Positions 1 to 64,000 of a stretch of 64,000 nt of DNA are shown here, one piece after another; the first letter of the stretch is position 1, and each line of letters starts with the position of its first letter. The DNA is from an uncultured Oscillospiraceae bacterium (GTDB taxonomy: Bacteria; Bacillota; Clostridia; Oscillospirales; Oscillospiraceae). Made by a program: the position numbers and the translations under genes. The stretch is from the NCBI GenBank assembly GCA_947629915.1, contig CANRFN010000016.1, positions 1 through 64,000 on the forward strand, read 5' to 3'. The notes below the pieces were generated by a model. The model worked only from the letters and a program-made list of their open reading frames with translations, made no database searches and was not told the origin of the DNA.

Positions 1-320
1 TGCTATTTGCGGGTACTGCTGCCGCAAAGCGGCTGGATGAATCAGAGTATTATTATATCCCGGACAGCTCTTTGGGGATAGGGCAAATTGACGATGGAAG
101 CCACTCGGAATGGGTTCGCAATCCCGATTATCTGAAGGGAACAGAACGTCGCAGTTATGAAATCGCCTATGAAGTGAACCCGGGGGGTCAATCGTTACAG
201 CTCAGCGGAATGCTGAGGGAACCTGCCCGTTATACGGAGATGTTCTCGGCCTCGTGCGTGTGGATCATCGTATTCTGCGTCTGCGGCCTGGCCCTGTTTC
301 GGCGCAAGGACTTGAAGTGA
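1..320 (+). CDS. ABC-2 type permease, C-terminal part (gene begins before the window)
   Basis: The reading frame is open from base 3 to a TGA at 318-320 with no stop, so this is the 3' end of a gene that starts outside the window. It ends with a hydrophobic helix and the tail LFRRKDLK. The same tail, and the preceding pattern of an NPDYL motif followed by a short loop, recur in the permeases at 13.1-19.6 kb, so I read it as another member of that ABC-2 permease family. It lies immediately upstream of a histidine kinase gene, an arrangement seen in bacitracin/lantibiotic-type export and sensing loci. The substrate cannot be deduced. Confidence 0.75.
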   Translation, partial: LFAGTAAAKRLDESEYYYIPDSSLGIGQIDDGSHSEWVRNPDYLKGTERRSYEIAYEVNPGGQSLQLSGMLREPARYTEMFSASCVWIIVFCVCGLALFRRKDLK

Positions 321-325
321 GGTAG

Positions 326-766
326 GTGAATCTCATGTTCCCCTGGCTGCTCTGTCTGGCGCTGCAGACTGCGGTGATCGCCCTAGGGGTGAAAACGCGG
401 CTGCTCCAGCGCTCCTTCGATGAGATCGCTAACGGTCTGGCGGAGCGGCTGGACGAGGACACCCACACCCTGTTGTCCCTCTTCATGTGGGACCCCCGGT
501 GGCTGGCCTCTGTACTGAACCGGCAGCTCTGGCAGCTGCGGGCCCGGCGGCTTATCAGAACGGGGGACCGGGAGCTGAAAGAGGCAGTCACCAACATCTC
601 CCACGATTTGCGGACACCCCTCACCGCCATCCGGGGCCATCTGGACCTGCTGGAGCGAGAGGATCTGCCGCCGGAGGCCCGGCGGTATTTGGAGCTGATC
701 GGTGACAGGGCAGAGAGCATGACCCGCCTCACGGAGGGGCTCACGCTGAATGCCAGTATCCGATGA
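326..766 (+). pseudogene. Truncated sensor histidine kinase (HisKA kept, HATPase_c lost)
   Basis: The product has an N-terminal hydrophobic helix (about residues 4-22), a linker, and a clear HisKA H-box, ISHDLRTPLTAIRGHLDLLE, carrying the phospho-acceptor histidine. It stops at about 146 residues, just after the second dimerisation helix. The N, G1 and G2 boxes of the ATP-binding domain are absent, so it cannot autophosphorylate. Translation probably starts at GTG 326 or ATG 335, behind GAGGTAGG. The preceding gene is an ABC-2 permease, as in BcrRS/BcrABC-like loci. The coding sequence ends just before a strong hairpin and a convergent operon, which fits a deletion that removed the 3' half. 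It could still act as a partial dimerisation module, but I regard it as broken. Confidence 0.75.
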
Positions 767-774
767 AGATGGAA

Positions 775-815
775 AACAGCCCTATGGCCGCGCTCTCTGC
801 GGCCATAGGGCTGTT
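775..815. terminator. Bidirectional terminator hairpin
   Basis: A perfect 16-bp inverted repeat (775-790 with 800-815) encloses a 9-nt loop. It lies between the convergent kinase remnant and the leftward ABC permease gene. On the minus strand the stem is followed by TTTTCC, and on the plus strand by a T-rich stretch at about 822-834, so it can serve both directions. Confidence 0.75.
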
Positions 816-859
816 GCTAATTGCTGTTCTTTTGGGGGAGGACGTGGAGATGGCGGGCA

Positions 860-3349
860 CTATTCTGTATGGCGCCGGCGCATCATTGGGTGCGGACCTT
901 GCCAGTTTCTCCAGGTGGCAAAACAGCAGGCAGCGCCTAGAATCAGCAGTGCCGCCAGCACTGTGATTGCTATGGCCGGCTGTCCCTGGTGCTCCGTCAG
1001 GAGGCCGATGAGGTCTGTGGCTCGTGCGGCGGACAGGAACCGCAGGGGCTCCAGTCCCAGCCAGGACCACAGGGCTGTGGGGATCACCAGAGCGACACAG
1101 GCGGCCACATAGGCTCCCTCCGGCCGGTGAAACAGGGAGGAGAGAAACAGCACGCAGCAGCCGAGGACCAGCAGCGCCAGAAGGCGGAAGAGATACAGGC
1201 CCATCAGGAACTGCCCGATGGAGCAGGGCAGGGGGAATTGGACCCAAAAGGACACAGACTGCACCGGAGCCGCAAAGGTGGCGGGATCCACAGACTGCTG
1301 CAAGGTGTTCCACTCCATCACCGTGGGGGCTGCCCACAGCAGGATTATGCCGCACCCGGTGAGAAGATACTTCCGCAGGAGCAGTGCCGTACGTCCCTTG
1401 GCGCCCGCCCGCAGCAGATGGCGCAGGCCGCCGGCCGTCTGCTCGATGGCCATCGTCCCTGCCAACAGGAGGGACAGGGCGAACAGCACCAGCACGTTCC
1501 ACCGGATCCGGAGCGAGGATGCCTCGTTGCCGTAGATGTCCTGATAGGGCACATCGTCCAACAGCCAGAGGGTGGTGTCCAGTTCCTCTCCCCGGGCCGC
1601 CAGCGCCTCCGTGCGAAGCTGCACTTCCTTGATGCCCACCTGTTCCGCCGTGACGTTGGTGCTGCCTGAGACGATATCCGAGAACTCATACCAGTCGATC
1701 TCGCCGCTCTGCAGCCGATCGCTGGCGGTGAGGGCCGCATTGTACCGATCATCGATTTCCTGCTTGGTGGCATCAATTTCAGCCAGCTTCTCTTCTGTCA
1801 GGGGACCCTGGAGCTTGAGGGCGTACTCGTCTGCCTCAGTGCGGCTGATCTGGGCGGCGATGTCCAATCGGAAGATCAATACAAAAAAGACTGCCAGGAC
1901 CAGAATCCCGCCCTGCATGATGAGCAGCTTGTATACCTCGAAGCCGGTGAGGCGGAGATGGCTGCGGATGGCATCCCAAAAGGCGTTCCAGTGCAGTCCC
2001 AGCCGGGCGAAGGGTGCCGCAGCCTGCCGGGGCCGCATCCTGGCCTGGAGCACAGCACACCCGCCGCCCAGCAGCAGTGCCAGGGGAATGCAGCTCGCCT
2101 CCACCAGCATGCGGATGTTCACCGGCAAAGTGAAGAAGTCCAGGTTCAGGTACTGAGTGAACAGCACGGAGAGGTCGATGTAGGAGAAGATGTTGCCGTA
2201 CTTGAGCAGCTGGAACACGCTCTGATCGGGCAGCAATGTGTAGCAGGAGTACTCCGCCGCCAGGAATACGGCCAGTCCCACGATCATCCACCGCACCCCG
2301 GTGTTGGCCGCAGACAGGAGAAGCCACAGCAGTAGGCCCAGAACAAACCCTGTTACGGCCCGCAGCAGGAAATACCGGACCAGCAGCCCGCCGGCGGATG
2401 TCACCAGCGGCAGCGTTTTGAAGATGGCCAGGGACTGGGCGGCTCGGTCCAGATCCGACATACCGCCGTACTTGAGAAAGCCCAGGGCCAGCACACCGCC
2501 GTGCAGCAATACCGTGGCGGCAGCCGAGACCAGCGCCAGGATCCCCATCCGCCGCAGCGCCAGCGGCGCCCTGCCGCCGGGGGCGGCGTAGAGGACCTGC
2601 CAAAGCCCTTTTTGCCGCTCGTCCAGGAAGGTGAGGGCGGTGTAGATTAAAATCAGCACCAGCAGCCAGTCCGCCAGGGGATAGGAGAACAGGGCTGTCA
2701 GGGCCTCGTCATGGCCCAGGGCCAGGTTGGCCCCGTCCAGAGGGGCGAAGTCCTCCGCCGTCTTGTACAGATTGCGGTTGGCAAAACTGCCCTTCTTGCC
2801 GAAGATGGAAAACCGGCCCAACCGTTCGCTGGCCTCCTGGACCTGGGTGGGGTAGTCCCGGTACTGGGTGAGGTGGGTCAGCTGCGCGGCCAGCTTGGAG
2901 GCCGCCTTGGCCTGCACTTTCATCTGCACCCAGTCCGGTTCCCAGCCGGAGCGGAGCTTTTCCATCTCCTCCGGCCACTGCTCCATGGCCTCCTCGTAGT
3001 CGTCCTCATAGTACAGGACCCACTGGGTGTTGTTGGGATCGTCCTTCCCATACAGCTCCCAGGACTGGAGGAGAGATTGGAGGTCTTTGTACAGGGACTC
3101 CTCATCCGCCAGTGCCTGGACCTCTGTCAAGGCGGTGTCCAGATCGGCATTGTGGTATCGCTGCTCCAGCTCGTTGTACAGGCTCCGGGCCACCTGGGCG
3201 TCTACCGGTACATCGATGACGTTGCTGGCCGGGAAGCCCCAGTTGTCGTCCTGCTGCTGCCGGTAAAAGAGAAACAGGTTCACCACTGCCACAGCCACAA
3301 GGACCAGGGCCACGCCCCGGGAGAATAGCACTCGTTTGAACTCGCCCAT
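860..3349 (-). CDS. ABC-2 family permease, large two-half protein
   Basis: The protein has 829 residues and reads as two ABC-2 permease halves joined in one chain. Each half has an N-terminal membrane helix, a large charged probably extracellular domain (about residues 35-215 in the first half), and then a bundle of hydrophobic helices. It is the membrane partner of the ATPase immediately upstream: the permease ATG overlaps the ATPase stop (TAATG), indicating translational coupling. It ends a five-gene operon headed by an ECF sigma factor, so it probably answers an envelope or antimicrobial stress sensed by that pair. The exported substrate is unknown. Confidence 0.8.
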   Translation of the reverse strand: MGEFKRVLFSRGVALVLVAVAVVNLFLFYRQQQDDNWGFPASNVIDVPVDAQVARSLYNELEQRYHNADLDTALTEVQALADEESLYKDLQSLLQSWELYGKDDPNNTQWVLYYEDDYEEAMEQWPEEMEKLRSGWEPDWVQMKVQAKAASKLAAQLTHLTQYRDYPTQVQEASERLGRFSIFGKKGSFANRNLYKTAEDFAPLDGANLALGHDEALTALFSYPLADWLLVLILIYTALTFLDERQKGLWQVLYAAPGGRAPLALRRMGILALVSAAATVLLHGGVLALGFLKYGGMSDLDRAAQSLAIFKTLPLVTSAGGLLVRYFLLRAVTGFVLGLLLWLLLSAANTGVRWMIVGLAVFLAAEYSCYTLLPDQSVFQLLKYGNIFSYIDLSVLFTQYLNLDFFTLPVNIRMLVEASCIPLALLLGGGCAVLQARMRPRQAAAPFARLGLHWNAFWDAIRSHLRLTGFEVYKLLIMQGGILVLAVFFVLIFRLDIAAQISRTEADEYALKLQGPLTEEKLAEIDATKQEIDDRYNAALTASDRLQSGEIDWYEFSDIVSGSTNVTAEQVGIKEVQLRTEALAARGEELDTTLWLLDDVPYQDIYGNEASSLRIRWNVLVLFALSLLLAGTMAIEQTAGGLRHLLRAGAKGRTALLLRKYLLTGCGIILLWAAPTVMEWNTLQQSVDPATFAAPVQSVSFWVQFPLPCSIGQFLMGLYLFRLLALLVLGCCVLFLSSLFHRPEGAYVAACVALVIPTALWSWLGLEPLRFLSAARATDLIGLLTEHQGQPAIAITVLAALLILGAACCFATWRNWQGPHPMMRRRHTE

Positions 3350-4104
3350 TATCGATCCCCCAGGTAGTAGAGGTAGACGTCCTCCAGGCTGAGCCGGCCG
3401 GTGACGGGCTCAGACACATGGGGGGCAACGCTTTCCAGCAGCGCGGCGGGGCTGTCCATGGCCACCAGCTTCCCCTTCTTCATGAGCAGGATCTTTGCCG
3501 CGATGGTCTCCACGTCTGGCACCACATGGGTGGCCAGCAGCACGATGCGGTCTCGGGCCAGCTGCGCGATGTACTCCCGGGTGCGGATGCGCTCCTGGGG
3601 GTCCAGGCCGGCGGTGGGCTCGTCCAGGATGACCACTGCGGGATCTCCCAACAGGGCCTGGGCCAGTAGTACCCGCTGCCGCATGCCGCCGGAGAAGCCG
3701 GACAGCCGCTTGTGCCGCACATCAGAGAGGTGCAGCGTGGACAGGATCTCCCCGATCTGCGCTCTGGCCTGCCGCTTGGGGATTGCCTTCACCTCTGCCA
3801 TGTAGTAGAGAAAGGTGTCCGCTGTCATGGACTCATAAAAGCCCTGCTGCTGGGGCATATAGCCCAGCTTCTTCTGAAACGCACGGCCCAACAGCAGGAT
3901 GTCCGTGCCGTCAAAGAGGATCTTGCCCTCTGTCCGGGACAGGTTATCTGCGATCAGGTTCATCATGGTGGATTTTCCAGCGCCGTTGGCCCCCAGAATG
4001 CCGTACACCCCCGGCGTGAAGGTGACATCCACATGGTCCAGGGCGGTGAGGTCCCCGTAGCGTTTGGTGAGGCCCCGCAGGGTCAGGGTGTGGGTGTTTT
4101 CCAT
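3349..4104 (-). CDS. ABC transporter ATP-binding protein
   Basis: The 251-residue protein is a standard ABC nucleotide-binding domain of the drug/lantibiotic exporter type. Visible motifs are Walker A GANGAGKST near residue 38, the signature FSGGMRQR, Walker B VVILDEPTAGLDP and the H-loop ATHVV. It powers the large permease encoded directly downstream. The start ATG follows AAAAGGAA and lies 14 nt after the stop of the lipoprotein gene, in the same operon. Confidence 0.92.
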   Translation of the reverse strand: MENTHTLTLRGLTKRYGDLTALDHVDVTFTPGVYGILGANGAGKSTMMNLIADNLSRTEGKILFDGTDILLLGRAFQKKLGYMPQQQGFYESMTADTFLYYMAEVKAIPKRQARAQIGEILSTLHLSDVRHKRLSGFSGGMRQRVLLAQALLGDPAVVILDEPTAGLDPQERIRTREYIAQLARDRIVLLATHVVPDVETIAAKILLMKKGKLVAMDSPAALLESVAPHVSEPVTGRLSLEDVYLYYLGDR

Positions 4105-4118
4105 TTCCTTTTACCCCC

Positions 4119-5378
4119 TCAATCTGTGTGGAAATCGTCCCAACGATACGGGATGACCTGGTGCCAGACCCCCTCCGGGAAGCGGGCCTTCTCGGCGGCG
4201 TAGAGGACATAGGTGGGATCGCTGGATTCCGGGGCATCTACGTTGCAATGGACGAAGAGGTATGTCTCATCGGCGCCGGGGATGCTGACGTCCTTATAGA
4301 AGCCATCGCCGTGCTCAAGAACCAGGCCATCTGCGGTCAGGGCGGCTTTCAGGTCCAGGGTGGTCACCTCATCCCCGGTCTCCAGGGACAGCACTGTGAT
4401 GGCCTCGGCATCGTAGTCGATGAGATAGATATACTGGCTGTCGTATTCCGCCCAGGTGCCCGCCTGGCAGTCCGAGAGACGGACGGTTTCCCCGGTGTCC
4501 AGATCGCACCGGAACACGCCGGTCTCCACCTCTTCATAGGGCTGGGGCACAACGTAGTAGTAGAAGACCCCGTCCTTCAGATACCAGCCGTTGATCTCGT
4601 GGGTGCCCGCCTGCTCATCGCTCCGCCAGACCAGGGTGTTCTCCTCGGTCTCGGGGTTGTACCGGTACAGAAGCCAGCTGGCCGCCCCCTTCATCTCCCC
4701 ACCGGGGTGGTTGAAGCCGCAGTAGTAGAAGCATCCCCCGTCCACCCACAGGTCCCAGTTGGCCTCGGAGCCATCGATCATCGTGGGGCGAGGGCTGTTG
4801 TATGTGAAGAGCACCTTGGCGTCCTCCAAGGGGTCATCGATTCCCGATACGCACACCACGCTGGACCGAGGACAGAAGGCGATCTGATCGTTCAGAATGG
4901 CGAAGGCGTATTGGAAGTGACTGCCGCTCTGGGCATCCGGCCAGCGGTCCTTGGACTGGTCGAAGAATGTGCGCACGTCCCTAAGACCGGTGCCATCGGT
5001 TTTCACCGCCTCAAGGGTTTCCAGCCACCCCCGCTCCGGAACGTAGGTGCTCGCGTCCACGGAATAGATCTCCCCATCGTAGACCTGGATGGCGAACATA
5101 TTGGTGCCGATCCGCCTGGCCAGACAGGTTCCGGACCGGTGCTGGCAGGTGGGGTCCGCACAGAAAACGGTGTAGTCCAGGGTGGACTTCTCCACATAGA
5201 AGGCCACGTCCCGGATCACCACGAAATAGCCGTCCTCCACCGCCGCCATCTCCACCCAGGTGCGCAGGCCAGTGGTGAAATCCGGCTGGAAGCCGCCTGC
5301 AGTGCTCTGTTCACCGCCGGAGCACCCGGCGGTGAACAGCAGCAGCGCCAGTGCCAGGGCAAGGATTCGCTTTCTCAT
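4119..5378 (-). CDS. Secreted lipoprotein, probable beta-propeller, of a sigma/ABC operon
   Basis: The longer open frame is trimmed to the ATG at 5378 because it overlaps the upstream stop (ATGA) and gives a proper type II signal peptide: two lysine/arginine residues, a hydrophobic core and lipobox FTAGC near residues 16-20. The mature 400 residues show repeated aromatic blades typical of propeller-like sensor lipoproteins in Clostridia, but I recognise no catalytic motif. It lies between the anti-sigma gene and the ABC ATPase gene, so it may bind the ligand or stress signal for the system. The function is not established. Confidence 0.7.
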   Translation of the reverse strand: MRKRILALALALLLFTAGCSGGEQSTAGGFQPDFTTGLRTWVEMAAVEDGYFVVIRDVAFYVEKSTLDYTVFCADPTCQHRSGTCLARRIGTNMFAIQVYDGEIYSVDASTYVPERGWLETLEAVKTDGTGLRDVRTFFDQSKDRWPDAQSGSHFQYAFAILNDQIAFCPRSSVVCVSGIDDPLEDAKVLFTYNSPRPTMIDGSEANWDLWVDGGCFYYCGFNHPGGEMKGAASWLLYRYNPETEENTLVWRSDEQAGTHEINGWYLKDGVFYYYVVPQPYEEVETGVFRCDLDTGETVRLSDCQAGTWAEYDSQYIYLIDYDAEAITVLSLETGDEVTTLDLKAALTADGLVLEHGDGFYKDVSIPGADETYLFVHCNVDAPESSDPTYVLYAAEKARFPEGVWHQVIPYRWDDFHTD

Positions 5379-6004
5379 GACGCCACCTCCCCAACACTTC
5401 GGGTGATCGTCCCGCTGATGGTGGCCTTCACGGTGGAGACCACCACCAGAAGACAGGTGCCCGGTCCGCCGTCCAATACTAAGGGCTCGCCCTCGTGCAG
5501 TTCCCCAGAGTCCGCTGTCTGGCCGTCCACATAGAGGTAGATGTAGGCGTGCGGGGCAGTCTGCTGGTGGCCGCGGCGGGGTTCTCCGAAGGATAGGTCC
5601 GAGAGTTCCACCTGATAGGAGACAGCCTCTGCCTCTTCGCAGACCAGGAGGGTATGGGAAAGAATGTCGATATGGCGGCCCTGGAAGTCCGCCGTGCCGT
5701 CTGCCTGGAAGCCCTGGATGGGCGATGCCTCCAGGCCGAGGACGGACTGGGTCCACTGGGCCGCTGTGGTGAGAAGACCCGCATTGGCCAGAAAGACCAC
5801 TGCCAGCACCGCCGCGGCAAAGGGAAGCAGCCACCTGCGCAGAGCGGTCTTCCGCCTCTTGCGTGGATGGGCCCTGCGCACCCGGGCCTTTAGGCGCTTT
5901 AGAGCCTTCTGGTCCGGCGCATCGTCAAGAGAGAGGTCCCCAATGAGCGTGTCCAGCTCCGCCGGGGAGAGTTCATCAAAGAATTCTGCCAGATGTTCAT
6001 CCAC
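5375..6004 (-). CDS. Membrane anti-sigma factor-like protein
   Basis: I place the start at GTG 6004, which follows GGAGGGG by 7 nt and overlaps the sigma stop codon (GTGGATGA). The 209-residue product has an acidic N-terminal helix-rich segment, a basic stretch (HPRKRRK), one transmembrane helix (about residues 60-80) and an extracytoplasmic domain of about 125 residues. This is the usual plan of anti-sigma factors, and its overlap with an ECF sigma gene supports the role. Sequence similarity to named anti-sigma families is not obvious to me. Confidence 0.65.
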   Translation of the reverse strand: MDEHLAEFFDELSPAELDTLIGDLSLDDAPDQKALKRLKARVRRAHPRKRRKTALRRWLLPFAAAVLAVVFLANAGLLTTAAQWTQSVLGLEASPIQGFQADGTADFQGRHIDILSHTLLVCEEAEAVSYQVELSDLSFGEPRRGHQQTAPHAYIYLYVDGQTADSGELHEGEPLVLDGGPGTCLLVVVSTVKATISGTITRSVGEVAS

Positions 6005-6554
6005 GGTCTGTCCCCTCCAATCTCTTCCGCAGTTTTCCAATCGCCCGGTGGGCCCGGGTGTCGATGTTGGTCACCGTCAGGCCCATCCGCTCCGAGATCT
6101 CCCGGGAGGGTTGGGCCAGATAATACTTTCGGAACAGGATCTCCCGGTCCACTCGCTCCAGACCCTGCAGTTCCCGAAGCAGTCTGTCCCGGTCCTCCTG
6201 GCGGATGATCTCCCGCTCCGGGGAGTTGCCCTCCGCTGGGAGCGGCGCATCGTCCAAGGGCACCAGGTCCGGCCCGGCGTACTGTCGCCGCACCCGGTCC
6301 ACCGCCCGGTTTCGTGCGATGACGCACAGCCACGCCCGGATACTGCCGCGGGCGGGGTCGAAGCGGGGGAGACCATCGTAGAACTCCAGGAAGACCTCCG
6401 CCACGCAGTCCTCTATATCCTCTCCGCTGAAGGGCGGCGTCCGCAGCTTTCCCCGGACCACACTGTCCACCAGTCCCGCGTACTGCTCCATCAGCGCCTC
6501 CATCCCCGTGTCCGGGTTTCGGCGCAGTGCCTTGAGCAAAACAGTATCTTCCAT
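5997..6554 (-). CDS. ECF RNA polymerase sigma factor
   Basis: The 185-residue protein has sigma region 2 (DCVAEVFLEFYDGL and the -10-contacting segment AWLCVIARNRAVDRVRR) and region 4 (REILFRKYYLAQPSREISERMGL), with a variable linker between them and no region 3, as in ECF factors. ATG 6554 is preferred over the upstream GTG 6560 because AAAGGGGG lies 8 nt before it. It heads the leftward operon with anti-sigma, lipoprotein and ABC transporter, so it probably controls that operon itself. Confidence 0.9.
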   Translation of the reverse strand: MEDTVLLKALRRNPDTGMEALMEQYAGLVDSVVRGKLRTPPFSGEDIEDCVAEVFLEFYDGLPRFDPARGSIRAWLCVIARNRAVDRVRRQYAGPDLVPLDDAPLPAEGNSPEREIIRQEDRDRLLRELQGLERVDREILFRKYYLAQPSREISERMGLTVTNIDTRAHRAIGKLRKRLEGTDRG

Positions 6555-7057
6555 CCGCACGCCCCCTTTCTCCGTCTGTTGCAGGCGGCTCTATCAGTAC
6601 TTCGCAGAGCAGGACCAAATCTTACAGTCCGAATTCCTTTTTTCGAGAGATTTGAAAAATGGAAGAAAATACCTGTGAAGAGACATGGCCACATCGGCCA
6701 CCAACAATCTCCGGACCTTCGCCGGACAAGAAGAGTCCATAGACTTCCAAACGCAGGGAAGGCAACGCACCTTTTGCGGCGTCAACAGGCAATTTCATAT
6801 TAAATACATTTAATTTGAAATGTGAATGAAAAATGTCTTGACAGTTCGACACGTCCAATATATACTCTGCCTGAGACAAATGCCTATCTGGTGATTGAAT
6901 TGGCAAGAGATAAGAATATATGGAATCGCCCTGCTTTTAATTTGAAATAAAGGGCACAAGGAGTATATGACAAGCTGCGTGCCCTGCCCACAGGACTGCG
7001 CTCTCCGGGGCAGGGGAGGTCTGCTGTTGGCCTGAATCGGGAGAGGGGGGATAGAGC
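6555..7057. other. Divergent intergenic region
   Basis: About 500 bases separate the leftward sigma operon from the rightward ATPase gene. It is AT-richer than its flanks. It holds the rightward promoter at 6838-6866 and a 13-base direct repeat, TTTAATTTGAAAT, at about 6809-6821 and 6936-6948 on either side of that promoter. No convincing gene was seen; a leftward 94-residue frame at 6622-6906 lacks family features. Confidence 0.5.
6838..6866 (+). promoter_or_regulatory. Strong sigma-A promoter for the ATPase gene
   Basis: The -35 box TTGACA (6838-6843) is perfect, the spacer is 17 bases, and the -10 box is TATACT (6861-6866). It faces the ATPase gene at 7058, giving a leader of about 185 bases. 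Confidence 0.8.
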
Positions 7058-8149
7058 ATGCTAAAGAAGTTCAGCGTGGAGAACTTCAAGAATTTTAAGG
7101 AGAAGCTGATACTGGATTTGTCCTCACCCCATGACTATGCCTTCCACACAGATGTGATATTGGACAACTGCATCACGAAGGGAATTGTGTACGGCCCCAA
7201 CGGGAGCGGGAAGTCCAACCTCGGCCTTGCAATCTTTGACATCGTATTGCACCTTACGGATCAGCAAAAACTGAGTACAAAATATAACCACTATCTCAAT
7301 CTGGCTGCAGAGAAACACTGCGCTCGGTTTGAGTATGCGTTCCGGTTCTCCGGGAGAGATGTGCTCTACAGGTATCAGAAGTCTGCCGGAGACAGATTGA
7401 TTGAGGAACAGCTCTTGATTGACGGGTACGAGGTGCTGCAATACAACTTCCTCAAACAGGAGGGCTTTTCCCGCCTGAAGGGCACGGAGATGCTGCACTT
7501 GTCTGATCGCAGTCCGATCTCACGGGTGAAGTATATCAAGGACAACGCCATCCTGGCCGAGGACGAGGTCAATGAGGCCATTGCTGCGTTTCTCGACTTT
7601 GTGGATCGGATGCTGCTGATTGTTCCATTGGAAGGTCTGGATTATCAGGTAGGGCTTGAGAGCATTGCAGCTGGTATTATTGAGGGCGGGAAGACGAAAG
7701 CGCTTGAACAATTCCTGCGAACACAGGGGGTGGATTATCAACTCGTTGAGAGAGCAGTGGATGGGCGGAAGGCGCTGTACTGTGCCTTTGGGGACAAAGA
7801 GATTGGCTTGTTTCAGATTGCCTCCTCGGGGACCATGGCACTGGCGCAGTTTTATCACTGGTATAGCAGGCTGCAAGATGTGTCGCTTGTCTTTGTGGAT
7901 GACTTTGATGCCTTCTATCGTGTTGCACTTGCTTCAGATTTGGTCCGGCTCCTGCGGGACTTGAGGCATACCCAGGTCCTTCTGACAACCCACACCACTG
8001 ACTTGATGACCAATGACCTGCTGCGGCCGGACTGCTATTTCTTGCTGAAGGATCACCAAATTGCGCCGATCTCGTCCTTGACGGACAAAGAACTCAGACA
8101 AGAGCACAATCTTCAGAGGATGTACAAGGCCGGCGCTTTTTCGCGCTAG
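7058..8149 (+). CDS. AAA/OLD-type ATPase, candidate defence protein
   Basis: The 363-residue protein starts MLKKFSVENFKNF, the typical opening of SMC/RecF-like AAA_15/AAA_21 ATPases. Walker A is YGPNGSGKSN near residue 48, an ABC-like signature ASSGTMALAQF follows, Walker B is LVFVDDFDAFY, and the switch histidine lies in LLTTHTTDL. No TOPRIM nuclease domain is present, so it is shorter than OLD nucleases. Such stand-alone ATPases occur in abortive-infection systems, but the usual RloB or nuclease partner is absent here. It has a private strong promoter and a terminator-like hairpin downstream. A defence role is inference from family and setting. Confidence 0.75.
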   Translation: MLKKFSVENFKNFKEKLILDLSSPHDYAFHTDVILDNCITKGIVYGPNGSGKSNLGLAIFDIVLHLTDQQKLSTKYNHYLNLAAEKHCARFEYAFRFSGRDVLYRYQKSAGDRLIEEQLLIDGYEVLQYNFLKQEGFSRLKGTEMLHLSDRSPISRVKYIKDNAILAEDEVNEAIAAFLDFVDRMLLIVPLEGLDYQVGLESIAAGIIEGGKTKALEQFLRTQGVDYQLVERAVDGRKALYCAFGDKEIGLFQIASSGTMALAQFYHWYSRLQDVSLVFVDDFDAFYRVALASDLVRLLRDLRHTQVLLTTHTTDLMTNDLLRPDCYFLLKDHQIAPISSLTDKELRQEHNLQRMYKAGAFSR

Positions 8150-8151
8150 CG

Positions 8152-8185
8152 ACGGGCAACGTCCGCTGTCCAGCCGCCCGTTTTT
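8152..8185 (+). terminator. Possible terminator after the ATPase gene
   Basis: A short inverted repeat ACGGGC/GCCCGT (8152-8157 with 8176-8181) is followed by five T. The stem is short and the loop long, so this is only a plausible intrinsic terminator. Confidence 0.4.
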
Positions 8186-8371
8186 GGCATTTCCAGAGGG
8201 TTCCTATGACGTGGCATTGGCGTTGGCCAGGAGATAGACATTATTCCGGAGCAGAACAAGGTTTGGTGGTAGGCAACGAGATCTTCTGCTGCGCCAACAT
8301 GGAGCGGTGAGATCATCCAACGCTGCAATTGGGTACTGTGCGGTGCCCGAAAGATCTGGAAGGGGAGTACT

Positions 8372-8659
8372 ATGAAGGTTCAATACCCGATCCTCCTGAC
8401 GCCGGCCGGGGCAGATTACATTGTCTACGTCCCGGACCTGGACATTCACACTGAGGGATACTCGATTCCGGACGCGATCTTCATGGCGGAAGACGCCATC
8501 AGCCTCGTAGGAATCACGATGCAGGATGAGGGAATGTCGGTTCCTGTCCCGTCTACCGTGGCGCCATCCTGTGCGCCGGGGGAGATCTTGGCATACGCAG
8601 AGGTGGATTTTGACGCGTATCGGAGAGACCACGGTTGGAGCGTTGTACGGGAAGAATAA
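8372..8659 (+). CDS. HicB-like protein, apparently orphan
   Basis: The 95-residue product matches the HicB antitoxin fold: YPILLTPAGADYIVYVPDLDIHTEGYS followed by an amphipathic helix (ADAISLVG-type). HicB proteins neutralise the HicA mRNA interferase and often carry a C-terminal DNA-binding motif. Here the C-terminus is only a beta-rich tail ending VVREE, with no clear ribbon-helix-helix. No HicA-like frame of 50-80 residues is found on either side, so it may be a solitary member or a remnant. The start follows GGAAGGGGAG with good spacing. Confidence 0.7.
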   Translation: MKVQYPILLTPAGADYIVYVPDLDIHTEGYSIPDAIFMAEDAISLVGITMQDEGMSVPVPSTVAPSCAPGEILAYAEVDFDAYRRDHGWSVVREE

Positions 8660-8757
8660 GCGCTGAGGGCATGAATTCTGGTTTTAATGGGGTAATACGC
8701 GGAAATAGTTTGAGTGCAATTTGACGTGCGCTTTGAGACCGTTTAGGCAGAAAACAC

Positions 8758-8797
8758 ACCGGGTTCCACACCTGCCGATGCAGGCGTGGAACCCGGT
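8758..8797. terminator. Strong bidirectional terminator hairpin
   Basis: A 12-bp perfect stem, one mismatch, a further 5 bp and a 4-nt loop form a compact hairpin. On the minus strand it is followed by a TTTT run, so it most likely ends the leftward SseB-like array whose last stop is at 8843. It also separates that array from the HicB-like gene. Confidence 0.8.
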
Positions 8798-8842
8798 TGT
8801 TGCTATTCTGGATAGACGGCACCGCGTGCGAGCGGCCTCACA

Positions 8843-9334
8843 TCAGCGCCTTTTCCGTTTCCGCTTCTGCGGATGCACATGCTGGATTCTCGGTTTTGGC
8901 TTCGGCGTCACAAAGGGCAGCAGCTGCTTGCTCACTTCGAACCCTTTGAAATCAGCAGTGGTGTACACTGGGTTGAATACAATGCCGCCAATGACATCGC
9001 GCCTCACGACATCGTCCAGCTCTTCCACGCAGCCAAAGCCCTGAAGAGACATCGCAGTCAGGCCAGGAATCATCCTGCCGATGCCAGGCGTCCGGCTGAA
9101 CGCGAGAAAGTGCTCGAACGATGTGAAGAGAATGAAGTAGCGATAGCCTCCAATCGGCAGGAAAAGCTGCTTGACGGAGTTTCTGTCTAAGGGATCCGGC
9201 AGAACGGCACACAGCAGTTCGTTATTCTCTTCGTAGCCCTGCTTCAAAGCCGCCACAACGGCCTCCAGGGCCTTCTCGTGATCCGGCTCTGAGACTGCGG
9301 TGTCCAGACTTTTCCAGAACTCTTCTTTTGTCAT
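8843..9334 (-). CDS. SseB-domain protein, array copy 1
   Basis: The 163-residue product starts at ATG 9334 behind AAAGGAGAG. It has the pattern shared by the whole array: an N-terminal helix (LWxxLDxAV-like), a helix of about 20 residues, LLCAVLPDP, a strand YFILFTS, a helix, then VIGGIVFNPVY, as in the SseB N-terminal domain family. The C-terminus differs from its sisters in ending with a very basic tail (HPQKRKRKRR). Family function is poorly known (named after enhanced serine sensitivity in E. coli). It is the last gene of the leftward array. Confidence 0.65.
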   Translation of the reverse strand: MTKEEFWKSLDTAVSEPDHEKALEAVVAALKQGYEENNELLCAVLPDPLDRNSVKQLFLPIGGYRYFILFTSFEHFLAFSRTPGIGRMIPGLTAMSLQGFGCVEELDDVVRRDVIGGIVFNPVYTTADFKGFEVSKQLLPFVTPKPKPRIQHVHPQKRKRKRR

Positions 9335-9356
9335 TGATGTCTCTCTCCTTTGGTTG

Positions 9357-9806
9357 TCAGGGGGTGTGCGGGGCAGGGGAATCGTGGGCACCGTGCTTTC
9401 CGAACGGCAGATCAGCCTTTCGGATGAGAAGCCCGGCGTGAAGTTCCATTGTTGTATCAAAGTACGGGTTAAAGGCAAGGCCCTTTACATCTTCCCGACC
9501 GAACATGTCGTCCAGGACATCCCTGGAGAGCAGGCCAGAGAGCCTGAGATCGGGATGCTCTGGCACGTAGAACGCACGGAAGAGCTGCACGTTTGTGAAC
9601 AGAATAAAGTAGCGACGCTTTCCCACATTCAGAAAGGCCTGCTCGCAGAGATGCGGATCTTCGGGATCTGGCTCCGCCGCGCACATGAGGGCCAGGTTCT
9701 CGTCATAGGCCTGCTGGAGAAGGGCGGCAACAGCAGCTTTCGCCATCTTGCGGTCTGGGTTGGAGACGGCCTCATCCAGCTTGTCCCACAGTTCTTCAGG
9801 TTGCAC
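9357..9806 (-). CDS. SseB-domain protein, array copy 2
   Basis: A 149-residue paralogue with a GTG start at 9806 behind GAGGGA. It conserves RRYFILFTNVQLF, VLDDMFGREDVKGLAFNP and the C-terminal LIRKADLPFGK block found in copies 3, 4 and the fragment. It overlaps the 3' end of copy 3 by 11 bases, so the two are translationally linked. Its predicted role is the same as the rest of the array and is unknown. Confidence 0.65.
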   Translation of the reverse strand: MQPEELWDKLDEAVSNPDRKMAKAAVAALLQQAYDENLALMCAAEPDPEDPHLCEQAFLNVGKRRYFILFTNVQLFRAFYVPEHPDLRLSGLLSRDVLDDMFGREDVKGLAFNPYFDTTMELHAGLLIRKADLPFGKHGAHDSPAPHTP

Positions 9807-10284
9807 GATGGATTCCCTCTATCTGCTGATTTCGCCCATTGATTCTGTCTGCACTCTGAAAAGCAGAATACTGCTCTCTTTGCGCTCCAAATGTCAAATC
9901 TGCTTTCTGTATGACGAGTCCGGTACGGACGCCCGTGGGGTTGAACACAATGCCCTGTACGTTCTCCCGGTCTAAGACATCGTCCAGAACGGTTCGGCTC
10001 CACATCCCCAGAAGTTGAGGATTGTACACGTTCTCATATACACTGCGGAACAGATTGAAGTACTTCACCTTTGTGAACACTGCAAAATATCGGCGGTCCT
10101 CCAGGTGGACGAACAACGCGTTACAGGTATGCGCTTCTTCGGGGGCTGATACAGCGGCGCACATGAATGTCAAATCCTCTTGGTAAGCCTGTTGCAGGAG
10201 GGCAACAGTGGCATCTTTTGCCTTCTTGCGGTCCGAAATGGAGACGGCATGATCCAACCGGGACCACAGATCTTCTCGTGTCAT
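9796..10284 (-). CDS. SseB-domain protein, array copy 3
   Basis: A 162-residue paralogue opening MTREDLWSRLDHAV. It shares RRYFAVFTKVKYF, VLDDVLDRENVQGIVFNP and VIQKADLTFG with its neighbours, and then has an extra hydrophilic tail of about 27 residues that runs over the start of copy 2. Variation between copies lies mainly in the tails and in the acidic loop before the FT strand. Confidence 0.65.
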   Translation of the reverse strand: MTREDLWSRLDHAVSISDRKKAKDATVALLQQAYQEDLTFMCAAVSAPEEAHTCNALFVHLEDRRYFAVFTKVKYFNLFRSVYENVYNPQLLGMWSRTVLDDVLDRENVQGIVFNPTGVRTGLVIQKADLTFGAQREQYSAFQSADRINGRNQQIEGIHRAT

Positions 10285-10312
10285 GTTGCATTCCTCATTC
10301 CATTGGTTTCTG

Positions 10313-10747
10313 TCAGGGGGTGGCTGTGGGCGGGTCCTCCGTTGGCTTTGGCAGATCGGATTTCCGCATGATGAACCCGCTTATGCAATCTACATCGTTG
10401 TTGACTGGGTTGATGGTGATACCGTGCAAGGCCTTCCGGCGGTGGATCTCTTCCAGGATCTCTTTGCACCGGATGCCAAGGAGGCTTAGCTTGTACACGC
10501 CAGGCACATCGAATTCGTTGAAGCACGTGGTTTTTGTGAACATCGTGTAATACCGGCGGCTCCCCACATCGATGTACGCCTGGGTGCATTGACCTGGATG
10601 AGTGGGATCCGTGACCCCCGCGCAGAAGAGGCACAGATCCTCCGCACAGGCCTGCTGGAGAAGGCCGGCGATGGCCTCCTTCGCCTTCTTGCGGTCTGGG
10701 ATCAAGACGGCGGCGTCCAACTTGTCCAAAAGTTCTTGTTGCTGCAT
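10313..10747 (-). CDS. SseB-domain protein, array copy 4
   Basis: The start is ATG 10747 (MQQQELLDKLDAAV), chosen by alignment with the sister genes and the GGAAGGGTGA upstream; a TTG further upstream would add unaligned residues. The 144-residue product conserves RRYYTMFTKTTCF, HGITINPVNN and IMRKSDLPKP. Its ribosome binding site overlaps the end of the gene fragment at 10755. Confidence 0.65.
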   Translation of the reverse strand: MQQQELLDKLDAAVLIPDRKKAKEAIAGLLQQACAEDLCLFCAGVTDPTHPGQCTQAYIDVGSRRYYTMFTKTTCFNEFDVPGVYKLSLLGIRCKEILEEIHRRKALHGITINPVNNDVDCISGFIMRKSDLPKPTEDPPTATP

Positions 10748-10754
10748 ACTCACT

Positions 10755-10930
10755 TCACCCTTCCTGTTTTCCAAACGGCAAGTCCCGTTTGTCGATCATA
10801 AAAGTGCCCACAGTGTCAGGGGCAATGTACTGGGGGTTCAGGGCAACACCGCTCACATCCTCCCGGCCAAACACCTCACCCAGGATGTACCTGGACTCCA
10901 GCACGGCGAGAAAGGCCTCGGGAATACGGG
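10755..10930 (-). pseudogene. 3' fragment of an SseB-domain gene, array copy 5
   Basis: Minus-strand translation here reads VFGREDVSGVALNP, then about 13 residues, MIDKRDLPFGKQEG and a stop at 10755-10757. It aligns with the C-terminal third of copies 2 and 3. Upstream of about 10930 the similarity stops, the N-terminal two thirds are missing and there is no start codon in context. It is a remnant left by recombination between tandem copies and is too short to be found as an open frame. Confidence 0.7.
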
Positions 10931-10961
10931 TGGTCCAACTTGCCGTGGGTGTCTGTCTGCT

Positions 10962-11390
10962 CTACTTCCGGCGCTCCGGCCAATACTGCGTGGTCACCAA
11001 GGAGATCACGTAGCCGGCATCAATGTGTCCGCTGGCGTCCGCAGAGGGATTGATCGCGAGCCCGCCAAAGGAATCCCGCGTCTTCATCTCCTCCAGAAAC
11101 TCCCGGAAGGGCATCGGCATGAGCGATACCTTGCGCTTCCCATAGGCCTTGAGAAACAGGTCGAACTTCTCCGGGCTGGTGAATACCACGTACTGCCGCT
11201 TGCCGTTGATCATGAGGTACACGGCGTTTCCGCTTCCCGGCCGGTTCGGGTCCATCGCAAATGGGCACAGCACCTCAAGGTTCTCTTCCCTGGCCGTCTG
11301 CAGCAGATCGTTTACGGTCCCCACCGTCTTGAAATGGTCCGAGACGGAGACCGCCTCTTCCAGTCTGGACAACAGAACTTCACTTGTCAA
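10962..11390 (-). CDS. SseB-domain protein, array copy 6
   Basis: I place the start at TTG 11390 rather than GTG 11399, because AGGAG lies 8 nt before the TTG and the product then opens (M)TSEVLLSRLEEAV in line with its sisters. The 142-residue protein conserves RQYVVFTSPEKFDLF, LMPMPFREFLEEM and FGGLAINPSAD. Its C-terminus (YVISLVTTQYWPERRK) differs from the LPFGK ending of copies 2-4, and just beyond it lies the copy 5 fragment. Confidence 0.65.
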   Translation of the reverse strand: MTSEVLLSRLEEAVSVSDHFKTVGTVNDLLQTAREENLEVLCPFAMDPNRPGSGNAVYLMINGKRQYVVFTSPEKFDLFLKAYGKRKVSLMPMPFREFLEEMKTRDSFGGLAINPSADASGHIDAGYVISLVTTQYWPERRK

Positions 11391-11419
11391 CGGAAACACT
11401 CCTATCTTTCTTCAGATTC

Positions 11420-11868
11420 CTACAGCAGTGAGTCAAGGCTTTTCCATCCCTTTGCGCCGTTCTTGGTAAGACCCGTCCCTCGCATCTCCACCGCAAAGCC
11501 CTCATCCATCCTTCCCGTCTCATCCACATAGGGGTTGATGGTGAGCCCGCAGAAATCAGGCCGCTGCACAATGCCGTCCAGATACTGCTTGAAGGGGATG
11601 GGCGTGAGCTATACCCCATCTGGCCACGGGTCCAAACGATGGAACCGAGCGGCGCTTGTGAACACGATGAATTGTCGATACGCCCCGTTGGTCAGATAGA
11701 GGCAGTGGGCGTAGTCCGGGTACTCCGGGTCCCTGGACATGGGGCAGAGGACATCCAGATTGTTGCTGTACGCATACCGCAGCAAGGTGTGGACCATTTT
11801 CTCCACATACGCCTATCGGGGCAGGTGATTGCACTCTCCAGCGTGGTCAACAGTTGTTTGCTCGTCAT
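11420..11868 (-). pseudogene. SseB-domain pseudogene, array copy 7 (frameshift plus stop)
   Basis: The gene opens at ATG 11868 (MTSKQLLTTLESAI), close to copy 6. After CPDR the frame changes: restoring one G in AGGCG would give CPDRAYVEKMVHTLLRYA, which aligns with copy 6 without gaps. Further on, the frame meets TAG at 11609-11611 inside the LxPIPF motif (copy 6 has a serine there), then continues to a terminal TAG at 11420. A frameshift and an in-frame stop together mark it as decayed. It is the promoter-proximal copy of the array. Confidence 0.8.
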
Positions 11869-11950
11869 TTGTAACCGCTCCCAATCAAAAGAAAAGGCGA
11901 GTGGCCCTTTGGCACCATCGGGGACAGCGCCTTGTACTTCACTGATCAGC

Positions 11951-11979
11951 AGTGTACCATATTGGCCCCGTCTGTGCAA
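11951..11979 (-). promoter_or_regulatory. Possible promoter of the SseB array
   Basis: Reading leftward, TTGCAC and TACACT are separated by 17 bases, about 80 bases before the first array start. The match is moderate (about 3 and 4 of 6 bases). Confidence 0.35.
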
Positions 11980-12081
11980 CCTGTTTTTCACGGAAGAGGA
12001 GGGACCGAGCGTGCGGAGTGTGCTGCCGGGCTCACATGCATCCCGGTTTCGAGGTGCCAAGTTAAGGGAAGCTTCAGGTTC

Positions 12082-12122
12082 TTAACCAATTCTGGACTCT
12101 TTTCTTAACCGTTTTCTTGACC
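12082..12122 (+). promoter_or_regulatory. Helically phased direct repeats, candidate operator
   Basis: Three copies of CTTRACC (hexamer TTAACC/TTGACC) begin at 12082, 12105 and 12117, at spacings of 23 and 12 bases, just upstream of a TATGAT-like -10 at 12132-12137. Phased direct repeats of this kind are typical binding sites of OmpR/PhoB-class response regulators. They precede the ATPase gene of the multi-permease operon. Confidence 0.5.
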
Positions 12123-12167
12123 ATTCTCTGCTATGATATGCCCATCCTACCGAGGAGGAATGAGACG

Positions 12168-13082
12168 ATGCTGTCAGTATTGACCACCCACGGCCTCACC
12201 AAGCAGTACGGCAAGTTCACTGCGCTGGACGGCCTTACCATGAATGTGCCCCAGGGAGCCATCTATGGCTTTGTGGGGCGAAACGGCGCCGGCAAGACCA
12301 CCTTGATCCGGGTGATCTGCGGCCTGCAGAGGCCCACCGCCGGCACATACAGCCTCTACGGGATAGACAGCCGGGACAAGAAGATCGCCAAGTCCCGCCG
12401 GCGGATGGGGGCGGTGGTGGAGACCCCGTCCATCTACCTGGACATGTCCGCGGAAGACAACCTGAAGCAGCAGTACCGCATCCTGGGGCTGCCGGACTTC
12501 AACGGAATTCAGGAGCTCTTAGCATTGGTTGGCCTGGAGGGCACGGGCAAGAAGAAGGCCCGAAACTTCTCCCTGGGCATGAAGCAGCGGCTGGGCATCG
12601 CCGTGGCCCTGGCCGGGGATCCGGACTTTCTGGTGCTGGACGAGCCCATCAACGGCCTGGATCCCCAGGGCATCATCGAGATCCGGGAGCTGATTCTGAA
12701 GCTGAACCGAGAGCGGCAGATCACCGTGCTGATCTCCAGCCACATCCTGGACGAGCTCAGCCGCCTTGCCACCCACTACGGCTTTATCGATCACGGCCGC
12801 ATGGTAAAGGAGATGAGCGCGGAGGAGCTGGAGGCCGCCGCCCGCAAGTGTATGCGCGTCACGGTGTCCAACGCCGCCGCCCTGGCCCTGGTGCTGGACG
12901 GCATGAGGGCGGAGTACAAGATTCTCTCGGAGAACCAGGCGGACGTGTACGCCAAGCTGAACGTCACCCAGCTCACCCTGGCCCTGGCCAAGCACAACTG
13001 CGAGGTGCTGTCCATCGAGGAGAAGGATGAGAGCCTGGAGAGCTTCTTCATCAACCTGGTGGGAGGAAACGGACATGCGTAA
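12168..13082 (+). CDS. ABC transporter ATP-binding protein (BcrA-like)
   Basis: The 304-residue protein carries Walker A GRNGAGKTT near residue 40, signature SLGMKQRLGIA, Walker B FLVLDEPINGLD and an H-loop histidine in ISSHILDE. A C-terminal extension of about 80 residues after the ABC core matches the BcrA/lantibiotic-immunity type. The start ATG follows GAGGAGG. It is the only ATPase in an operon with eight permease genes and overlaps the first of them by 8 bases. It probably energises several alternative permease dimers, exporting or expelling antimicrobial peptides; that role is inference. Confidence 0.9.
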   Translation: MLSVLTTHGLTKQYGKFTALDGLTMNVPQGAIYGFVGRNGAGKTTLIRVICGLQRPTAGTYSLYGIDSRDKKIAKSRRRMGAVVETPSIYLDMSAEDNLKQQYRILGLPDFNGIQELLALVGLEGTGKKKARNFSLGMKQRLGIAVALAGDPDFLVLDEPINGLDPQGIIEIRELILKLNRERQITVLISSHILDELSRLATHYGFIDHGRMVKEMSAEELEAAARKCMRVTVSNAAALALVLDGMRAEYKILSENQADVYAKLNVTQLTLALAKHNCEVLSIEEKDESLESFFINLVGGNGHA

Positions 13083-13902
13083 TCTGCTGGCAGCCGATTT
13101 TGCCCGGCTGTGGCGGAGCAAGTCTTTGTGGATCAGCGCGGCTTTTCTGGCGATCTTCACCGCCCGCATCGTCCTCAACCTCTGGGAGGAGGCCAGGGAT
13201 TACGACCTCCACGCCAGCCTGGAGAGCCGGTTTTTCACCTATGCGCTGCTCACCGGGCTTCTCATCGCAGTGGTCTGCCCGCTGCTGTTGGGCCCGGAGC
13301 ACGGCGCCGGCTTTCGAAACAAGACCGTCCTGGGATACGGCCGGGCTGCGGTCTATCTCTCGGCGCTGCTCACAGATGCTGCCGGCGCCGTCATCCTCTG
13401 CACCGCAGCTGTAGTCCCCGGGTTAGCCATCGGAATCCCCCTGGGCGGCTTTCGGATGCCTGCCCATGTGGTAGCCCTGATGATCTTCGGGACGATCCTG
13501 CTGTCCCTGGTCTGGAGCGCCCTCTTCACCCTGATCCCGATGCTGCTCTCCAACCGGGCGGTCACCTCAACGGCGGCAATTCTGCTGTCCCTGGGCCTGC
13601 TGCTCTGGGGCTTGAACTGCAACGGCATGCTGGAGCAGCCCCCTACGGTCCAGGGGTACTCGCTCACCGTGAATGGGGAGCTATCACCCGTAGATCCACT
13701 GCCCAACCCGGACTATCTCCCGGAGGGCCCGGAGCGGGAGGCAGTCCAGTTCCAGGCGGACTGTCTCCCCGGCGGGCAGGCATACCAGTACTGGGTGGCG
13801 AACACAGAGCGGCTGCCCAGGAAGCTGATCTCCGCAGCGGTATTATTTATGGGATTCGGGGCGGTCGGCCTGCTGCTCTTCCGCCGGAGAGACCTGAGAT
13901 GA
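13075..13902 (+). CDS. ABC-2 permease, array member 1
   Basis: The ATG at 13075 lies inside the ATPase stop region (overlap of 8 bases). The 275-residue product opens MRNLLAADFARLWRSK, which is the family opening here. It has about six hydrophobic helices, the cytoplasmic motif GFRNKTVLGYGRAAVY after helix 2, and an extracytoplasmic loop with NPDYLPEGP and LPGGQAYQY before the last helix and the tail LFRRRDLR. It forms the membrane part of the exporter with the upstream ATPase. Confidence 0.85.
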   Translation: MRNLLAADFARLWRSKSLWISAAFLAIFTARIVLNLWEEARDYDLHASLESRFFTYALLTGLLIAVVCPLLLGPEHGAGFRNKTVLGYGRAAVYLSALLTDAAGAVILCTAAVVPGLAIGIPLGGFRMPAHVVALMIFGTILLSLVWSALFTLIPMLLSNRAVTSTAAILLSLGLLLWGLNCNGMLEQPPTVQGYSLTVNGELSPVDPLPNPDYLPEGPEREAVQFQADCLPGGQAYQYWVANTERLPRKLISAAVLFMGFGAVGLLLFRRRDLR

Positions 13903-13912
13903 GGTGCAGTCC

Positions 13913-14629
13913 GTGAACAGACTGATGAGCGCCAATGTGTCCCGCCTGATCCGGGACCGGTTCTTCTGGATCTGTCTGGCCTTCATGGGCCTGGTTGTGC
14001 CTCTCGGCAACGGGATCTTCGGCAACTTCTTCTACGCCCTCGCGGCCACGGCGATTCCGGCCGCTTTCTGTCCCCTGTTTCTCGGCGCGGAGTACAGCGA
14101 TGGCACCATGCGCAACAAGATCGCCATGGGATTCAGCCGCTTTACTGTATACCTATCGGACTTTACAGTCTGCGCTGTGGCAGGGCTGCTCTTCAATGCC
14201 GCCTGGTTGGCCGGCTCATTGCTGTTTCACCGGGACAGGGGAATACCGGTTGATCTGTCTGCTCCGTTTCTCCTTTGCACCGCAGGCGTCTGTCTCGCCT
14301 GGACCGCCGTGTTTGCGCTGTTCTCCCTGCTGATCCAGAGCAAGGCCCACGCGGCTGTGATCTGCCTTCTCACCGCTGTGGTGACGTTCCTGCTGGGCAT
14401 CCAGCTCACCGTCATGATCAATGCCGGGGCAGACAAAGCTGCCGCAGGGACCAACACGCCCCTGGCACTGCTGCGGGACCTGCTCCCAGGAGGGCAGGCA
14501 TACCTGCTGGCCATCGGGGACTTCATCACCGAGGGACAGCTGATCCGCTTCCCGCTGTACTCCCTTGGCCTGGCGGTGGCCGTGACTGCAATTGGGCTGT
14601 ATCTCTTTCGGTACAGAGATCTGAAGTGA
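13913..14629 (+). CDS. ABC-2 permease, array member 2
   Basis: I start it at GTG 13913 (VNRLMSANVSRL), which aligns with the openings of its paralogues and follows GAGGTG. The 238-residue protein carries EYSDGTMRNKIAMGFSRFTVY and LLPGGQAYLL. It is the shortest member and lacks much of the external loop. It starts 10 bases after member 1. Confidence 0.83.
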   Translation: MNRLMSANVSRLIRDRFFWICLAFMGLVVPLGNGIFGNFFYALAATAIPAAFCPLFLGAEYSDGTMRNKIAMGFSRFTVYLSDFTVCAVAGLLFNAAWLAGSLLFHRDRGIPVDLSAPFLLCTAGVCLAWTAVFALFSLLIQSKAHAAVICLLTAVVTFLLGIQLTVMINAGADKAAAGTNTPLALLRDLLPGGQAYLLAIGDFITEGQLIRFPLYSLGLAVAVTAIGLYLFRYRDLK

Positions 14630-14641
14630 GGGGATGAGAAC

Positions 14642-15490
14642 ATGGGCAAGCTGCTGAGTGCCAATTATGCCCGATTGCGGCGAGACCGGCTCTTTTGGGG
14701 CCTTGTGGCGGTGATGATCCTCCTGGGCACCTACACGGTGCTCCATCGCTGGTGGATCTATTGGGATCTGCAGCCGGACCGCCTGCCTCAGGCCCGGCTG
14801 TCCTGGTTCGAGCTCTTTGCCTTCATGCAGTACATCGGCCCCGCCATGGCGGTGCTCACCGCCTTTTTCCAGGGCACGGAGTACAGCGATGGCACCCTGC
14901 GCACCAAACTGGTGGTGGGCTGCACCCGATGGGAGGTGTACCTGGCCTTCTTTGTCTCCGTGGCCGGTACCGCCCTGGTGCTGGCTTTCGTCTGTATTGC
15001 CGTGGTGCTCTTCCTGGGGATTCCGCTGCTGGGTCCGCCCCGGCTGGAGAATATTCCCTATCTGCTCGAGGGACTCATCGGGTCTCTTGCCACCTGTCTG
15101 GCCTTCAGCGCCGTGTTCACCGTGGTGGGGATGAACTGCAGCGGCAGCGCCCAAGCCGCCGTGATCTGCCTCGTTAGCCTCATCGCCGCGGAATGGCTGG
15201 TGAACTACCTGGTGAGCGCCCTGCACGCCCCGGCGTTCAACGCCTTCCGAAACTGGGATCCGGCCCTTGGCATCTACACGGAGACCACCGTTCCAAACCC
15301 AGGGTATGTGGGAGGCCTCCGGCGCACGCTCTATCAATTTCTCTATGAGTTTCTGCCCAGTGGACAGGCCAGCCAGTATGCCGCCATGGACAGCATGCAT
15401 CCATCCCGCATGGCTGTCTATGCCGTGCTGTTCTCTGGCCTCTCCACCATGGCTGGATTCTCGCTGTTCCGCCGCAAAGATCTGAAATAG
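14642..15490 (+). CDS. ABC-2 permease, array member 3
   Basis: The 282-residue protein opens MGKLLSANYARLRRDRLFW and has the family signature EYSDGTLRTKLVVGCTRWEVY, in which asparagine of the usual RNK is replaced by threonine. The extracytoplasmic loop ends LPSGQASQY and the tail is LFRRKDLK. The start lies 12 bases after member 2. Confidence 0.85.
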   Translation: MGKLLSANYARLRRDRLFWGLVAVMILLGTYTVLHRWWIYWDLQPDRLPQARLSWFELFAFMQYIGPAMAVLTAFFQGTEYSDGTLRTKLVVGCTRWEVYLAFFVSVAGTALVLAFVCIAVVLFLGIPLLGPPRLENIPYLLEGLIGSLATCLAFSAVFTVVGMNCSGSAQAAVICLVSLIAAEWLVNYLVSALHAPAFNAFRNWDPALGIYTETTVPNPGYVGGLRRTLYQFLYEFLPSGQASQYAAMDSMHPSRMAVYAVLFSGLSTMAGFSLFRRKDLK

Positions 15491-15501
15491 GGAGGTGCCA
15501 T

Positions 15502-16365
15502 ATGGGAAATCTGTTGTCCGCAGACCTGGCCAGGTTGTGGCGCTGTAAGGCGTTCTGGCTGTGCTGTCTGTTCTTTGCCGTCCTGTCCAGCGGCACCCTG
15601 TGGAATGCGTACTGGGTCGGCTCCCAGACCATCGCGGCCAACGCCAGCCTGGAGACCTACATCTTTCCCTTCGCCTTTCTCATCGGTCTGGCGGCAGCTG
15701 TGGTGTGCACCCTGTTCCTGGGCTCGGAGCACGCGGTGGGATTCCGCAACAAGTGCTGTGTGGGGCACAGTAGGGCTGCCGTATACGGTTCGGACTTGGC
15801 AACCTGCTCCATCGCCGCCTTGCTGCTCTGTGCCGCCGCCGTCCTCCCAGGGGGGATCCTGGGGCCGATCCTGTTAGGGGAGGGGTTCGATGCCATGGCT
15901 GTGGTCATGATCGCGGGCATCTGTCTGCTCTCTGTGGCCTATGCCGCCGTCTTTACCGCCCTTGCCATGCTGGTCTCCAGTCAGGCCGCGGCGCCGGTGA
16001 TCGCCCTGCTGCTGTCCCTGCTGCTTCTGGCGGGCGGCTATGCCGGGGTGCAGCGCCTCGCCGAGCCCCCAACCGTTCCCAATCCCGCAGCCGCGCCGCC
16101 CACGGTGGAGGGCGTGGAGCCAGACCGAAATGACACGGTCCCGGAGCGCATTCCCACCCCCAACTATCTCCCGGAAGGGCCGGCCCGTTCCACTGTACAG
16201 TTTCTCACGGACTTTCTCCCCGGCGGCCAATCCTATCAGTACGGGGCTGTGAGCACGGGGACCGCATCGGTACATCTGCCCCAGAAGATGGCGTCCTGTG
16301 CTGCGGTGTTTGCCCTCAGCACTGCGGCGGGCCTGCTGCTCTTCCGCCGCAAAGATCTGAAGTGA
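15502..16365 (+). CDS. ABC-2 permease, array member 4
   Basis: A 287-residue member starting at ATG 15502 behind GGGAGGTG. It carries EHAVGFRNKCCVGHSRAAVY, a proline-rich external loop (about residues 190-225), NYLPEGP and LPGGQSYQY, and ends LFRRKDLK. The hydrophobicity pattern matches member 1, to which it looks closest. Confidence 0.85.
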   Translation: MGNLLSADLARLWRCKAFWLCCLFFAVLSSGTLWNAYWVGSQTIAANASLETYIFPFAFLIGLAAAVVCTLFLGSEHAVGFRNKCCVGHSRAAVYGSDLATCSIAALLLCAAAVLPGGILGPILLGEGFDAMAVVMIAGICLLSVAYAAVFTALAMLVSSQAAAPVIALLLSLLLLAGGYAGVQRLAEPPTVPNPAAAPPTVEGVEPDRNDTVPERIPTPNYLPEGPARSTVQFLTDFLPGGQSYQYGAVSTGTASVHLPQKMASCAAVFALSTAAGLLLFRRKDLK

Positions 16366-16377
16366 GAAGGTGATCGC

Positions 16378-17217
16378 ATACAAAAACTGCTCTCCGCCGG
16401 GTGGCACCGGCTCACCCGCTGCATGGCCCTCTGGTTCGCCTGCGGTGCCACAGCACTCTATGAGGTGTATCAGATCCTGTCCAGTCTCCCCAGGGGAGGG
16501 GACGGCTGGAGTATCTCATACAGTCTGGACGGCCACTTCTTTCAGTTTACCGGCATGGTGAGCCTGGCGTCCGCCCTGGCCTGCGCCTTTTTCATCGGGC
16601 CGGAGTACGGCGATGGCGCCATGCGGAACAAGCTCCTCACAGGCAACAGCCGCTGGAGCGTGTACCTTACAAACCTGGTGCTGTGCGCCGCGGCCTCCCT
16701 GATCGTGTGCCTCTCCGGGATATTGCCCGGGCTGCTGCTGGGCCTGCCGCTGTTGGGGAGCTTCGCAATGGGACTCAGCCGGGCCGCTCTGCTGATCCTG
16801 GGGATTTGCGCCATGGGTATCGCATACACCGCCATCTTCACCCTCACGTCCATGCTCCTCCCAAACCGGGCGGTCTCCCTCACGGCGGCGCTCCTCCTGG
16901 CCCTGGCCTCCCTTACCGTGGCATCCTTTCTCAGCAGCAAACTGGCTGCACTGCCCTTCGAGGACACCGGCACCAGCGTGCTGATGAACGGCGAATTGGT
17001 GGAGATGCCCCTGCGGCCCAATCCGGACTACCTGCCGGACGGGCCGGTGCGCACGCTCTTCACCTTTCTCAACGACTTCCTCCCCGGGGGACAGGCGGGA
17101 CAGTACATCACAGGCAAGGCGGAGCACCCGCTGCGGCTCATCGCCATGGACGGGGCGGTGGTGGGCGCGGCCACTGCCGCCGGCCTCGCGCTCTTCCAGC
17201 GCAGGGATATCCAATAA
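16378..17217 (+). CDS. ABC-2 permease, array member 5, ATA at the start position
   Basis: In frame with the conserved body, the family opening appears as (I)QKLLSAGWHRLTRC, with ATA at 16378-16380 exactly where the sisters have ATG, GTG or TTG, and AAGGTG 5-6 bases before it. The first ATG is at 16423, which would remove the N-terminal amphipathic segment and part of helix 1. From the ATA the protein has 279 residues, like its sisters, with EYGDGAMRNKLLTGNSRWSVY, NPDYLPDGP and LPGGQAGQY. Either AUA is used as a weak start or the gene is poorly expressed. Confidence 0.75.
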   Translation: MQKLLSAGWHRLTRCMALWFACGATALYEVYQILSSLPRGGDGWSISYSLDGHFFQFTGMVSLASALACAFFIGPEYGDGAMRNKLLTGNSRWSVYLTNLVLCAAASLIVCLSGILPGLLLGLPLLGSFAMGLSRAALLILGICAMGIAYTAIFTLTSMLLPNRAVSLTAALLLALASLTVASFLSSKLAALPFEDTGTSVLMNGELVEMPLRPNPDYLPDGPVRTLFTFLNDFLPGGQAGQYITGKAEHPLRLIAMDGAVVGAATAAGLALFQRRDIQ

Positions 17218-17230
17218 GGGGGAGATCACT

Positions 17231-18016
17231 TTGAAACATCTGCTGTCGGCGGAGTTCGCCCGGTTTCGGCGCAGCATCTTTCTGTGGGCCTTTCTGCTGC
17301 TGGGTACGGCGTACGGTGTTCTTATGCTGCTCTCGTGGCGGCAGACCAACAGCACCTTTCTCGCCATGGGGGATGAGAGCCGAATCCTCCACCCGGAGGA
17401 CTTTCTCTTTCCCTACACGGACATTCTGAGCTACCTCATCGCCGGGTTTGCCGCCCTGTACCTCTGGCGGGAGTTCTCCTCCGGCGGGGTGCGGAACAAG
17501 ATCGCCCACGGCATCTCCCGGACAGAGGTGTACCTGTCCCTCTGGGCGGCGGTGTCCCTCTGTGTGGTGCTGATGTGCACGCTGGTGCCTGTGGTGAGCC
17601 TGATCTTCGGCCTGCTCTGCTATGGCCCCCTTACGGCCCCTGTCCCCACCCTCCTGATCGCAGGCCTGGGGACGGTGTTCTCCGGCCTGGCCCTGGCCTC
17701 GCTGTTCACCGCCATCGCCGTGGCCCTGGACGGGAGCCCCTTCACGATTGTGGCCTGTGTGGTGCCGGCTGCGGCCATGCAGACCGCCGCCAACAACACC
17801 GCGGTCTATATCCTGGACTGCGAATTCACAGGCATTCGGGATGCCAGGTATGCCTGGTGCCGGTTCTGGTACGGCATCCTGCCCACCGGCCAGCTGATGG
17901 ACTACCGGGGCCTGGACATCTCGCATTTTCTGCCCAACGCGGTGCGCTCCCTGGCCCTCGCCGCCATGTTTGCCGCCATCGGGATACAGATCTTCCGCCG
18001 GCGGGAGCTGAAATAG
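17231..18016 (+). CDS. ABC-2 permease, array member 6
   Basis: A TTG start at 17231 after GGGGGAGAT gives MKHLLSAEFARFRRS, the family opening. The 261-residue product is more divergent: the cytoplasmic motif is EFSSGGVRNKIAHGISRTEVY and the external loop ends LPTGQLMDY. It ends IFRRRELK. The start lies 14 bases after member 5. Confidence 0.83.
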   Translation: MKHLLSAEFARFRRSIFLWAFLLLGTAYGVLMLLSWRQTNSTFLAMGDESRILHPEDFLFPYTDILSYLIAGFAALYLWREFSSGGVRNKIAHGISRTEVYLSLWAAVSLCVVLMCTLVPVVSLIFGLLCYGPLTAPVPTLLIAGLGTVFSGLALASLFTAIAVALDGSPFTIVACVVPAAAMQTAANNTAVYILDCEFTGIRDARYAWCRFWYGILPTGQLMDYRGLDISHFLPNAVRSLALAAMFAAIGIQIFRRRELK

Positions 18017-18026
18017 GGGGAGCGCC

Positions 18027-18824
18027 ATGTGGAATCTGCTGCAGGCCAACATCGCCCGGCTGCGGAAGAGCTGGGTGTTCTGGCTCTGTGCTGCGGTCCT
18101 GGTGTATTTTGCCTGGGATCGTGGGATGTACGAGATGGCATTCCGCCTGAACATGGGGCAGAATACCGTCTGGGACCGCTGGTCTTTCACGCTGTTCGGG
18201 CGGGTCTGGAATCTGCTGCCCCTGGTGGCAACGGTGTTTGCCGCGCTGTTTCTCGGCGGCGAGTACGATGGCAGTGCCATCCGCAACAAGCTGATACCGG
18301 GTCACGGCCGAGGTGCGGTGTACTGCGCCGCCATGCTCACCGTGATCCTGGGGATCCTCCTGCTGTTCCTGCTCTACACCGGCGGGACAGCCGTGTTCCT
18401 GTGGGCGGCCTATGGTCCATTTCCGGACTATCCCTGGGCGGACGCCGGGGCAGAGCCAATCGGCCGCATCGTCCTGGAGGACCTGGCGGCCATCCTGGTG
18501 ATGTGGGTGGCCTGGGGTGGGCTGTTCACCGCCATCGGGATGAACTGCCCCGTCCCCGCGGTATCAGTGGTGGTCTCCTTGGGGGTGTATGGGCTGCTCC
18601 TGCTGCTCGGCAACGAGATGGATCCCATCCTGATGCAAAATCAGACCGGGCTCCGGGCCAAGTTGAGCCCCTTCCTGTACAACTTCCTGCCCACTGGCCA
18701 GGGGGATCAGCTGCGAACGGTTCTGAACCACGGCAGATTGGACCTGATCCCGTACGGCCTGCTGTTCACCGTAGTTGTGAACGGCATCGGGGCTTTTGTG
18801 TTCTGCAAGAAAGACATGAGGTGA
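18027..18824 (+). CDS. ABC-2 permease, array member 7
   Basis: The 265-residue product opens MWNLLQANIARLRKSWVFWLC and carries EYDGSAIRNKLIPGHGRGAVY, NFLPTGQGDQL and the tail VFCKKDMR. It is a close duplicate of member 8: openings, the AILVMW helix and the LPTGQGDQLR loop are nearly identical, so this pair arose by a recent tandem duplication. Confidence 0.85.
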   Translation: MWNLLQANIARLRKSWVFWLCAAVLVYFAWDRGMYEMAFRLNMGQNTVWDRWSFTLFGRVWNLLPLVATVFAALFLGGEYDGSAIRNKLIPGHGRGAVYCAAMLTVILGILLLFLLYTGGTAVFLWAAYGPFPDYPWADAGAEPIGRIVLEDLAAILVMWVAWGGLFTAIGMNCPVPAVSVVVSLGVYGLLLLLGNEMDPILMQNQTGLRAKLSPFLYNFLPTGQGDQLRTVLNHGRLDLIPYGLLFTVVVNGIGAFVFCKKDMR

Positions 18825-18830
18825 TGTGCC

Positions 18831-19595
18831 ATGGGGAATCTGTTACGGGCCAACATCGCCCGGCTGCGAAAGAGCTGGGTGTTCTGGCTCTGTGCCATAG
18901 TCCTGGTATTGATGGCCTGTAGGAGCGGGGGAAAGGAGCTGGTGCTCAGCCGGGATCCGGGGTCCAACAGCGCCTGGGACCGCTGGTCTGTGATGCTGTT
19001 TCAGCCGGTGGGTACCACGCTACCCGTGGTATCGGCGGTGTTTTCGGCCCTGTTTCTGGGCGGCGAATACGATGGCAACCCCATCCGCAACAAGCTGATT
19101 CTAGGCCACAGCCGCGCTTCCGTGTACTTTGCCGCCTGGGTCTCGGTCTTCGCCGGGACGATCCTGCTATTCCTGCTGCGCACCGGGATTATGGCCGGGT
19201 TCCTGTATCTGGGGTTTGGCCCCTTCCCGGGAGATCCTCCGGTGCCGGAAGACCTGGCGGCCATCCTGGTGATGTGGCTGGCCTGGAGCGCCCTCTTCAC
19301 CGCCATCGGGATGAATTGCACCGTGCCCGCTGTCTCGGTGGTGCTGTGTCTCGGGGCCTTCGGCTTGCTCCTGATGGTGACCCGCCACTTTGATCCCCTC
19401 TTCCAGCGGAACCAGGTGGGGTTCCGGGCGGTGCTGTGCCCCTTTCTGTACAACTTCCTGCCCACCGGTCAGGGGGATCAGCTGCGGGATGTGGGGTACA
19501 CGGGGGAGGCGCATCTGATCCCGTACAGCCTGCTGTTTGCCGCCATTGGGGGCGGTATTGGAGCGCTGGTGTTCTGCAGGAAGGACAAGCAATGA
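18831..19595 (+). CDS. ABC-2 permease, array member 8
   Basis: The last permease of the array, 254 residues, opens MGNLLRANIARLRKSWVFW and carries EYDGNPIRNKLILGHSRASVY and NFLPTGQGDQLRD. It is paralogous to member 7 with a shorter external loop. The start ATG lies 6 bases after member 7, behind GAGGTGATG. A hairpin follows about 60 bases downstream. Confidence 0.85.
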   Translation: MGNLLRANIARLRKSWVFWLCAIVLVLMACRSGGKELVLSRDPGSNSAWDRWSVMLFQPVGTTLPVVSAVFSALFLGGEYDGNPIRNKLILGHSRASVYFAAWVSVFAGTILLFLLRTGIMAGFLYLGFGPFPGDPPVPEDLAAILVMWLAWSALFTAIGMNCTVPAVSVVLCLGAFGLLLMVTRHFDPLFQRNQVGFRAVLCPFLYNFLPTGQGDQLRDVGYTGEAHLIPYSLLFAAIGGGIGALVFCRKDKQ

Positions 19596-19655
19596 GAGCA
19601 CAGGGTGATGCACAATCAATAGCATAATGCCATTCGGTATGCATGGCAAAGGGAG

Positions 19656-19685
19656 GGCGGATATCCCGGTGACGGGATATCCGCC
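19656..19685 (+). terminator. Hairpin after the permease array
   Basis: A perfect 13-bp stem (19656-19668 with 19673-19685) encloses a GTGA loop. Only TT follows, so termination may be weak or factor-assisted. Confidence 0.55.
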
Positions 19686-20106
19686 TTGCGCCGTGCACAG
19701 GGAGAATTGGATCGGAAGACCGTACAGAGGGGGAGGAGGTACCAGGCCTGAAAGGGGAGAGAAGTGCTCTACCCGGGACAAACTGGCGGGCAACAGACAG
19801 ATAGACGAGATGATTTCTGGGAACGCTATTGCACAAGCAAATTACAATACTTTGCCTGTTTGGCATGGTTTGCAGTCCGCTCAAGGCAGGAAGCAGTAAG
19901 ATGCAGCATCATTTCTGGAAAACACAATTGAGGTGTTGCCGATCAGCAGTGCAAGGCCTGTCCGGTGCGCAGCTAGCCCAGACCAAAGGGAAACGGCAGC
20001 GGCCCGTTGCCAGGGCAAAGCAGCGGAGAGATCTTAGAGCGATGTGCCTGCACAATGCCGCAGGATATTCGGCTTAGAAAATTTCACCAACCACATAAAA
20101 TTTCTC
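19686..20106. other. Intergenic stretch without recognised genes
   Basis: I see no gene, repeat or RNA in this stretch of about 420 bases. Short open frames lack ribosome binding sites and family features. It ends in the promoter of the AAA+ ATPase gene. Confidence 0.4.
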
Positions 20107-20135
20107 TTGACAACACATAACCAAGCTAGTACAAT
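20107..20135 (+). promoter_or_regulatory. Strong sigma-A promoter for the AAA+ ATPase gene
   Basis: TTGACA (20107-20112), a 17-base spacer and TACAAT (20130-20135). Transcription from about 20142 makes the TTG at 20144 an unlikely start and favours ATG 20186. Confidence 0.85.
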
Positions 20136-20185
20136 CGAGCTACTTGGCCGAACCGGCGATCTGGAAGAGAGGGAATGTGGTGTTC

Positions 20186-21679
20186 ATGGGGAATCAAAGA
20201 CAGACGTATCAGGACGCGCAGCGCACCCGGGCGATGCGGCAGCACTGGAGCTGGCCGGACCGGGAGACCGTGGTGCGGCACGCGGAGGAGCTGCCGGACC
20301 CGCTGGTGCGGAAGTTGGGAAAATACGCGCCGCTGCTGGTCGCCAACGGGTACAGCACGGCGGTTGCAGACTGGGAGGAGGAGCCCCACCGGAGCCTGCG
20401 GGAGGCAGACGCCCTCTTTGCAGACCGGGATGCCATCGATGGGAAGTACCGGGTGGACCAGGACCTCACCCCGGTGGAGGAGGGGCTGGTGCCGGAGATG
20501 CCGGCCTGGTATCAGGTGCCCCAGGAGGCGGAGGACATCTGCAAACACACGGTGAACCCCGCCCGGCCCATGCGGAACTTCCTGCTCCGGGGCCCCGCCG
20601 GGGTGGGAAAGACCATGGTGGCCCAGGCGGTGGCGGCGGGACTGTACCTGCCCTATATCGCCCAGACCTGCGGGGCGGACACCGAGGCGGCAGACCTGCT
20701 GGGCCAGTTTGTGCCGGACGGGGGCAGGGAGGACTGGATGGGGCTGATGCTCCCGGACCTGGACCGCCAGGCCTGGACGGAGCTGCGGGCCCTGGACATC
20801 TACCGAAAGCCCCAGCCGGGGGATGTGGCGCCGGACGCGGTGTTTTCCACCCGGATCCCCGGCCAGGAGGAGCCGGATGAGGACGTGCCGGATCTCGCCG
20901 CGCTGGACAGCCGGGAGTGGCGGTATGCCCATGCCAGCAGCCACCCCTATGAGAACCCCGGCATCGAGGACGAGGCCCAGCGCCTTCGCTTCTACCGCGC
21001 CGTCCTCCACGACTCCGCCCTCCGCTCCCTCTGGCGGGAGGACATCGAGAACGGCCGGCGGCCCCGGTACTGCCCGGGCCCGCCGGGATCCCTGCACTTC
21101 GAGAAGGGCCCGCTGGCGTTAGGCCTGGAGCGGGGCTGGGTGGTGGAGCTGCAGGAGCCCAGCGCCATCCGGAATGCCGGAGCCCTGGTGGGTCTCAACG
21201 CCCTTCTGGACGGCACGGGAGAGACCATGCTGCCCAACGGGAAACGATTGATCCGCCATCCCAATGCGGTGGTGATCGCCACCACCAACGCCGGGTATCA
21301 GGGGACCCGGAGCCTGAACCAGAGCGTGCTGTCCCGGATGGACCTGGTGCTGGAGATGAGCGAGCCGCCGGTGGCCTCGGTGGTGGACCGGCTCCAGGCC
21401 CAGACCGGATACCGGGACCGGGTCACCCTGGCCGCCATGGTCCATGTGGTGCGGCAGATCCGCCAGTACTGCCAGAAAAAGAGCATCCGGGGCGGCGATC
21501 CGGGGTACCGGGAGACCCTGTCCTGGGTGCAGTCTCTCATGCTCCTGAACGACCCCATCCTCTCCGCCCGCCTCACCGTGGTGTCTACCGCCAGCGCCCA
21601 GATGGAGGACCAGGAGGCCATCCTGAAGGCCATCGTGGAGCCGGTGTTCGGCGGGCGGCAGGTGCCGGCGGGGAAGTGA
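20186..21679 (+). CDS. MoxR/AAA_5-type AAA+ ATPase
   Basis: The 497-residue protein has an N-terminal domain of about 130 residues, then an AAA+ core: Walker A LLRGPAGVGKTMVAQ, a loop ADLLGQFVPDG, a Walker B/insert region where a large basic-acidic insertion (about residues 190-290) interrupts the domain, sensor 1 VVIATTNAGYQG and the arginine-rich SRMDLVLEM. This is the dynein-like AAA_5/MoxR family, ATP-driven remodellers usually paired with a VWA-domain protein. No VWA gene is adjacent; the next gene encodes an XpaC-family membrane protein with its own promoter. GTG 20180 is an alternative start. Confidence 0.8.
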   Translation: MGNQRQTYQDAQRTRAMRQHWSWPDRETVVRHAEELPDPLVRKLGKYAPLLVANGYSTAVADWEEEPHRSLREADALFADRDAIDGKYRVDQDLTPVEEGLVPEMPAWYQVPQEAEDICKHTVNPARPMRNFLLRGPAGVGKTMVAQAVAAGLYLPYIAQTCGADTEAADLLGQFVPDGGREDWMGLMLPDLDRQAWTELRALDIYRKPQPGDVAPDAVFSTRIPGQEEPDEDVPDLAALDSREWRYAHASSHPYENPGIEDEAQRLRFYRAVLHDSALRSLWREDIENGRRPRYCPGPPGSLHFEKGPLALGLERGWVVELQEPSAIRNAGALVGLNALLDGTGETMLPNGKRLIRHPNAVVIATTNAGYQGTRSLNQSVLSRMDLVLEMSEPPVASVVDRLQAQTGYRDRVTLAAMVHVVRQIRQYCQKKSIRGGDPGYRETLSWVQSLMLLNDPILSARLTVVSTASAQMEDQEAILKAIVEPVFGGRQVPAGK

Positions 21680-21809
21680 GCTCCGGGAGGACCACCGGAG
21701 AACTGGCAAAAGTTTGCAAAATCCCCGGAGACGGCTGTTTGAAACGGTTTGCGAGCTGTTTTGTTTACAATTCTGCCGGAGATTTTGACCACAATTCATT
21801 GAATTTTCA

Positions 21810-21838
21810 TTTACAGAGCCCTGGAAAACGTGTATAAT
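21810..21838 (+). promoter_or_regulatory. Strong sigma-A promoter for the XpaC-family gene
   Basis: TTTACA (21810-21815), a 17-base spacer and a perfect TATAAT (21833-21838), about 35 bases before the start codon's ribosome binding site. Confidence 0.85.
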
Positions 21839-21879
21839 AGCACCGTTCTAACGCATCTGGCTTAGGAAGGGTGAATACG

Positions 21880-23622
21880 ATGGAAAATGATCCCCGCTTT
21901 GGGCCCGGCGGGCAGAGCGGTTCCAGCGGCTATTCATACGGTTCGCAAAACGGCTCCAGCAGCAGTTCCGCCGGCCAGTCTGGCAACGGCGGCTACCACT
22001 ACAGTTATCAGCATGGGAATCCCCCATACAATAATACTACCGGAAGACCTACGCCCCCGGGGGGAGGCCAGAACTGGCAGGCTGGCCCAAATCAAGGGTA
22101 TCAGGGACAGCCCGGGCCGAACCCCGGCTATCAGCAGGGACAACCCGGCCCCAATCCCGGTTTTCAAGGGCAGCCTGGCCAGCCCGGACAGCAGGGCTAT
22201 TACCAGCGCAACCAGGGCTTCCGCTATCAGTACGGCAATGGCACGGGGACCGGCCGGGGCACCCCGAAGAAGCAGAAGAGCGGCTGGGAGGAGTGGATCC
22301 CCCTGGCGGTCCTCTTCCTGCTGCCCTTTGCCATCACGAAAGTGATCGCGGTGATCCTGTTTTTCAGCAAGATCGGGGCCACCATGAACGACTCAGACAA
22401 GAAGAAGTTCTCCCAGACGGCGCGGCAGACGGCCTCCAGCGTGAAGGGCGCCTTTACCGACATGGGGAAGGACATCAAGGACGCGGTGAACAGCGCAAGG
22501 CCGCAGACGCCGCCCCAGCAGAACCCGGCCCAGAATCCCAGCCAGGGAATGGGCACCGGGACGGCAAGGGTACAGCTCAACAAGCAGCCCAAGGCCCAGC
22601 AGGCGCCTCGGCAGCCCCAGCCCCAGCCGAGACAGGCCCCCCAATATACGGCACAAACTGCCCAGAGGCGGTCCCGGCTGAACCGGGGCGATGCGCAAAA
22701 GCGGGTAAAGGGCATCCGGGCCAAGGCCACTGCCATGGTGGCCGGCGGCGGCTTTCTCAGCGGACTCTTCGGCCTTGCCACCCTGGCCTCTATGGGAGAT
22801 TGGCTGGACTACTACGTCAGCTTCAGCTACACCGTCCTCCCCGTGCTGCTCTGCCTCCTGGTGACCGCCGGCGGGGCCTTCCTCCTGGGAAAGGGCCTGG
22901 GGCTGCACAAACAGACGGACCGGATCGTGAACTATCTGGGGTACATCGGGGACAACCAGGAGATCCCCCTGGCCAACATGGCCGCCTCTTTCGGCGTGCC
23001 GGTGAAGACCCTCTGCAACGACCTCCGGTACATGCTGGCCAAGGGCATCCTGCCCCAGGGCTATCTGGACCTGGCAGACGGCAAGCTGTATCTCACCGAG
23101 GGCGGCTACCAGGGCGGACAGAGAACCGCCGGTCCCGCCGCCCAGCCCACCGCGCCCAGACCTGAGGTGAAGCAGCCGCCCAAGACTGCCAAGGCTGCGG
23201 AGGAAGAGGAGGACGACATCCTCCGGCAGATCCGCGAGGTGAACGACCAGATCCCCGATGCCTCCATGACGGCCAAGATCGACCGGATCGAGGAGATCAC
23301 CCGAAAGATCCTGGCATACCAGAAGGCCCACCCGGACCGGGAGGCACAGCTCCGCTCCTTCCTGAACTACTACCTCCCCACCACCCTGAAGATCCTCCGG
23401 GCCTACGCCCAACTGGACGCCCAGGGCATCGAGGGGGAGAACATCGGGATGGCGAAGAAGCGGATCGAGGGCATGATGGACCAGGTGGTGGCAGGCTATG
23501 AGAAGCAGCTGGATAAGCTCTTCACGGACGATGTCATGGACATCACCACGGATGTGGAGGTGCTGGAGAACATGCTCCGGAAAGACGGCCTGGCGGAAGA
23601 CAACATCACCCTGCAGCTATAA
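21880..23622 (+). CDS. XpaC-family membrane protein with Gly/Gln/Pro-rich N-terminus
   Basis: ATG 21880 follows AGGAAGG. The 580-residue protein begins with about 125 residues of low-complexity G/Q/P/S/N repeats (for example GYQGQPGPNPGYQQGQPG), then a membrane segment (about 140-160), a charged linker, a two-helix membrane hairpin (about 285-340), a winged-helix-like segment (ASFGVPVKTLCNDLRYML) and a C-terminal XpaC/5-bromo-4-chloroindolyl phosphate hydrolysis domain with LRSFLNYYLPTTLKILRAY. XpaC proteins normally travel with TelA toxic-anion proteins; TelA is absent here and an AAA+ ATPase precedes it. The biochemical role of the family is unclear. Confidence 0.75.
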   Translation: MENDPRFGPGGQSGSSGYSYGSQNGSSSSSAGQSGNGGYHYSYQHGNPPYNNTTGRPTPPGGGQNWQAGPNQGYQGQPGPNPGYQQGQPGPNPGFQGQPGQPGQQGYYQRNQGFRYQYGNGTGTGRGTPKKQKSGWEEWIPLAVLFLLPFAITKVIAVILFFSKIGATMNDSDKKKFSQTARQTASSVKGAFTDMGKDIKDAVNSARPQTPPQQNPAQNPSQGMGTGTARVQLNKQPKAQQAPRQPQPQPRQAPQYTAQTAQRRSRLNRGDAQKRVKGIRAKATAMVAGGGFLSGLFGLATLASMGDWLDYYVSFSYTVLPVLLCLLVTAGGAFLLGKGLGLHKQTDRIVNYLGYIGDNQEIPLANMAASFGVPVKTLCNDLRYMLAKGILPQGYLDLADGKLYLTEGGYQGGQRTAGPAAQPTAPRPEVKQPPKTAKAAEEEEDDILRQIREVNDQIPDASMTAKIDRIEEITRKILAYQKAHPDREAQLRSFLNYYLPTTLKILRAYAQLDAQGIEGENIGMAKKRIEGMMDQVVAGYEKQLDKLFTDDVMDITTDVEVLENMLRKDGLAEDNITLQL

Positions 23623-23629
23623 AAGGTCC

Positions 23630-23659
23630 GGGCCGGGGCGCGGCAACGCGCCCCGGCCC
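23630..23659 (+). terminator. Terminator after the XpaC-family gene
   Basis: A perfect 13-bp GC-rich stem (23630-23642 with 23647-23659) with a GCAA tetraloop starts 8 bases after the stop codon. The nearest T run is about 15 bases further on. Confidence 0.7.
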
Positions 23660-23764
23660 TGTGTGGGCCTGCTGGATTTTTCCGGCAGTTTCCCCGAAAG
23701 CCCGGGGATTTCCAGAGACCTCCGGGGCAAGTTCCCCAAAAGCAAAAATTCTTTGGTGGGGGGC

Positions 23765-23793
23765 TTGCAATTTCCCGCCTGTCCGCATATAAT
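23765..23793 (+). promoter_or_regulatory. Promoter of tRNA-Pro
   Basis: TTGCAA (23765-23770), a 17-base spacer and TATAAT (23788-23793), 37 bases before the tRNA 5' end. Confidence 0.85.
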
Positions 23794-23830
23794 AGCGGAG
23801 CAGTTCGGCCAGAGGCGGAACAAGAGAGAA

Positions 23831-23903
23831 CGGGGTGTTGCGCAGTTGGTAGCGCGCCTGCTTTGGGAGCAGGAGGCCCGGGGTTCGAGTCCCCGCACTC
23901 CGA
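23831..23903 (+). tRNA. tRNA-Pro (anticodon TGG)
   Basis: A complete cloverleaf can be folded: acceptor CGGGGTG/CACTCCG with one G-T pair, D arm GCGC/GCGC with loop AGTTGGTA, anticodon stem CCTGC/GCAGG with loop TTTGGGA (anticodon TGG), a 5-nt variable loop and T arm CGGGG/CCCCG with TTCGAGT. The discriminator base is A and the CCA end is not encoded. It has its own promoter and terminator. Confidence 0.95.
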
Positions 23904-23906
23904 TCG

Positions 23907-23936
23907 GCCCAGTGTGTTTCGGCACACTGGGCTTTT
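23907..23936 (+). terminator. Terminator of tRNA-Pro
   Basis: A perfect 10-bp stem (23907-23916 with 23923-23932), a 6-nt loop and TTTT begin 4 bases after the tRNA. Confidence 0.9.
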
Positions 23937-23985
23937 GCATGGGCGGAAAAGGCGCCGGACACGGGAGACGTGTCCGGCGCCGCTT

Positions 23986-24888
23986 TCAGTTCTTGGGGTC
24001 CTCCGGCTTCTTGCGGCCGGGGAGGTGCTTGAGGATTCTGGTGAACCAATGCTCCTTCTCCTGGACGGGCGGGGCGGCGGTTGGCGATTCCACTGTCGCC
24101 ATCGTTGCTGTCTCCATCTCTTTTTCCGCCTCCGCCTCGGGCTCCGGTTCCGGCGTGGGCTCCAGCGCCTCCTGGGAGTACCAGGTCTGCATGTCCTCCA
24201 GCCGGATGCAGCCGAGACGGCCTTTCATGTGGCCGGGCACCGGCGGGTCCGGGTATCCGGAGCCGCAGTCTATGCCCAGAAGGTTGTGCCCCTCCCAGAT
24301 GCAGAGGGGGTCTGCGTCCTGAAAGTGCCGGGTGGGGGTGTGGCCGAAGAGAATCACCTTGTCCTCCGGGGGCGGCACCTGGAACAGGGCGTCCCGGTTC
24401 CACACGCAGAAGTACGGCAGATCCTTCCACACCACGGAGTCCGGCTGATAGAGTTCCGGCGGGGCGGCGTGGACCATCTCGAAGTGGTGGCCGCTCACCT
24501 CCACATCCATGGAGACGGGGAGGGACTGGAGAAAGTCCAGCACGTCCTCCCGCTTCTCTTTCGGGAGCTTCTGCCAGGCCTGGTGTGTCACCGCACCGCC
24601 GTTGCGATACCAGTGGGCCATGCGCTTGGCCTTCTCCCTGCCGTCCCATTTCTCCGCATTTTGATATGGCCTGCCCAGGGCATCGAGCATCATGTACTCG
24701 TGGTTGCCCAGCAGAATGGAACAGTTGGGCATGTCTCTGAGCTCCTGGAGGATCTCCATGCCGTGGGGGTGCCGGTCTGAGATATCCCCCAGGACGTAGA
24801 GGTGATCCTCTGGCTGCAGATGGATCTGCTCCAGGATGGAGTGGAAGCGGCGGAGGTTGCCGTGGATATCGGAGATCACGTAATGCAT
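23986..24888 (-). CDS. Calcineurin-like metallophosphoesterase (bis-tetraphosphatase/PrpE type)
   Basis: ATG 24888 is chosen because AGGAG precedes it and the product then opens MHYVISDIHGN, the first metal-binding motif. GDISDRHPHG, GNHEYM and GHTPTRHF complete the PPP-type active site, so it should hydrolyse phosphoesters such as phosphoproteins or diadenosine polyphosphates. After the catalytic domain comes an 80-residue Pro/Glu/Ala-rich tail (PEPEPEAEAEKE) ending in a basic patch, not usual in the family. It is the last gene of a four-gene leftward cluster with separate ribosome binding sites. Confidence 0.85.
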   Translation of the reverse strand: MHYVISDIHGNLRRFHSILEQIHLQPEDHLYVLGDISDRHPHGMEILQELRDMPNCSILLGNHEYMMLDALGRPYQNAEKWDGREKAKRMAHWYRNGGAVTHQAWQKLPKEKREDVLDFLQSLPVSMDVEVSGHHFEMVHAAPPELYQPDSVVWKDLPYFCVWNRDALFQVPPPEDKVILFGHTPTRHFQDADPLCIWEGHNLLGIDCGSGYPDPPVPGHMKGRLGCIRLEDMQTWYSQEALEPTPEPEPEAEAEKEMETATMATVESPTAAPPVQEKEHWFTRILKHLPGRKKPEDPKN

Positions 24889-24964
24889 GGGAGGGGAACT
24901 CCTTTCCTTCGCTATCCTGGACGGGAACTGCGGCGCCGCGCCGGACAGGGGAGTGGTGGTTCTT

Positions 24965-26161
24965 TCAGAGGTACAGCATCTCAGAGTACGCCATGATGAA
25001 GGGGCCAACGCCCTTACCCTCGTCCGTGAGGTAGTACTCGGGCAGCTCGTAGTTGTTCTTGCCGTTGCCGGAGGCCTTGAGGTAGATGTCTGTGAGGTGG
25101 CCGCCGATGAGCTTCTGCTCTACGATGGCGGTGAAGGCCTGGACGGCGGCGTCCTTGTATGCGGGGTCCAGCCAGCCCTTGCGGATGCCCTTCAGGATGG
25201 TGTACACCATCATGGAGGTGCCGGAGACCTCCAGCCGGTTGGTCTCCGTCTCCGGCCAGTCTGCCACGTTGGTCCAGAGGCCGCTGTCCTTCTGCACCCG
25301 GACCATGCCGTCCACGAAGGTCTTGAGGGCGGCCTTTCGGGCGGGGAGGTATTCCGCCGGGAGCACCTCCATCACGTCCACCATGGCCATGCCGTACCAT
25401 CCCATGGCCCGGGTCCAGTGATAGGGACAGACATCGTCTTTGCTGTTGCCGGCGTGGCAATAGAGGCCGTCCTCCGCCAGCAGCGTGTCTGCCACCCAGT
25501 CTAGCCGCTCCTGGACCAGAGCCAGCTGCTTCCGGTCTCCCGTGCGGGCGGCAAAGCTGGAGAGGAAGGGCTGCAGCATGTAGATGCCGTCCAGCCACAC
25601 CTTATACTTGGGAGATTTCCCCTTGGCCCAGGAGTGCCAGTAGTTATGGCCCAGGGCCGCCTCGGAGTACTCCACCGGGACGATGTTGCCGTGGGAGTTC
25701 ACATGGGTCTCATCCGTGAGGTCCCGATACAGCTCCCGGCAGATCTCCATGTAGACATCGTCCCCGGTGGACATGGCCAGAAGGAGATAGGCGGTCTTGT
25801 AGCAGTCCGCGCCGTGGTGGTCCACGTAGCCCGCCAGGCGGGGGTTCAGGTGGTGGCTGCCGTCCGGGGCGGTCTCGATCATGGCGTCCAGATAGCGGCG
25901 GATGTAGTCCAGATAGACAGCGCCGGCGGAGGGGTCCTGCTGGGCGATGTCGTAGAGGCCCTGCATGATCACGCCGTTGTAGTAGGACCAGTCGAAGAGA
26001 TAGGGGTGTTCTGCGGGGTTGCGGTGCTCGTTGTCCCAGGAGAAGAAGCGGTGCTCATCGGACACCACGGCCTCTGGGATGTTCTCCTCGGAGTAGATGG
26101 TGAGGGCATCGATGAAAGTGCGGGACTTCTCCATCGCCGCCTGGATACGTGCGGAATTCAT
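24965..26161 (-). CDS. Glycoside hydrolase family 88/105 (unsaturated uronyl hydrolase)
   Basis: The 398-residue protein has the (alpha/alpha)6-barrel pattern of YteR/YesR-type hydrolases: DWSYYNGVIMQGLYDI, KYKVWLDGIYMLQPFL with the catalytic-type aspartate, and CPYHWTRAMGWYGMAMVDV. These enzymes remove the 4,5-unsaturated uronic acid left by polysaccharide lyases from rhamnogalacturonan or host glycans, releasing it by hydration of the double bond. No signal peptide is seen, so it acts in the cytoplasm on imported disaccharides. AAGGAG precedes the start. No lyase or sugar transporter is adjacent. Confidence 0.85.
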   Translation of the reverse strand: MNSARIQAAMEKSRTFIDALTIYSEENIPEAVVSDEHRFFSWDNEHRNPAEHPYLFDWSYYNGVIMQGLYDIAQQDPSAGAVYLDYIRRYLDAMIETAPDGSHHLNPRLAGYVDHHGADCYKTAYLLLAMSTGDDVYMEICRELYRDLTDETHVNSHGNIVPVEYSEAALGHNYWHSWAKGKSPKYKVWLDGIYMLQPFLSSFAARTGDRKQLALVQERLDWVADTLLAEDGLYCHAGNSKDDVCPYHWTRAMGWYGMAMVDVMEVLPAEYLPARKAALKTFVDGMVRVQKDSGLWTNVADWPETETNRLEVSGTSMMVYTILKGIRKGWLDPAYKDAAVQAFTAIVEQKLIGGHLTDIYLKASGNGKNNYELPEYYLTDEGKGVGPFIMAYSEMLYL

Positions 26162-26242
26162 AGGGCGCAGGACTCCTTTCTTTGTTCTGGGGATGCTCTG
26201 CCGCGGGCAGGGAAGTGCTGGGATGGGGATGCGGAGAGAAGT

Positions 26243-26911
26243 TCAGGCCTCTCCGCTCCACTCGGCGAGAAACTCGTCCACGAAGGCGTGCATCACCTGG
26301 TCCCGGTGTTCCGCCAGGGCTTTGGCGCAGCGGGTGTTCATCATGTCCTTCAGCAGGAACAGCTTCTCGTGGAAGTGGTTGATGGTGCAGGACTGGGATT
26401 TGGCGTAGGCGGCGGCGTCCATGTGCAGTTGGGGCGCCTCCTCCGGGAGATACATGGCTCTCCCCCGGCTGCCGCCGTACGCAAAGGCCCTGCCGATGCC
26501 GATGGCCCCGATGGCGTCCAGCCGGTCTGCGTCCTGGACGCACATGCCCTCAACGGTGGAGGGGGCCACGGAGTCTGTGCCCTGGAAGGAGACCTCGTCA
26601 AGGATGGTGCGGACCCGCTGGATGGTGGCCTCCTCAAAGCCGTATCCCCGCATCAGGGAGACCGCTTTGGCCTTGTTCTGGTAGGTCTCCGGGGAGAGCT
26701 TGCGGTCGTCCACATCGTGGAGAAGGGCCGCCAGGGAGACGATGTCCAGGTCCGCGTGCTCCTCCTGGGCGATGCGCACCGCCAGACGATACACCCGCAT
26801 GGTGTGGTGGAAGTCGTGGCCGCTGCTGTCTGCGGCGAAGATAGCCTGCAGTTTTTCCTGGAGGTCTGCCAGAATGGCGTCCACGGGCTGCTTTCCGGTG
26901 CTGGGTTCCAT
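26243..26911 (-). CDS. HD-domain phosphohydrolase (YpgQ/YedJ-like)
   Basis: The 222-residue protein shows the HD metal site: H in DFHHTMRVYRLA, the HD doublet in LAALLHDVDDRKL, and the later aspartate in CVQDADRLDAIGAIG followed by GRAFAYGG. This layout is that of the YpgQ/YedJ group of small metal-dependent nucleotide phosphohydrolases. The start has AAAGGAG upstream. The substrate is unknown. Confidence 0.85.
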   Translation of the reverse strand: MEPSTGKQPVDAILADLQEKLQAIFAADSSGHDFHHTMRVYRLAVRIAQEEHADLDIVSLAALLHDVDDRKLSPETYQNKAKAVSLMRGYGFEEATIQRVRTILDEVSFQGTDSVAPSTVEGMCVQDADRLDAIGAIGIGRAFAYGGSRGRAMYLPEEAPQLHMDAAAYAKSQSCTINHFHEKLFLLKDMMNTRCAKALAEHRDQVMHAFVDEFLAEWSGEA

Positions 26912-26947
26912 GGGAAGCTCCTTTCTCAGGGGGGAGATGGGGAGAGC

Positions 26948-27499
26948 TCAGACTTCTCCCTTCAGATGTACCGCACGCACCGTGTGGCCGGTGGCGGGGA
27001 CGAAGATTTCAAAGACGTCTTTTGTGCGCAAGCGCAGGCTGGAGGTGTTGATGCAAGGGTGGCAGCCCACATATTCGGCGGCCAGCACATCTTCATCCAC
27101 CAGCAGCTGGACGGCGTGGGCGGTGTCGTTCATGAGGCCCATCACGGACACGGAGCCGGGCTCGATGTCCAGATAGCGCCGCATGTGTTCGGCATCTGCA
27201 AAAGATAGCCGGGAGCTGCCGATCTGGGCGGAGAGCTCCTTGGTCTTGAACACCTTGTCGTCCGGGATCATCAGCAGGTAGAAGGCGGTCTGCTGCCGGT
27301 TGCAGAGAAACAGGTTCTTACAGATCACCGCCTGGAGGGCGTCATCGATCTGGCGGCAGACCTCCATGGTGGCCGCCGGCGCGTGGTCTACCCGCTGGTA
27401 CGGGATGCCCAGCCGGTCCAGGGTGTCGTAGACGCGGAGTTCTTTCTCCAGCCGCCCGGTGGGATCGAGGGGGCGGCCGGTTTGCAGGGTGAGGGACAT
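26948..27499 (-). CDS. YbaK/ProX-type prolyl-tRNA editing protein
   Basis: Starting at ATG 27499 behind AAGGGAG, the product has 183 residues. It shows the YbaK/ProXp pattern: IPYQRVDHAPAATMEV, the lysine in AVICKNLFLCN, the strand DKVFKTKELSAQIG, GSVSVMGLMND and GCHPCINTSSLRL. Family members hydrolyse mis-acylated Ala- or Cys-tRNA(Pro) in trans. A tRNA-Pro gene lies 3 kb away, which may be coincidence. It is the first gene of the leftward cluster and has its own promoter. Confidence 0.88.
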   Translation of the reverse strand: MSLTLQTGRPLDPTGRLEKELRVYDTLDRLGIPYQRVDHAPAATMEVCRQIDDALQAVICKNLFLCNRQQTAFYLLMIPDDKVFKTKELSAQIGSSRLSFADAEHMRRYLDIEPGSVSVMGLMNDTAHAVQLLVDEDVLAAEYVGCHPCINTSSLRLRTKDVFEIFVPATGHTVRAVHLKGEV

Positions 27500-27587
27500 G
27501 GTGGGAATCTCCCTTTCTGGAGAGGAATGCTGTTTGGGGCGGGCCAAGCTCCCAGGGCAGAGCGCGTTTCGGGGATCGGCCCACGAA

Positions 27588-27616
27588 ACTATATCACAGG
27601 TTGCCCGGGGTGTACA
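27588..27616 (-). promoter_or_regulatory. Promoter of the leftward editing-protein cluster
   Basis: Reading leftward, TGTACA (27616-27611), a 17-base spacer and TATAGT (27593-27588), about 90 bases before the start codon at 27499. Confidence 0.6.
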
Positions 27617-27646
27617 GCCTGCCCGGCAAATTTCGGGAAATTGCGG

Positions 27647-27675
27647 TTGTGCCGCCGGGGCCTTTGGTGTACAAT
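27647..27675 (+). promoter_or_regulatory. Promoter of the rightward 137-residue protein gene
   Basis: TTGTGC (27647-27652), a 17-base spacer and TACAAT (27670-27675). It is divergent from the promoter of the editing-protein gene, with about 30 bases between the two -35 boxes. Confidence 0.65.
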
Positions 27676-27726
27676 CCGCTGGAGAACCAGTGCGGTGCGG
27701 AAACCGCAATACGGAAGGAGATCCCT

Positions 27727-28140
27727 ATGGACGAAGACATGACCCAGCGAAAAAAGCTGTCTGAAGACGAGTATGAGCAGCACTGCCAGGAGAACGAGGC
27801 GCGGAATAAGCCGTTTCTGGAGCTGTTCCGGGAAGAGCTCACCAAGGCGGGGCTGTCTCCCAAGACCATCAAGCGGTACGTGGAAAACGCCGAATTCTAC
27901 CTCAACGAGTACCTGACGTATGAGGAGATCGTGCCCATGGAACAGGGACCGGGCAAGGTATTCACTTTTCTGGACAGCTGGTTTGATCGGAAGTGCCTCT
28001 GGGCCTCAGAGGACGAGACCCGGAAGATGGGCACCAGCATCAAGCGGTTCTACAAAATCATGATGGAGCACGGCCTGATCTCAGAGGACGACTTCGAGTT
28101 CCTCAAGGCGGACATCAAGGCCGCGCTGTCCTATCTGTGA
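27727..28140 (+). CDS. Small protein with integrase core-binding-like fold
   Basis: ATG 27727 follows GGAAGGAG with ideal spacing. The 137-residue, all-helical protein contains LSPKTIKRYVENAEFYLNEYL, which resembles the SAM-like core-binding domain at the N-terminus of tyrosine recombinases, but there is no catalytic domain (no R-H-R-Y) and none follows. It is therefore not an active recombinase. It precedes an HD-domain gene by 28 bases, so the two probably share a transcript. The function is unknown. Confidence 0.55.
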   Translation: MDEDMTQRKKLSEDEYEQHCQENEARNKPFLELFREELTKAGLSPKTIKRYVENAEFYLNEYLTYEEIVPMEQGPGKVFTFLDSWFDRKCLWASEDETRKMGTSIKRFYKIMMEHGLISEDDFEFLKADIKAALSYL

Positions 28141-28168
28141 GCGGAGACAGCAGGGGAGGATGAGAGAA

Positions 28169-28792
28169 ATGGCAGAACAGACTGGGAACAGAGAGGGGCG
28201 CTCCCTCACGGTGCCGGAGGCCTACGCCCTGCTCACCGAGGGACTGGAGAACCCGGAGAGCCTGGGGTACGTCACCCACTGTAGGTATGTGGGGCGGCTT
28301 GCCGGGATGATCGCAGGGGAGCTGGGGCTGGACCCGGAGTACGCCGAGGTCCTGGGCACCCTCCATGACATCGGCCGGAAACTGGAGCCCGCCCGCCACG
28401 TCTACGCCGGATATGTGCACCTTCGGGAGCGGGGGTATCCGGATTACGCGGACATCTGCCTCACCCACTCCTACCTTATGAATGACATAGACTGCACCGC
28501 CGGGCGGACCTATCCCCGGGACCGGGAGGAGTTTCCCTTCCTGGAGCGGTTTGTCCGGGAGCACCAGAACACCCCCTACGATGAGATTATCCAGGTCTGC
28601 GACCTCCTCTGCACCAGCGCCGGCGGCCTTACCCTGGAGCAGCGGCTGCAGGACATCGAGTCCCGGAAGGGCCGCCACGCCAAGTCTCAGTACCACTACG
28701 AGATGGCCAAGGCCCAGAAGGAGCGCATCGAGGCGCAGCTGGGCCACTCCATCTACGACTTCTATCCCCAGTTGAACGGCACCTCCGCCTGA
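28169..28792 (+). CDS. HD-domain protein
   Basis: ATG 28169 is preferred over ATG 28160 because GGGGAGG directly abuts the upstream ATG. The 207-residue product has H in YVTHCRYVGRLA, the HD doublet in LGTLHDIGRKL, and further metal-type residues in ICLTHSYL and VCDLLCT. It belongs to the HD phosphohydrolase superfamily; the substrate cannot be told. Its stop is one base from the stop of the convergent aldehyde dehydrogenase gene. Confidence 0.8.
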   Translation: MAEQTGNREGRSLTVPEAYALLTEGLENPESLGYVTHCRYVGRLAGMIAGELGLDPEYAEVLGTLHDIGRKLEPARHVYAGYVHLRERGYPDYADICLTHSYLMNDIDCTAGRTYPRDREEFPFLERFVREHQNTPYDEIIQVCDLLCTSAGGLTLEQRLQDIESRKGRHAKSQYHYEMAKAQKERIEAQLGHSIYDFYPQLNGTSA

Positions 28793-28793
28793 C

Positions 28794-30167
28794 TCAGCGG
28801 AGAAACAGCTTGGCCAGGGCCAGGTAGGGCCTGTGGTGGTAGGGCTGATACCGGATGGGAATGTCCATCCAGCTCTTCTTGTCCAGGATGCTCCGGGTGT
28901 GGGAGAAGGCGTTGAAACCGTCCCGCCCGTGATAGGAGCCCATGCCGCTCTCCCCCACGCCGCCGAACCCCATGTTGCAGGTGGCCAGGTGGATCACGGT
29001 GTCGTTGATGCACATGCCGCCGGAGGGAATCCGGTCCTTCACCGCGGCGATGCGGGCCCTGTCCTGGGAGAAGAGATACAGGGCCAGCGGCTTCTGCCGG
29101 TCCTGGAGCAGGGTGTAGATATCGGAGAAGCGATCATAGGTGAGCACCGGGAGAATGGGGCCGAAGATCTCCTCTCCCATCACGGGGTCAGACCAGGAGA
29201 CATGGTCCATCAGGGTGGGCTCGATTTGCAGGGCGGCAGGATCAGAACTGCCGCCCTTTACGATTTTCGCGGGGTCCAGAAGGCCCATCAGGCGGTTGTA
29301 GTGCTTCTCCGAGACGATGCGACCGTAGTCTGGGTTGCGGAGCGGGGTGGCGCCGTACTGCCGCACCATCTCCTCCTGCAGCAGCTGGAGGAGCTTGTCT
29401 TTCACCGAGGCGGCGCAGAGGATGTAGTCCGGAGCCACGCAGGTCTGGCCGCAGTTCAGGTACTTGCCAAAGACGATCCGCCTCGCCGCCATGGGGAGAT
29501 TGGCGGTCTCGTCCACGATGCAGGGGCTCTTGCCGCCCAGCTCCAATACCGCCGGGGTGAGGTGTTCGGCGCAGTGCCGGAGGACCTCCTTGCCCACCGC
29601 CTGGCTGCCGGTGAAGAACACGAGGTCGAACTTCTGCTCCAGCAGCGCCGCGTTCTCCTGCCGCCCGCCGGTTACCACCGCCACGTACTCCGGGGGAAAG
29701 CAGGACGCCACCAGGTCTGCCACCAATGCGCTGGTGGCGGGGGAGTACGCGCTGGGCTTCAATACCACGGTGTTGCCTGCGGCGATGGCGTCTGCCAGGG
29801 GCTCGATGGTGAGGAGAAACGGGTAGTTCCAGGGGCTCATGATGAGCACAGTGCCGTAGGGCATGGGCTTTACCGAGCTTCTGGCGGGGAACTGGGCCAG
29901 TGCGGTGGGCACCGTCTTCTCCCTGGCGTACTCTCTCACATGGCGGAGCATGTAGCTGATCTCGGAGAGGGCCATGCCGGACTCGCAGAGATAGCCCTCA
30001 AAGGCGGACTTGCCCAGATCCTGCTGCAGGGCCGCGGTGATGTCCTTCTCCCTCGCTCGGACCGCCTCCCGGAGCTTGGTGAGCTGCCGGATGCGGTAGT
30101 CCACATGCAGGGTTACCCCGGTGGCGAAAAACTGTCTCTGCTTTTGGATGATGTCTGTGATGTCCAT
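28794..30167 (-). CDS. NAD(P)-dependent aldehyde dehydrogenase
   Basis: ATG 30167 follows GGGAGG. The 457-residue protein is a class-3-like aldehyde dehydrogenase: MSPWNYPFLLTIEPL, the cofactor lysine in TVVLKPSAYSP, FTGSQAVGKEVLR, the general-base glutamate in LELGGKSP and the catalytic cysteine in NCGQTCVAPDY. Length and the lack of a C-terminal hydrophobic anchor fit soluble YwdH-type enzymes, which oxidise medium or long-chain aldehydes. It stands alone with its own promoter. Confidence 0.93.
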   Translation of the reverse strand: MDITDIIQKQRQFFATGVTLHVDYRIRQLTKLREAVRAREKDITAALQQDLGKSAFEGYLCESGMALSEISYMLRHVREYAREKTVPTALAQFPARSSVKPMPYGTVLIMSPWNYPFLLTIEPLADAIAAGNTVVLKPSAYSPATSALVADLVASCFPPEYVAVVTGGRQENAALLEQKFDLVFFTGSQAVGKEVLRHCAEHLTPAVLELGGKSPCIVDETANLPMAARRIVFGKYLNCGQTCVAPDYILCAASVKDKLLQLLQEEMVRQYGATPLRNPDYGRIVSEKHYNRLMGLLDPAKIVKGGSSDPAALQIEPTLMDHVSWSDPVMGEEIFGPILPVLTYDRFSDIYTLLQDRQKPLALYLFSQDRARIAAVKDRIPSGGMCINDTVIHLATCNMGFGGVGESGMGSYHGRDGFNAFSHTRSILDKKSWMDIPIRYQPYHHRPYLALAKLFLR

Positions 30168-30218
30168 GCCGATACCTCCCGATGGCCATATGAGACGGCC
30201 GATTTTTGCGTTTTTGTT

Positions 30219-30247
30219 AGAATACTCCATTCCGTGGGCGTTGTCCA
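30219..30247 (-). promoter_or_regulatory. Promoter of the aldehyde dehydrogenase gene
   Basis: Reading leftward, TGGACA (30247-30242), a 17-base spacer and TATTCT (30224-30219), about 50 bases before the start codon. Confidence 0.6.
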
Positions 30248-30360
30248 GAGCGGTTTTGGCATGTTTTTGCATCTCTACGGGATGAAACGGGCCGGGTGAG
30301 GAGAGCGCGGTCCAAAAATCTTGGGTGCGCGTTAGATTGTGCTGTAAGGTTGGGGGAGCA

Positions 30361-30969
30361 ATGCCGTCTATGAGGGTGAAGGATCCTTCAGACTGGGAAG
30401 GGGGAACCCCATTGGAAGACAACGAAATTGTGGCGCTGTTCTTGGAGCGAGATCCCCGGGCCCTGGCAGCCGCTGCAGACAAGTACAGCGCGTACTGCCG
30501 TGCGGTGGCAGACCATATTCTCCGCAGCCCGGAGGACACCGAGGAGTGCCTCAACGACACCTGGCTCCGGGCCTGGAACGCCATACCGCCCCAAAAACCT
30601 CGGAACCTGAAGCTCTTTCTGGCCCGCATCGCCCGCAACCTAGCCCTGGACCGGTACAGCGCCAGGCGGGCGGAGAAGCGGGGCGGGGGAGAGATGGAAC
30701 TGGTGCTGGACGAGCTGGCGGAGTGCCTGCCGGACCACACCGATGTGGAGCGGGAATATGAGGGCCGGGAACTGGAGCAGTTTGTCCGCTCCTTTGTCCG
30801 GGGCCTGCCAGTGCGGGAGGGCAACGTGTTTGTCCGCCGGTACTTCTACGCGGAGTCTGTCGCTGAGATCGGGAGGCGGTACGGCCTCACCGATAACCAC
30901 GTCATGGTGATCCTCTCCCGGACCAGAGCGAAACTCAGAAAACAGCTCAAGAAGGAGGGCTATCTTTGA
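30361..30969 (+). CDS. ECF RNA polymerase sigma factor
   Basis: From ATG 30361 the product has 202 residues, with region 2 (DTEECLNDTWLRAWNAIPP and LFLARIARNLALDRYSARR) and region 4 (GNVFVRRYFYAESVAEIGRRYGL, then VMVILSRTRAKLRKQL). ATG 30370 is an alternative start at better distance from GGGGGAG. The stop overlaps the start of the next gene (TTTGA), which encodes a membrane protein that is its probable antagonist. Confidence 0.88.
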   Translation: MPSMRVKDPSDWEGGTPLEDNEIVALFLERDPRALAAAADKYSAYCRAVADHILRSPEDTEECLNDTWLRAWNAIPPQKPRNLKLFLARIARNLALDRYSARRAEKRGGGEMELVLDELAECLPDHTDVEREYEGRELEQFVRSFVRGLPVREGNVFVRRYFYAESVAEIGRRYGLTDNHVMVILSRTRAKLRKQLKKEGYL

Positions 30970-32411
30970 ACCGCGATGATTTGATGCGGGCCATGTCCGC
31001 CGTGGACGATGACATCCTGCTGCGGAGCGAGCAGCCTGCGGCAACAAAACGGTGGCCTGTGATGCGCCGCTGGGCTGCCTTGGCCGCCTGCCTGGCATTG
31101 GTGCTGGGCCTCACCGGCCTCGGCATCGCCGCCGAGGCCAAGGAGTACGGGGAGGCCGTAGCATTTTTTGAGGAGAACGACCTGCCCCTGGAGGGACTCA
31201 GCCGGGCAGAGGTGAAGGCCGTGTACCGGGACATCACCACCCAGCACTTCTCCCTGGACAAGACCGCCGAGGTGATTCAGAAGAGCGTTCCCGGCGGGGA
31301 GATCCTGCAGCGGGCGCCCACCGCAGAGGAGATGCGGGACTACTGGAACAGCCGGGAAAACAGACCGGAGACACCGGCGTCCGGGACCACCTACACCCTG
31401 GACTACGTGTACCGGGAGGACAAGACCATGGGCTTTGACGTGCTGGAGAAGAGCGTGCTGCGCTGCAGCGCGGACGGCAAAGCGCTCTGGAGCGCGGAGT
31501 TCCCGGAGTTCAGCGCGGACGGCTATCAGGCATTCCCAAATCAGAACCGGGTGCTGGTCTGGGGGAGAACCCCCACCTGGAGCAGCGAGCAGACCACCCT
31601 CGCCTGGGTGGCATGCCTGGACGGGGACGGCAACCGGCTGTGGGTCCGGGAGCTGGACCACGGCTTCGAAGATGAGCACGGCAGCGCGGTGCTGGAGAAT
31701 GATGACGGCACCTGGGCGGTGATCAGCAGGGGCGATTTCAAATACCTGTGCCTCACCACCCTCAGTGTAGACGGCGAGGAGCTGGCCTTTGCCAAAAATG
31801 AGATCGGCAACCTGGGGATCTGGAACGCGGTTCGGCTGGGAGACGGCTACCTGGTGCAGGTGGGGAATTACACCGGAGAGAACGGGGCGCGGCTGGTCAA
31901 GCTGAGCCCGGATGGCGAGATTGCGGACCAGTTTTCCTACAGCGGACCAGACTGCGTCTACACCATCACCGATATGGCGGAATTCGGCGGACAGGTCTAT
32001 CTCTCCGCCTATGCCGTGCCCAGGAAGGGCGATGAGCCTCCAAACTATGAGCTGGACGGCCTGTGGGAACAGATCGATGCGCTCTCGGACCAGTATGGCA
32101 TGGCGATCCCCACGGAGGAGCTGACGCCGCTGCTGCGGGAACACTACACCGCAGTGCTGCTGCTCTGCAATCCGGAGGGCGGCGAGCCCCAGGTGTTCTA
32201 CTCTGTTCAGGGCTCCTTTGGTGGGAAACTCACGGTAGAGGAGGACCGGCTCCTGTGGGATGTGGAGAGCATCGTATCCTCTCTCTACTCGCCATACACC
32301 AACTCCTATAGTTTGTGCGGGGACTGCGAGATCTTCCGATACGCCTTTGACAGCAATGGCACCCTGGCGGACACGGTGGAGACCGGCACCTACAAGACCT
32401 TCAAGCGATAA
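30966..32411 (+). CDS. Membrane protein, probable anti-sigma factor with external propeller-like domain
   Basis: TTG 30966 overlaps the sigma stop codon and AAGGAGG lies upstream. The 481-residue protein has a short cytoplasmic part opening MNRDDLMRAMSAVDDDILLRSE, one transmembrane helix (about residues 36-57) and a long exterior with repeated tryptophan/aspartate blades (ADGKALWSAEFPEF, DGDGNRLWVREL), like a beta-propeller. Cytoplasmic helix plus one membrane pass plus sensor domain, coupled to an ECF sigma gene, suggests an anti-sigma factor. The ligand is unknown. Confidence 0.65.
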   Translation: MNRDDLMRAMSAVDDDILLRSEQPAATKRWPVMRRWAALAACLALVLGLTGLGIAAEAKEYGEAVAFFEENDLPLEGLSRAEVKAVYRDITTQHFSLDKTAEVIQKSVPGGEILQRAPTAEEMRDYWNSRENRPETPASGTTYTLDYVYREDKTMGFDVLEKSVLRCSADGKALWSAEFPEFSADGYQAFPNQNRVLVWGRTPTWSSEQTTLAWVACLDGDGNRLWVRELDHGFEDEHGSAVLENDDGTWAVISRGDFKYLCLTTLSVDGEELAFAKNEIGNLGIWNAVRLGDGYLVQVGNYTGENGARLVKLSPDGEIADQFSYSGPDCVYTITDMAEFGGQVYLSAYAVPRKGDEPPNYELDGLWEQIDALSDQYGMAIPTEELTPLLREHYTAVLLLCNPEGGEPQVFYSVQGSFGGKLTVEEDRLLWDVESIVSSLYSPYTNSYSLCGDCEIFRYAFDSNGTLADTVETGTYKTFKR

Positions 32412-32425
32412 GCAGGAACATCACG

Positions 32426-32472
32426 GCAGGCGGCAGGGCCGCCGGGGATACCCCGGCGGCCCTGCCGCCTGC
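32426..32472. terminator. Very long perfect hairpin (22-bp stem)
   Basis: A perfect 22-bp inverted repeat (32426-32447 with 32451-32472), almost all G and C, with a 3-nt ATA loop, lies 14 bases after the anti-sigma stop. There is no T run beyond TCCATTTC, so it may be a terminator of the GC-rich kind, an mRNA 3' stabiliser or a dispersed palindromic element. Confidence 0.65.
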
Positions 32473-32612
32473 TCCATTTCAGAAGGTGCCATTGGGGAAT
32501 GCACCGTTTGGGGGGCATTCTTGCACCAAGAGAGCGAAAATTTGGTGGAAACAGACAGCACAAGGGTGCAAAAAAGTTCACAAACGTTTGCCGCTGTTGT
32601 GGAAAGAAAAGG

Positions 32613-32641
32613 TTGCACCATGGGCGCCTGGGTGGTATCAT
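32613..32641 (+). promoter_or_regulatory. Promoter of the carbonic anhydrase gene
   Basis: TTGCAC (32613-32618), a 17-base spacer and TATCAT (32636-32641), about 30 bases before the start codon. Confidence 0.6.
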
Positions 32642-32675
32642 GGGGAGCACCATTTCAACAGAGGGGGATGTTACA

Positions 32676-33239
32676 ATGAGCCATGCTACCGCAATGAGCG
32701 CGGCCGCTGCCCTGGAAAAACTGAAAGAGGGCAACCGGCGCTATCTGGAATCGAAGACCAATCCGGGGGACATCTCACCAGAGCTGCGGGCCCACACCTG
32801 CCAGCACGGCCAGAATCCGTATGCCGTGGTGATCACCTGCTCGGACAGCCGGGTGATCCCGGAGAGCATTTTCAGCGCTGGCATCGGCGAGATCTTCACC
32901 ATCCGGGTGGCCGGCAACGTGATGGACAACCACCAGATGGGCAGCATTGAGTACGCCGCCGATCACCTTGGCTGCAAACTGGTTGTGGTGCTTGGTCACG
33001 ACCACTGCGGCGCCGTGGGGGCGGCCCTGGGCAACGAGCCCCTCACCCCGTTTGTCCAGACCATTGTGGACGAGATCCGCAAGGCCGTGGGGACAGAGAC
33101 GGATCCCAATGCGGCCTCCTGCAAGAATGTCCGCCAGAGCGTGGCGTACATCCGGTCGCGGGACGGCGGCCGGGGCCTCACCGTGTGCGGGGCCATGTAT
33201 CACATCCAGGACGGCCGGGTAGAATTCCTCGAGGACTGA
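32676..33239 (+). CDS. Beta-class carbonic anhydrase
   Basis: ATG 32676 follows GAGGGGGATG. The 187-residue protein has the zinc-binding set of beta carbonic anhydrases: Cys and Asp-Arg in TCSDSRVIPE, and His-x-x-Cys in LGHDHCGAVGAAL. It interconverts CO2 and bicarbonate in the cytoplasm, supplying carboxylases or buffering pH. The nitroreductase gene starts 28 bases downstream, so they are probably co-transcribed. Confidence 0.92.
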   Translation: MSHATAMSAAAALEKLKEGNRRYLESKTNPGDISPELRAHTCQHGQNPYAVVITCSDSRVIPESIFSAGIGEIFTIRVAGNVMDNHQMGSIEYAADHLGCKLVVVLGHDHCGAVGAALGNEPLTPFVQTIVDEIRKAVGTETDPNAASCKNVRQSVAYIRSRDGGRGLTVCGAMYHIQDGRVEFLED

Positions 33240-33266
33240 CCTGCAATCGGGAAGGGGACGTTTGGC

Positions 33267-34043
33267 ATGCAATCCGATTGGGAGCCGATCCGCAAACGGG
33301 TGTCCTGCAGGGCCTACCAAGACCGTCCGCTGGAGCCTGCGCGGATCGCGCAGTTACAGGACAAAATCCAGGAGTTGAATGCGGCCTCCGGGCTCCACTT
33401 TCAGCTCATCGTATCAGAGACAGCCGGCAAGCCTGCGGTAAAGCTGCTGGCGGCCATGTTCCACGGCAGTCCCAACGTCTGCGCCGCTCTTGTGGGCGGG
33501 GAGGACTGCATCTCCGGGGAGAAGGTGGGCTACTACGGCGAGAAGCTGGTGCTCTATGCCACCGCCCTGGGCCTCGGCACCTGCTGGGTGGCCGGCACTT
33601 TTGACCGCAAGTCCATTCATCCGGACATCGGCCCCGGGGAGAAGCTGTGGGACGTGGTGCCCATCGGCTACGCCCTGGAGACAGTGCCCGCCCGGCAGAA
33701 GATGATCCGCAAAAGCATCCGCAGCCGGGACCGGAAACCGGAGGAGTTTTTGGAGTCCGATCTCCCCCTGGCCCAGCTGCCCATGTGGGTGCAGAAGGGG
33801 GTGGAGGCGGTGCGCCTGGGCCCCTCGGCGGTGAACCAGCAGCCGGTGAACATCCGGTTCCGCAACGGCACCATCTCCGCCCGCATCTGGAAGAAGGGCC
33901 ACGGCCTGGAGTACAACGATCTCGGCATCGCGAAATGCCAGTTTGAGGCCGGCGCCTACGCGTACGGCGTCACCGGACACTGGGACTTTGGAGACGGCGC
34001 TGTGTTCCATGTCTCCAAGGTAGTGTCCGGCGGCGAGGACTGA
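33267..34043 (+). CDS. Nitroreductase family protein (two-domain TM1586 type)
   Basis: The 258-residue product opens with the nitroreductase N-terminal pattern RKRVSCRAYQDRPLEPARI and contains GYYGEKLVLYATALGLGTCWVAG and PIGYALE. A second half (LGPSAVNQQPVNIRF and GIAKCQFEAGAYAYG) makes an intramolecular pseudo-dimer as in the TM1586-like group. An FMN-dependent oxidoreductase activity is expected; the substrate is unknown. Confidence 0.85.
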   Translation: MQSDWEPIRKRVSCRAYQDRPLEPARIAQLQDKIQELNAASGLHFQLIVSETAGKPAVKLLAAMFHGSPNVCAALVGGEDCISGEKVGYYGEKLVLYATALGLGTCWVAGTFDRKSIHPDIGPGEKLWDVVPIGYALETVPARQKMIRKSIRSRDRKPEEFLESDLPLAQLPMWVQKGVEAVRLGPSAVNQQPVNIRFRNGTISARIWKKGHGLEYNDLGIAKCQFEAGAYAYGVTGHWDFGDGAVFHVSKVVSGGED

Positions 34044-34121
34044 AGTCCCGCCAGAACTCTAGCGAAAGAAGGCGAATGGCGACTGCCCCCGGACCGATGG
34101 GGATAGCTGCCACAGCGCACC

Positions 34122-35324
34122 ATGCACTTTTTCTTGTCCAGCCAGCGGCAGCGGCGGAGAGCCGCCTCTGCCGCTGCGGCCCTGGCGCTGCTGTTCTCGG
34201 TGAGCGCCTGCGGGCCATCCGCCAAGCCAACGGAGACCGCACCCGTGTCCAGCGAGGCGGTGTCCTATCCGCCGCTGATTCCTGACCCGGAGACGGCAGC
34301 GGCCAGCACAGATGCTCCTCCAGAGGACGACACCGAGGCGCCGGTGCCGGACCCGACAGAGACGGAACCGGGTTCGGAGACCACACGTGAGGGCGAGCCA
34401 TCCGCCGGGCCGGAGCCCACTGAGGCGCCCACGCCAACGGTGGAACCAACAGCAGAGCCCACACCGGAACCGACACCGGAGCCCACTCCTGAACCCATGC
34501 AAGAGCCTACCCCGGAACCCGCTCCTGAACCCACGCAAGAGCCTACCCCTGAACCCACCCCAGAGCCTACCCCAGTGCCCACCGAGGAACTGGTCCCCAC
34601 GGTAGCGCCCACGCCGGCACCGGAGACCCCGGCACCGCCGGCGCCCACCCCGGATGCGCCCACGGTGTTGGCTCCCATCACCGGGGCGGTGCCCGCCTGC
34701 GATCCGGTGGACCCCTCCTGGTTTGACGATGTGGTCTTTGTGGGGGACTCCGTGAGCCTGAAGCTCAACTACTACGAGTCCGCAGTGGATGAGCTGGGCA
34801 AGGCGCAGTTTCTCACCGCCGGCAGCCTGGGCAGCGGAAATGCCCTCTGGGAGGTGAGCGAGGAGTCTGTCCACCCCACGTATCAGGGAAAGAAGATGCT
34901 GCTGGAGGACTCCATCCCCCTCACGGGAGCCCACAAGGTCTACGTGATGTTGGGGATGAACGACCTGGCCCTCTACGGCCTGGACGGCACCGTGGAGAAC
35001 CTCATCACCCTGATGCACCGGATTTTGGAGCGGGTGCCGGATCTCGTCATCGTGATCCAGTCCATGACCCCTATGGCCAGCACCAGCAGCGTGATGGGCT
35101 CCAAGCTGAACAACGATGTGATCCGCCAGTACAACCAGCGGCTGCTGGAGACCTGTGCGGCCCAGGGCTGGTATTTCGTAGACGTGGGATCTATCATGTA
35201 CGATGACACCGGGTATCTGCGGCAGGACTACTGCGGCGACCTGCAGGGCATGGGCATGCACTTTACCAACGCCGGCTGCGAGGCCTGGGTGCAGTATCTG
35301 CTCACCCATGTGCCGCCGGTGTGA
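34122..35324 (+). CDS. SGNH/GDSL-type esterase lipoprotein with Pro-Glu-Thr stalk
   Basis: The 400-residue product has a basic N-terminus, a hydrophobic core and lipobox FSVSAC (cysteine near residue 30). A stalk of about 120 residues made of TPEPTPEP repeats holds the catalytic domain off the membrane. That domain has block I VVFVGDSVS, a GxND-like MLGMND and a C-terminal histidine in GMHFTNAG, as in SGNH hydrolases that deacetylate or acetylate cell-wall or capsular sugars. The ribosome binding site before ATG 34122 is weak. The next gene encodes a DUF4358 lipoprotein; such pairs are common in Clostridia. Confidence 0.8.
   Translation: MHFFLSSQRQRRRAASAAAALALLFSVSACGPSAKPTETAPVSSEAVSYPPLIPDPETAAASTDAPPEDDTEAPVPDPTETEPGSETTREGEPSAGPEPTEAPTPTVEPTAEPTPEPTPEPTPEPMQEPTPEPAPEPTQEPTPEPTPEPTPVPTEELVPTVAPTPAPETPAPPAPTPDAPTVLAPITGAVPACDPVDPSWFDDVVFVGDSVSLKLNYYESAVDELGKAQFLTAGSLGSGNALWEVSEESVHPTYQGKKMLLEDSIPLTGAHKVYVMLGMNDLALYGLDGTVENLITLMHRILERVPDLVIVIQSMTPMASTSSVMGSKLNNDVIRQYNQRLLETCAAQGWYFVDVGSIMYDDTGYLRQDYCGDLQGMGMHFTNAGCEAWVQYLLTHVPPV
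34452..34580 (+). repeat. Coding repeats of the Pro-Glu-Thr stalk
   Basis: Short direct repeats of CCNGARCCNACN (PEPT) run through this part of the SGNH gene. The longest identical unit, CCTGAACCCAYGCAAGAGCC, occurs twice about 40 bases apart. Such runs change length by slippage or recombination, so stalk length may differ between strains. Confidence 0.7.
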
Positions 35325-35407
35325 GCACAGACCTGTGCACCATATCTTTTTGAGCCCCCAATCTGATCCGGCACAGGGCCGGAAAACAACAGGAGGAAAT
35401 AGTACAA

Positions 35408-35908
35408 ATGAAGCGTTTTTGGATTTGCTGCCTGGCAGTGGTGCTGGTGTTGGCACTGGCGGCGTGCGGCGGCGGGGAGTCTGCCGGCAACGAGGGCGGC
35501 GGCGATGCCCCTGCAACTACCGTGGACCTGAAGGCTCTGAAGGACAGCATCCTGAGCCAGGTGCCCATCACCGATCCCCTGGATCTCCAGGACGGCTACC
35601 TGAAGGACACCCTGGGCATCGATGATGCAGATGTGAAGTCCTGGAGCGGCGCCACCTCTCTCGCCGGCTCCACCGGATTCCCGGATGAACTGGTGCTCAT
35701 CGAGGCAGTGGACAAGGACGCCGCCGGCCGGGTGAAGACCGCCCTGGAGAACCACATCGAGAACATGAAGACCCAGGCCAAGGACTACAGCCCCGAGGGC
35801 TATGCCCTGGCGGAGAGCTGCAAGGTGCTCCAGGAGGGCAACTACCTGGCTCTGTTCCTCTGCACCGGCCACGAGTCCATGGAGCCCCTCTTTGAGGGCG
35901 CCTTTTGA
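35408..35908 (+). CDS. DUF4358 lipoprotein
   Basis: The 166-residue product has a signal peptide with lipobox ALAAC and a glycine-rich spacer, then a domain with DLQDGYLKDTLGIDDADV and FPDELVLIEAVD that matches the DUF4358 family. It follows the SGNH esterase by about 80 bases, with AGGAGG upstream. DUF4358 proteins often accompany SGNH or MBOAT acyl-transfer genes, which suggests a role in surface polymer modification, not shown directly. Confidence 0.75.
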   Translation: MKRFWICCLAVVLVLALAACGGGESAGNEGGGDAPATTVDLKALKDSILSQVPITDPLDLQDGYLKDTLGIDDADVKSWSGATSLAGSTGFPDELVLIEAVDKDAAGRVKTALENHIENMKTQAKDYSPEGYALAESCKVLQEGNYLALFLCTGHESMEPLFEGAF

Positions 35909-35937
35909 GGGACTCCACCCTGGAAGGAGTATTAGAG

Positions 35938-36309
35938 ATGGATGTAGAGGCTTTGCTGCAGGAGACGAAAGAGCTGCAACAGGTTACCATGCGGGTGCTG
36001 GCCTCGGAAGACCGTCCGGACGGCCAGAAGGTGGACCCAGCGTTGCAGATGCCCCTGCTCCAGGCGGCCATGGCGGCAAACCGGGCCATCACCGGATACC
36101 AGATGGCATCCATGCTGGGGCAGACCGGACCGGAGGGACCCTCAGCCGAGCTGGAGAAGCTGAAATCCGCCCTGCCCACCGCCAGCATTGAAGACGTGGA
36201 GCGGGCGGCCGAGGCCCTCCAGCAGTACTGGGAGCGGATGCCCGAGGTCTTCGGACGGGCGAGGGCATACCACCTCATCGGCACGGATATCTACGAAGTG
36301 GCAGAGTAG
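35938..36309 (+). CDS. Small helical protein of unknown function
   Basis: ATG 35938 follows GGAAGGAG. The 123-residue acidic product is predicted all-helical, with VEALLQETKELQQVTMRVLAS and IEDVERAAEALQQYWERM. I recognise no family. It lies 29 bases after the DUF4358 gene and before a good terminator, so it is probably the last gene of that transcript. Confidence 0.6.
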   Translation: MDVEALLQETKELQQVTMRVLASEDRPDGQKVDPALQMPLLQAAMAANRAITGYQMASMLGQTGPEGPSAELEKLKSALPTASIEDVERAAEALQQYWERMPEVFGRARAYHLIGTDIYEVAE

Positions 36310-36347
36310 GGCAGCTGAAAGCAGAAACCAACCGAATACCGACAAGA

Positions 36348-36380
36348 AGCGCACTGCGGGTTTGCCGCAGTGTGCTTTTT
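36348..36380 (+). terminator. Intrinsic terminator of the SGNH/DUF4358 operon
   Basis: A 12-bp stem with one G-T pair (36348-36359 with 36365-36376) runs into TTTTT (36376-36380). Confidence 0.85.
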
Positions 36381-36459
36381 CTATGACAGAGAAAATGTTG
36401 GAATTCTGTCTGATCTGCTGATGAAATCGGTATAAACTGCACCCGGAAGGTGCAAAATC

Positions 36460-36486
36460 AGTGCAACCGATAGTGGCAGTTGCACT
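36460..36486. promoter_or_regulatory. Inverted repeat upstream of the GT-C-like gene
   Basis: AGTGCAAC (36460-36467) and GTTGCACT (36479-36486) form a perfect 8-bp inverted repeat with an 11-base gap, followed by TTTTG. A third GGTGCAA lies just upstream at about 36449. It could be an operator or a second terminator. Confidence 0.4.
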
Positions 36487-36572
36487 TTTGAAAAAGCGCA
36501 ATTTTCAAGTCCGGTTGATAGACTTGGCCTCCTGCCTCCGGTATCATTTGCCGTGTGAAGGGGGCAGATGCC

Positions 36573-38105
36573 ATGAAACGGGAGAAGATCAGTTCAGGAC
36601 AGCGGGATGACAAGACTTGGACCAAGGTGTTCTATACCGTGTTCGCCTGGTGCTTTACTGCGGTGGTGCTCAGTGCCGCGATCTGTGCCGGAAACCGCAG
36701 CGCGGCGGAACTGCCGCTCACGGCCTTGGGCCTGCCGTGCTGCCTGTGCCTTCTCTGGGCCCTGAACCATGCGTTGGACAGGTGCGCAGAATGGCTGGAA
36801 CGGCGGTATTACGCCATCCTGGGTGTATTTGCAGCGGGGATGTTTCTCGCCGAATACCTCCTGGCGCTGCAGCTGCGGCACGGGGTCTGGTTCGATGTGG
36901 AGGCCATTTTCAGCGGTGCTATAGAGTGGGTGGAGACCGGCTCCTTCTCCACCTACTACCAGTACTTCGGCTACTTTCCCAACAACCTGGGCGGACTCAC
37001 GTTCCTCTATGGGTTCTTCAAGACTGCCTCGTTTCTCGGCTGGACGGACTACTACGCCGTCTCAGCTATGGCGGCCAGCGCCATGCTCTCCGCGGCCATG
37101 GCGCTGGTGTCTCTGATCTGCAAGAGACTGGCGGATGCCAAGTGCGGCGTGCTGGCGCTGTTGGTGTTCCTGCTCAGCCCTCAGTTCTGGTTTCTCGGCG
37201 GGGCGGTGTACACGGACGTGCTGTCCATGCTGTTTCCCATCCTCTTCTTCTACCTGTACCTTCGCTATCAGGACAGTACGGGAAGCAGACGCTATCTTTT
37301 CCTGTCCGCCATGGGCCTCACTATGGCGGTGGGCAGCGAGATCAAGTGCACGGTTTTGATCATGGCGGTGGCGGTACTGCTCCATGCCCTCCTGCGAAGA
37401 GGGCTGGTCCGAGCGCTGGAACTGGGTGTGTGGGTGCTGGGCATCACGGCTGCGGTGTCCCTCACCCTGAACGCCTTCCTGTATACCACGCAGCTCAGCC
37501 GGGAGGAGGCGCGGGAGAACAACACGCCGCTGCTCCACTGGGTCCTGATGGGACTGCAGGGGGATGGGCTGTACAATTCCCAGGACTACGAATTCACCCG
37601 GTCTCTGCCGGCAGAGGGACGGAATGCGGCATTGTGGCAGGAGATCAGGAACCGGGTCCGGGAGAAAGGGCTTGTGGGGATGGTGGAGCACATCCTCCGA
37701 AAGTCCGCCATTGATTTCGGGGACGGAACCTACGGTGCGGACGACTTCCTCAAGATCCAGCCCTATGAGGACACGAGGCTGCACCAGATCGTCCTGCAGG
37801 ACGGCGCGTTCCACAACTGGTATCGGGGGTATACCACGGCGATGCACCTGGCCATCCTGGTGTACATGGTGTTGGGTGCCAGACAACTTGCGACAGGCTT
37901 GCGCTCAAAGCAGGATGAGTTGCGGTTTCCCATGTATCTCGCGGTGTTCGGGCTGTGGGTGTTCCTGATGGCCTGGGAGACCAACCGCCGGTACTTCTCC
38001 AACTTCGCCCCGGTGATCATCGCCTGCGGTGTGCTGGCGGTGCCGAGCGGAGGGAAAGGAAACGGGACAGGTCGGAACGATAGACGCGAAAAGAGTGCCT
38101 CGTGA
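36573..38105 (+). CDS. Polytopic membrane protein, GT-C/GT39-like glycosyltransferase
   Basis: ATG 36573 is preferred over GTG 36555 because AGGGGGCAG precedes it by 8 bases. The 510-residue protein has about ten to eleven hydrophobic helices, an acidic extracytoplasmic loop after an early helix (WFDVEAIFSGA) and a C-terminal external segment, the general layout of Dol-P-mannose-type GT-C transferases (PMT_2/ArnT). Such enzymes use polyprenyl-phosphate sugars to glycosylate surface proteins or glycans. The call rests on topology and faint motifs. Confidence 0.55.
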   Translation: MKREKISSGQRDDKTWTKVFYTVFAWCFTAVVLSAAICAGNRSAAELPLTALGLPCCLCLLWALNHALDRCAEWLERRYYAILGVFAAGMFLAEYLLALQLRHGVWFDVEAIFSGAIEWVETGSFSTYYQYFGYFPNNLGGLTFLYGFFKTASFLGWTDYYAVSAMAASAMLSAAMALVSLICKRLADAKCGVLALLVFLLSPQFWFLGGAVYTDVLSMLFPILFFYLYLRYQDSTGSRRYLFLSAMGLTMAVGSEIKCTVLIMAVAVLLHALLRRGLVRALELGVWVLGITAAVSLTLNAFLYTTQLSREEARENNTPLLHWVLMGLQGDGLYNSQDYEFTRSLPAEGRNAALWQEIRNRVREKGLVGMVEHILRKSAIDFGDGTYGADDFLKIQPYEDTRLHQIVLQDGAFHNWYRGYTTAMHLAILVYMVLGARQLATGLRSKQDELRFPMYLAVFGLWVFLMAWETNRRYFSNFAPVIIACGVLAVPSGGKGNGTGRNDRREKSAS

Positions 38106-38195
38106 GGCGGGTTGCACATGCGCGTGTGCCGATCTTCATTCCTGGAGCGGGCAAAGAGACTGGCATCAAGCAAGATGGATGCTGGCAGGCTCTGA

Positions 38196-38224
38196 GGTGA
38201 CAAAAAGGTGGTCTTTTTGCCACC
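38196..38224. repeat. Hairpin repeat, copy A
   Basis: GGTGACAAAAAG (38196-38207) pairs with CTTTTTGCCACC (38213-38224) with one mismatch across a 5-nt loop. It shares the TGACAAAAA arm with copies B and C. Confidence 0.6.
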
Positions 38225-38300
38225 GCTGGAAAAGCAAGACGAGGCATGTCTTTGGAATTCTTGGCTGGAATGCGTGAGCAAGATCCTGATAGTACCGTGT

Positions 38301-38329
38301 CAGCGGCATCTCTGAGAGGGATGCCGCTG
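38301..38329. terminator. Hairpin, possible terminator
   Basis: A perfect 10-bp stem (38301-38310 with 38320-38329) with a 9-nt loop; TAGCTTTCC follows. It could end the GT-C-like transcript. Confidence 0.45.
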
Positions 38330-38483
38330 TAGCTTTCCCTCTAGAGACAAGGGCACCCCTTTCAGACCGTTTTTGCTTCATAAAACTAAACCATATTATT
38401 TGATGAAGCTTTGAAAGTGTTGACAGGAAAGCTGATTTGGCTGCCTGAAGGTTAAGAAACAACAAGGCAAAAGTCAAAAAAGA

Positions 38484-38519
38484 CCCCCTGACAAAAAAGT
38501 ATACTTTTTTGTCAGGGGG
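38484..38519. repeat. Perfect 36-bp palindrome, copy B
   Basis: The 18 bases from 38484 to 38501 are exactly complementary to 38502-38519, with no loop. The arms are C-runs followed by TGACAAAAAAGTA. Confidence 0.85.
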
Positions 38520-38636
38520 GCCGGCAGAAACCGCTGTTAGTAGAGTATCACCTGAGAGATTCACAGTCAAGACAAATTTGCCCATATTGCGGCACTTTTT
38601 TTGCCAGCAGAGCTTCCATATATAGCCATTTCTGGA

Positions 38637-38664
38637 CTGACAAAAAAGTATAGGTTTTTGCCAG
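38637..38664. repeat. Imperfect palindrome, copy C
   Basis: The left arm CTGACAAAAAAGTATA is identical over 16 bases to that of copy B; the right arm (GGTTTTTGCCAG) has mismatches. It lies about 150 bases from copy B in the same orientation. Confidence 0.7.
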
Positions 38665-38870
38665 GTGACGATAAATGTCCTGCACGGCGCTGCTTAGCCT
38701 TAGTAGTTGCCAAGACGTTTGTGCACCCTTTGAGAGCATTGGGGATGCAGATCAATTGGCAATGCTGTGTGGAATGAAGGATGAACCATGTTCTCTTGCG
38801 TGATATGGGGCGTACTTCAACGATTACCAAGAGACAGGGTACGCAGGTAAGGAGCAGATATGAGAGTTTC

Positions 38871-38900
38871 TTGGGACTGGCAAACTGTCCCCTATATCAT
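38871..38900 (+). promoter_or_regulatory. Possible promoter of the Tad/kinase locus
   Basis: TTGGGA (38871-38876), an 18-base spacer and TATCAT (38895-38900) lie about 50 bases before the PP2C start. It is the best candidate I found for the whole locus, but a moderate match. Confidence 0.4.
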
Positions 38901-38948
38901 TGGCGGTAGTACCTGCTGAAATGCCAATTCAGAATGGCCGGTGATGCG

Positions 38949-39659
38949 ATGTTTGGCTTTAGAACGGTTAGCAGAGAGTTCGCCTTTGCAGGGCAGAGCG
39001 TACAGAACTGCCGTGCAACCAACATGGATCGATATCTGGTGAAAAGCCGCTTGATTGAGGACGGGCCAGTCTATCTTGCAGTGGTGTGCGATGGTGTGGG
39101 CAGCCTTGAACATGGAGATTTTGCCTCCAATGCGGCTGTATGGAAATTGGAGGAATGGTTTGATTCCCTCGAGGACATGAAGAGGATCGGACTCCGGCTT
39201 TATCGCCAGGTTCAGGATATCAGCAATAGCATTGCAATCATGGCGCAGGCCGATAGGAAGCAGACTGCCTCAACATTGTCTGCTCTAATGATTGCAGGTG
39301 GAAGATACTATTTTGTGCAGTCCGGGGATAGCCGTATCTATCTCTACCGGAAGGGAAGCTTTCAGCAGATCACCCAGGATCAGTCCTATCGAGGGATGCT
39401 GACAGGCTACGTGGGGAAAGACAATGCGCAGCCACCCCTGTATGGTGAGGGCAATGAGAATGCAGATGGATATTTGCTGTGTACTGACGGGATCACAAAG
39501 AGGCTGAGTCCTGCATTTCTCCAGGAACAAATGGAGCGCATAACGGTCAAAACACTGGAAAGAGATATGAACGGCATCATCCAGTGTGCGATTGATCAAG
39601 GAGAAACCGATAATATAACACTTGTAATTTTACTGCGGGAAGAGAGAGGTACACGATGA
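38949..39659 (+). CDS. PP2C-family Ser/Thr protein phosphatase
   Basis: From ATG 38949 the product has 236 residues; ATG 38934 is an alternative. PP2C metal-site motifs are present: the aspartate in ATNMDRYLV, VVCDGVGSLEHGD, FVQSGDSRIYLYR, LLCTDGITK and GETDNITLVIL. It should remove phosphate from Ser/Thr residues and has no membrane segment. It heads the Tad locus and overlaps the CpaE-like gene by 4 bases (ATGA). The kinase encoded 13 kb downstream in the same direction is its likely opponent. Confidence 0.88.
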   Translation: MFGFRTVSREFAFAGQSVQNCRATNMDRYLVKSRLIEDGPVYLAVVCDGVGSLEHGDFASNAAVWKLEEWFDSLEDMKRIGLRLYRQVQDISNSIAIMAQADRKQTASTLSALMIAGGRYYFVQSGDSRIYLYRKGSFQQITQDQSYRGMLTGYVGKDNAQPPLYGEGNENADGYLLCTDGITKRLSPAFLQEQMERITVKTLERDMNGIIQCAIDQGETDNITLVILLREERGTR

Positions 39660-40657
39660 GAATTCGCCTTTTGATCGGGATCGCTGACGCGGATTACAGC
39701 AATTTCCTGTCCGATGTACTCATGGACCAATACTCTGAGACATTTGATGTGAGTGTTTGCACGACAGAGACCCGTTTCCTGTCCACAATTGACTCTGGCA
39801 GGATGGATGTTGCTCTGGCAGATGACAGCTTTCTTGATGCACTTGGAAATCACCCAACCAATGTAATGATATTCCGCATCGCAGATAAGCAGAATTCGAA
39901 TATCTCTGAGAACATCCGCAGCATAAAGAAGTACCAAAGGATCTCCAACATCATGAGCACTGTAATTGAACAGTATGCTCGCTATTCCGGGAAGCGGGTG
40001 TCCGATGATTACAGTAAAGCAAAAGTCACGATGGTGTGGTCTCCTGCCGGAGGGACAGGAAAGACTACTGCTGCATTGGCCTATGCTGCAAGATGTGTGG
40101 CGGAAAAGAAAAAGACACTTTACCTCAGCTTGGAAGTCTTCTCAGGGGACCAGGCTTATTTTGCACAGAACGGCAACAGCATTAGCAAGATTTTAAGCGG
40201 TCTTACTGGTGACATCTCGCTCCTGATGCAGAGCATCCGACAGGAAGATATCGGAAGCGGGATTTACTACTTCGAAATGCCGGAGAACTATGATGACATC
40301 GCTGTGCTGCGCGATTCCGAGATGGAAATGTTAATCAGTGCTGCAGCAAACGGCGTGGATGAACTGGTTGTAGACTGCCAGAGTACATTCGACCCAAAAG
40401 TTGCCCGTCTCATGGAGATTGCCGATGCAGTTTTCGTGGTCATCAACGCATCGAAGATAGCACAAATGAAGTGGGAGCAGTTCAAAAGTCAGAACAGCTA
40501 CTATGACTTAATCCGGAATCGCGCCTACTTAGTATGCAATCAGGGGGCAAATCTGGATGCAGAGGATATGGAAGGCAAAATCAACCTTCCTAGGATCAGT
40601 ACCACAGATCCTGTAGCGGTGTACAAGTCACTGTCCACTAACATGGTGGTCGCATAG
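39656..40657 (+). CDS. CpaE/TadZ-like pilus-localising ATPase
   Basis: The 333-residue protein has an N-terminal receiver-like domain of about 110 residues without a clear phospho-acceptor set, then a ParA/MinD-like domain with the deviant Walker A SPAGGTGKTTAAL near residue 130 and LVVDCQS in the Walker B position. TadZ/CpaE proteins place the Tad machine at a chosen site in the membrane. It comes directly before the CpaF gene, as in other Tad loci. Confidence 0.82.
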   Translation: MRIRLLIGIADADYSNFLSDVLMDQYSETFDVSVCTTETRFLSTIDSGRMDVALADDSFLDALGNHPTNVMIFRIADKQNSNISENIRSIKKYQRISNIMSTVIEQYARYSGKRVSDDYSKAKVTMVWSPAGGTGKTTAALAYAARCVAEKKKTLYLSLEVFSGDQAYFAQNGNSISKILSGLTGDISLLMQSIRQEDIGSGIYYFEMPENYDDIAVLRDSEMEMLISAAANGVDELVVDCQSTFDPKVARLMEIADAVFVVINASKIAQMKWEQFKSQNSYYDLIRNRAYLVCNQGANLDAEDMEGKINLPRISTTDPVAVYKSLSTNMVVA

Positions 40658-40667
40658 GAGAGTTTGT

Positions 40668-41951
40668 ATGACAGACGAGGTGCGCAGCCAACTGATCAAG
40701 CAGATCAAAACCGAATGTCAGAACAACCCAGACCTCACGACCATGGGGGACAATGATCTGCGAAGGTTGGCTGAGAGAACTTTGGCCGCCAAGGTGGATT
40801 GGGCGAGAGCAAACAGGCCGGACTTGTACCGCGAGTTGGCCACCATGAACTTCCGGGAAAAGCAGCAGGTTGTGAGTGCAGTCTACGAGAGTATCCGCGG
40901 TCTCGGTATCTTGCAGCAAATCATGGATGACGAAAATGTGACCGAGATCATGATCAATGGGTACAATAACGTCTTCGTGGAGCGGGGCGGAGGACTTACA
41001 AAACTGCCAGACCACTTTGAAAGCCAAACTGAGTTGGTCACGATCATCACAAAGTTTGTCTCCAAAGCCGGCCGTGCCGTAAATGAAAGCGAACCTATCG
41101 TGGATACACACCTGGAAGATGGATCCCGTGTAAATGTGGTCATGCCGCCGGTGGCGCTCAACGGTCCCATCGTGACTATCCGGCGTTTTCCCAAAGAGGC
41201 CATGACGGTAGAGAAGCTAATTGCATATGGATCTATCACACCAGAAGTCGCTGGCGTGCTGAAGCTTCTCGTAGAGTGCAGGTACAACATCTTTGTGAGC
41301 GGCGGTACTGGCAGCGGAAAGACAACGTTTTTGAACGCGCTATCCAACTTCATCCCACGAGATGAGCGAATCATCACCATTGAGGATTCCGCTGAGCTGC
41401 AGATCAGGAATGTGGACAACCTTGTCAGACTGGAGACAAGAAATGCGGGTGCCGATGGAAAAGGAGCGATAACGATCCGTGACCTCATCCGGTCTGCGCT
41501 CCGTATGCGGCCGGACCGCATTGTCGTGGGCGAGGTTCGTGGAGCAGAGGCTTTGGATATGCTCCAGGCAATGAACACCGGCCATGACGGCTCTCTCTCA
41601 ACCGGTCACGCGAACTCAACGTTGGATATGCTGAGCCGTTTGGAGACAATGGTTCTGCAAGGCGCTGCCGGCCTTCCACTGGAGGCTATCCGGCAGCAGA
41701 TTGGTTCGGCTGTTGATATTATCATCCACTTGTCCCGTTTGAGAGACAAAAGCCGTAAGACCATGGAGATCGTTGAGATACTGGGCTATGACTCTGATAC
41801 GAGAAAGTATCGGACGAATACTCTCTATGAGTTCCGGGAAACGCCCGGGATTAGCACGAAGAACAAAGTTGTAGGTATGCTGGTTCGTACCGAAAATCCG
41901 ATGGTGAATACGCATAAGCTTCTAAATGCTGGCGTGGACCGCAAAATCTAA
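40668..41951 (+). CDS. cpaF: Tad pilus assembly/retraction ATPase, CpaF/TadA family
   Basis: The 427-residue secretion ATPase has the N-terminal helical domain with VTEIMINGYNNVFVERGG, Walker A FVSGGTGSGKTTFLNAL, the Asp box ITIEDSAELQI, Walker B-type MRPDRIVVGEVRGAEALDML and the His box GHDGSLSTGHANS. It drives pilin extrusion, and in Tad systems also retraction, together with TadB and TadC. AGGAG precedes the start, 10 bases after the CpaE-like gene. Confidence 0.95.
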   Translation: MTDEVRSQLIKQIKTECQNNPDLTTMGDNDLRRLAERTLAAKVDWARANRPDLYRELATMNFREKQQVVSAVYESIRGLGILQQIMDDENVTEIMINGYNNVFVERGGGLTKLPDHFESQTELVTIITKFVSKAGRAVNESEPIVDTHLEDGSRVNVVMPPVALNGPIVTIRRFPKEAMTVEKLIAYGSITPEVAGVLKLLVECRYNIFVSGGTGSGKTTFLNALSNFIPRDERIITIEDSAELQIRNVDNLVRLETRNAGADGKGAITIRDLIRSALRMRPDRIVVGEVRGAEALDMLQAMNTGHDGSLSTGHANSTLDMLSRLETMVLQGAAGLPLEAIRQQIGSAVDIIIHLSRLRDKSRKTMEIVEILGYDSDTRKYRTNTLYEFRETPGISTKNKVVGMLVRTENPMVNTHKLLNAGVDRKI

Positions 41952-41966
41952 GTGAGGAGTGACGTC

Positions 41967-42803
41967 ATGAAGAATATGTTTGATGCGTCACCGTCCACAG
42001 AAGAGGCTGCAGGCAAGAATCGCGTTGATTCAGAGTCCACATCCTATTCTGAGATCAAACCGCCAGACTATAACAAAAGCCCCAACACTGCGTTTGACTA
42101 TTTCATCAACTTTGTTATCGGGTATGTCCTGGGAGCTTTGGTTTTGTATGTGTTCTACCGAATCCCAGTGCTTACGATCATCGGTGGCATACCCGTAGGA
42201 GCGGTTGTCTCCTTTGCATCTCAATTCAGCAGCAAGGCCAAGCGGCTCACCAATTTGCGCGTCCAGTTCTACGATATGCTGGAGTCTATGGCTGTGTCCA
42301 TGAGAGCGGGCAATCCTCCTTACAGGGCGCTGGAGCGTGCCAAGTCTGAATTGTTGCTGGTCTATCCGGAAGATAGCGATATTGTGACTGAGATTAATGT
42401 TATCTTGGCAAGATTTCAAAACTCAATTCCGCTTTCAGTAGGCTTTACAGATTTTGCTCAGAGATGTGGCTTGGAGGATGTCGTGAGCTTTGCGTCTGTT
42501 TATGCAACGATTGAGGGAAAATCCAGTAAAGCGAATGAGATCATTCAAGACACACAGCAGATTATTGCAGATAAAATGGAGATTGAAATGGAAATCGACA
42601 GCATGATGATGTCAGCCCGCAATGAGGCAAACACAATGCTGGTAATGCCTATTCTGATTCTCGCCATCATCGGATTTGCCGGTTCTGGGTTTATGGATTC
42701 CCTTTTCACTACACTGGTTGGAAGAGTTGTAGCAACCGTTGGTCTGATTGTCTTTATAGCATGCTTTATAATGACACAAATCTTTAGCAAGATTAAGGTC
42801 TAG
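41967..42803 (+). CDS. tadB: TadB-like inner-membrane platform protein
   Basis: ATG 41967 behind GAGGAG is preferred over GTG 41952. The 278-residue protein has an N-terminal soluble part, two membrane helices (about 45-85), the GspF/T2SSF-type domain with MLESMAVSMRAGNPPYRALERA, and two C-terminal helices. It is the platform that couples CpaF to pilin assembly. Its place between cpaF and tadC is standard. Confidence 0.88.
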   Translation: MKNMFDASPSTEEAAGKNRVDSESTSYSEIKPPDYNKSPNTAFDYFINFVIGYVLGALVLYVFYRIPVLTIIGGIPVGAVVSFASQFSSKAKRLTNLRVQFYDMLESMAVSMRAGNPPYRALERAKSELLLVYPEDSDIVTEINVILARFQNSIPLSVGFTDFAQRCGLEDVVSFASVYATIEGKSSKANEIIQDTQQIIADKMEIEMEIDSMMMSARNEANTMLVMPILILAIIGFAGSGFMDSLFTTLVGRVVATVGLIVFIACFIMTQIFSKIKV

Positions 42804-42816
42804 GAGGTAGGCAGAA

Positions 42817-43875
42817 GTGTATGTATTGCTGCTAGTGCCTGCCACCATTTTGTTAGTGTTCTGGTTCAGCTTATTTTTCTTTACAACTGATGAAGATTGG
42901 ATTGCAGCTGCGCAGGGGAAGATCCTGGAAAACCGGGAGCAAATCAGCAAGCTAGCACAGAAGGATATCGCAAACCAAAAGAAGCGGGATGAATATGCGC
43001 AAGGTGTCATGAAAGTTCTGGCATCAATATTGTATGATGATAGCGCAAAAAAAGATATTGAACGTCTTAGAAAGCAGAACAGGGAACTTCAGGGAGGAAA
43101 TTTAAAGCACATAGGTATCTTCTCAATTCCTGGGTATGTGCTTCAACGTAAAGTACAGGTGATTGGAAAGGGAGCATTTCACAAAAAAATCACAGAGCAG
43201 TGTATTGAGCTATATGGAAAGAAATATGGGGTTGTGTGGGCAAATCGTGAATTAGCGCAGCTACTATCCTATCCGATACTTGGACTTGGATTGATTGTTG
43301 CGCTTAGTGTTCTCTTTTTGGCGAGAGACAACCAAGAAATGGGTCTTATTCTCTTAATAGGCGGCTCTCTCATAATGTCTGTCTTAGTCTATATGATCTA
43401 TGATGATGTGACGGACCATATTAATAAGCGGCGTGTGGCTATCAGCAGGCAGTTTCCCAATGTTGTCTCCAAACTTGCACTCCTCGTGACCTCAGGCATG
43501 GTTATGGATCGGGCATGGAGAGAGACAGCGGAGAGTAGCGACAGAGAGCTCTATCAAGAGATGCGTAAGACTGCGGATGAATTGGATAATCTGGTTCCGC
43601 CTGCTGAGGCATATTCGAACTTCATTCTGCGTTGCAACACGAAAGAAACAACAAAGCTTGCCTCGGCAATCATACAAAACCTGACTATGGGAAATGAGCA
43701 AGTTGGAACATTACTCAAGACTATGGCACACGAGGCTTGGATGGAAAGACGTCATACTGCAAAAAAGGACTCCGAAGCTGCAAACTCAAAACTGATGATA
43801 CCAAGTATCTTGGTTTTTGTAATGATTCTTGTGATGATCATGGTTCCAGTTTTGCTTAGTTTTTCATCGCTATAA
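42817..43875 (+). CDS. tadC: TadC-like inner-membrane platform protein
   Basis: A GTG start at 42817 with AGGAGG upstream gives 352 residues. It has an N-terminal helix, a cytoplasmic coiled segment, two helices (about 150-195), a T2SSF-type domain with LALLVTSGMVMDRAWRE and GNEQVGTLLKTMAHEAWMERR, and two terminal helices. From here to about 48.3 kb the DNA is clearly AT-rich compared with the flanks. Confidence 0.87.
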   Translation: MYVLLLVPATILLVFWFSLFFFTTDEDWIAAAQGKILENREQISKLAQKDIANQKKRDEYAQGVMKVLASILYDDSAKKDIERLRKQNRELQGGNLKHIGIFSIPGYVLQRKVQVIGKGAFHKKITEQCIELYGKKYGVVWANRELAQLLSYPILGLGLIVALSVLFLARDNQEMGLILLIGGSLIMSVLVYMIYDDVTDHINKRRVAISRQFPNVVSKLALLVTSGMVMDRAWRETAESSDRELYQEMRKTADELDNLVPPAEAYSNFILRCNTKETTKLASAIIQNLTMGNEQVGTLLKTMAHEAWMERRHTAKKDSEAANSKLMIPSILVFVMILVMIMVPVLLSFSSL

Positions 43876-43938
43876 TTATAGATGTGTTTTCAGATTTTAT
43901 ATCTGATTATACAAAAATGAGAGAAGGGAGGTTACGAA

Positions 43939-44172
43939 ATGCTTAACCAGTTCTATGCACTCGTTTTGCGGGTCATTCTTGCGTTGAGGGCACCTTTTGT
44001 TGAGGAGACCCGGCGTCTTCGGGATGACGAGCGGGGAGTCTCACCAGTTGTAGCTACAGTGCTTCTGATACTTGTCGCTGTGCTGGCGGTCTTACTGCTC
44101 TGGAACCTGTTGGGGGAGTACATCAACAATTTGTTTACCAGCATTACGGACAAAAGTAGTGGGCTTGAGTAA
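43939..44172 (+). CDS. Flp-like major pilin with archaeal-type leader
   Basis: The 77-residue protein has a charged leader ending RRLRDDERG, then VSPVVATVLLILVAVLAVLLLW and a short polar C-terminus. A prepilin peptidase should cut after the glycine, leaving about 44 residues, the size of Flp subunits. It lies at the Flp position between tadC and tadE. Unusually it lacks the glutamate at +5 of Flp and most type IV pilins, and RGVSPVVATVLL is close to the start of archaeal type IV pilins. AGAAGGGAGG precedes the start. Confidence 0.8.
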   Translation: MLNQFYALVLRVILALRAPFVEETRRLRDDERGVSPVVATVLLILVAVLAVLLLWNLLGEYINNLFTSITDKSSGLE

Positions 44173-44212
44173 GACTTAAGGGTCTTACAATGGCACAAGC
44201 AATGGAAAGGGA

Positions 44213-44890
44213 ATGGTTGCCTTGACAAATAATAATCTAACTCGTCTCATCAAGGATGATAAAGGTGATGTTATCGTTGAGGCAACTATTCTCTTTCCTA
44301 TCATAATCATGATATTTGCTGCTTTTGTAATGCTTGCTACATATATGCCTGTTAGAGGCAATGTGCAGAGGGCGGCACAATATGCGGCTTCTATTATAAG
44401 TGTTCAAGAAAGTGACACATGGATTAAATTTGATAAGGATCAATTGAAGCAACAATGGTTGGAAAAGAGCGAACTTCCAAATGTTTATGCTCAGGCGTTG
44501 GGAGCAATATTTGAAACAAGTCATGAGCGCAGCGAAAAACAGGGAGTGGCTGAAACCATTGTAAAAGCAATCCTTGATAACGGCATCGTATCTAACAATG
44601 GGGAAATTACTGATATTGATTGTGAAGTAAAGAACTATGTAATATACAAGGAGATAGTTGTCACGGTTGAATATGAAGTGCAAATGCCGCTGAAACTTTC
44701 TTTTATAGGATTTGACAACAAGTATACTGTGAGTGAATCTGCGACTGCAATTGTCACCGATGGTGATGGATTTGTTCGAAACATTGATATGCTCACGGAC
44801 TTTGTTAATTATCTGAACAAGAAGTATAATCTCAAACTCGATAAACTATCCGAATGCCTGGGTAAGGTCTTTGAATTCATGGGAATATAG
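44213..44890 (+). CDS. TadE-like minor pseudopilin
   Basis: The 225-residue product has the leader KDDKG, then DVIVEATILFPIIIMIFAAF with glutamate at +5, as in TadE-family proteins, followed by an extracytoplasmic domain with beta-strand-rich segments. TTG 44222 is an alternative start with better distance to GGAAAGGGA. It is predicted to be processed by the prepilin peptidase and to sit at the pilus base or tip. Confidence 0.75.
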   Translation: MVALTNNNLTRLIKDDKGDVIVEATILFPIIIMIFAAFVMLATYMPVRGNVQRAAQYAASIISVQESDTWIKFDKDQLKQQWLEKSELPNVYAQALGAIFETSHERSEKQGVAETIVKAILDNGIVSNNGEITDIDCEVKNYVIYKEIVVTVEYEVQMPLKLSFIGFDNKYTVSESATAIVTDGDGFVRNIDMLTDFVNYLNKKYNLKLDKLSECLGKVFEFMGI

Positions 44891-44907
44891 TATTTCACGA
44901 GGTTGAT

Positions 44908-47517
44908 ATGAAGCTACTAAAAAGTTGCAAAGGAGCAGTCACGGTTTTTGTGACGTTGCTGTTGATCCCTTCCATTTTGGTTACAGGGACTGGTGTAGAT
45001 ATTGCTCGGATCTATGCGGCACGTAGTCTCATTCAGGATGCAAACCAACTTGCGGCAAATTCAGCCTTAGCTGAGTATGACGCATTGCTTCATGATCTAT
45101 ATGGCTTGTTTGCAATTACGATGTCAGACAGCGAATTGAGTGGGGTGGTAGACGAGTATATCAAAGCAGCCTTTTCTGACACCTCAACTGATTCTCAGGA
45201 AAACACCTATGACTTTCCATTGTTTCTGGGGAAGGATCCAAAAGGGAGTTTGACCATGGCAAACGGTCAATGTCTCTCGAATCCAGATGTTCTTCGACGT
45301 CAAATTGAGGAATACTCTGCACTACGAGCACCGATAGTTGTTGTCAAAGAAGTAATGGAACGCATGGATAGTTTCAAAAAGGTTAAAGCAGATTCAAGGG
45401 TAATTGATAAAAAGGATGAAGTAGATAAGCGACTAGATGATGTTTGTGAGGCATATGAAAATTTATATAATTCAATCAAAGATTCAAACGGTTATAAGGA
45501 ATGGGAAGATTCAATAATTAATTCTACAAATAATGGACTGAGTGAACTCTACAAGAAATTCTCTGAGATGAAAGAAGTTAGGAAAAAATACTGGGAAACT
45601 GCTGCGACCCGGTATTCCTATGAAACAGATGCACTGCTCGACCACTATCTCGATGCGGCAAAAGCAATAAACGAGATTATAACCGGACCATATGTATATG
45701 ACAACTGGACGCTTGATGAAGAACTCCTTGATCAAGGGGAATACTACTCTGCTAAATATTTTGATGGAATAAAGTATGAGCTGGATGATGCACCGGATAT
45801 TGCAAAAGCAATTCGTGACGCTTGCTCAGATGTATATAAGAAATGTGAAGAAGCAGATAAAGCAAGCACAGATTTGAAGAATGCGGTGCAGGAACTAAAA
45901 AATGAATTGAATAAGGACGAATGCAGTGCAGAACTGAAAAGAGGCATAACAGAACCGCAAGAAGGCCAGACCAAATCTTTGCTAGAACAATACGATGAAG
46001 TAGCGAATATCGATTTTTTAACACTCGGAAAACAATTTAACGACTATAATAATGCGCAGGCAAATCAGTTTGAACAATACTGCTCTAATATTTTAGAAGG
46101 TTCAACTCCATTGTATGAAAATGGATATATTAGAATAGCACTTGGATCTCTAGAAGAATTTTATGACGAGAGCAAATCGGACATTCTCAATCCAAGATTT
46201 CAAATTGCGGAAGGAACGGATGCCAACTCTAATGCTACAGAAGATGCACTATGGGATACTATACGGCAGGAACCTATAGAAAAGACTAATCCATTGGGCG
46301 GGTACTGCAACTTTGAAAATAAAAGTCCAGCACATAAAGATCTAGTTGATCAGCTGGAGCGGTTGTTCGGTGCAGGGACAGATGGTAAAGATCGCAGCGA
46401 GGAAAAGGAAAAGAGCAAGACAAGTCTCTTAGCAGTATTTCAAGCGGTTAAAGAACTCTTCGGAAATATGTTCGCTCCAACGCCAGAGGGGGCGACAAGG
46501 TATGACGGTGAAGAACTGAATAAGAGCGGTATCACAGATGCCGGTACTGATTTTGGTACAGGTGGAGACTGGAGCAGTACAGATTCAGTCCAAAGCACAT
46601 TAAAGGATGCATTAGGAAGTAATATTTTAAATATGCTTGCTAATGCAGCTGATGCGATAGGAAACAAGATGCTGCTATTGGTATATGCTAGCGACATGTT
46701 CTCTTGCTATAGTTCAGGCAGAGGACCATCGGATGCAGTGAAGATCTCTATGGCGGGTGTGACACTTGGAACAGAAGTTGACTATTTTTACCAATCCGAA
46801 GTTGAGTATATATTCCACGGTGATATACATGATGCAATTTCCAACATTAATTCTGTTGGCTCTCTGATTTTCCTTGTCCGCTTTATTTTTGATTATATTG
46901 CATCGTTTAGCATCAAAAGCGTTAATAGAACAGTCAACGGAATAAAGACGACTTTATCCTTTCTGGGGCCTTTCGCAATTGCAATTGGTGAGCTCGCTAG
47001 ACTTGCACTGGCATTAGGAGAAGCAGTAACAGACCTTTCACTCCTGCGATCTGGTTATCAGGTTGCTTTTATAAAAAACAGCGATAATTGGAACTTTAGC
47101 TTATCTGGGATGACAGATCTCACCGTGGATATGGTGAAGCAAGAGTTAGACAAAGCTGACACAGATGCCCAGACAAAAGATCGGGTCAGTGATAAGACAG
47201 GTATGTACTATATAGACTACCTGAGAATTATGCTATTGTTTGTTGATGGGGATGACATGGCTGCAAGAATAGCAAATTTGATTGCACTAAATTTGACGAA
47301 TTATAGCAAAGGCCTTGGGAAATATGCTAACGATAAGGAAACTTGGCATCAGAAGATGAAAGAAGCAGAAAAGTATGATCTTTCCAAGGCGATTACTGGA
47401 TTCACAATCACGACATCAGCTGATCTCCGGTTAATGTTTGTTCCCATGGGTAGTGGGATGGGGTTAGAGTCATTCGGTTACAAGACAGTCTCGGAGACCG
47501 AGTACAGGGGGTACTGA
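44908..47517 (+). CDS. TadG-like large pilus protein (DUF5702 type)
   Basis: The 869-residue protein opens with CKGAVTVFVTLLLIPSILVTGTGVDIARIY, the TadG/DUF5702 pattern of a KG processing-like site, membrane helix and GVDxARxY. The rest is a long charged, largely helical exterior, with two further hydrophobic stretches near residues 645-700. It lacks glutamate at +5. TadG proteins are anchored pilus-associated proteins thought to cap or tether the pilus. The VWA domain found in some TadG proteins is not evident. Confidence 0.75.
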   Translation: MKLLKSCKGAVTVFVTLLLIPSILVTGTGVDIARIYAARSLIQDANQLAANSALAEYDALLHDLYGLFAITMSDSELSGVVDEYIKAAFSDTSTDSQENTYDFPLFLGKDPKGSLTMANGQCLSNPDVLRRQIEEYSALRAPIVVVKEVMERMDSFKKVKADSRVIDKKDEVDKRLDDVCEAYENLYNSIKDSNGYKEWEDSIINSTNNGLSELYKKFSEMKEVRKKYWETAATRYSYETDALLDHYLDAAKAINEIITGPYVYDNWTLDEELLDQGEYYSAKYFDGIKYELDDAPDIAKAIRDACSDVYKKCEEADKASTDLKNAVQELKNELNKDECSAELKRGITEPQEGQTKSLLEQYDEVANIDFLTLGKQFNDYNNAQANQFEQYCSNILEGSTPLYENGYIRIALGSLEEFYDESKSDILNPRFQIAEGTDANSNATEDALWDTIRQEPIEKTNPLGGYCNFENKSPAHKDLVDQLERLFGAGTDGKDRSEEKEKSKTSLLAVFQAVKELFGNMFAPTPEGATRYDGEELNKSGITDAGTDFGTGGDWSSTDSVQSTLKDALGSNILNMLANAADAIGNKMLLLVYASDMFSCYSSGRGPSDAVKISMAGVTLGTEVDYFYQSEVEYIFHGDIHDAISNINSVGSLIFLVRFIFDYIASFSIKSVNRTVNGIKTTLSFLGPFAIAIGELARLALALGEAVTDLSLLRSGYQVAFIKNSDNWNFSLSGMTDLTVDMVKQELDKADTDAQTKDRVSDKTGMYYIDYLRIMLLFVDGDDMAARIANLIALNLTNYSKGLGKYANDKETWHQKMKEAEKYDLSKAITGFTITTSADLRLMFVPMGSGMGLESFGYKTVSETEYRGY

Positions 47518-47518
47518 T

Positions 47519-48268
47519 GTGGAGAGAGATGAGAGAGGATATATTGTCATCGAAACCATAGGTAGTTTCCTGCTGCTTGTTCTGCTTATGACTGCCATTC
47601 TAACGATGGTAAATGTAGTCGTACTTCAGGCGAGAATTCATTATGCACTTTCACAGACAGCGCAGACGATTTCAATGTATTCCTATACCTTGGAAAAGCT
47701 GGGGCTTATTGATCATTTGATAAACTCTGAAAATCAGGCTCAGGCAGCACAGACAGACATCGATGAGTTTATGAGTAATATGGATATGCTAGTAGAAGCT
47801 GTTAACGAATTGTCGATAGATAAGGGAAAGACTGGGGTCCAGGGATTTTATGATCAGGCTCAGGGCTTGAAGCAAAAGGGAATAAAGGCGATCTTTCAAG
47901 AATTTCTAAACTATGGTTTGCATGTTGGTAAAGGCTATCTTTTCCAGGAAGTCTTAAGAGCGCTGATGGACCGATACCTCTCTAGCGATGTTCTATCAGG
48001 AGATGACTACTTATTAAGATTTGGCATCATGAATGACAGAGGAGAAATCAAAGGTACGGATTCATTAACGTTTTATGATTTTAAATGGGACAATGTAACA
48101 GATGGAAGTAATTTCATCAATTCGAAAGGCGAGATTGTCATCAATGTCGTATATTATATAGACTATAGATTCGGCGCTTTACCCCTTCCTTTCACACGCA
48201 TGAGAATCACGCAGCAGGCTATCACAAAATCATGGTCAGGGGGCCACGGAGAGGGTTATAAAGGGTGA
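47519..48268 (+). CDS. TadE/TadF-like minor pseudopilin
   Basis: A GTG start at 47519, one base after the stop of the TadG-like gene, gives 249 residues opening ERDERGYIVIETIGSFLLLVLLM. The RG/Y site, glutamate at +5 and long hydrophobic helix mark a type IV-like minor pilin. The remaining 200 residues are extracytoplasmic. With the TadE-like gene at 44213 it forms the pseudopilin pair of the system. Confidence 0.72.
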   Translation: MERDERGYIVIETIGSFLLLVLLMTAILTMVNVVVLQARIHYALSQTAQTISMYSYTLEKLGLIDHLINSENQAQAAQTDIDEFMSNMDMLVEAVNELSIDKGKTGVQGFYDQAQGLKQKGIKAIFQEFLNYGLHVGKGYLFQEVLRALMDRYLSSDVLSGDDYLLRFGIMNDRGEIKGTDSLTFYDFKWDNVTDGSNFINSKGEIVINVVYYIDYRFGALPLPFTRMRITQQAITKSWSGGHGEGYKG

Positions 48269-48277
48269 AAAACAGCG

Positions 48278-48817
48278 GTGACACAGATTATCAAAAATTT
48301 AACAGTTGTTTTGATCCCATCTATAGCAGTAATCTCGCTGGTGGCTTTTAAAGCACAGGATCTATCGCCTGTTATACTTTTGCTGGATATTGTTCTTCTC
48401 GTTATTGGATATATTACAGCTCTTTTTGACATCAGGGAAAAGAGAATTCCCAACAAAGCTGTTCTTGCGCTGCTCGTCAGCTGGGTCATTGTGATGGTGC
48501 CGCAGTTTATTCTACATAGAGAGACTGCAGTGCAGCTATTGATCTATGGTGGGGTGGGTTTTCTCCTCAATGGCGCCCTATTGCTTCTTGTCTACTATAT
48601 CAGCAGAAAAGCGTTGGGTGGTGGTGACGTCAAACTCATGACAGTAGCCGGACTCTTTCTTGGACCGCCTATCTTAAATGCGATGCTCTATGGTTCTGTA
48701 TTAGCTGCAATTGTGTCTGTTATCCTTATTCTGACAAAGAAAATGAACAAGAAAGATTCGATTCCACTTATCCCTTTTTTGTATGTTGGAATTGTTGCTA
48801 CTATGTTTTTACAGTAA
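48278..48817 (+). CDS. Prepilin peptidase, A24 family (TadV/CpaA)
   Basis: The GTG-started 179-residue protein has about six membrane helices and both catalytic aspartate motifs: D in ALFDIREKRIPN and D in LGGGDVKLM. It lacks the N-terminal methyltransferase domain, as is usual for TadV. It should cleave the leaders of the pilin and pseudopilins encoded upstream. It overlaps no neighbour but lies 9 bases after the TadE/F-like gene. Confidence 0.9.
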   Translation: MTQIIKNLTVVLIPSIAVISLVAFKAQDLSPVILLLDIVLLVIGYITALFDIREKRIPNKAVLALLVSWVIVMVPQFILHRETAVQLLIYGGVGFLLNGALLLLVYYISRKALGGGDVKLMTVAGLFLGPPILNAMLYGSVLAAIVSVILILTKKMNKKDSIPLIPFLYVGIVATMFLQ

Positions 48818-48829
48818 AGAAGTGGTTGT

Positions 48830-50146
48830 ATGAAACGTTTGAATATCATATTCACTGCCATTGCTTGCTTTGGACTCTTGCTGCTTTCATGGATTGTTGC
48901 AGCTTCTACGGAAAGTGCTGAAGATAAGCAAAGTCAACTCTTAGAGAGCGCACAGCGTTATATGAATGACGAGGTCTTTATCTATGCAGAACCGTTGCTT
49001 GATGAGGCGGCAAGCTATGATACACCACTTACAATTAGAGCCGAAGAAATGCTTCATGAGTTATATTTGAAAAGAATCGATGAAAACGACTATGTGGATA
49101 AGTATATATCTTTGCTGAACAAATGGATGACATATGAGGACACGGGCGAGGATGTCTTCTTAGAAGCTGCACAGTTCTATATAGAGCATGATTCTATTTC
49201 GGACGCTCTGCGAATTCTCAGAGATGGAATAGAAAAAACTAACGGAACTGATTTGAAAGAAATGTATGAGGAGAATAGATACAGGCATACAGTTTCTAGT
49301 GGTAAGTATGATGATATAAAGGCATTCTATGATGGAATAATCCAAGTCAGAAATGCTGATTACTGGGGAATTGCAACCTCAGGCGGTTTGATTTTGCCGT
49401 GTATCTTTGATGAAGTGAGTTATGAAAATGGTAGAGCTATTGTACGGCAAGGAAATGTCATTACTGCAGTTGATGCTGACAATAACCGGTTAGCACTATT
49501 TCACAGCGAATACTTGCAAGATGAACTCGGATCAGTACTAGGTATAGGTAACTATTCACAGAATCGTGTTGCAATCCGGTTTGAGAAGGGCTGGATCTTG
49601 ACGGATGGTGAGTTCAACCGTGCAAGTACTGTTTTTGATGAACTGAAGACATTCTCAAACGGATATGCAGCAGCGAAATATAATGGAAAATGGGGCATCG
49701 TAGGGACGAACGGAGTTGATTGGCTGATTGAGCCCACTTACGAGGGAGTCATATGTGATAATCTCGGAAAATGCTATTCAGACAATGCGGTATTCGTGCT
49801 GAAAGACGATGGACAGATAGCTTTGCTGGTTAATGGGACTCCAGTCGGGGAAACGTATGAAGATGCAAAGCCATTTCAGGGTGAATGGGCTGCAGTAAAG
49901 AAAAATGGAAAATGGGGATTCATCGATCTTGAAGGCAATGTTAGGGTTCAATACCAGTACAACAATGCATTGTCGTTCAGCCGAGGTTTGGCTGCAGTCC
50001 AAAATGAGGATGGGCTGTGGGGATACATTAATCCGGAAGGAAAAATGGTAATTGAACCAGAGTTCTTAGATGCTGGAATGTTTGAGTCAAGTGTAGCTCC
50101 GGTGAAAACTGAATCTGGGTGGTGCTTTCTCGCATTATATGAGTAA
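48830..50146 (+). CDS. WG-repeat membrane-anchored protein
   Basis: The 438-residue protein has an N-terminal signal anchor (residues 4-24), a helical TPR-like region (about 30-165) and then WG-type repeats such as KYNGKWGIVGTNGVDWLIEPTYEGV, KKNGKWGFIDLEGN and EDGLWGYINPEGKMVIEPEF. WG repeats are thought to be beta-rich sensor or adhesion modules outside the cell. It lies 12 bases after the prepilin peptidase gene and before the FHA genes. The role is inferred only from location. Confidence 0.75.
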   Translation: MKRLNIIFTAIACFGLLLLSWIVAASTESAEDKQSQLLESAQRYMNDEVFIYAEPLLDEAASYDTPLTIRAEEMLHELYLKRIDENDYVDKYISLLNKWMTYEDTGEDVFLEAAQFYIEHDSISDALRILRDGIEKTNGTDLKEMYEENRYRHTVSSGKYDDIKAFYDGIIQVRNADYWGIATSGGLILPCIFDEVSYENGRAIVRQGNVITAVDADNNRLALFHSEYLQDELGSVLGIGNYSQNRVAIRFEKGWILTDGEFNRASTVFDELKTFSNGYAAAKYNGKWGIVGTNGVDWLIEPTYEGVICDNLGKCYSDNAVFVLKDDGQIALLVNGTPVGETYEDAKPFQGEWAAVKKNGKWGFIDLEGNVRVQYQYNNALSFSRGLAAVQNEDGLWGYINPEGKMVIEPEFLDAGMFESSVAPVKTESGWCFLALYE

Positions 50147-50161
50147 GGAGGGTTAAAATCA

Positions 50162-51547
50162 GTGATATATAGTGTAGAAGACCGCAATGACCATGCAAAA
50201 GGACTCACGCATATTGTGAGTATGCCTGAGAAAGATCTGGATATGAAGGCATTTCGTACGCTTCAAGAAGATCTGCCGCCTTTTATTATTCCTTTCAGAT
50301 ATCGCTTTGTAGATGATCTCGTGGAATTCACATTTATACCGGGGGATCGGAGGACCCTTTTGTATCAGAGTCGTGAGCGCACAAACCAGGAGTGTATAAC
50401 ACTATGGACCAATGTCTTGCAGCCTCTGATTAGTTGTTACGACTGGTTTTTGAAAGCGGACTCTTTTGTGCTGGAAAGTAAGTATATTTATCTATCACAA
50501 GATGGAAAGACGGCATGCTACTTGTACTTGCCTACCACGAAGACCGTGGGTGAGTCTGATGCACTATTGTCGCTCGTGAAAGAACTTGCTGATCGTAACC
50601 GCCCAAGTGACCAATCACTGGAGATAAGCATTCTCCGGGCTATAAACCGTGATTTTCAGCCAAAATCTTTCTTGCAGATGCTGAGACAAACGGGAAATCG
50701 CAGGGCACCTGATGTTGGTAGTTCACGTGCAGGAAGTGCCTATGGTACAGAGCCTAGAAAAGCACCAATTGTGTTTGGTGGGTTGAATAGCACGCTCTCT
50801 CAAACAGGCAGCAAACCTCTTTTTCTTGAAAAATCAGACCAGAAAGAGAATCCTGCAAGACAGCCTAAACGGCAAGATCCAAAACCTGTAGATATAGATG
50901 ACGGTGATATAGCAATTCAATTGAATGGGAAGAAAGGTAAGGCTTCGAAACCAGATAAGCAAGATAAGAAGGATAAGGGCCATCGTGGATTCTTTTTCTC
51001 GAGCAAAAAGAAACAGGATGACGAACCAGAAGAGAAGAAGCAGGCAAAGTCATCAAATCAGCCGGCATCCTTCTTCGTAAAGCAGAACAACGAGAACAAG
51101 GCTTTGGGAAACAGCGCTCCAATGAAATCAGAAGGCGGAGTAGCACCGAGAGCCAGCACTGTTCCTAACGGTGAAGGAGTCACTGTGCTCTTCTCAGAAG
51201 ACAGTCAAACAGGCTTTGCCTATGAAGGAGAACCAAACTTTTCTTTCCCCGGTTTTATTCACGTTACAATTGATCCAGGACAGAGCTTTCGCATTGGGAG
51301 ATTTGACGTCTCTCTGGGACGGAAACAGAGCGACTTTGAATTCAACCAGAATACGATAGCAGTAAGTAGAATGCATGCTGCTGTTGAGCGTAGTTCAGAT
51401 GGTACTTATGCAATTCTCGATCTGTCGTCTGCGGCAGGAACATTTGTGGATGGAAAGAAAATTCCGGCAAATGTACGTGTTCCATTGGTGAATGGCTGCC
51501 GTGTTAGCTTTGGCAATGCGGGGGCGAATTATATATGGAAATGTTAA
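50162..51547 (+). CDS. FHA-domain protein with DUF6382-like N-terminus
   Basis: A GTG start behind AAGGAGGG gives 461 residues. The N-terminal 200 residues (LPPFIIPFRYRFVDDLVEFTF and SKYIYLSQDGK) match the DUF6382 domain found with FHA domains in Firmicutes. A lysine-rich disordered linker (about 215-330) follows, then a C-terminal FHA domain with FRIGR, SRMHA and AGTFVDGKKI, which binds phosphothreonine peptides. Thr341 in GVTVLFSED is a possible phospho-acceptor of the T-x-x-L/F kind. No membrane segment is seen. Confidence 0.82.
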   Translation: MIYSVEDRNDHAKGLTHIVSMPEKDLDMKAFRTLQEDLPPFIIPFRYRFVDDLVEFTFIPGDRRTLLYQSRERTNQECITLWTNVLQPLISCYDWFLKADSFVLESKYIYLSQDGKTACYLYLPTTKTVGESDALLSLVKELADRNRPSDQSLEISILRAINRDFQPKSFLQMLRQTGNRRAPDVGSSRAGSAYGTEPRKAPIVFGGLNSTLSQTGSKPLFLEKSDQKENPARQPKRQDPKPVDIDDGDIAIQLNGKKGKASKPDKQDKKDKGHRGFFFSSKKKQDDEPEEKKQAKSSNQPASFFVKQNNENKALGNSAPMKSEGGVAPRASTVPNGEGVTVLFSEDSQTGFAYEGEPNFSFPGFIHVTIDPGQSFRIGRFDVSLGRKQSDFEFNQNTIAVSRMHAAVERSSDGTYAILDLSSAAGTFVDGKKIPANVRVPLVNGCRVSFGNAGANYIWKC

Positions 51548-52194
51548 ACGAGATTATTTGTGCGCAGGCTGCTTTTCTGACAGCCAGTCTACCTGAGATG
51601 CCACCGATCGTTCCTGTGATTGCACTGATCATTTTGCTTGTTGCGGCTATCATTCTAGTTCGTTCCCTCATGAATTCGGGCAAATCCCAATCAAAGAAGC
51701 CGAAAAAAGCGAAAAAAACAGATAACAATCCAAAGAAAAGCAAGCAGAGTGGGAAGCAAGTCAAAAACAAAGAGTCATCTAATGATCATAAAACTGATTT
51801 GATTAGCAATGATTATGAAGGGACAATATTACTTGGCCAAAATGCGGGAGATCAACGTGGAAGCTCAACAGTGGTTAATACAACTATTCCTTCCATGACC
51901 ATTATTGATGTGGCAAACCCCAATCAGCGTTGTACCGTCTGTATGAACCAGACATACAGACTTGGACGCGATGAAGAACTGTGTGATATCGTCTTTCCGG
52001 CTGACCCATATATCTCGAGAGAACAGTGCGAGATATACTGCCAGAATGGTACAGTTTTCATTCGAAATTTGAGCCGTAAAAATATAACACGCATCAATAA
52101 CAGAGAAGAGAGAAACCCCGTGCCACTGAACAACGGGACGGAGATTTTAATTGGCAATACTGCTTTGCGGGTCGAGATTCATTTGGGCAACTGA
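51535..52194 (+). CDS. Membrane-anchored FHA-domain protein
   Basis: The 219-residue product has a membrane helix (about residues 25-43), a lysine-rich linker and an FHA domain with YRLGRDEEL, ISREQCEIY and a changed GT-N motif (TRINNREE). Thr97 in YEGTILLGQ has the T-x-x-L form favoured by FHA partners. The gene overlaps the preceding FHA gene by 13 bases, so both are made together. It may recruit phosphorylated partners to the pilus base. Confidence 0.82.
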   Translation: MEMLNEIICAQAAFLTASLPEMPPIVPVIALIILLVAAIILVRSLMNSGKSQSKKPKKAKKTDNNPKKSKQSGKQVKNKESSNDHKTDLISNDYEGTILLGQNAGDQRGSSTVVNTTIPSMTIIDVANPNQRCTVCMNQTYRLGRDEELCDIVFPADPYISREQCEIYCQNGTVFIRNLSRKNITRINNREERNPVPLNNGTEILIGNTALRVEIHLGN

Positions 52195-52281
52195 CGGATA
52201 AGTATCTGCAGCTGACTATTGGTAAAAGCTGTTGTGCTTTGTGTGTTCTCTTGTTCCAGACAAGGAAGTGTGAATAACTTT

Positions 52282-52419
52282 ATGGCGTATCTATTCTATG
52301 GCGGAATTGCACTGATGGCTGTCACAGCTATTGTAGCGATTGGTACCGGCATTGTATATCATATCACGGGGAAAAGACTTAATGAGCAGTTCGATGAAGA
52401 GTTTGGCAAGAGAGAATAA
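52282..52419 (+). CDS. Small single-pass membrane protein
   Basis: I start it at ATG 52282 (MAYLFYGGIALMAV), giving 45 residues: one transmembrane helix (about 5-28) and a charged tail (KRLNEQFDEEFGKRE). AAGGAAGTG lies somewhat far upstream. An in-frame upstream start at 52219 would add a cysteine-rich, unlikely N-terminus. It sits between the membrane FHA gene and the kinase gene, 15 bases from the latter, so it may modulate one of them. No family recognised. Confidence 0.55.
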   Translation: MAYLFYGGIALMAVTAIVAIGTGIVYHITGKRLNEQFDEEFGKRE

Positions 52420-52434
52420 ACGGAGGTAATCGAT

Positions 52435-55400
52435 ATGCCGCAAATAATTGCCTCTGTTTATGAGATAGGAGAACAAATCGGTTCAGGCGGGGGAGGCGTT
52501 GTTTACCTAGGACGTCATCTCCGCCTTGGAAAGGAGATTGTTCTCAAGGCTGATAAGCGAACGTTAAAAGCATCACCAGAAGTACTTCGGCGTGAAGTAG
52601 ATGCACTGAAGGATCTGAGCCATCAATATATTCCTCAGGTGTATGATTTCGTTACAGAGAATGATACCGTTTACACAGTGATGGAGTATGTTGAAGGTGA
52701 GAGCTTTGACCGATTGCTCAAACGTGGTGAGCGCTTCCAGCAGAGGGATGTCATCAAGTGGGCATGCCAACTTTTAGACGCGCTGTGCTACCTGCATAGC
52801 CGTCCTCCGCATGGGATTTTGCACAGCGATATCAAGCCGGCTAACATCATGCTGACACCAAGTGGCGATATTAAGCTGATTGACTTCAACATTGCGCTGG
52901 CGTTGGGAGAGGACGGCGCCGTTCGTGTCGGATACAGCCAGGGGTATGCATCTCCAGAGCATTACGGACTGGATTATTCGCGGAAGAGTGCGGAAACAGC
53001 GTCCCTTCATGGAACAAGGAATAAACAATCAACGGCTTCCTTGGAAGGCAGTTCATCGACCGAGGTTATGCCTGAGGCCAGCAGTCAATCTGGAAGATCC
53101 AGCAAGGCATCTGGCTTATCGGGTTCCAGTTCTTCCCAAAAGAGCAACAGAAAGCAAATCCTACTGGATGTTAGGTCTGATATTTATAGCCTTGGTGCTA
53201 CGCTCTATCATCTCCTAACAGGAACAAGACCGCACCGTGATGCACTGCAAATCATCCCGATTGAGACATTCCCAGGAATCAGCACGGCTGTGGCAGATAT
53301 CATAGCTACAGCCATGCAGCCAGATCCGGCATACCGCTATCAGACAGCGAGAGAAATGCTGCATGCGTTTCAGACGCTGCGAGAGCACGACCCAAGAACG
53401 GTAAGCCGGAGAAAGCATTTCCGGGTAGCAGCTGCCGCTTTAGCTGTTTCGTTCCTTCTCGGCGGCCTCAGCACGTTTACAGGTCTTCATATGCTTCAGG
53501 AAGCTTCTGCCGAGGAGGCAAGACTGGCCCAAGAGGCGGAGCGCGTAGCAAAAGAGAATGAGGAGACCGCAAGACAGGCAGAGGAAGAGGCGAAACGAGC
53601 AGAAGAAGAGGCAAGAAGGGCAGAAGAGGAAGAGCGATTGCAAAAGCTTGCTGAGCAGACTGCGAAGGAAGCCTTAGAATCTGTTCGAAGTGCTGAGGCC
53701 GCGTACGACAGCGGCAACATTCCCAGTGCAATTGATCTTGCAATACAGGCGCTGGATAAGGACACGATCTACAATAGTCAGGCACAATACGTCCTGACAG
53801 ACGCTTTGGGCGTCTATGACCTCTCAGATGGATTTAGTGCCTATCGAACTTTGCAACTTCCGGCAGCTCCGCTGGAGATGGCCGTCTCTCCTGATGGCAC
53901 GAAGGTGGCTGTGATCTCTGATTTCAAGCTGTTTGTCTATGAAACTGAGAGCGGAAGAAAAGTTGCAGAGTTGCCAACTGAGGAATCAGCACTGGCAGAT
54001 GTTGTCTTTCTCGGTGAAAACATGATCGCCTACGCGGCACCAGGGGCGATTCGTGCGTTCCATATTAGTAGTGAGAAAGAACTGTGGACTGGCGAGCACG
54101 CCACAGCCATAACGTGTTCGGGCAACGGCGCTTACATTGCAGCTGTGTACAAGGATGAGCAGCATGCAAACGTCTATGATGCTCTGACTGGCGAACTCTT
54201 GAAGCAGGTCGATTTCCTTGGAAGATCCCAACCTCTTCTGGACAACGACAGATTTGCGGATCCGCACAATACGATCTTTGCGCTGAATGATTCCGGGACC
54301 AAGCTGGCAGTTAGTTTTGCGGATGGCTCGCTGGATGTCTTTGACCTGAACAACTCGGATGATGATTTGGTCCTCCAAGGGGAGTCTCAATACAGAAGCT
54401 TTCGAGGGAGCTTTTGCGGGGATTATTTTGCTTACACCGCAAGTTCGACTGGGGACAATCTATTCTCGGTTATAGATACTGCCCAGGCAAAGCGGATTGC
54501 AGAGGCCTCTTCAGACAGTTCGTTTTTGGTTCAGACAGATGGCAAGGTGATTTACCTGGCCAATCGAAACACTCTCGTTAAGATGGACCCGGATACGGGA
54601 AAGCAGTCTGAGCTGGCATACCCCACTACGGACATCAAGGGATTCGCCTCCTGCGGTGAATACATGTTTGTCTCAACGGGCGGGGAGTTTTTTGAAGTAT
54701 ATGGACCAGGTGCTAAGTTATACTCCAGGACAGAGATCGACCATACCTGTGATTTTGTTGGCACAGGAGGACAGTATCTGGTGGAGGCAGGACGTGATAC
54801 GCCCATCGTTCACATCCTTCAACTGACCAGTCATGCGGATCAAGACATCTTCAGCTACGATGTGCACTATAACCACGATGAGGCGAGACTGAGCGGCGAT
54901 GGCTCTACCGTGATGCTATTTCGCTATGATTGCTTCCGGATCTACGCAATGGACGGAGAGATCATAGCGGATGTATCAATACCAGATGCCGGCAAGGTCT
55001 ATGATCAGCAGTATCGCAGAGATGAAGATGGCAGCAGGCTGGAGGTCATTTACAGCGATGGCCTTGTTCGAACCTATTCAGCTACCGATGGTACTTTGCT
55101 TTCTGAGGAACAGGGAGATGCTCCAAGCGAGAATCTCTATGAGGAGTTCTTCTCGGACCAGTGGAAGGTGACCTCTCCGCTTCACGGTGCACCGAGCGTG
55201 TATAGCAAGGAGACAGGCGAACTTATCTGTGAGCTCGCGGCAGACGACTACCTGACGTATGTCACACAGGTGGGAGAGTACGTCATTACAGAGTACACAA
55301 CTGCTTTGGGTGAGCGGTATGGGATCATTCTGAACGCAGACTGTGAAGCCATAGCGAAACTCCCAAACCTGTGTGATATCGTAGATGGTAAGCTGGTCTT

Positions 55401-55479
55401 TGACTTGCCAAACGGTAGTTTGCGTGCATGCTCAATCTACACGTTGAATGAGTTGCAAGAGTTAGCGAATTCACAGTGA
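52435..55479 (+). CDS. Transmembrane Ser/Thr protein kinase with external propeller-like domain
   Basis: The 1014-residue protein begins with a kinase domain: glycine loop GSGGGGVVYLG, ATP lysine in EIVLKAD (Lys38), catalytic loop HSDIKPANIM (Asp132) and LIDFNIAL in place of DFG. HRD is HSD and DFG is DFN, so it is a non-RD kinase; Asp150 still keeps the metal ligand. A serine-rich insert of about 60 residues (182-241) lies after the activation segment. Then come a membrane helix (about 329-351), a Glu/Arg coiled coil (356-420) and about 580 residues of WD40/propeller-like repeats outside the cell. It probably senses the surface and phosphorylates the FHA partners. Confidence 0.85.
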   Translation: MPQIIASVYEIGEQIGSGGGGVVYLGRHLRLGKEIVLKADKRTLKASPEVLRREVDALKDLSHQYIPQVYDFVTENDTVYTVMEYVEGESFDRLLKRGERFQQRDVIKWACQLLDALCYLHSRPPHGILHSDIKPANIMLTPSGDIKLIDFNIALALGEDGAVRVGYSQGYASPEHYGLDYSRKSAETASLHGTRNKQSTASLEGSSSTEVMPEASSQSGRSSKASGLSGSSSSQKSNRKQILLDVRSDIYSLGATLYHLLTGTRPHRDALQIIPIETFPGISTAVADIIATAMQPDPAYRYQTAREMLHAFQTLREHDPRTVSRRKHFRVAAAALAVSFLLGGLSTFTGLHMLQEASAEEARLAQEAERVAKENEETARQAEEEAKRAEEEARRAEEEERLQKLAEQTAKEALESVRSAEAAYDSGNIPSAIDLAIQALDKDTIYNSQAQYVLTDALGVYDLSDGFSAYRTLQLPAAPLEMAVSPDGTKVAVISDFKLFVYETESGRKVAELPTEESALADVVFLGENMIAYAAPGAIRAFHISSEKELWTGEHATAITCSGNGAYIAAVYKDEQHANVYDALTGELLKQVDFLGRSQPLLDNDRFADPHNTIFALNDSGTKLAVSFADGSLDVFDLNNSDDDLVLQGESQYRSFRGSFCGDYFAYTASSTGDNLFSVIDTAQAKRIAEASSDSSFLVQTDGKVIYLANRNTLVKMDPDTGKQSELAYPTTDIKGFASCGEYMFVSTGGEFFEVYGPGAKLYSRTEIDHTCDFVGTGGQYLVEAGRDTPIVHILQLTSHADQDIFSYDVHYNHDEARLSGDGSTVMLFRYDCFRIYAMDGEIIADVSIPDAGKVYDQQYRRDEDGSRLEVIYSDGLVRTYSATDGTLLSEEQGDAPSENLYEEFFSDQWKVTSPLHGAPSVYSKETGELICELAADDYLTYVTQVGEYVITEYTTALGERYGIILNADCEAIAKLPNLCDIVDGKLVFDLPNGSLRACSIYTLNELQELANSQ

Positions 55480-55634
55480 ATAAATTGACGAACTTCTACA
55501 TTACTGAAATGCTTGAGATATGGCACTTCACATGATGCTGATGAATAAATACAATTGTTGGGTTCCTTGGATTGGAGGCAATATAGAAGAGCGTATAGGG
55601 AAGTCAAATTCAAAAATTGAAGGAGGAAAACAAA

Positions 55635-58600
55635 TTGAAACAACCCAAAAAACTGTTGGCAATGATTCTGGCACTCGTTATGCTTGTGACCATGATGCTG
55701 ACCCCTGCAATTGCCGGGGATGATTCAGCAGATGACTATGGCATTGCGCCAGTCTCTCTGCTGCCGCTGAATACGACTTACGTTACACTTGACCTAGAAG
55801 CGAGATTTGCAGAAGAACTGAAAGCGTATCCTGCGCAGGCGCTAATTGATGCTATTAACGCCGAAATTGAGGAGCAAAGTAAAAATATAACTGATAAGTC
55901 GAAAGTGTATACAATCTCTTCCGATGTTGACATTGCGTGGGCAATTGATCCGTATAGAGATAGTTACCAAAGGTTAGACCTGACTGGTACGATTGATCTG
56001 CTCGGCGGGAGAGACTTTGTACCCTATTCAACAAGGCTGAACCTAATTGTAGGAAAATATGACCAACTCAATTTGTCAAATCGCAAGTACAATGTTACAA
56101 TTTATCTCACAGAAATAGAAGATATTTTCAAGCTTAAAGTATGGAATGCAACTGACGGTACAGAGATGATTCCTTATTCAGAATCTAGCTATAGCTACTA
56201 TGCAGACAGATTGAGGCTGAGTACATCGATAAGCGAAGATAGCTGGACATCGAATGAGATAGCTGTATCTATTGCGCCCAAAGATGGATTTGATATAAGC
56301 GATTATACATTTAAATTCTATGAGGGCGAATATGAGACTGAGGAAGAAGCAAATGCAGATGAGATTGTTGATATAACAGATACAATATGGAATAAGACGG
56401 ATGCTCAATCAGCACATCAATACACGACTGAATACCACAACCTCGACTCAGCAGTAACCCTTTTCATGTATCGTGGCGACAATCTGGTGCTGCATACGGT
56501 TATTGATATTTCTGTTTATCAGACATACAATGGCGTAGGCGTTTTTGGCTTGTATTCACTCAATGAAGAAGGCGAATTGAAATCTGTAAGGTATTCCACG
56601 GACTATGATATTTCTACAGGTACTAGAAAGTTTCTTTTAGATGGACTTTCAACAACTGAAACATATTATCTAGCGCTAGAGTATCATGATACGAGGAGCG
56701 ATACTACCAAGGTAGAAGAGCCCATCACTAAGGCGGTTGTTGGAAACTATGAAACTATTGAATCAGCCGCTGAAGCACCAGATATAAAGGATCAACTGTT
56801 CCCTGAGTCTATTCAGAATGCTTATGCAGCCGATTTTAGCCAAGGGGTCGAATTCACTGTCTTTGACGCGTATGGAGACATTTATCATTTGAAGTATAAG
56901 ACGGAGACAAAGCCTGAGGAACCGGACCCAGAGCCTACTCTCTCCTCAAGTACGTATTTCCAAATTTTTGGAGCATATTCTGCTGATGAGCGTCTTCTGG
57001 ATTGCTATGCAATGAGCGATGCAGATGATGATGCATATGCTGATGGATATCAAACGCTCTTTCTCCTTGATGGGAATGCCCCATATCCAGGAGATGAGAT
57101 TATCCCGAGGTTTTATAGTGAAAATAGCACAACGGTAAAGGCAAGCGTAGATGAGGATGGCGAGAGTGCAGCTCTGCAAATCAGTGATGAAACAAAAGTG
57201 CCATTCGAATCTGGAAAGCCAATTCATTACACAGCTTATGCAGAAGACGGTATTAATGCGACGAACTATTGGGTGACATTCCTGACACAGCAAGTGGGCG
57301 GCAGCAAACTGTTTGTAAATGGCACAAATGACCCGACAAATTACCAGGATAATATGCCAGCCAGAATCTTGAGACTTATCAATGGTGATGATAAACATGA
57401 TGTTTTCATTGCTAATATTGGTGATGAAGATCTGACAAACCTAGCAGTAAGCATTGAAGATGCCAAAAACGTTGCGCTTAATGATTACTGGACTATCGGC
57501 GAGACTAAGACATTGGGAGCATTTACGACTGCGTATTCATCCCAAATGAAGAATATCGCAAAAATCAGACTGCTTCGGGATGTTGATGCAGATGGAAATC
57601 CGCTTACTGGTCCAATCAGCGGCACGCTTGTGATCAGTGCAGACGGCAATGAAACTATTCGGATTAAACTTACCGGTGTTGCAGGTGTGCCCAAGATCAC
57701 AACAAAAGAACTCAGTGAAGCAGTGAAATGGGTGCCTTACTCGACTGGTATCCAGACAAGTTGTATAGGCGATCCTGACGCGGTTACGTTTGAGCTGATT
57801 GACGGCACTCTGCCGGAAGGCGTGGAGTTGCGTCCCAATGGCGAAATCTATGGTGTGCCGCAAGAAACAGGTGAGTTCTCTATCAGTGTAAGGGCCAAAT
57901 ATAAGGATTACCCTGATATTTATGACGAGGCTACATTTGAGCTCACCGTGATTGAAAACACAGATGAAAATGTTTGGAACGCGACAGATGCCAGCTATGA
58001 CATTACGACCGCAATTCCCAACCAGGATGGTACTGTCACAATTGCCGAGATGAATATCGGCGATAACGACTGGGCGAATGGCACGATTACCTTTGTCTCT
58101 CAAGGTGAATTCAGCAATTTCGTTGCTCTATGGCTTGACGGCGAAAAGCTGGAACAGGGTGTGGACTATCAAGCAGAATCTGGAAGCACCAGAATCACCA
58201 TCTCAACACAGACGTTACTTGAGGGAGAAGGTTTCGGCGGCGATGATGGCAGTGATGAGAAAGAACACACGATTGCCATGGAGTTCCGTGAGGGTGATAG
58301 CGAAACTGGCGAATTGAAGCGTGCATCTCAGAACTATACAACTGGCGGCGAAGAGCCGGAACCCACGCCTACTCCCTCCTCCGCCCCTGTGGTGTCACCA
58401 GCACCAACCGTGACTGCATCCCCGACTCCGACAGCGCACCCGACTCCGGTCACGACCGCAACGCCGACCGCAACCGCAACACCGACCACGACATCGGCAC
58501 CAGTTGCCACACCAGTCCCGGTCGCGACAGCCGCTCCGAGCCCCGCTCCTACCGATAAGGTGGAAACCACGAAAAACCCAGATGGAAGTACATCCGAAAT

Positions 58601-59555
58601 AACCACAAAGCCCGATAAAACAGTGATCACCAAGACTACCGATAAAGACGGCAATGTGGTAGAGGAGACTGTCTATCCTAACGGCACAGTAGAAACAAGA
58701 TACCACATGGTGGATGGTACCGAGTCGGTAACGACCGAAAAGACCGATGGTGGAGTGACATCTACCGTGACAGTGCCAGTGGCAGTAGTCGAAAAGGCGA
58801 ACAGGAAGACCATAAAGTTGCCCATGGCAAAACTGCCTGTCACAAATGATCTCAAGACAGCAGCTTCTGTCACGATTGAGACTGATGCAGCGGGGGTCTT
58901 AAAGGTAGCGATTCCTCTTAAAACAACGACTCCCGGCACAGTGGCATTTTTGGTGAAGGACGATGGTACTACAGAGGTCATTATCACTTCCTATACTGAG
59001 GACGGCTATCTGATCACCCCCATTCCTGAAGGCGGCGGTACGATCAAGGTCGTAGATAATGCCATTGCTTTTACAGATATCGAAGGGCACTGGGCATATG
59101 ATGCTATTAAGTTTGTGTCTGCCAGAGGCCTTTTTGTCGGCATTGGTAATAGCCTGTTTTCGCCGGACAGTTCGATGAACCGTGCTATGCTCATGACAGT
59201 GTTGGCTCACTACGACAAAGAGAACACTGAGGGTGGAAGTACATGGTACGAGAAGAGCCTCCGGTGGGCTATAGCCAAAGGACTCACGGACGGAACAAAC
59301 CCGGACAGAACAATCACGCGTCAAGAGCTCGTCACGATGATGCACAATTATGCAGGAAAACCCACTTCCGAGGGCGTTTTAGAGAGCTTCAGCGATTTTG
59401 ATGAGATTGCGGACTGGGCAAGTCCTGCAATGCAGTGGGCTGCTGAGAGTGGACTCATCGTTGGTAATAATGATGCCTTGAACCCGAAAGGTGAGGTCAC
59501 AAGAGCTCAGGCTGCAGCCATCATCAAGCACTACATCGAGGAGATTGATAGTTAA
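55635..59555 (+). CDS. Large SLH-domain surface protein
   Basis: I choose TTG 55635 because AAGGAGG lies 8 bases upstream, inside the longer open frame. The 1306-residue protein has a signal peptide (LLAMILALVMLVTMMLTPAIA), a long beta-rich region, an Ig-like putative binding domain (FELIDGTLPEGVELRPNGEIYGVP), a Thr/Pro stalk (about residues 910-975) and three C-terminal SLH repeats (FTDIEGHWAYDAIKF, STWYEKSLRWAIAKGL, IADWASPAMQWAAESGL) that bind pyruvylated wall polymer. It follows the kinase gene by 155 bases and ends with a good terminator. It may be an adhesin or wall anchor for the pilus; this is inference. Confidence 0.85.
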   Translation: MKQPKKLLAMILALVMLVTMMLTPAIAGDDSADDYGIAPVSLLPLNTTYVTLDLEARFAEELKAYPAQALIDAINAEIEEQSKNITDKSKVYTISSDVDIAWAIDPYRDSYQRLDLTGTIDLLGGRDFVPYSTRLNLIVGKYDQLNLSNRKYNVTIYLTEIEDIFKLKVWNATDGTEMIPYSESSYSYYADRLRLSTSISEDSWTSNEIAVSIAPKDGFDISDYTFKFYEGEYETEEEANADEIVDITDTIWNKTDAQSAHQYTTEYHNLDSAVTLFMYRGDNLVLHTVIDISVYQTYNGVGVFGLYSLNEEGELKSVRYSTDYDISTGTRKFLLDGLSTTETYYLALEYHDTRSDTTKVEEPITKAVVGNYETIESAAEAPDIKDQLFPESIQNAYAADFSQGVEFTVFDAYGDIYHLKYKTETKPEEPDPEPTLSSSTYFQIFGAYSADERLLDCYAMSDADDDAYADGYQTLFLLDGNAPYPGDEIIPRFYSENSTTVKASVDEDGESAALQISDETKVPFESGKPIHYTAYAEDGINATNYWVTFLTQQVGGSKLFVNGTNDPTNYQDNMPARILRLINGDDKHDVFIANIGDEDLTNLAVSIEDAKNVALNDYWTIGETKTLGAFTTAYSSQMKNIAKIRLLRDVDADGNPLTGPISGTLVISADGNETIRIKLTGVAGVPKITTKELSEAVKWVPYSTGIQTSCIGDPDAVTFELIDGTLPEGVELRPNGEIYGVPQETGEFSISVRAKYKDYPDIYDEATFELTVIENTDENVWNATDASYDITTAIPNQDGTVTIAEMNIGDNDWANGTITFVSQGEFSNFVALWLDGEKLEQGVDYQAESGSTRITISTQTLLEGEGFGGDDGSDEKEHTIAMEFREGDSETGELKRASQNYTTGGEEPEPTPTPSSAPVVSPAPTVTASPTPTAHPTPVTTATPTATATPTTTSAPVATPVPVATAAPSPAPTDKVETTKNPDGSTSEITTKPDKTVITKTTDKDGNVVEETVYPNGTVETRYHMVDGTESVTTEKTDGGVTSTVTVPVAVVEKANRKTIKLPMAKLPVTNDLKTAASVTIETDAAGVLKVAIPLKTTTPGTVAFLVKDDGTTEVIITSYTEDGYLITPIPEGGGTIKVVDNAIAFTDIEGHWAYDAIKFVSARGLFVGIGNSLFSPDSSMNRAMLMTVLAHYDKENTEGGSTWYEKSLRWAIAKGLTDGTNPDRTITRQELVTMMHNYAGKPTSEGVLESFSDFDEIADWASPAMQWAAESGLIVGNNDALNPKGEVTRAQAAAIIKHYIEEIDS

Positions 59556-59613
59556 TCATATTGTGTAGATGAGAGGGCAGCTGTTAGATCAGTAGCATCA
59601 AAAATCAGACTAC

Positions 59614-59648
59614 AAAGAGGGCACTCGCAGTTGGCGGGTGCCCTCTTT
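59614..59648 (+). terminator. Terminator of the Tad/kinase/SLH locus
   Basis: A perfect 11-bp stem AAAGAGGGCAC/GTGCCCTCTTT (59614-59624 with 59638-59648) encloses a 13-nt loop. Its A-rich 5' arm and T-rich 3' arm suit termination on either strand. Confidence 0.8.
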
Positions 59649-59751
59649 GTCAACGAAGCGGTTTGTTTCTGCTTATCAATGCTGGTTGCTGCTGCATAGG
59701 AGCAAGTCTAAGTGGTTTCTGATCCCAGGGTGGGCGCGTCAGCCAGGCTGA

Positions 59752-60111
59752 TCAGCCACTGAGCTTCTGCACCTGCTCTGCAATCGCAGCTACGGCCTTC
59801 TGGTATTGCGCCAGTGCAGAAGAGAGCCGGGAGATCTCCTGATTTGCCTGTTCCAGTGCCTCCTTGAGGGAGTGGTTCTCTGCTTTCAGCTGCCGGATTT
59901 CCTCCAACGGTGCGGCAGCTGCATCCGGGGAAGCTGCGGCATCTCTGCTTTTCCCGGTGCTCTTTGCGGGAATCAACTTGCCAGTCTCCGGATCGAGCCT
60001 TCCCAGGTACCTCTTTTTGGGGCGGGATTGCTTCAATTCCGGCACCCACTGGGCCGTGCTCTCATACAGGTATACCTGGCCGTTTTTGGACCTGACCTTC
60101 GTGATTGACAT
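59752..60111 (-). CDS. Small protein resembling the N-terminus of IS1634-type transposases
   Basis: ATG 60111 follows GAGGTG. The 119-residue product begins with KNGQVYLYESTAQWVPELK and KKRYLGRLDPETGKLIP, a pattern found at the N-terminus of IS1634/IS4-type transposases and in small stand-alone relatives. The second half is a coiled coil (LEEIRQLKAENHSLKEALEQ). There is no DDE catalytic domain and no inverted repeats are visible, so it is either a transposase remnant with its own stop or an independent small DNA-binding protein. Confidence 0.55.
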   Translation of the reverse strand: MSITKVRSKNGQVYLYESTAQWVPELKQSRPKKRYLGRLDPETGKLIPAKSTGKSRDAAASPDAAAAPLEEIRQLKAENHSLKEALEQANQEISRLSSALAQYQKAVAAIAEQVQKLSG

Positions 60112-60186
60112 GCTTTCACCTCGCAAGGAAAACGGGCTGATATGGGCATTTTCAGGTTGTAAAACAGACGAAGCGCTTGTCGTGCA

Positions 60187-60846
60187 TCAACCGGACGCGT
60201 TTCCATGCAGGGTGAAGTGGTTCTTCCGGCAGGTGAGAATCCCGTCCTGCTGCATTCGGGTGAGCTCCCGGGAGAGGCTGGTACGCTCCAGGTTCAGGTA
60301 GTCTGCCAGCTGCTGGCGGTCGAAGGGAATGTCAAAAGAGGGGGAGTGCTTCTCCAGGGAGACAGAGTGGAGGTAGGCCAGAAGCCTGCCACGGCAGCTT
60401 TTCGGGGAGGTGTGAAAGCTCCGCTCGGAGAGTCCCAGGTTCTTGCGGGCACAGATCTGCAAGAGGTTCTCCAGCAGCTTCTCCTTCCAAGGGGCGGAGG
60501 GGAGGTCCTGGAGGATCCCAACCCGCAGGAAGAGAACCCGGCTGTCCTCATTGGCCTTCACGTCCACCAGCAGCGTCTCCTTGAGAAGGGCAAAGCTCTC
60601 TGCAAACACCTGCCCCCGCTGGACCATGGACAGGATGGTGCAGTTGCCCCAGAGGTCTGTGCTCTCGATGGTGACGCTCCCGGAGAGCACGATCCCCATC
60701 TGCTGGGTGGTGTCCCCGGCGGAGAGCAGGATAGTGCCCCGGGACACCTGCTGCTCATGGGCCTGTAAGGCGGCGAGACTTGCCTCAATCTCGGTGTCGG
60801 TGAGGCCGCGGAACATGGGATTAGCGCGGAGCAGAGGGTGGACCAT
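60187..60846 (-). CDS. Crp/Fnr-family transcription regulator
   Basis: The 219-residue protein has a cyclic-nucleotide-binding-like beta barrel (GTILLSAGDTTQQMGIVLSGSV), a long dimer helix and a C-terminal winged helix with FDRQQLADYLNLERTSLSRELTRM. Cysteines typical of Fnr iron-sulfur sensors are not present in an N-terminal cluster. It is divergent from a ferredoxin-like gene about 100 bases away and likely controls it, as Crp/Fnr members beside ferredoxin or hydroxylamine reductase genes do in Clostridia. Confidence 0.88.
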   Translation of the reverse strand: MVHPLLRANPMFRGLTDTEIEASLAALQAHEQQVSRGTILLSAGDTTQQMGIVLSGSVTIESTDLWGNCTILSMVQRGQVFAESFALLKETLLVDVKANEDSRVLFLRVGILQDLPSAPWKEKLLENLLQICARKNLGLSERSFHTSPKSCRGRLLAYLHSVSLEKHSPSFDIPFDRQQLADYLNLERTSLSRELTRMQQDGILTCRKNHFTLHGNASG

Positions 60847-60944
60847 GAGAACCCAACTTTCTTTTGAAAATGTGGCTATGGCAACATACAGGGGGCGGAT
60901 CCTGTGGTATTCTGGGGACAGTTCAGATGAGGAGGTACTGATCC

Positions 60945-61637
60945 GTGATCAGAAAGATTATCCACATAGACCAGGAGAAGTGCAACGGCTGCGGGCTCTG
61001 CGCCAACGCCTGCCACGAGGGCGCCATCGAGATGGTAAACGGCAAGGCCACTCTCACCCGGGAGCACTTCTGCGATGGCATGGGAGACTGCCTGCCGGCC
61101 TGTCCCGCCGGTGCCATCACCTTCGAGGAGCGGGAAGCCCCCGCCTACGATGCCGCAGCGGTGGAGGCCGCAAAGCACGCAAAACAGCTCCGGGCCGGCG
61201 GCTGCCCCGGGTCTGCCGCCATGGCCATGAAGAGACCGGCCGCAGCAACGGCACCCGCAGCAGGGGAGGAGCCGGTATCTCAGCTCCAGCAGTGGCCCTG
61301 CCAGATCAAGCTGGTGCCTATCCAGGCCCCCTTCTTCGATGGCGCGGACATCCTGGTGGCGGCAGACTGCACCGCCTTCGCCTACGCCAACATCCACCAG
61401 CGCTTTATGGCGGGCAAGATCACCCTGGTGGGGTGCCCGAAGCTGGACGCCGTGGACTACTCGGAGAAGCTCAGCGCCATCTTCCAGGCCAACAACATCC
61501 GGTCCGTCACCGTACTGCGGATGGAGGTGCCCTGCTGCGGCGGCATCCAGCGGGCGGTCCAGAACGCCATCGCCAGCTGCCCTGAGGACATCCCCTGTGA
61601 GGTGGTTGTGATCTCCCGGGACGGCAGAATCCTGTAG
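60945..61637 (+). CDS. 4Fe-4S ferredoxin-domain protein
   Basis: A GTG start behind GAGGAGG gives 230 residues. The N-terminal domain has two cysteine clusters, CNGCGLCANAC and CDGMGDCLPACP, for [4Fe-4S] centres. The C-terminal 130 residues (DILVAADCTAFAYANIHQRF, LVGCPKLDAVDY, EVPCCGGI) form a conserved domain with further cysteines typical of the family of ferredoxins placed next to Crp/Fnr regulators. It is probably an electron carrier or iron-sulfur sensor for anaerobic redox stress. Confidence 0.82.
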   Translation: MIRKIIHIDQEKCNGCGLCANACHEGAIEMVNGKATLTREHFCDGMGDCLPACPAGAITFEEREAPAYDAAAVEAAKHAKQLRAGGCPGSAAMAMKRPAAATAPAAGEEPVSQLQQWPCQIKLVPIQAPFFDGADILVAADCTAFAYANIHQRFMAGKITLVGCPKLDAVDYSEKLSAIFQANNIRSVTVLRMEVPCCGGIQRAVQNAIASCPEDIPCEVVVISRDGRIL

Positions 61638-61680
61638 GACGGATGGGTAGTCCTGCCGGTAAAACTCCATAGCGATTCTT

Positions 61681-61719
61681 GCGCCTCTCCTGATTTCGGT
61701 TGGGGGAGGCGCTACTTTT
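61681..61719. terminator. Terminator between convergent ferredoxin and DUF5655 genes
   Basis: A 10-bp stem with one T-G pair, GCGCCTCTCC with GGGGAGGCGC, is followed by TACTTTTT. It lies 43 bases after the ferredoxin stop and touches the end of the leftward gene. Confidence 0.7.
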
Positions 61720-62098
61720 TGCCCTTCCTTGCGGCGAAGTCTGCGGCCTCCTGCAGCCAGCCGGCCACGGTGTCGTCTACCTCTTCTGGGGCGCCCAGCA
61801 TCACATGGTGGGTCCAGCGGCCGGGATAGGGATCCACCGCCTGGTCTATCCGCGGATCGTCCAGGCGTCTTCCGAGACCGAAAGACAGGGTGAGCCAGTC
61901 CTTGGGGCGTTTTGCCGCCGGCCGCACCGGGGTGAAGGACACAAAAGCGAAGCCGTACCGGGTCTTGAAGGTGATCTGGGTTTTCTGGACCTTCCGGGTG
62001 CAGTTCGGGGCGATGGCCATGATCTGCGCCTCCAGTGCCTCATAGATGGGCAGGGCGCCCAGGTGGTTCTGGAAGAAAAAGAGGATGTCTGGTGTCAT
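61712..62098 (-). CDS. DUF5655 domain protein
   Basis: The 128-residue product matches the DUF5655 family: FFQNHLGALPIYEALEAQI near the start, TRKVQKTQITFKTRYGFAFVSF and RIDQAVDPYPGRWTHHVML. The family function is unknown. Its start overlaps the cyclase stop by 4 bases (ATGA), so it is translationally coupled to that gene. Confidence 0.8.
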   Translation of the reverse strand: MTPDILFFFQNHLGALPIYEALEAQIMAIAPNCTRKVQKTQITFKTRYGFAFVSFTPVRPAAKRPKDWLTLSFGLGRRLDDPRIDQAVDPYPGRWTHHVMLGAPEEVDDTVAGWLQEAADFAARKGKK

Positions 62099-62685
62099 GG
62101 CAGGGGAATGAGGTAGGCGCGGCAGGGGGCGCCGTCCGAGCCGCCGAGGTTGATGGGAGCCGCACTGAGAAAGTAGACCCCGTCCGGCACAGCGTCCAGA
62201 ACGGCCCCTTCCAGAATGGCCACGCCGGCTCCCAGAAGGGTGCGGTGGACAGATTTGGCGTCCGCCGGGATGCCGATGGCCTGGGGCTCTACCCCTACCA
62301 GCTTGAGGCCGGCGTCTGCAAAGACCTGGGCCGCCGCCGGGGAGACCCAGGCGTGGCCGGACACCAGAATCCGCTCTGCCGCCAGATTGGCTTTTGCGTT
62401 CTCAACGATGGCCTTTGCCTCTTCCGGGGCTAAGATGGTGTTGCCAGTCCGGGTCACATAGCAGCGGCCCACAAAGGGCTCCAGCCCCACCTGGTCTATG
62501 GTCTTGCCGTCCGAGAGAAAGTGGAAGGGGGCGTCCACATGGGTGCCGTTGTGGGCGCACATGGAGATGGCACTGAGGTTGCAGCTGCCGCCCTCTGCCA
62601 ATGTCTTCACAAACCAGTGCTCCGGTGCCGGGTTTCCCGGGTAGACGTGAGAGGAGAACACCTCCTGGCTGATGTCCAGGATCAT
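62095..62685 (-). CDS. Cyclase family protein (kynurenine formamidase-like)
   Basis: The 196-residue protein carries the metal-binding motif HNGTHVDAPFHF and ILVSGHAWVSPAAAQ with a later acidic loop, as in the cyclase/KynB family of metal-dependent amidohydrolases. No other tryptophan-degradation gene is present, so a narrow substrate claim is not justified. It overlaps the thioesterase gene and the DUF5655 gene by 4 bases each. Confidence 0.85.
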   Translation of the reverse strand: MILDISQEVFSSHVYPGNPAPEHWFVKTLAEGGSCNLSAISMCAHNGTHVDAPFHFLSDGKTIDQVGLEPFVGRCYVTRTGNTILAPEEAKAIVENAKANLAAERILVSGHAWVSPAAAQVFADAGLKLVGVEPQAIGIPADAKSVHRTLLGAGVAILEGAVLDAVPDGVYFLSAAPINLGGSDGAPCRAYLIPLP

Positions 62686-63155
62686 GCCTGTACCACCTGG
62701 GGGATGCAGCCCTGGAGAGCTTTGTAGAAATCGGGATAGGCCTTGTGGAGGCGGATGATCTTGCCAGCACTGTCCAGGAAGGTGTGCTCGCTGCTGCCCT
62801 CGGCCACCAGCTTGTCATCGAGAGAGGTGAACTCATACTGGAGCTTCAACCGCACCGGCGTGACGGACTCCACAGTGACATAGATCAAAACCTCTTCGGC
62901 GAAGACAGTGGGGATGTGGTAGCGGCAGTGGACGTCCAGCACCGGAGAGGAGAGACCCATGGACTCCAGGCGGTTGAAGTCCCAGCCCAGCGTGTGCAAG
63001 AAGAATACCCGGGCCTCCTCCATCCACCGGATGTAGTTGGAGTGGTGGACGATGCCCATCTTGTCCGTCTCATAGTACTGGACGGTGTGAGAATACGGCG
63101 GGCAGATAAAGTGGGGCTTAAGGATCAGGGTTTTGGTTTCGGCAGGTTCGCTCAT
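62682..63155 (-). CDS. Acyl-CoA thioesterase, 4HBT hotdog family
   Basis: ATG 63155 is chosen because GGGGGA lies 8 bases before it. The 157-residue protein has the hotdog pattern YYETDKMGIVHHSNYIRWMEEAR with the catalytic aspartate and histidines of the YbgC/4HBT family, which hydrolyse short-chain or aromatic acyl-CoA thioesters. It is the first gene of the three-gene leftward operon. Confidence 0.88.
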   Translation of the reverse strand: MSEPAETKTLILKPHFICPPYSHTVQYYETDKMGIVHHSNYIRWMEEARVFFLHTLGWDFNRLESMGLSSPVLDVHCRYHIPTVFAEEVLIYVTVESVTPVRLKLQYEFTSLDDKLVAEGSSEHTFLDSAGKIIRLHKAYPDFYKALQGCIPQVVQA

Positions 63156-63336
63156 AGGACATTCCCCCAAAGTGAATTTGATGGCTGGCTCCAGTATACA
63201 CCTCTGGAAGACGGTTGCAAAGGGGGTTGCAAGGGGATTTCAGCGGAGATGTGATGGGCGGGAATGGCGGAGACCCGTTGTGCCACAAAGACTGATGGAA
63301 GGAAACTGGGAATTCATAAAAGAAGGAGACAACCTC

Positions 63337-63364
63337 TTGCAATTAACACAAAAAGTGGTACAAT
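63337..63364 (+). promoter_or_regulatory. Promoter of the macro-domain gene
   Basis: TTGCAA (63337-63342), a 16-base spacer and TACAAT (63359-63364), about 30 bases before the start codon. Confidence 0.6.
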
Positions 63365-63395
63365 CGCCTGTGAAACAGAGAGAGGAGGCGTGCCC

Positions 63396-64000
63396 ATGCC
63401 ATTTGAAATCGTACGGGGCGACATCACCGAATTTCAGGCAGATGCCATCGTCAACACCGCCAATCCCATGCCCGTGGTGGGCTACGGGGTGGATGCGGGA
63501 ATCCACGCAAAGGCGGGGCCCAAGCTGCTGAAGGCCCGGCAGAAGATCGGGAACATCGCCGTAGGAAGCGCTGCCATCACCCGTGGCTATGACCTGCAGG
63601 CCCGCTATGTGATCCACGCGGTGAGCCCGCCGTGGAACGGAGGCGATGCCGGGGAGGAGGCTGCCCTGCGCCACACCTATGAGAGCGCCTTGGAACTTGC
63701 CGCCAGACACCGGTGCAAGTCTGTGGCCTTTCCGCTGCTGGCCACCGGACACTACGGATTCCCCAAGCCCCTGGCCCTGCAGATCGCCGTGAATACGTTC
63801 AGCGCGTTTCTCATGGAGCACGAGATGCAGATCACCCTCGTTGTCTTCGACCGCACTTCCTTCCAACTCTCCGCCAATCTGGTGAAGGACGTAGAGAGCT
63901 ACATCGATGAGAACTACGTCAGGAGCAAGCTGAACCAGGAGTTCAATCTGCCGGAGGGCGCTGAGGATGAGCTCCGGCATCACCTGATGAACCAGCGGCG
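63396..64000 (+). CDS. Macro-domain protein, 5' part (runs off the window)
   Basis: ATG 63396 follows AGAGGAGG. The frame is open to the window end and opens with a macro domain: IVRGDITEFQADAIVNTANPM, GYGVDAGIHAKAG, GSAAITRGYDL and FPLLATGHYGFP. Macro domains bind ADP-ribose, and many remove it from proteins or O-acetyl-ADP-ribose. From about residue 165 a different, helical and acidic segment begins (VESYIDENYVRSKLNQEFNL), so the full protein has at least one more domain beyond the window. Confidence 0.88.
   Translation, partial: MPFEIVRGDITEFQADAIVNTANPMPVVGYGVDAGIHAKAGPKLLKARQKIGNIAVGSAAITRGYDLQARYVIHAVSPPWNGGDAGEEAALRHTYESALELAARHRCKSVAFPLLATGHYGFPKPLALQIAVNTFSAFLMEHEMQITLVVFDRTSFQLSANLVKDVESYIDENYVRSKLNQEFNLPEGAEDELRHHLMNQR

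Follow-up and report, generated by a model that had tools for sequence, protein, structure and literature searches.

A lantibiotic-type exporter is usually viewed as one ATPase working with a fixed pair of permeases. The locus described here, from an uncultured Oscillospiraceae bacterium, departs from this scheme and raises the question of how a single ATPase could come to be followed by eight permeases, and what such an arrangement could be for. The whole stretch of DNA that was analysed, 64,000 nucleotides long, is hereafter called the window.

One ATPase and eight permeases

The array consists of the following genes, L035 being the corresponding locus of a second species (see below) and A, B and C permease subfamilies defined in the tree:

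12168..13082, + strand: ABC ATPase of 304 aa; the cluster has no other (PF00005, E 9.7e-30; best NCBIfam model TIGR03740)
13075..13902, + strand: p1, permease of subfamily A, sister of p4 (82% identity to its L035 orthologue, dN/dS 0.18; AlphaFold2 pLDDT 96.1)
13913..14629, + strand: p2, short permease (238 aa) with a GTG start (82% identity to L035_2 and 76% to L036_2; dN/dS 0.14)
14642..15490, + strand: p3, permease placed with subfamily B in the tree (98/88, long branch), missing from the otherwise collinear L035 array
15502..16365, + strand: p4, permease of subfamily A (81% identity to L035_3; dN/dS 0.18)
16378..17217, + strand: p5, permease of subfamily A with an ATA start, orthologous to the permease that comes first in sister operons (dN/dS 0.23)
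17231..18016, + strand: p6, permease of subfamily B with a TTG start that is kept in L035 (100/100 clade with L038_2, L040_3, L045_2, L046_2 and L103_2)
18027..18824, + strand: p7, permease of subfamily C (100/99 clade; 60% identity to p8)
18831..19595, + strand: p8, permease of subfamily C, paralogue of p7 in the tree (p7/p8 dN/dS 0.44)

The eight permease genes (13075-19595) follow the ATPase gene consecutively and on the same strand, and all eight reading frames are open. The ATPase and p1 genes overlap by 8 bases and the remaining gaps measure 6-13 bases, in line with the close spacing (6-14 bases or overlaps) reported in the first-pass annotation of this DNA. The central observation of that annotation, namely one ATPase and eight tandem homologous permeases, was confirmed by the coordinates, by the alignment and by a search of the genome with a profile of the eight permeases, which recovered all eight with E-values from 1e-75 to 1e-101; their homology is therefore not due to chance. 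The full-length alignment of all eight contains 19 invariant columns, p1 being 26-47% identical to the other seven and p7/p8 forming the closest pair. The two motifs that had been attributed to every copy, R(N/T)K-x3-G-x2-R-x2-VY and LP(G/S/T)GQ, were indeed found in 8/8 permeases, with T only in p3. The p5 reading frame has no ATG, GTG or TTG start: its first codon is ATA, where the orthologue of the second species has ATG, and p5 may thus be poorly translated, or the ATA may be an assembly error.

A decayed sister locus

A ninth member of the family had been noted at the left edge of the window, where two features are found:

3..320, + strand: C-terminal piece of another permease, located where the contig begins; right-hand part of a decayed ancestral locus
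326..802, + strand: histidine-kinase remnant with the H-box region kept and the ATPase domain gone (HisKA only), and one in-frame TGA

The kinase remnant is 75% identical, over residues 1-159, to the kinase of a complete operon found in another genome (G007). Matching debris is found where contig C2 ends (L032): a broken regulator, an ATPase that lacks the Walker A segment and runs into the C-terminus of a permease, and then the start of another permease. A single decayed operon of the type response regulator-ATPase-permeases-histidine kinase has probably left its two sides at the C2 end and at the left edge of the window, and the C2 end and the C16 start would be neighbours across a contig gap. 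The supposed ninth permease is thus a mere C-terminal fragment beside a truncated kinase in a decayed second locus, and it was discarded as a functional member.

Family assignment and permease architecture

The ATPase contains a separate ABC ATPase domain (PF00005, 104.4 bits for a cut-off of 25), and its best NCBIfam model is the lantibiotic-protection ATPase TIGR03740, with 217.3 bits (E 2e-64), below the cut-off of 309.75. On the permease side, p2, p3, p4, p5, p7 and p8 score above the cut-off of PF12679 (ABC2_membrane_2), with p1 and p6 below it, and TIGR03733 (MutG) matches p3 (20.0) and p6 (21.1) weakly, its cut-off being 117.2; the curated cut-offs of these LanFEG/gallidermin-type models are thus reached neither by the ATPase nor by p3 or p6. 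No LANC_like match was found in the genome, nor any biosynthetic gene for a lantibiotic among the neighbouring genes scanned. Self-immunity of a lantibiotic producer was rejected on the first of these grounds: in a genome lacking a LanC-like protein, the cluster does not obviously confer immunity to an own lantibiotic, an argument that bears on lantibiotics and leaves room for other peptide classes. A BceAB-type transporter, with its one ten-helix permease of ~630-650 aa and large outer domain, was rejected as well, the permeases here being 238-287 aa long, with six helices in the p1 model.

The AlphaFold2 model of p1, built from 98 sequences (pLDDT 96.1, pTM 0.91), has an N-terminal helix (residues 2-14) and six long helices, interpreted as TM1-TM6. 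TM2 is followed by a short helix (79-85), and between TM5 and TM6 lies an outer domain that comprises a hairpin and two short helices, interpreted as re-entrant. This corresponds to the six-TM ABC-2 permease architecture, with its amphipathic N-helix, its coupling helix and its re-entrant helices before TM6. The coupling helix after TM2 is the element that docks on the ATPase in ABC-2 exporters; the R(N/T)K-x3-G-x2-R-x2-VY motif begins within helix 79-85 of the model, and the LPGGQ motif of p1 is placed between its two short outer helices. A PDB sequence search gave no match. The nearest solved folds are those of NosY and PmtD, followed by ABCG exporters (TM-score by query 0.62-0.66 for PmtCD and NosFY; PDB 6xjh, 7o0y), all of them weak matches, none with E below 0.001.

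Identity among the eight paralogues reaches 55% in the N-helix, 48% in the coupling helix and 46% in the 4-residue C-terminus, and is 13-36% elsewhere. The N-helix and the coupling helix being the most conserved, this pattern fits one shared ATPase. The external loops had also been described as variable, which holds mainly for their lengths (EL1, EL2 and EL3), but TM1 and TM5 are equally variable.

Relatives and selection

Relatives were taken as the best 80 of 565 named loci obtained with the ATPase as query, a set that is therefore biased to near kin. Within these best 80 of 565, the layout response regulator-ATPase-permease(s)-histidine kinase is found in 69/80, and the number of permeases is 1 in 36 loci, 2 in 27, 3 in 13, 4 in 3 and 5 in 1, the eight of the window being the largest number found. 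Matching permeases are present in 22/42 genomes of the same genus (the window's own included), at 1-4 per genome compared with 8 in the window. Across an order-wide sample of 394 genomes, none besides the window has more than 4, a count for which at most 6 candidates were scored per genome, so that very large arrays would be under-counted. When named genomes were searched for conserved stretches, neither p3 nor the eight-permease alignment gave a match as query; the ATPase did. The MAGs that come closest are Oscillospiraceae with the label 'Lapin', which we read as rabbit gut.

The ATPase of the second species (L035, in genome G051) is 95% identical to that of the window. Its genes are arranged in the order ATPase-p1-p2-p4-p5-p6, without p3, and the contig ends inside p6, whose first 42 aa are 88% identical at this edge. 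As L035 ends inside p6 and lacks p3, between-species dN/dS covers the ATPase (0.105), p1 (0.18), p2 (0.14), p4 (0.18) and p5 (0.23), and these five genes are under purifying selection. When summed by region, dN/dS relative to L035 amounts to 0.14 in the cytoplasmic parts, 0.19 in the TM helices, 0.18 in the outer loops and 0.16 in EL3; the elevated divergence of outer loops, for which a test had been proposed, is thus not seen between species (EL3 0.16 vs TM 0.19), and region-wise dN/dS gives no sign of loop diversification at the time scale that separates the window from L035.

Two findings could have undone the view of a diversified permease set relying on one ATPase, namely decay of most copies in related strains or an own ATPase elsewhere for each permease. 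The closest relative shows no decay of the copies, and no such ATPases were found for the permeases: there is no other intact close ATPase in the genome, the next best being 47% identical and having its own permease and two-component system (TCS). This view is accordingly borne out by a single intact close ATPase in the genome, by the stronger conservation of the ATPase-facing parts and by purifying selection on every permease tested.

Origin of the array

In the permease tree, p1 groups with p4 (100/98), p5 falls inside subfamily A (100/99), which takes in the first permease of many operons, p6 belongs to B (100/100) and p7 and p8 to C (100/99), while p2 groups with L035_2 and L036_2 (100/100) and p3 stands beside B on a long branch (98/88). 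Simple tandem duplication of one gene was therefore rejected as the origin of the array, p1/p4/p5, p6 and p7/p8 lying in separate supported clades that are common to other genomes. The order of subfamilies is A-B-C in L045 and L046, A-X-B-C in L040 and V-B-C in L038; p5-p6-p7/p8 can therefore be read as an existing trio, with p1-p4 sitting between this trio and the ATPase. B adjoins C in every locus where the sequence continues past B, and L041 has C without B.

Two pairs of near-identical operons are informative as to how permeases come and go. L037 and L038 share ~95% DNA identity, yet L038 contains an extra 1.54 kb with a B-C permease pair; L114 and L103 share ~96%, yet L103 is longer by 1.51 kb that again hold a B-C pair. 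In both cases, a two-permease cassette of the p6/p7 type is thus present in one operon and absent from the other. Likewise, of the window and L035, only the window has p3. The matching segments overlap at the junctions by 43 and 70 bases, within the common 3' end of permease genes (..FRRKDL-stop-ribosome site-ATG), and the end of the L103 C gene carries terminal bases identical to those of the first permease. The position of the junctions in conserved 3' ends suggests that unequal recombination took place at these ends of the genes, and we infer from these alignments that cassettes were moved in this way. Cassettes also decay, as the frameshift in the C-type gene of L103 shows. That two-permease cassettes appear to be gained or lost as a unit would fit the earlier idea of functional permease pairs.

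Regulation

The array of the window has lost its own regulator and kinase, neither of which adjoins it, but has kept the operator boxes. Two elements are predicted upstream:

12081..12121, + strand: predicted response-regulator operator with tandem CTTNAC boxes at a spacing of 11/12 bp (CTTAAC at 12081, degenerate CTGGAC at 12092, CTTAAC at 12104 and CTTGAC at 12116), conserved in the upstream regions of relatives
12132..12137, + strand: candidate extended -10 element TATGAT (TGCTATGAT from 12129), a consensus match only

The window promoter has three good CTTNAC boxes and one degenerate box. Among the best 80 of 565 relatives, at least one CTTNAC box lies upstream of the ATPase in 76/80 and at least two in 66/80, mostly 11 or 12 bp apart, whereas even one box is seen in only ~11% of a shuffled-sequence control. 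The exact double box has a single occurrence in the 5.78 Mb genome, at the array promoter. Matches with 1 mismatch include the decayed locus, and a reversed-pattern control gives a similar count; only the exact match is therefore informative.

An intact regulator and an intact kinase, 83% and 74% identical to those of the complete G007 operon, are encoded on contig C112, with no transporter, and the same orphan pair occurs in G051 (L127), its kinase being cut by the contig end. In 85/86 related kinases, one TM helix precedes the H-box and there is no outer domain; such a kinase therefore probably senses via a partner. On sequence grounds, the array may well be controlled by the orphan C112 two-component pair.

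Proposed mechanism and alternative explanations

With a probability of roughly 0.55, we read the cluster as a Cpr/LanFEG-like exporter module of type V (ABC-2). A single ATPase homodimer would power several alternative permease dimers, and the permease genes would be arrayed as cassettes, so that these pairs can be exchanged. Docking on the common ATPase would fall to the conserved N-helix and coupling helix, and the transmembrane surface and outer domain, which vary, would determine the cargo of the separate permease pairs, probably peptides acting on the envelope, which we infer to be the most likely substrates. Each cassette begins with a similar 5' end (ATG, then an LL-A-N-type N-helix) and finishes with a conserved ..FRRKDLK-stop and the ribosome site of the next gene; as these ends are shared, unequal recombination can add, remove or replace 1-2 permeases with frame and translation kept. 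The unlinked C112 two-component pair would activate transcription at the tandem CTTNAC operator, and its kinase would sense through a partner, perhaps the transporter itself.

Cassette turnover, as judged by comparing these loci, suggests a mix-and-match defence against antimicrobial peptides. More tentatively, and at somewhat less than even odds, the system could amount to a combinatorial repertoire, where a conserved ATPase would be combined with a pool of permease cassettes recombining at gene ends, so that the resistance spectrum would evolve by pair swapping, in a manner comparable to other cassette arrays, the sensor pair being uncoupled from the array. Given the ATA start of p5 and the p7/p8 dN/dS of 0.44, some members may be weakly used.

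Alternatively, one or two permeases might do all the transport, the others being tolerated duplicates, maintained for dosage or heading to decay. A sister locus has already decayed in the same genome, and the frameshifted C-type gene of L103, the p5 start codon and the p7/p8 ratio are of the same tenor; we nonetheless hold such redundancy to be unlikely, in view of the eight open reading frames, of the retention of p1, p2, p4 and p5 in the second species (74-82% identity, dN/dS 0.14-0.23, same order), and of the age of the paralogues, which, at mostly <50% identity, have outlasted neutral decay by far. A role unrelated to peptides, such as the export of endogenous lipids, cell-envelope precursors or signals, seems to us a little less probable still. 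The best family of the ATPase is after all the lantibiotic-protection subfamily (E 2e-64), and a regulator, a kinase, an ATPase and small six-helix permeases make up the layout of a Cpr-type resistance operon (PMC5786555), even if an ABC-2 fold does not reveal the substrate, NosY and the ABCG sterol or hormone exporters are among the nearest folds, and the lantibiotic subfamily models stay below cut-off.

A fixed higher-order system, where one heterodimer transports and the other permeases are accessory or sensory and signal the ligand to the single-helix kinase, appears the least probable of these alternatives, and a rather improbable one. It would give a meaning to the lack of an outer sensor domain in 85/86 kinases, which makes sensing via a membrane partner plausible, and an interplay of Bce-type transporters with their kinases has been described (PMC3023708). 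However, single-permease relatives (36/80, among the best 80 of 565) have the same kinase, and extra permeases are therefore not needed for sensing; the ATPase-docking motif is moreover kept in 8/8 permeases.

The cassette reading has a practical side. If many interchangeable permeases can be driven by one ATPase, a cassette of 0.75-1.5 kb, and not a whole transporter, could be all that gut bacteria need to gain in order to broaden or adjust their peptide resistance. L037/L038 and L103/L114, which differ only by the B-C cassette, are natural experiments on the substrate conferred by a permease pair.

Comparison with known systems

In the open literature searched, no multi-permease exporter array was found described, only Cpr-type systems with 2-3 membrane subunits and importers sharing an ATPase. 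CprABCK-R of Clostridioides difficile and LcrSR-LctFEG of Streptococcus mutans are Cpr-type lantibiotic resistance systems with a permease heterodimer (PMC5786555). The array resembles them in having one ABC-2 ATPase and six-helix permeases of ~240-290 aa. A two-component system accompanies the transporter genes in 69/80 relatives, and in the window genome the intact pair lies on another contig; the regulator of C. difficile Cpr is likewise encoded far from its transporter (PMC5786555). It differs from them in that CprABC and LctFEG have two permeases forming a fixed pair, compared with eight here, and in that the outer sensing loop of Cpr-type kinases, 113-117 aa long (PMC5786555), is missing from 85/86 related kinases.

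NsrFE1E2G-XRK of S. mutans also combines one ATPase and more than two membrane subunits with a two-component system, but E1 (2 helices) and E2 (4 helices) constitute one split permease, for a total of 12 helices, whereas each gene of the array encodes a full-length permease (PMC5786555). The LanFEG self-immunity transporters (NisFEG and others) are related through the ATPase, which is nearest to TIGR03740 (gallidermin-type), and are set apart by the number and sequence of their permeases and by the lack of a LanC-like protein in the window genome. PmtCD and NosFY (PDB 6xjh, 7o0y) provide the nearest solved folds of p1, yet at 10-16% sequence identity. Finally, the use of one ATPase by several membrane transporters is known from MsmK, FhuC and MceG (PMC4519317, PMC10147376, PMC9947336); these serve importers or lipid uptake, mostly from separate operons, whereas the ATPase described here is of the export-type ABC-2 kind and stands at the head of one array.

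Genomic surroundings of the permease cluster

Upstream of the ATPase of the eight-permease cluster lies a second tandem array, encoded on the opposite strand:

8843-11399, minus strand, five small paralogous proteins in tandem (145-211 aa each)

Pairwise identity among these proteins is 32-49%. The SseB N-terminal domain (PF07179) is matched by one of the five, and positions 11609-11806 may hold an additional copy of the family. In L035, the second species with a collinear permease array, relatives of the small proteins are likewise found upstream of the same ATPase in divergent orientation; two back-to-back arrays of tandem paralogues are therefore conserved together.

Other transporters are present in the window and in the genome, whose assembly reaches 5.78 Mb, versus 1.7-3.8 Mb for most compared genomes of its genus:

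860-4104, minus strand, second ABC transporter, unrelated to the eight-permease cluster
3349-4104, minus strand, its ATPase
860-3349, minus strand, its putative membrane protein (829 aa, no Pfam match)
G000:C3:102414-105849, L033, complete response regulator-ATPase-permease-histidine kinase operon

L033, which has a single permease, is more distant from the window cluster (ATPase 47% identical).

Two further features were recorded:

39656-59555, plus strand, AT-rich stretch (GC 0.41-0.52 versus about 0.62)
7058-8149, plus strand, AAA-type ATPase

The former encodes a Tad-like secretion set (TadZ-like, T2SSE, and T2SSF), together with DUF5702 and WG-repeat proteins, a single FHA protein, one SLH-domain protein and a protein kinase. 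The latter matches PDC-M12A (E = 1e-129), a candidate defence model from PADLOC, as well as AbiLi (4e-38).
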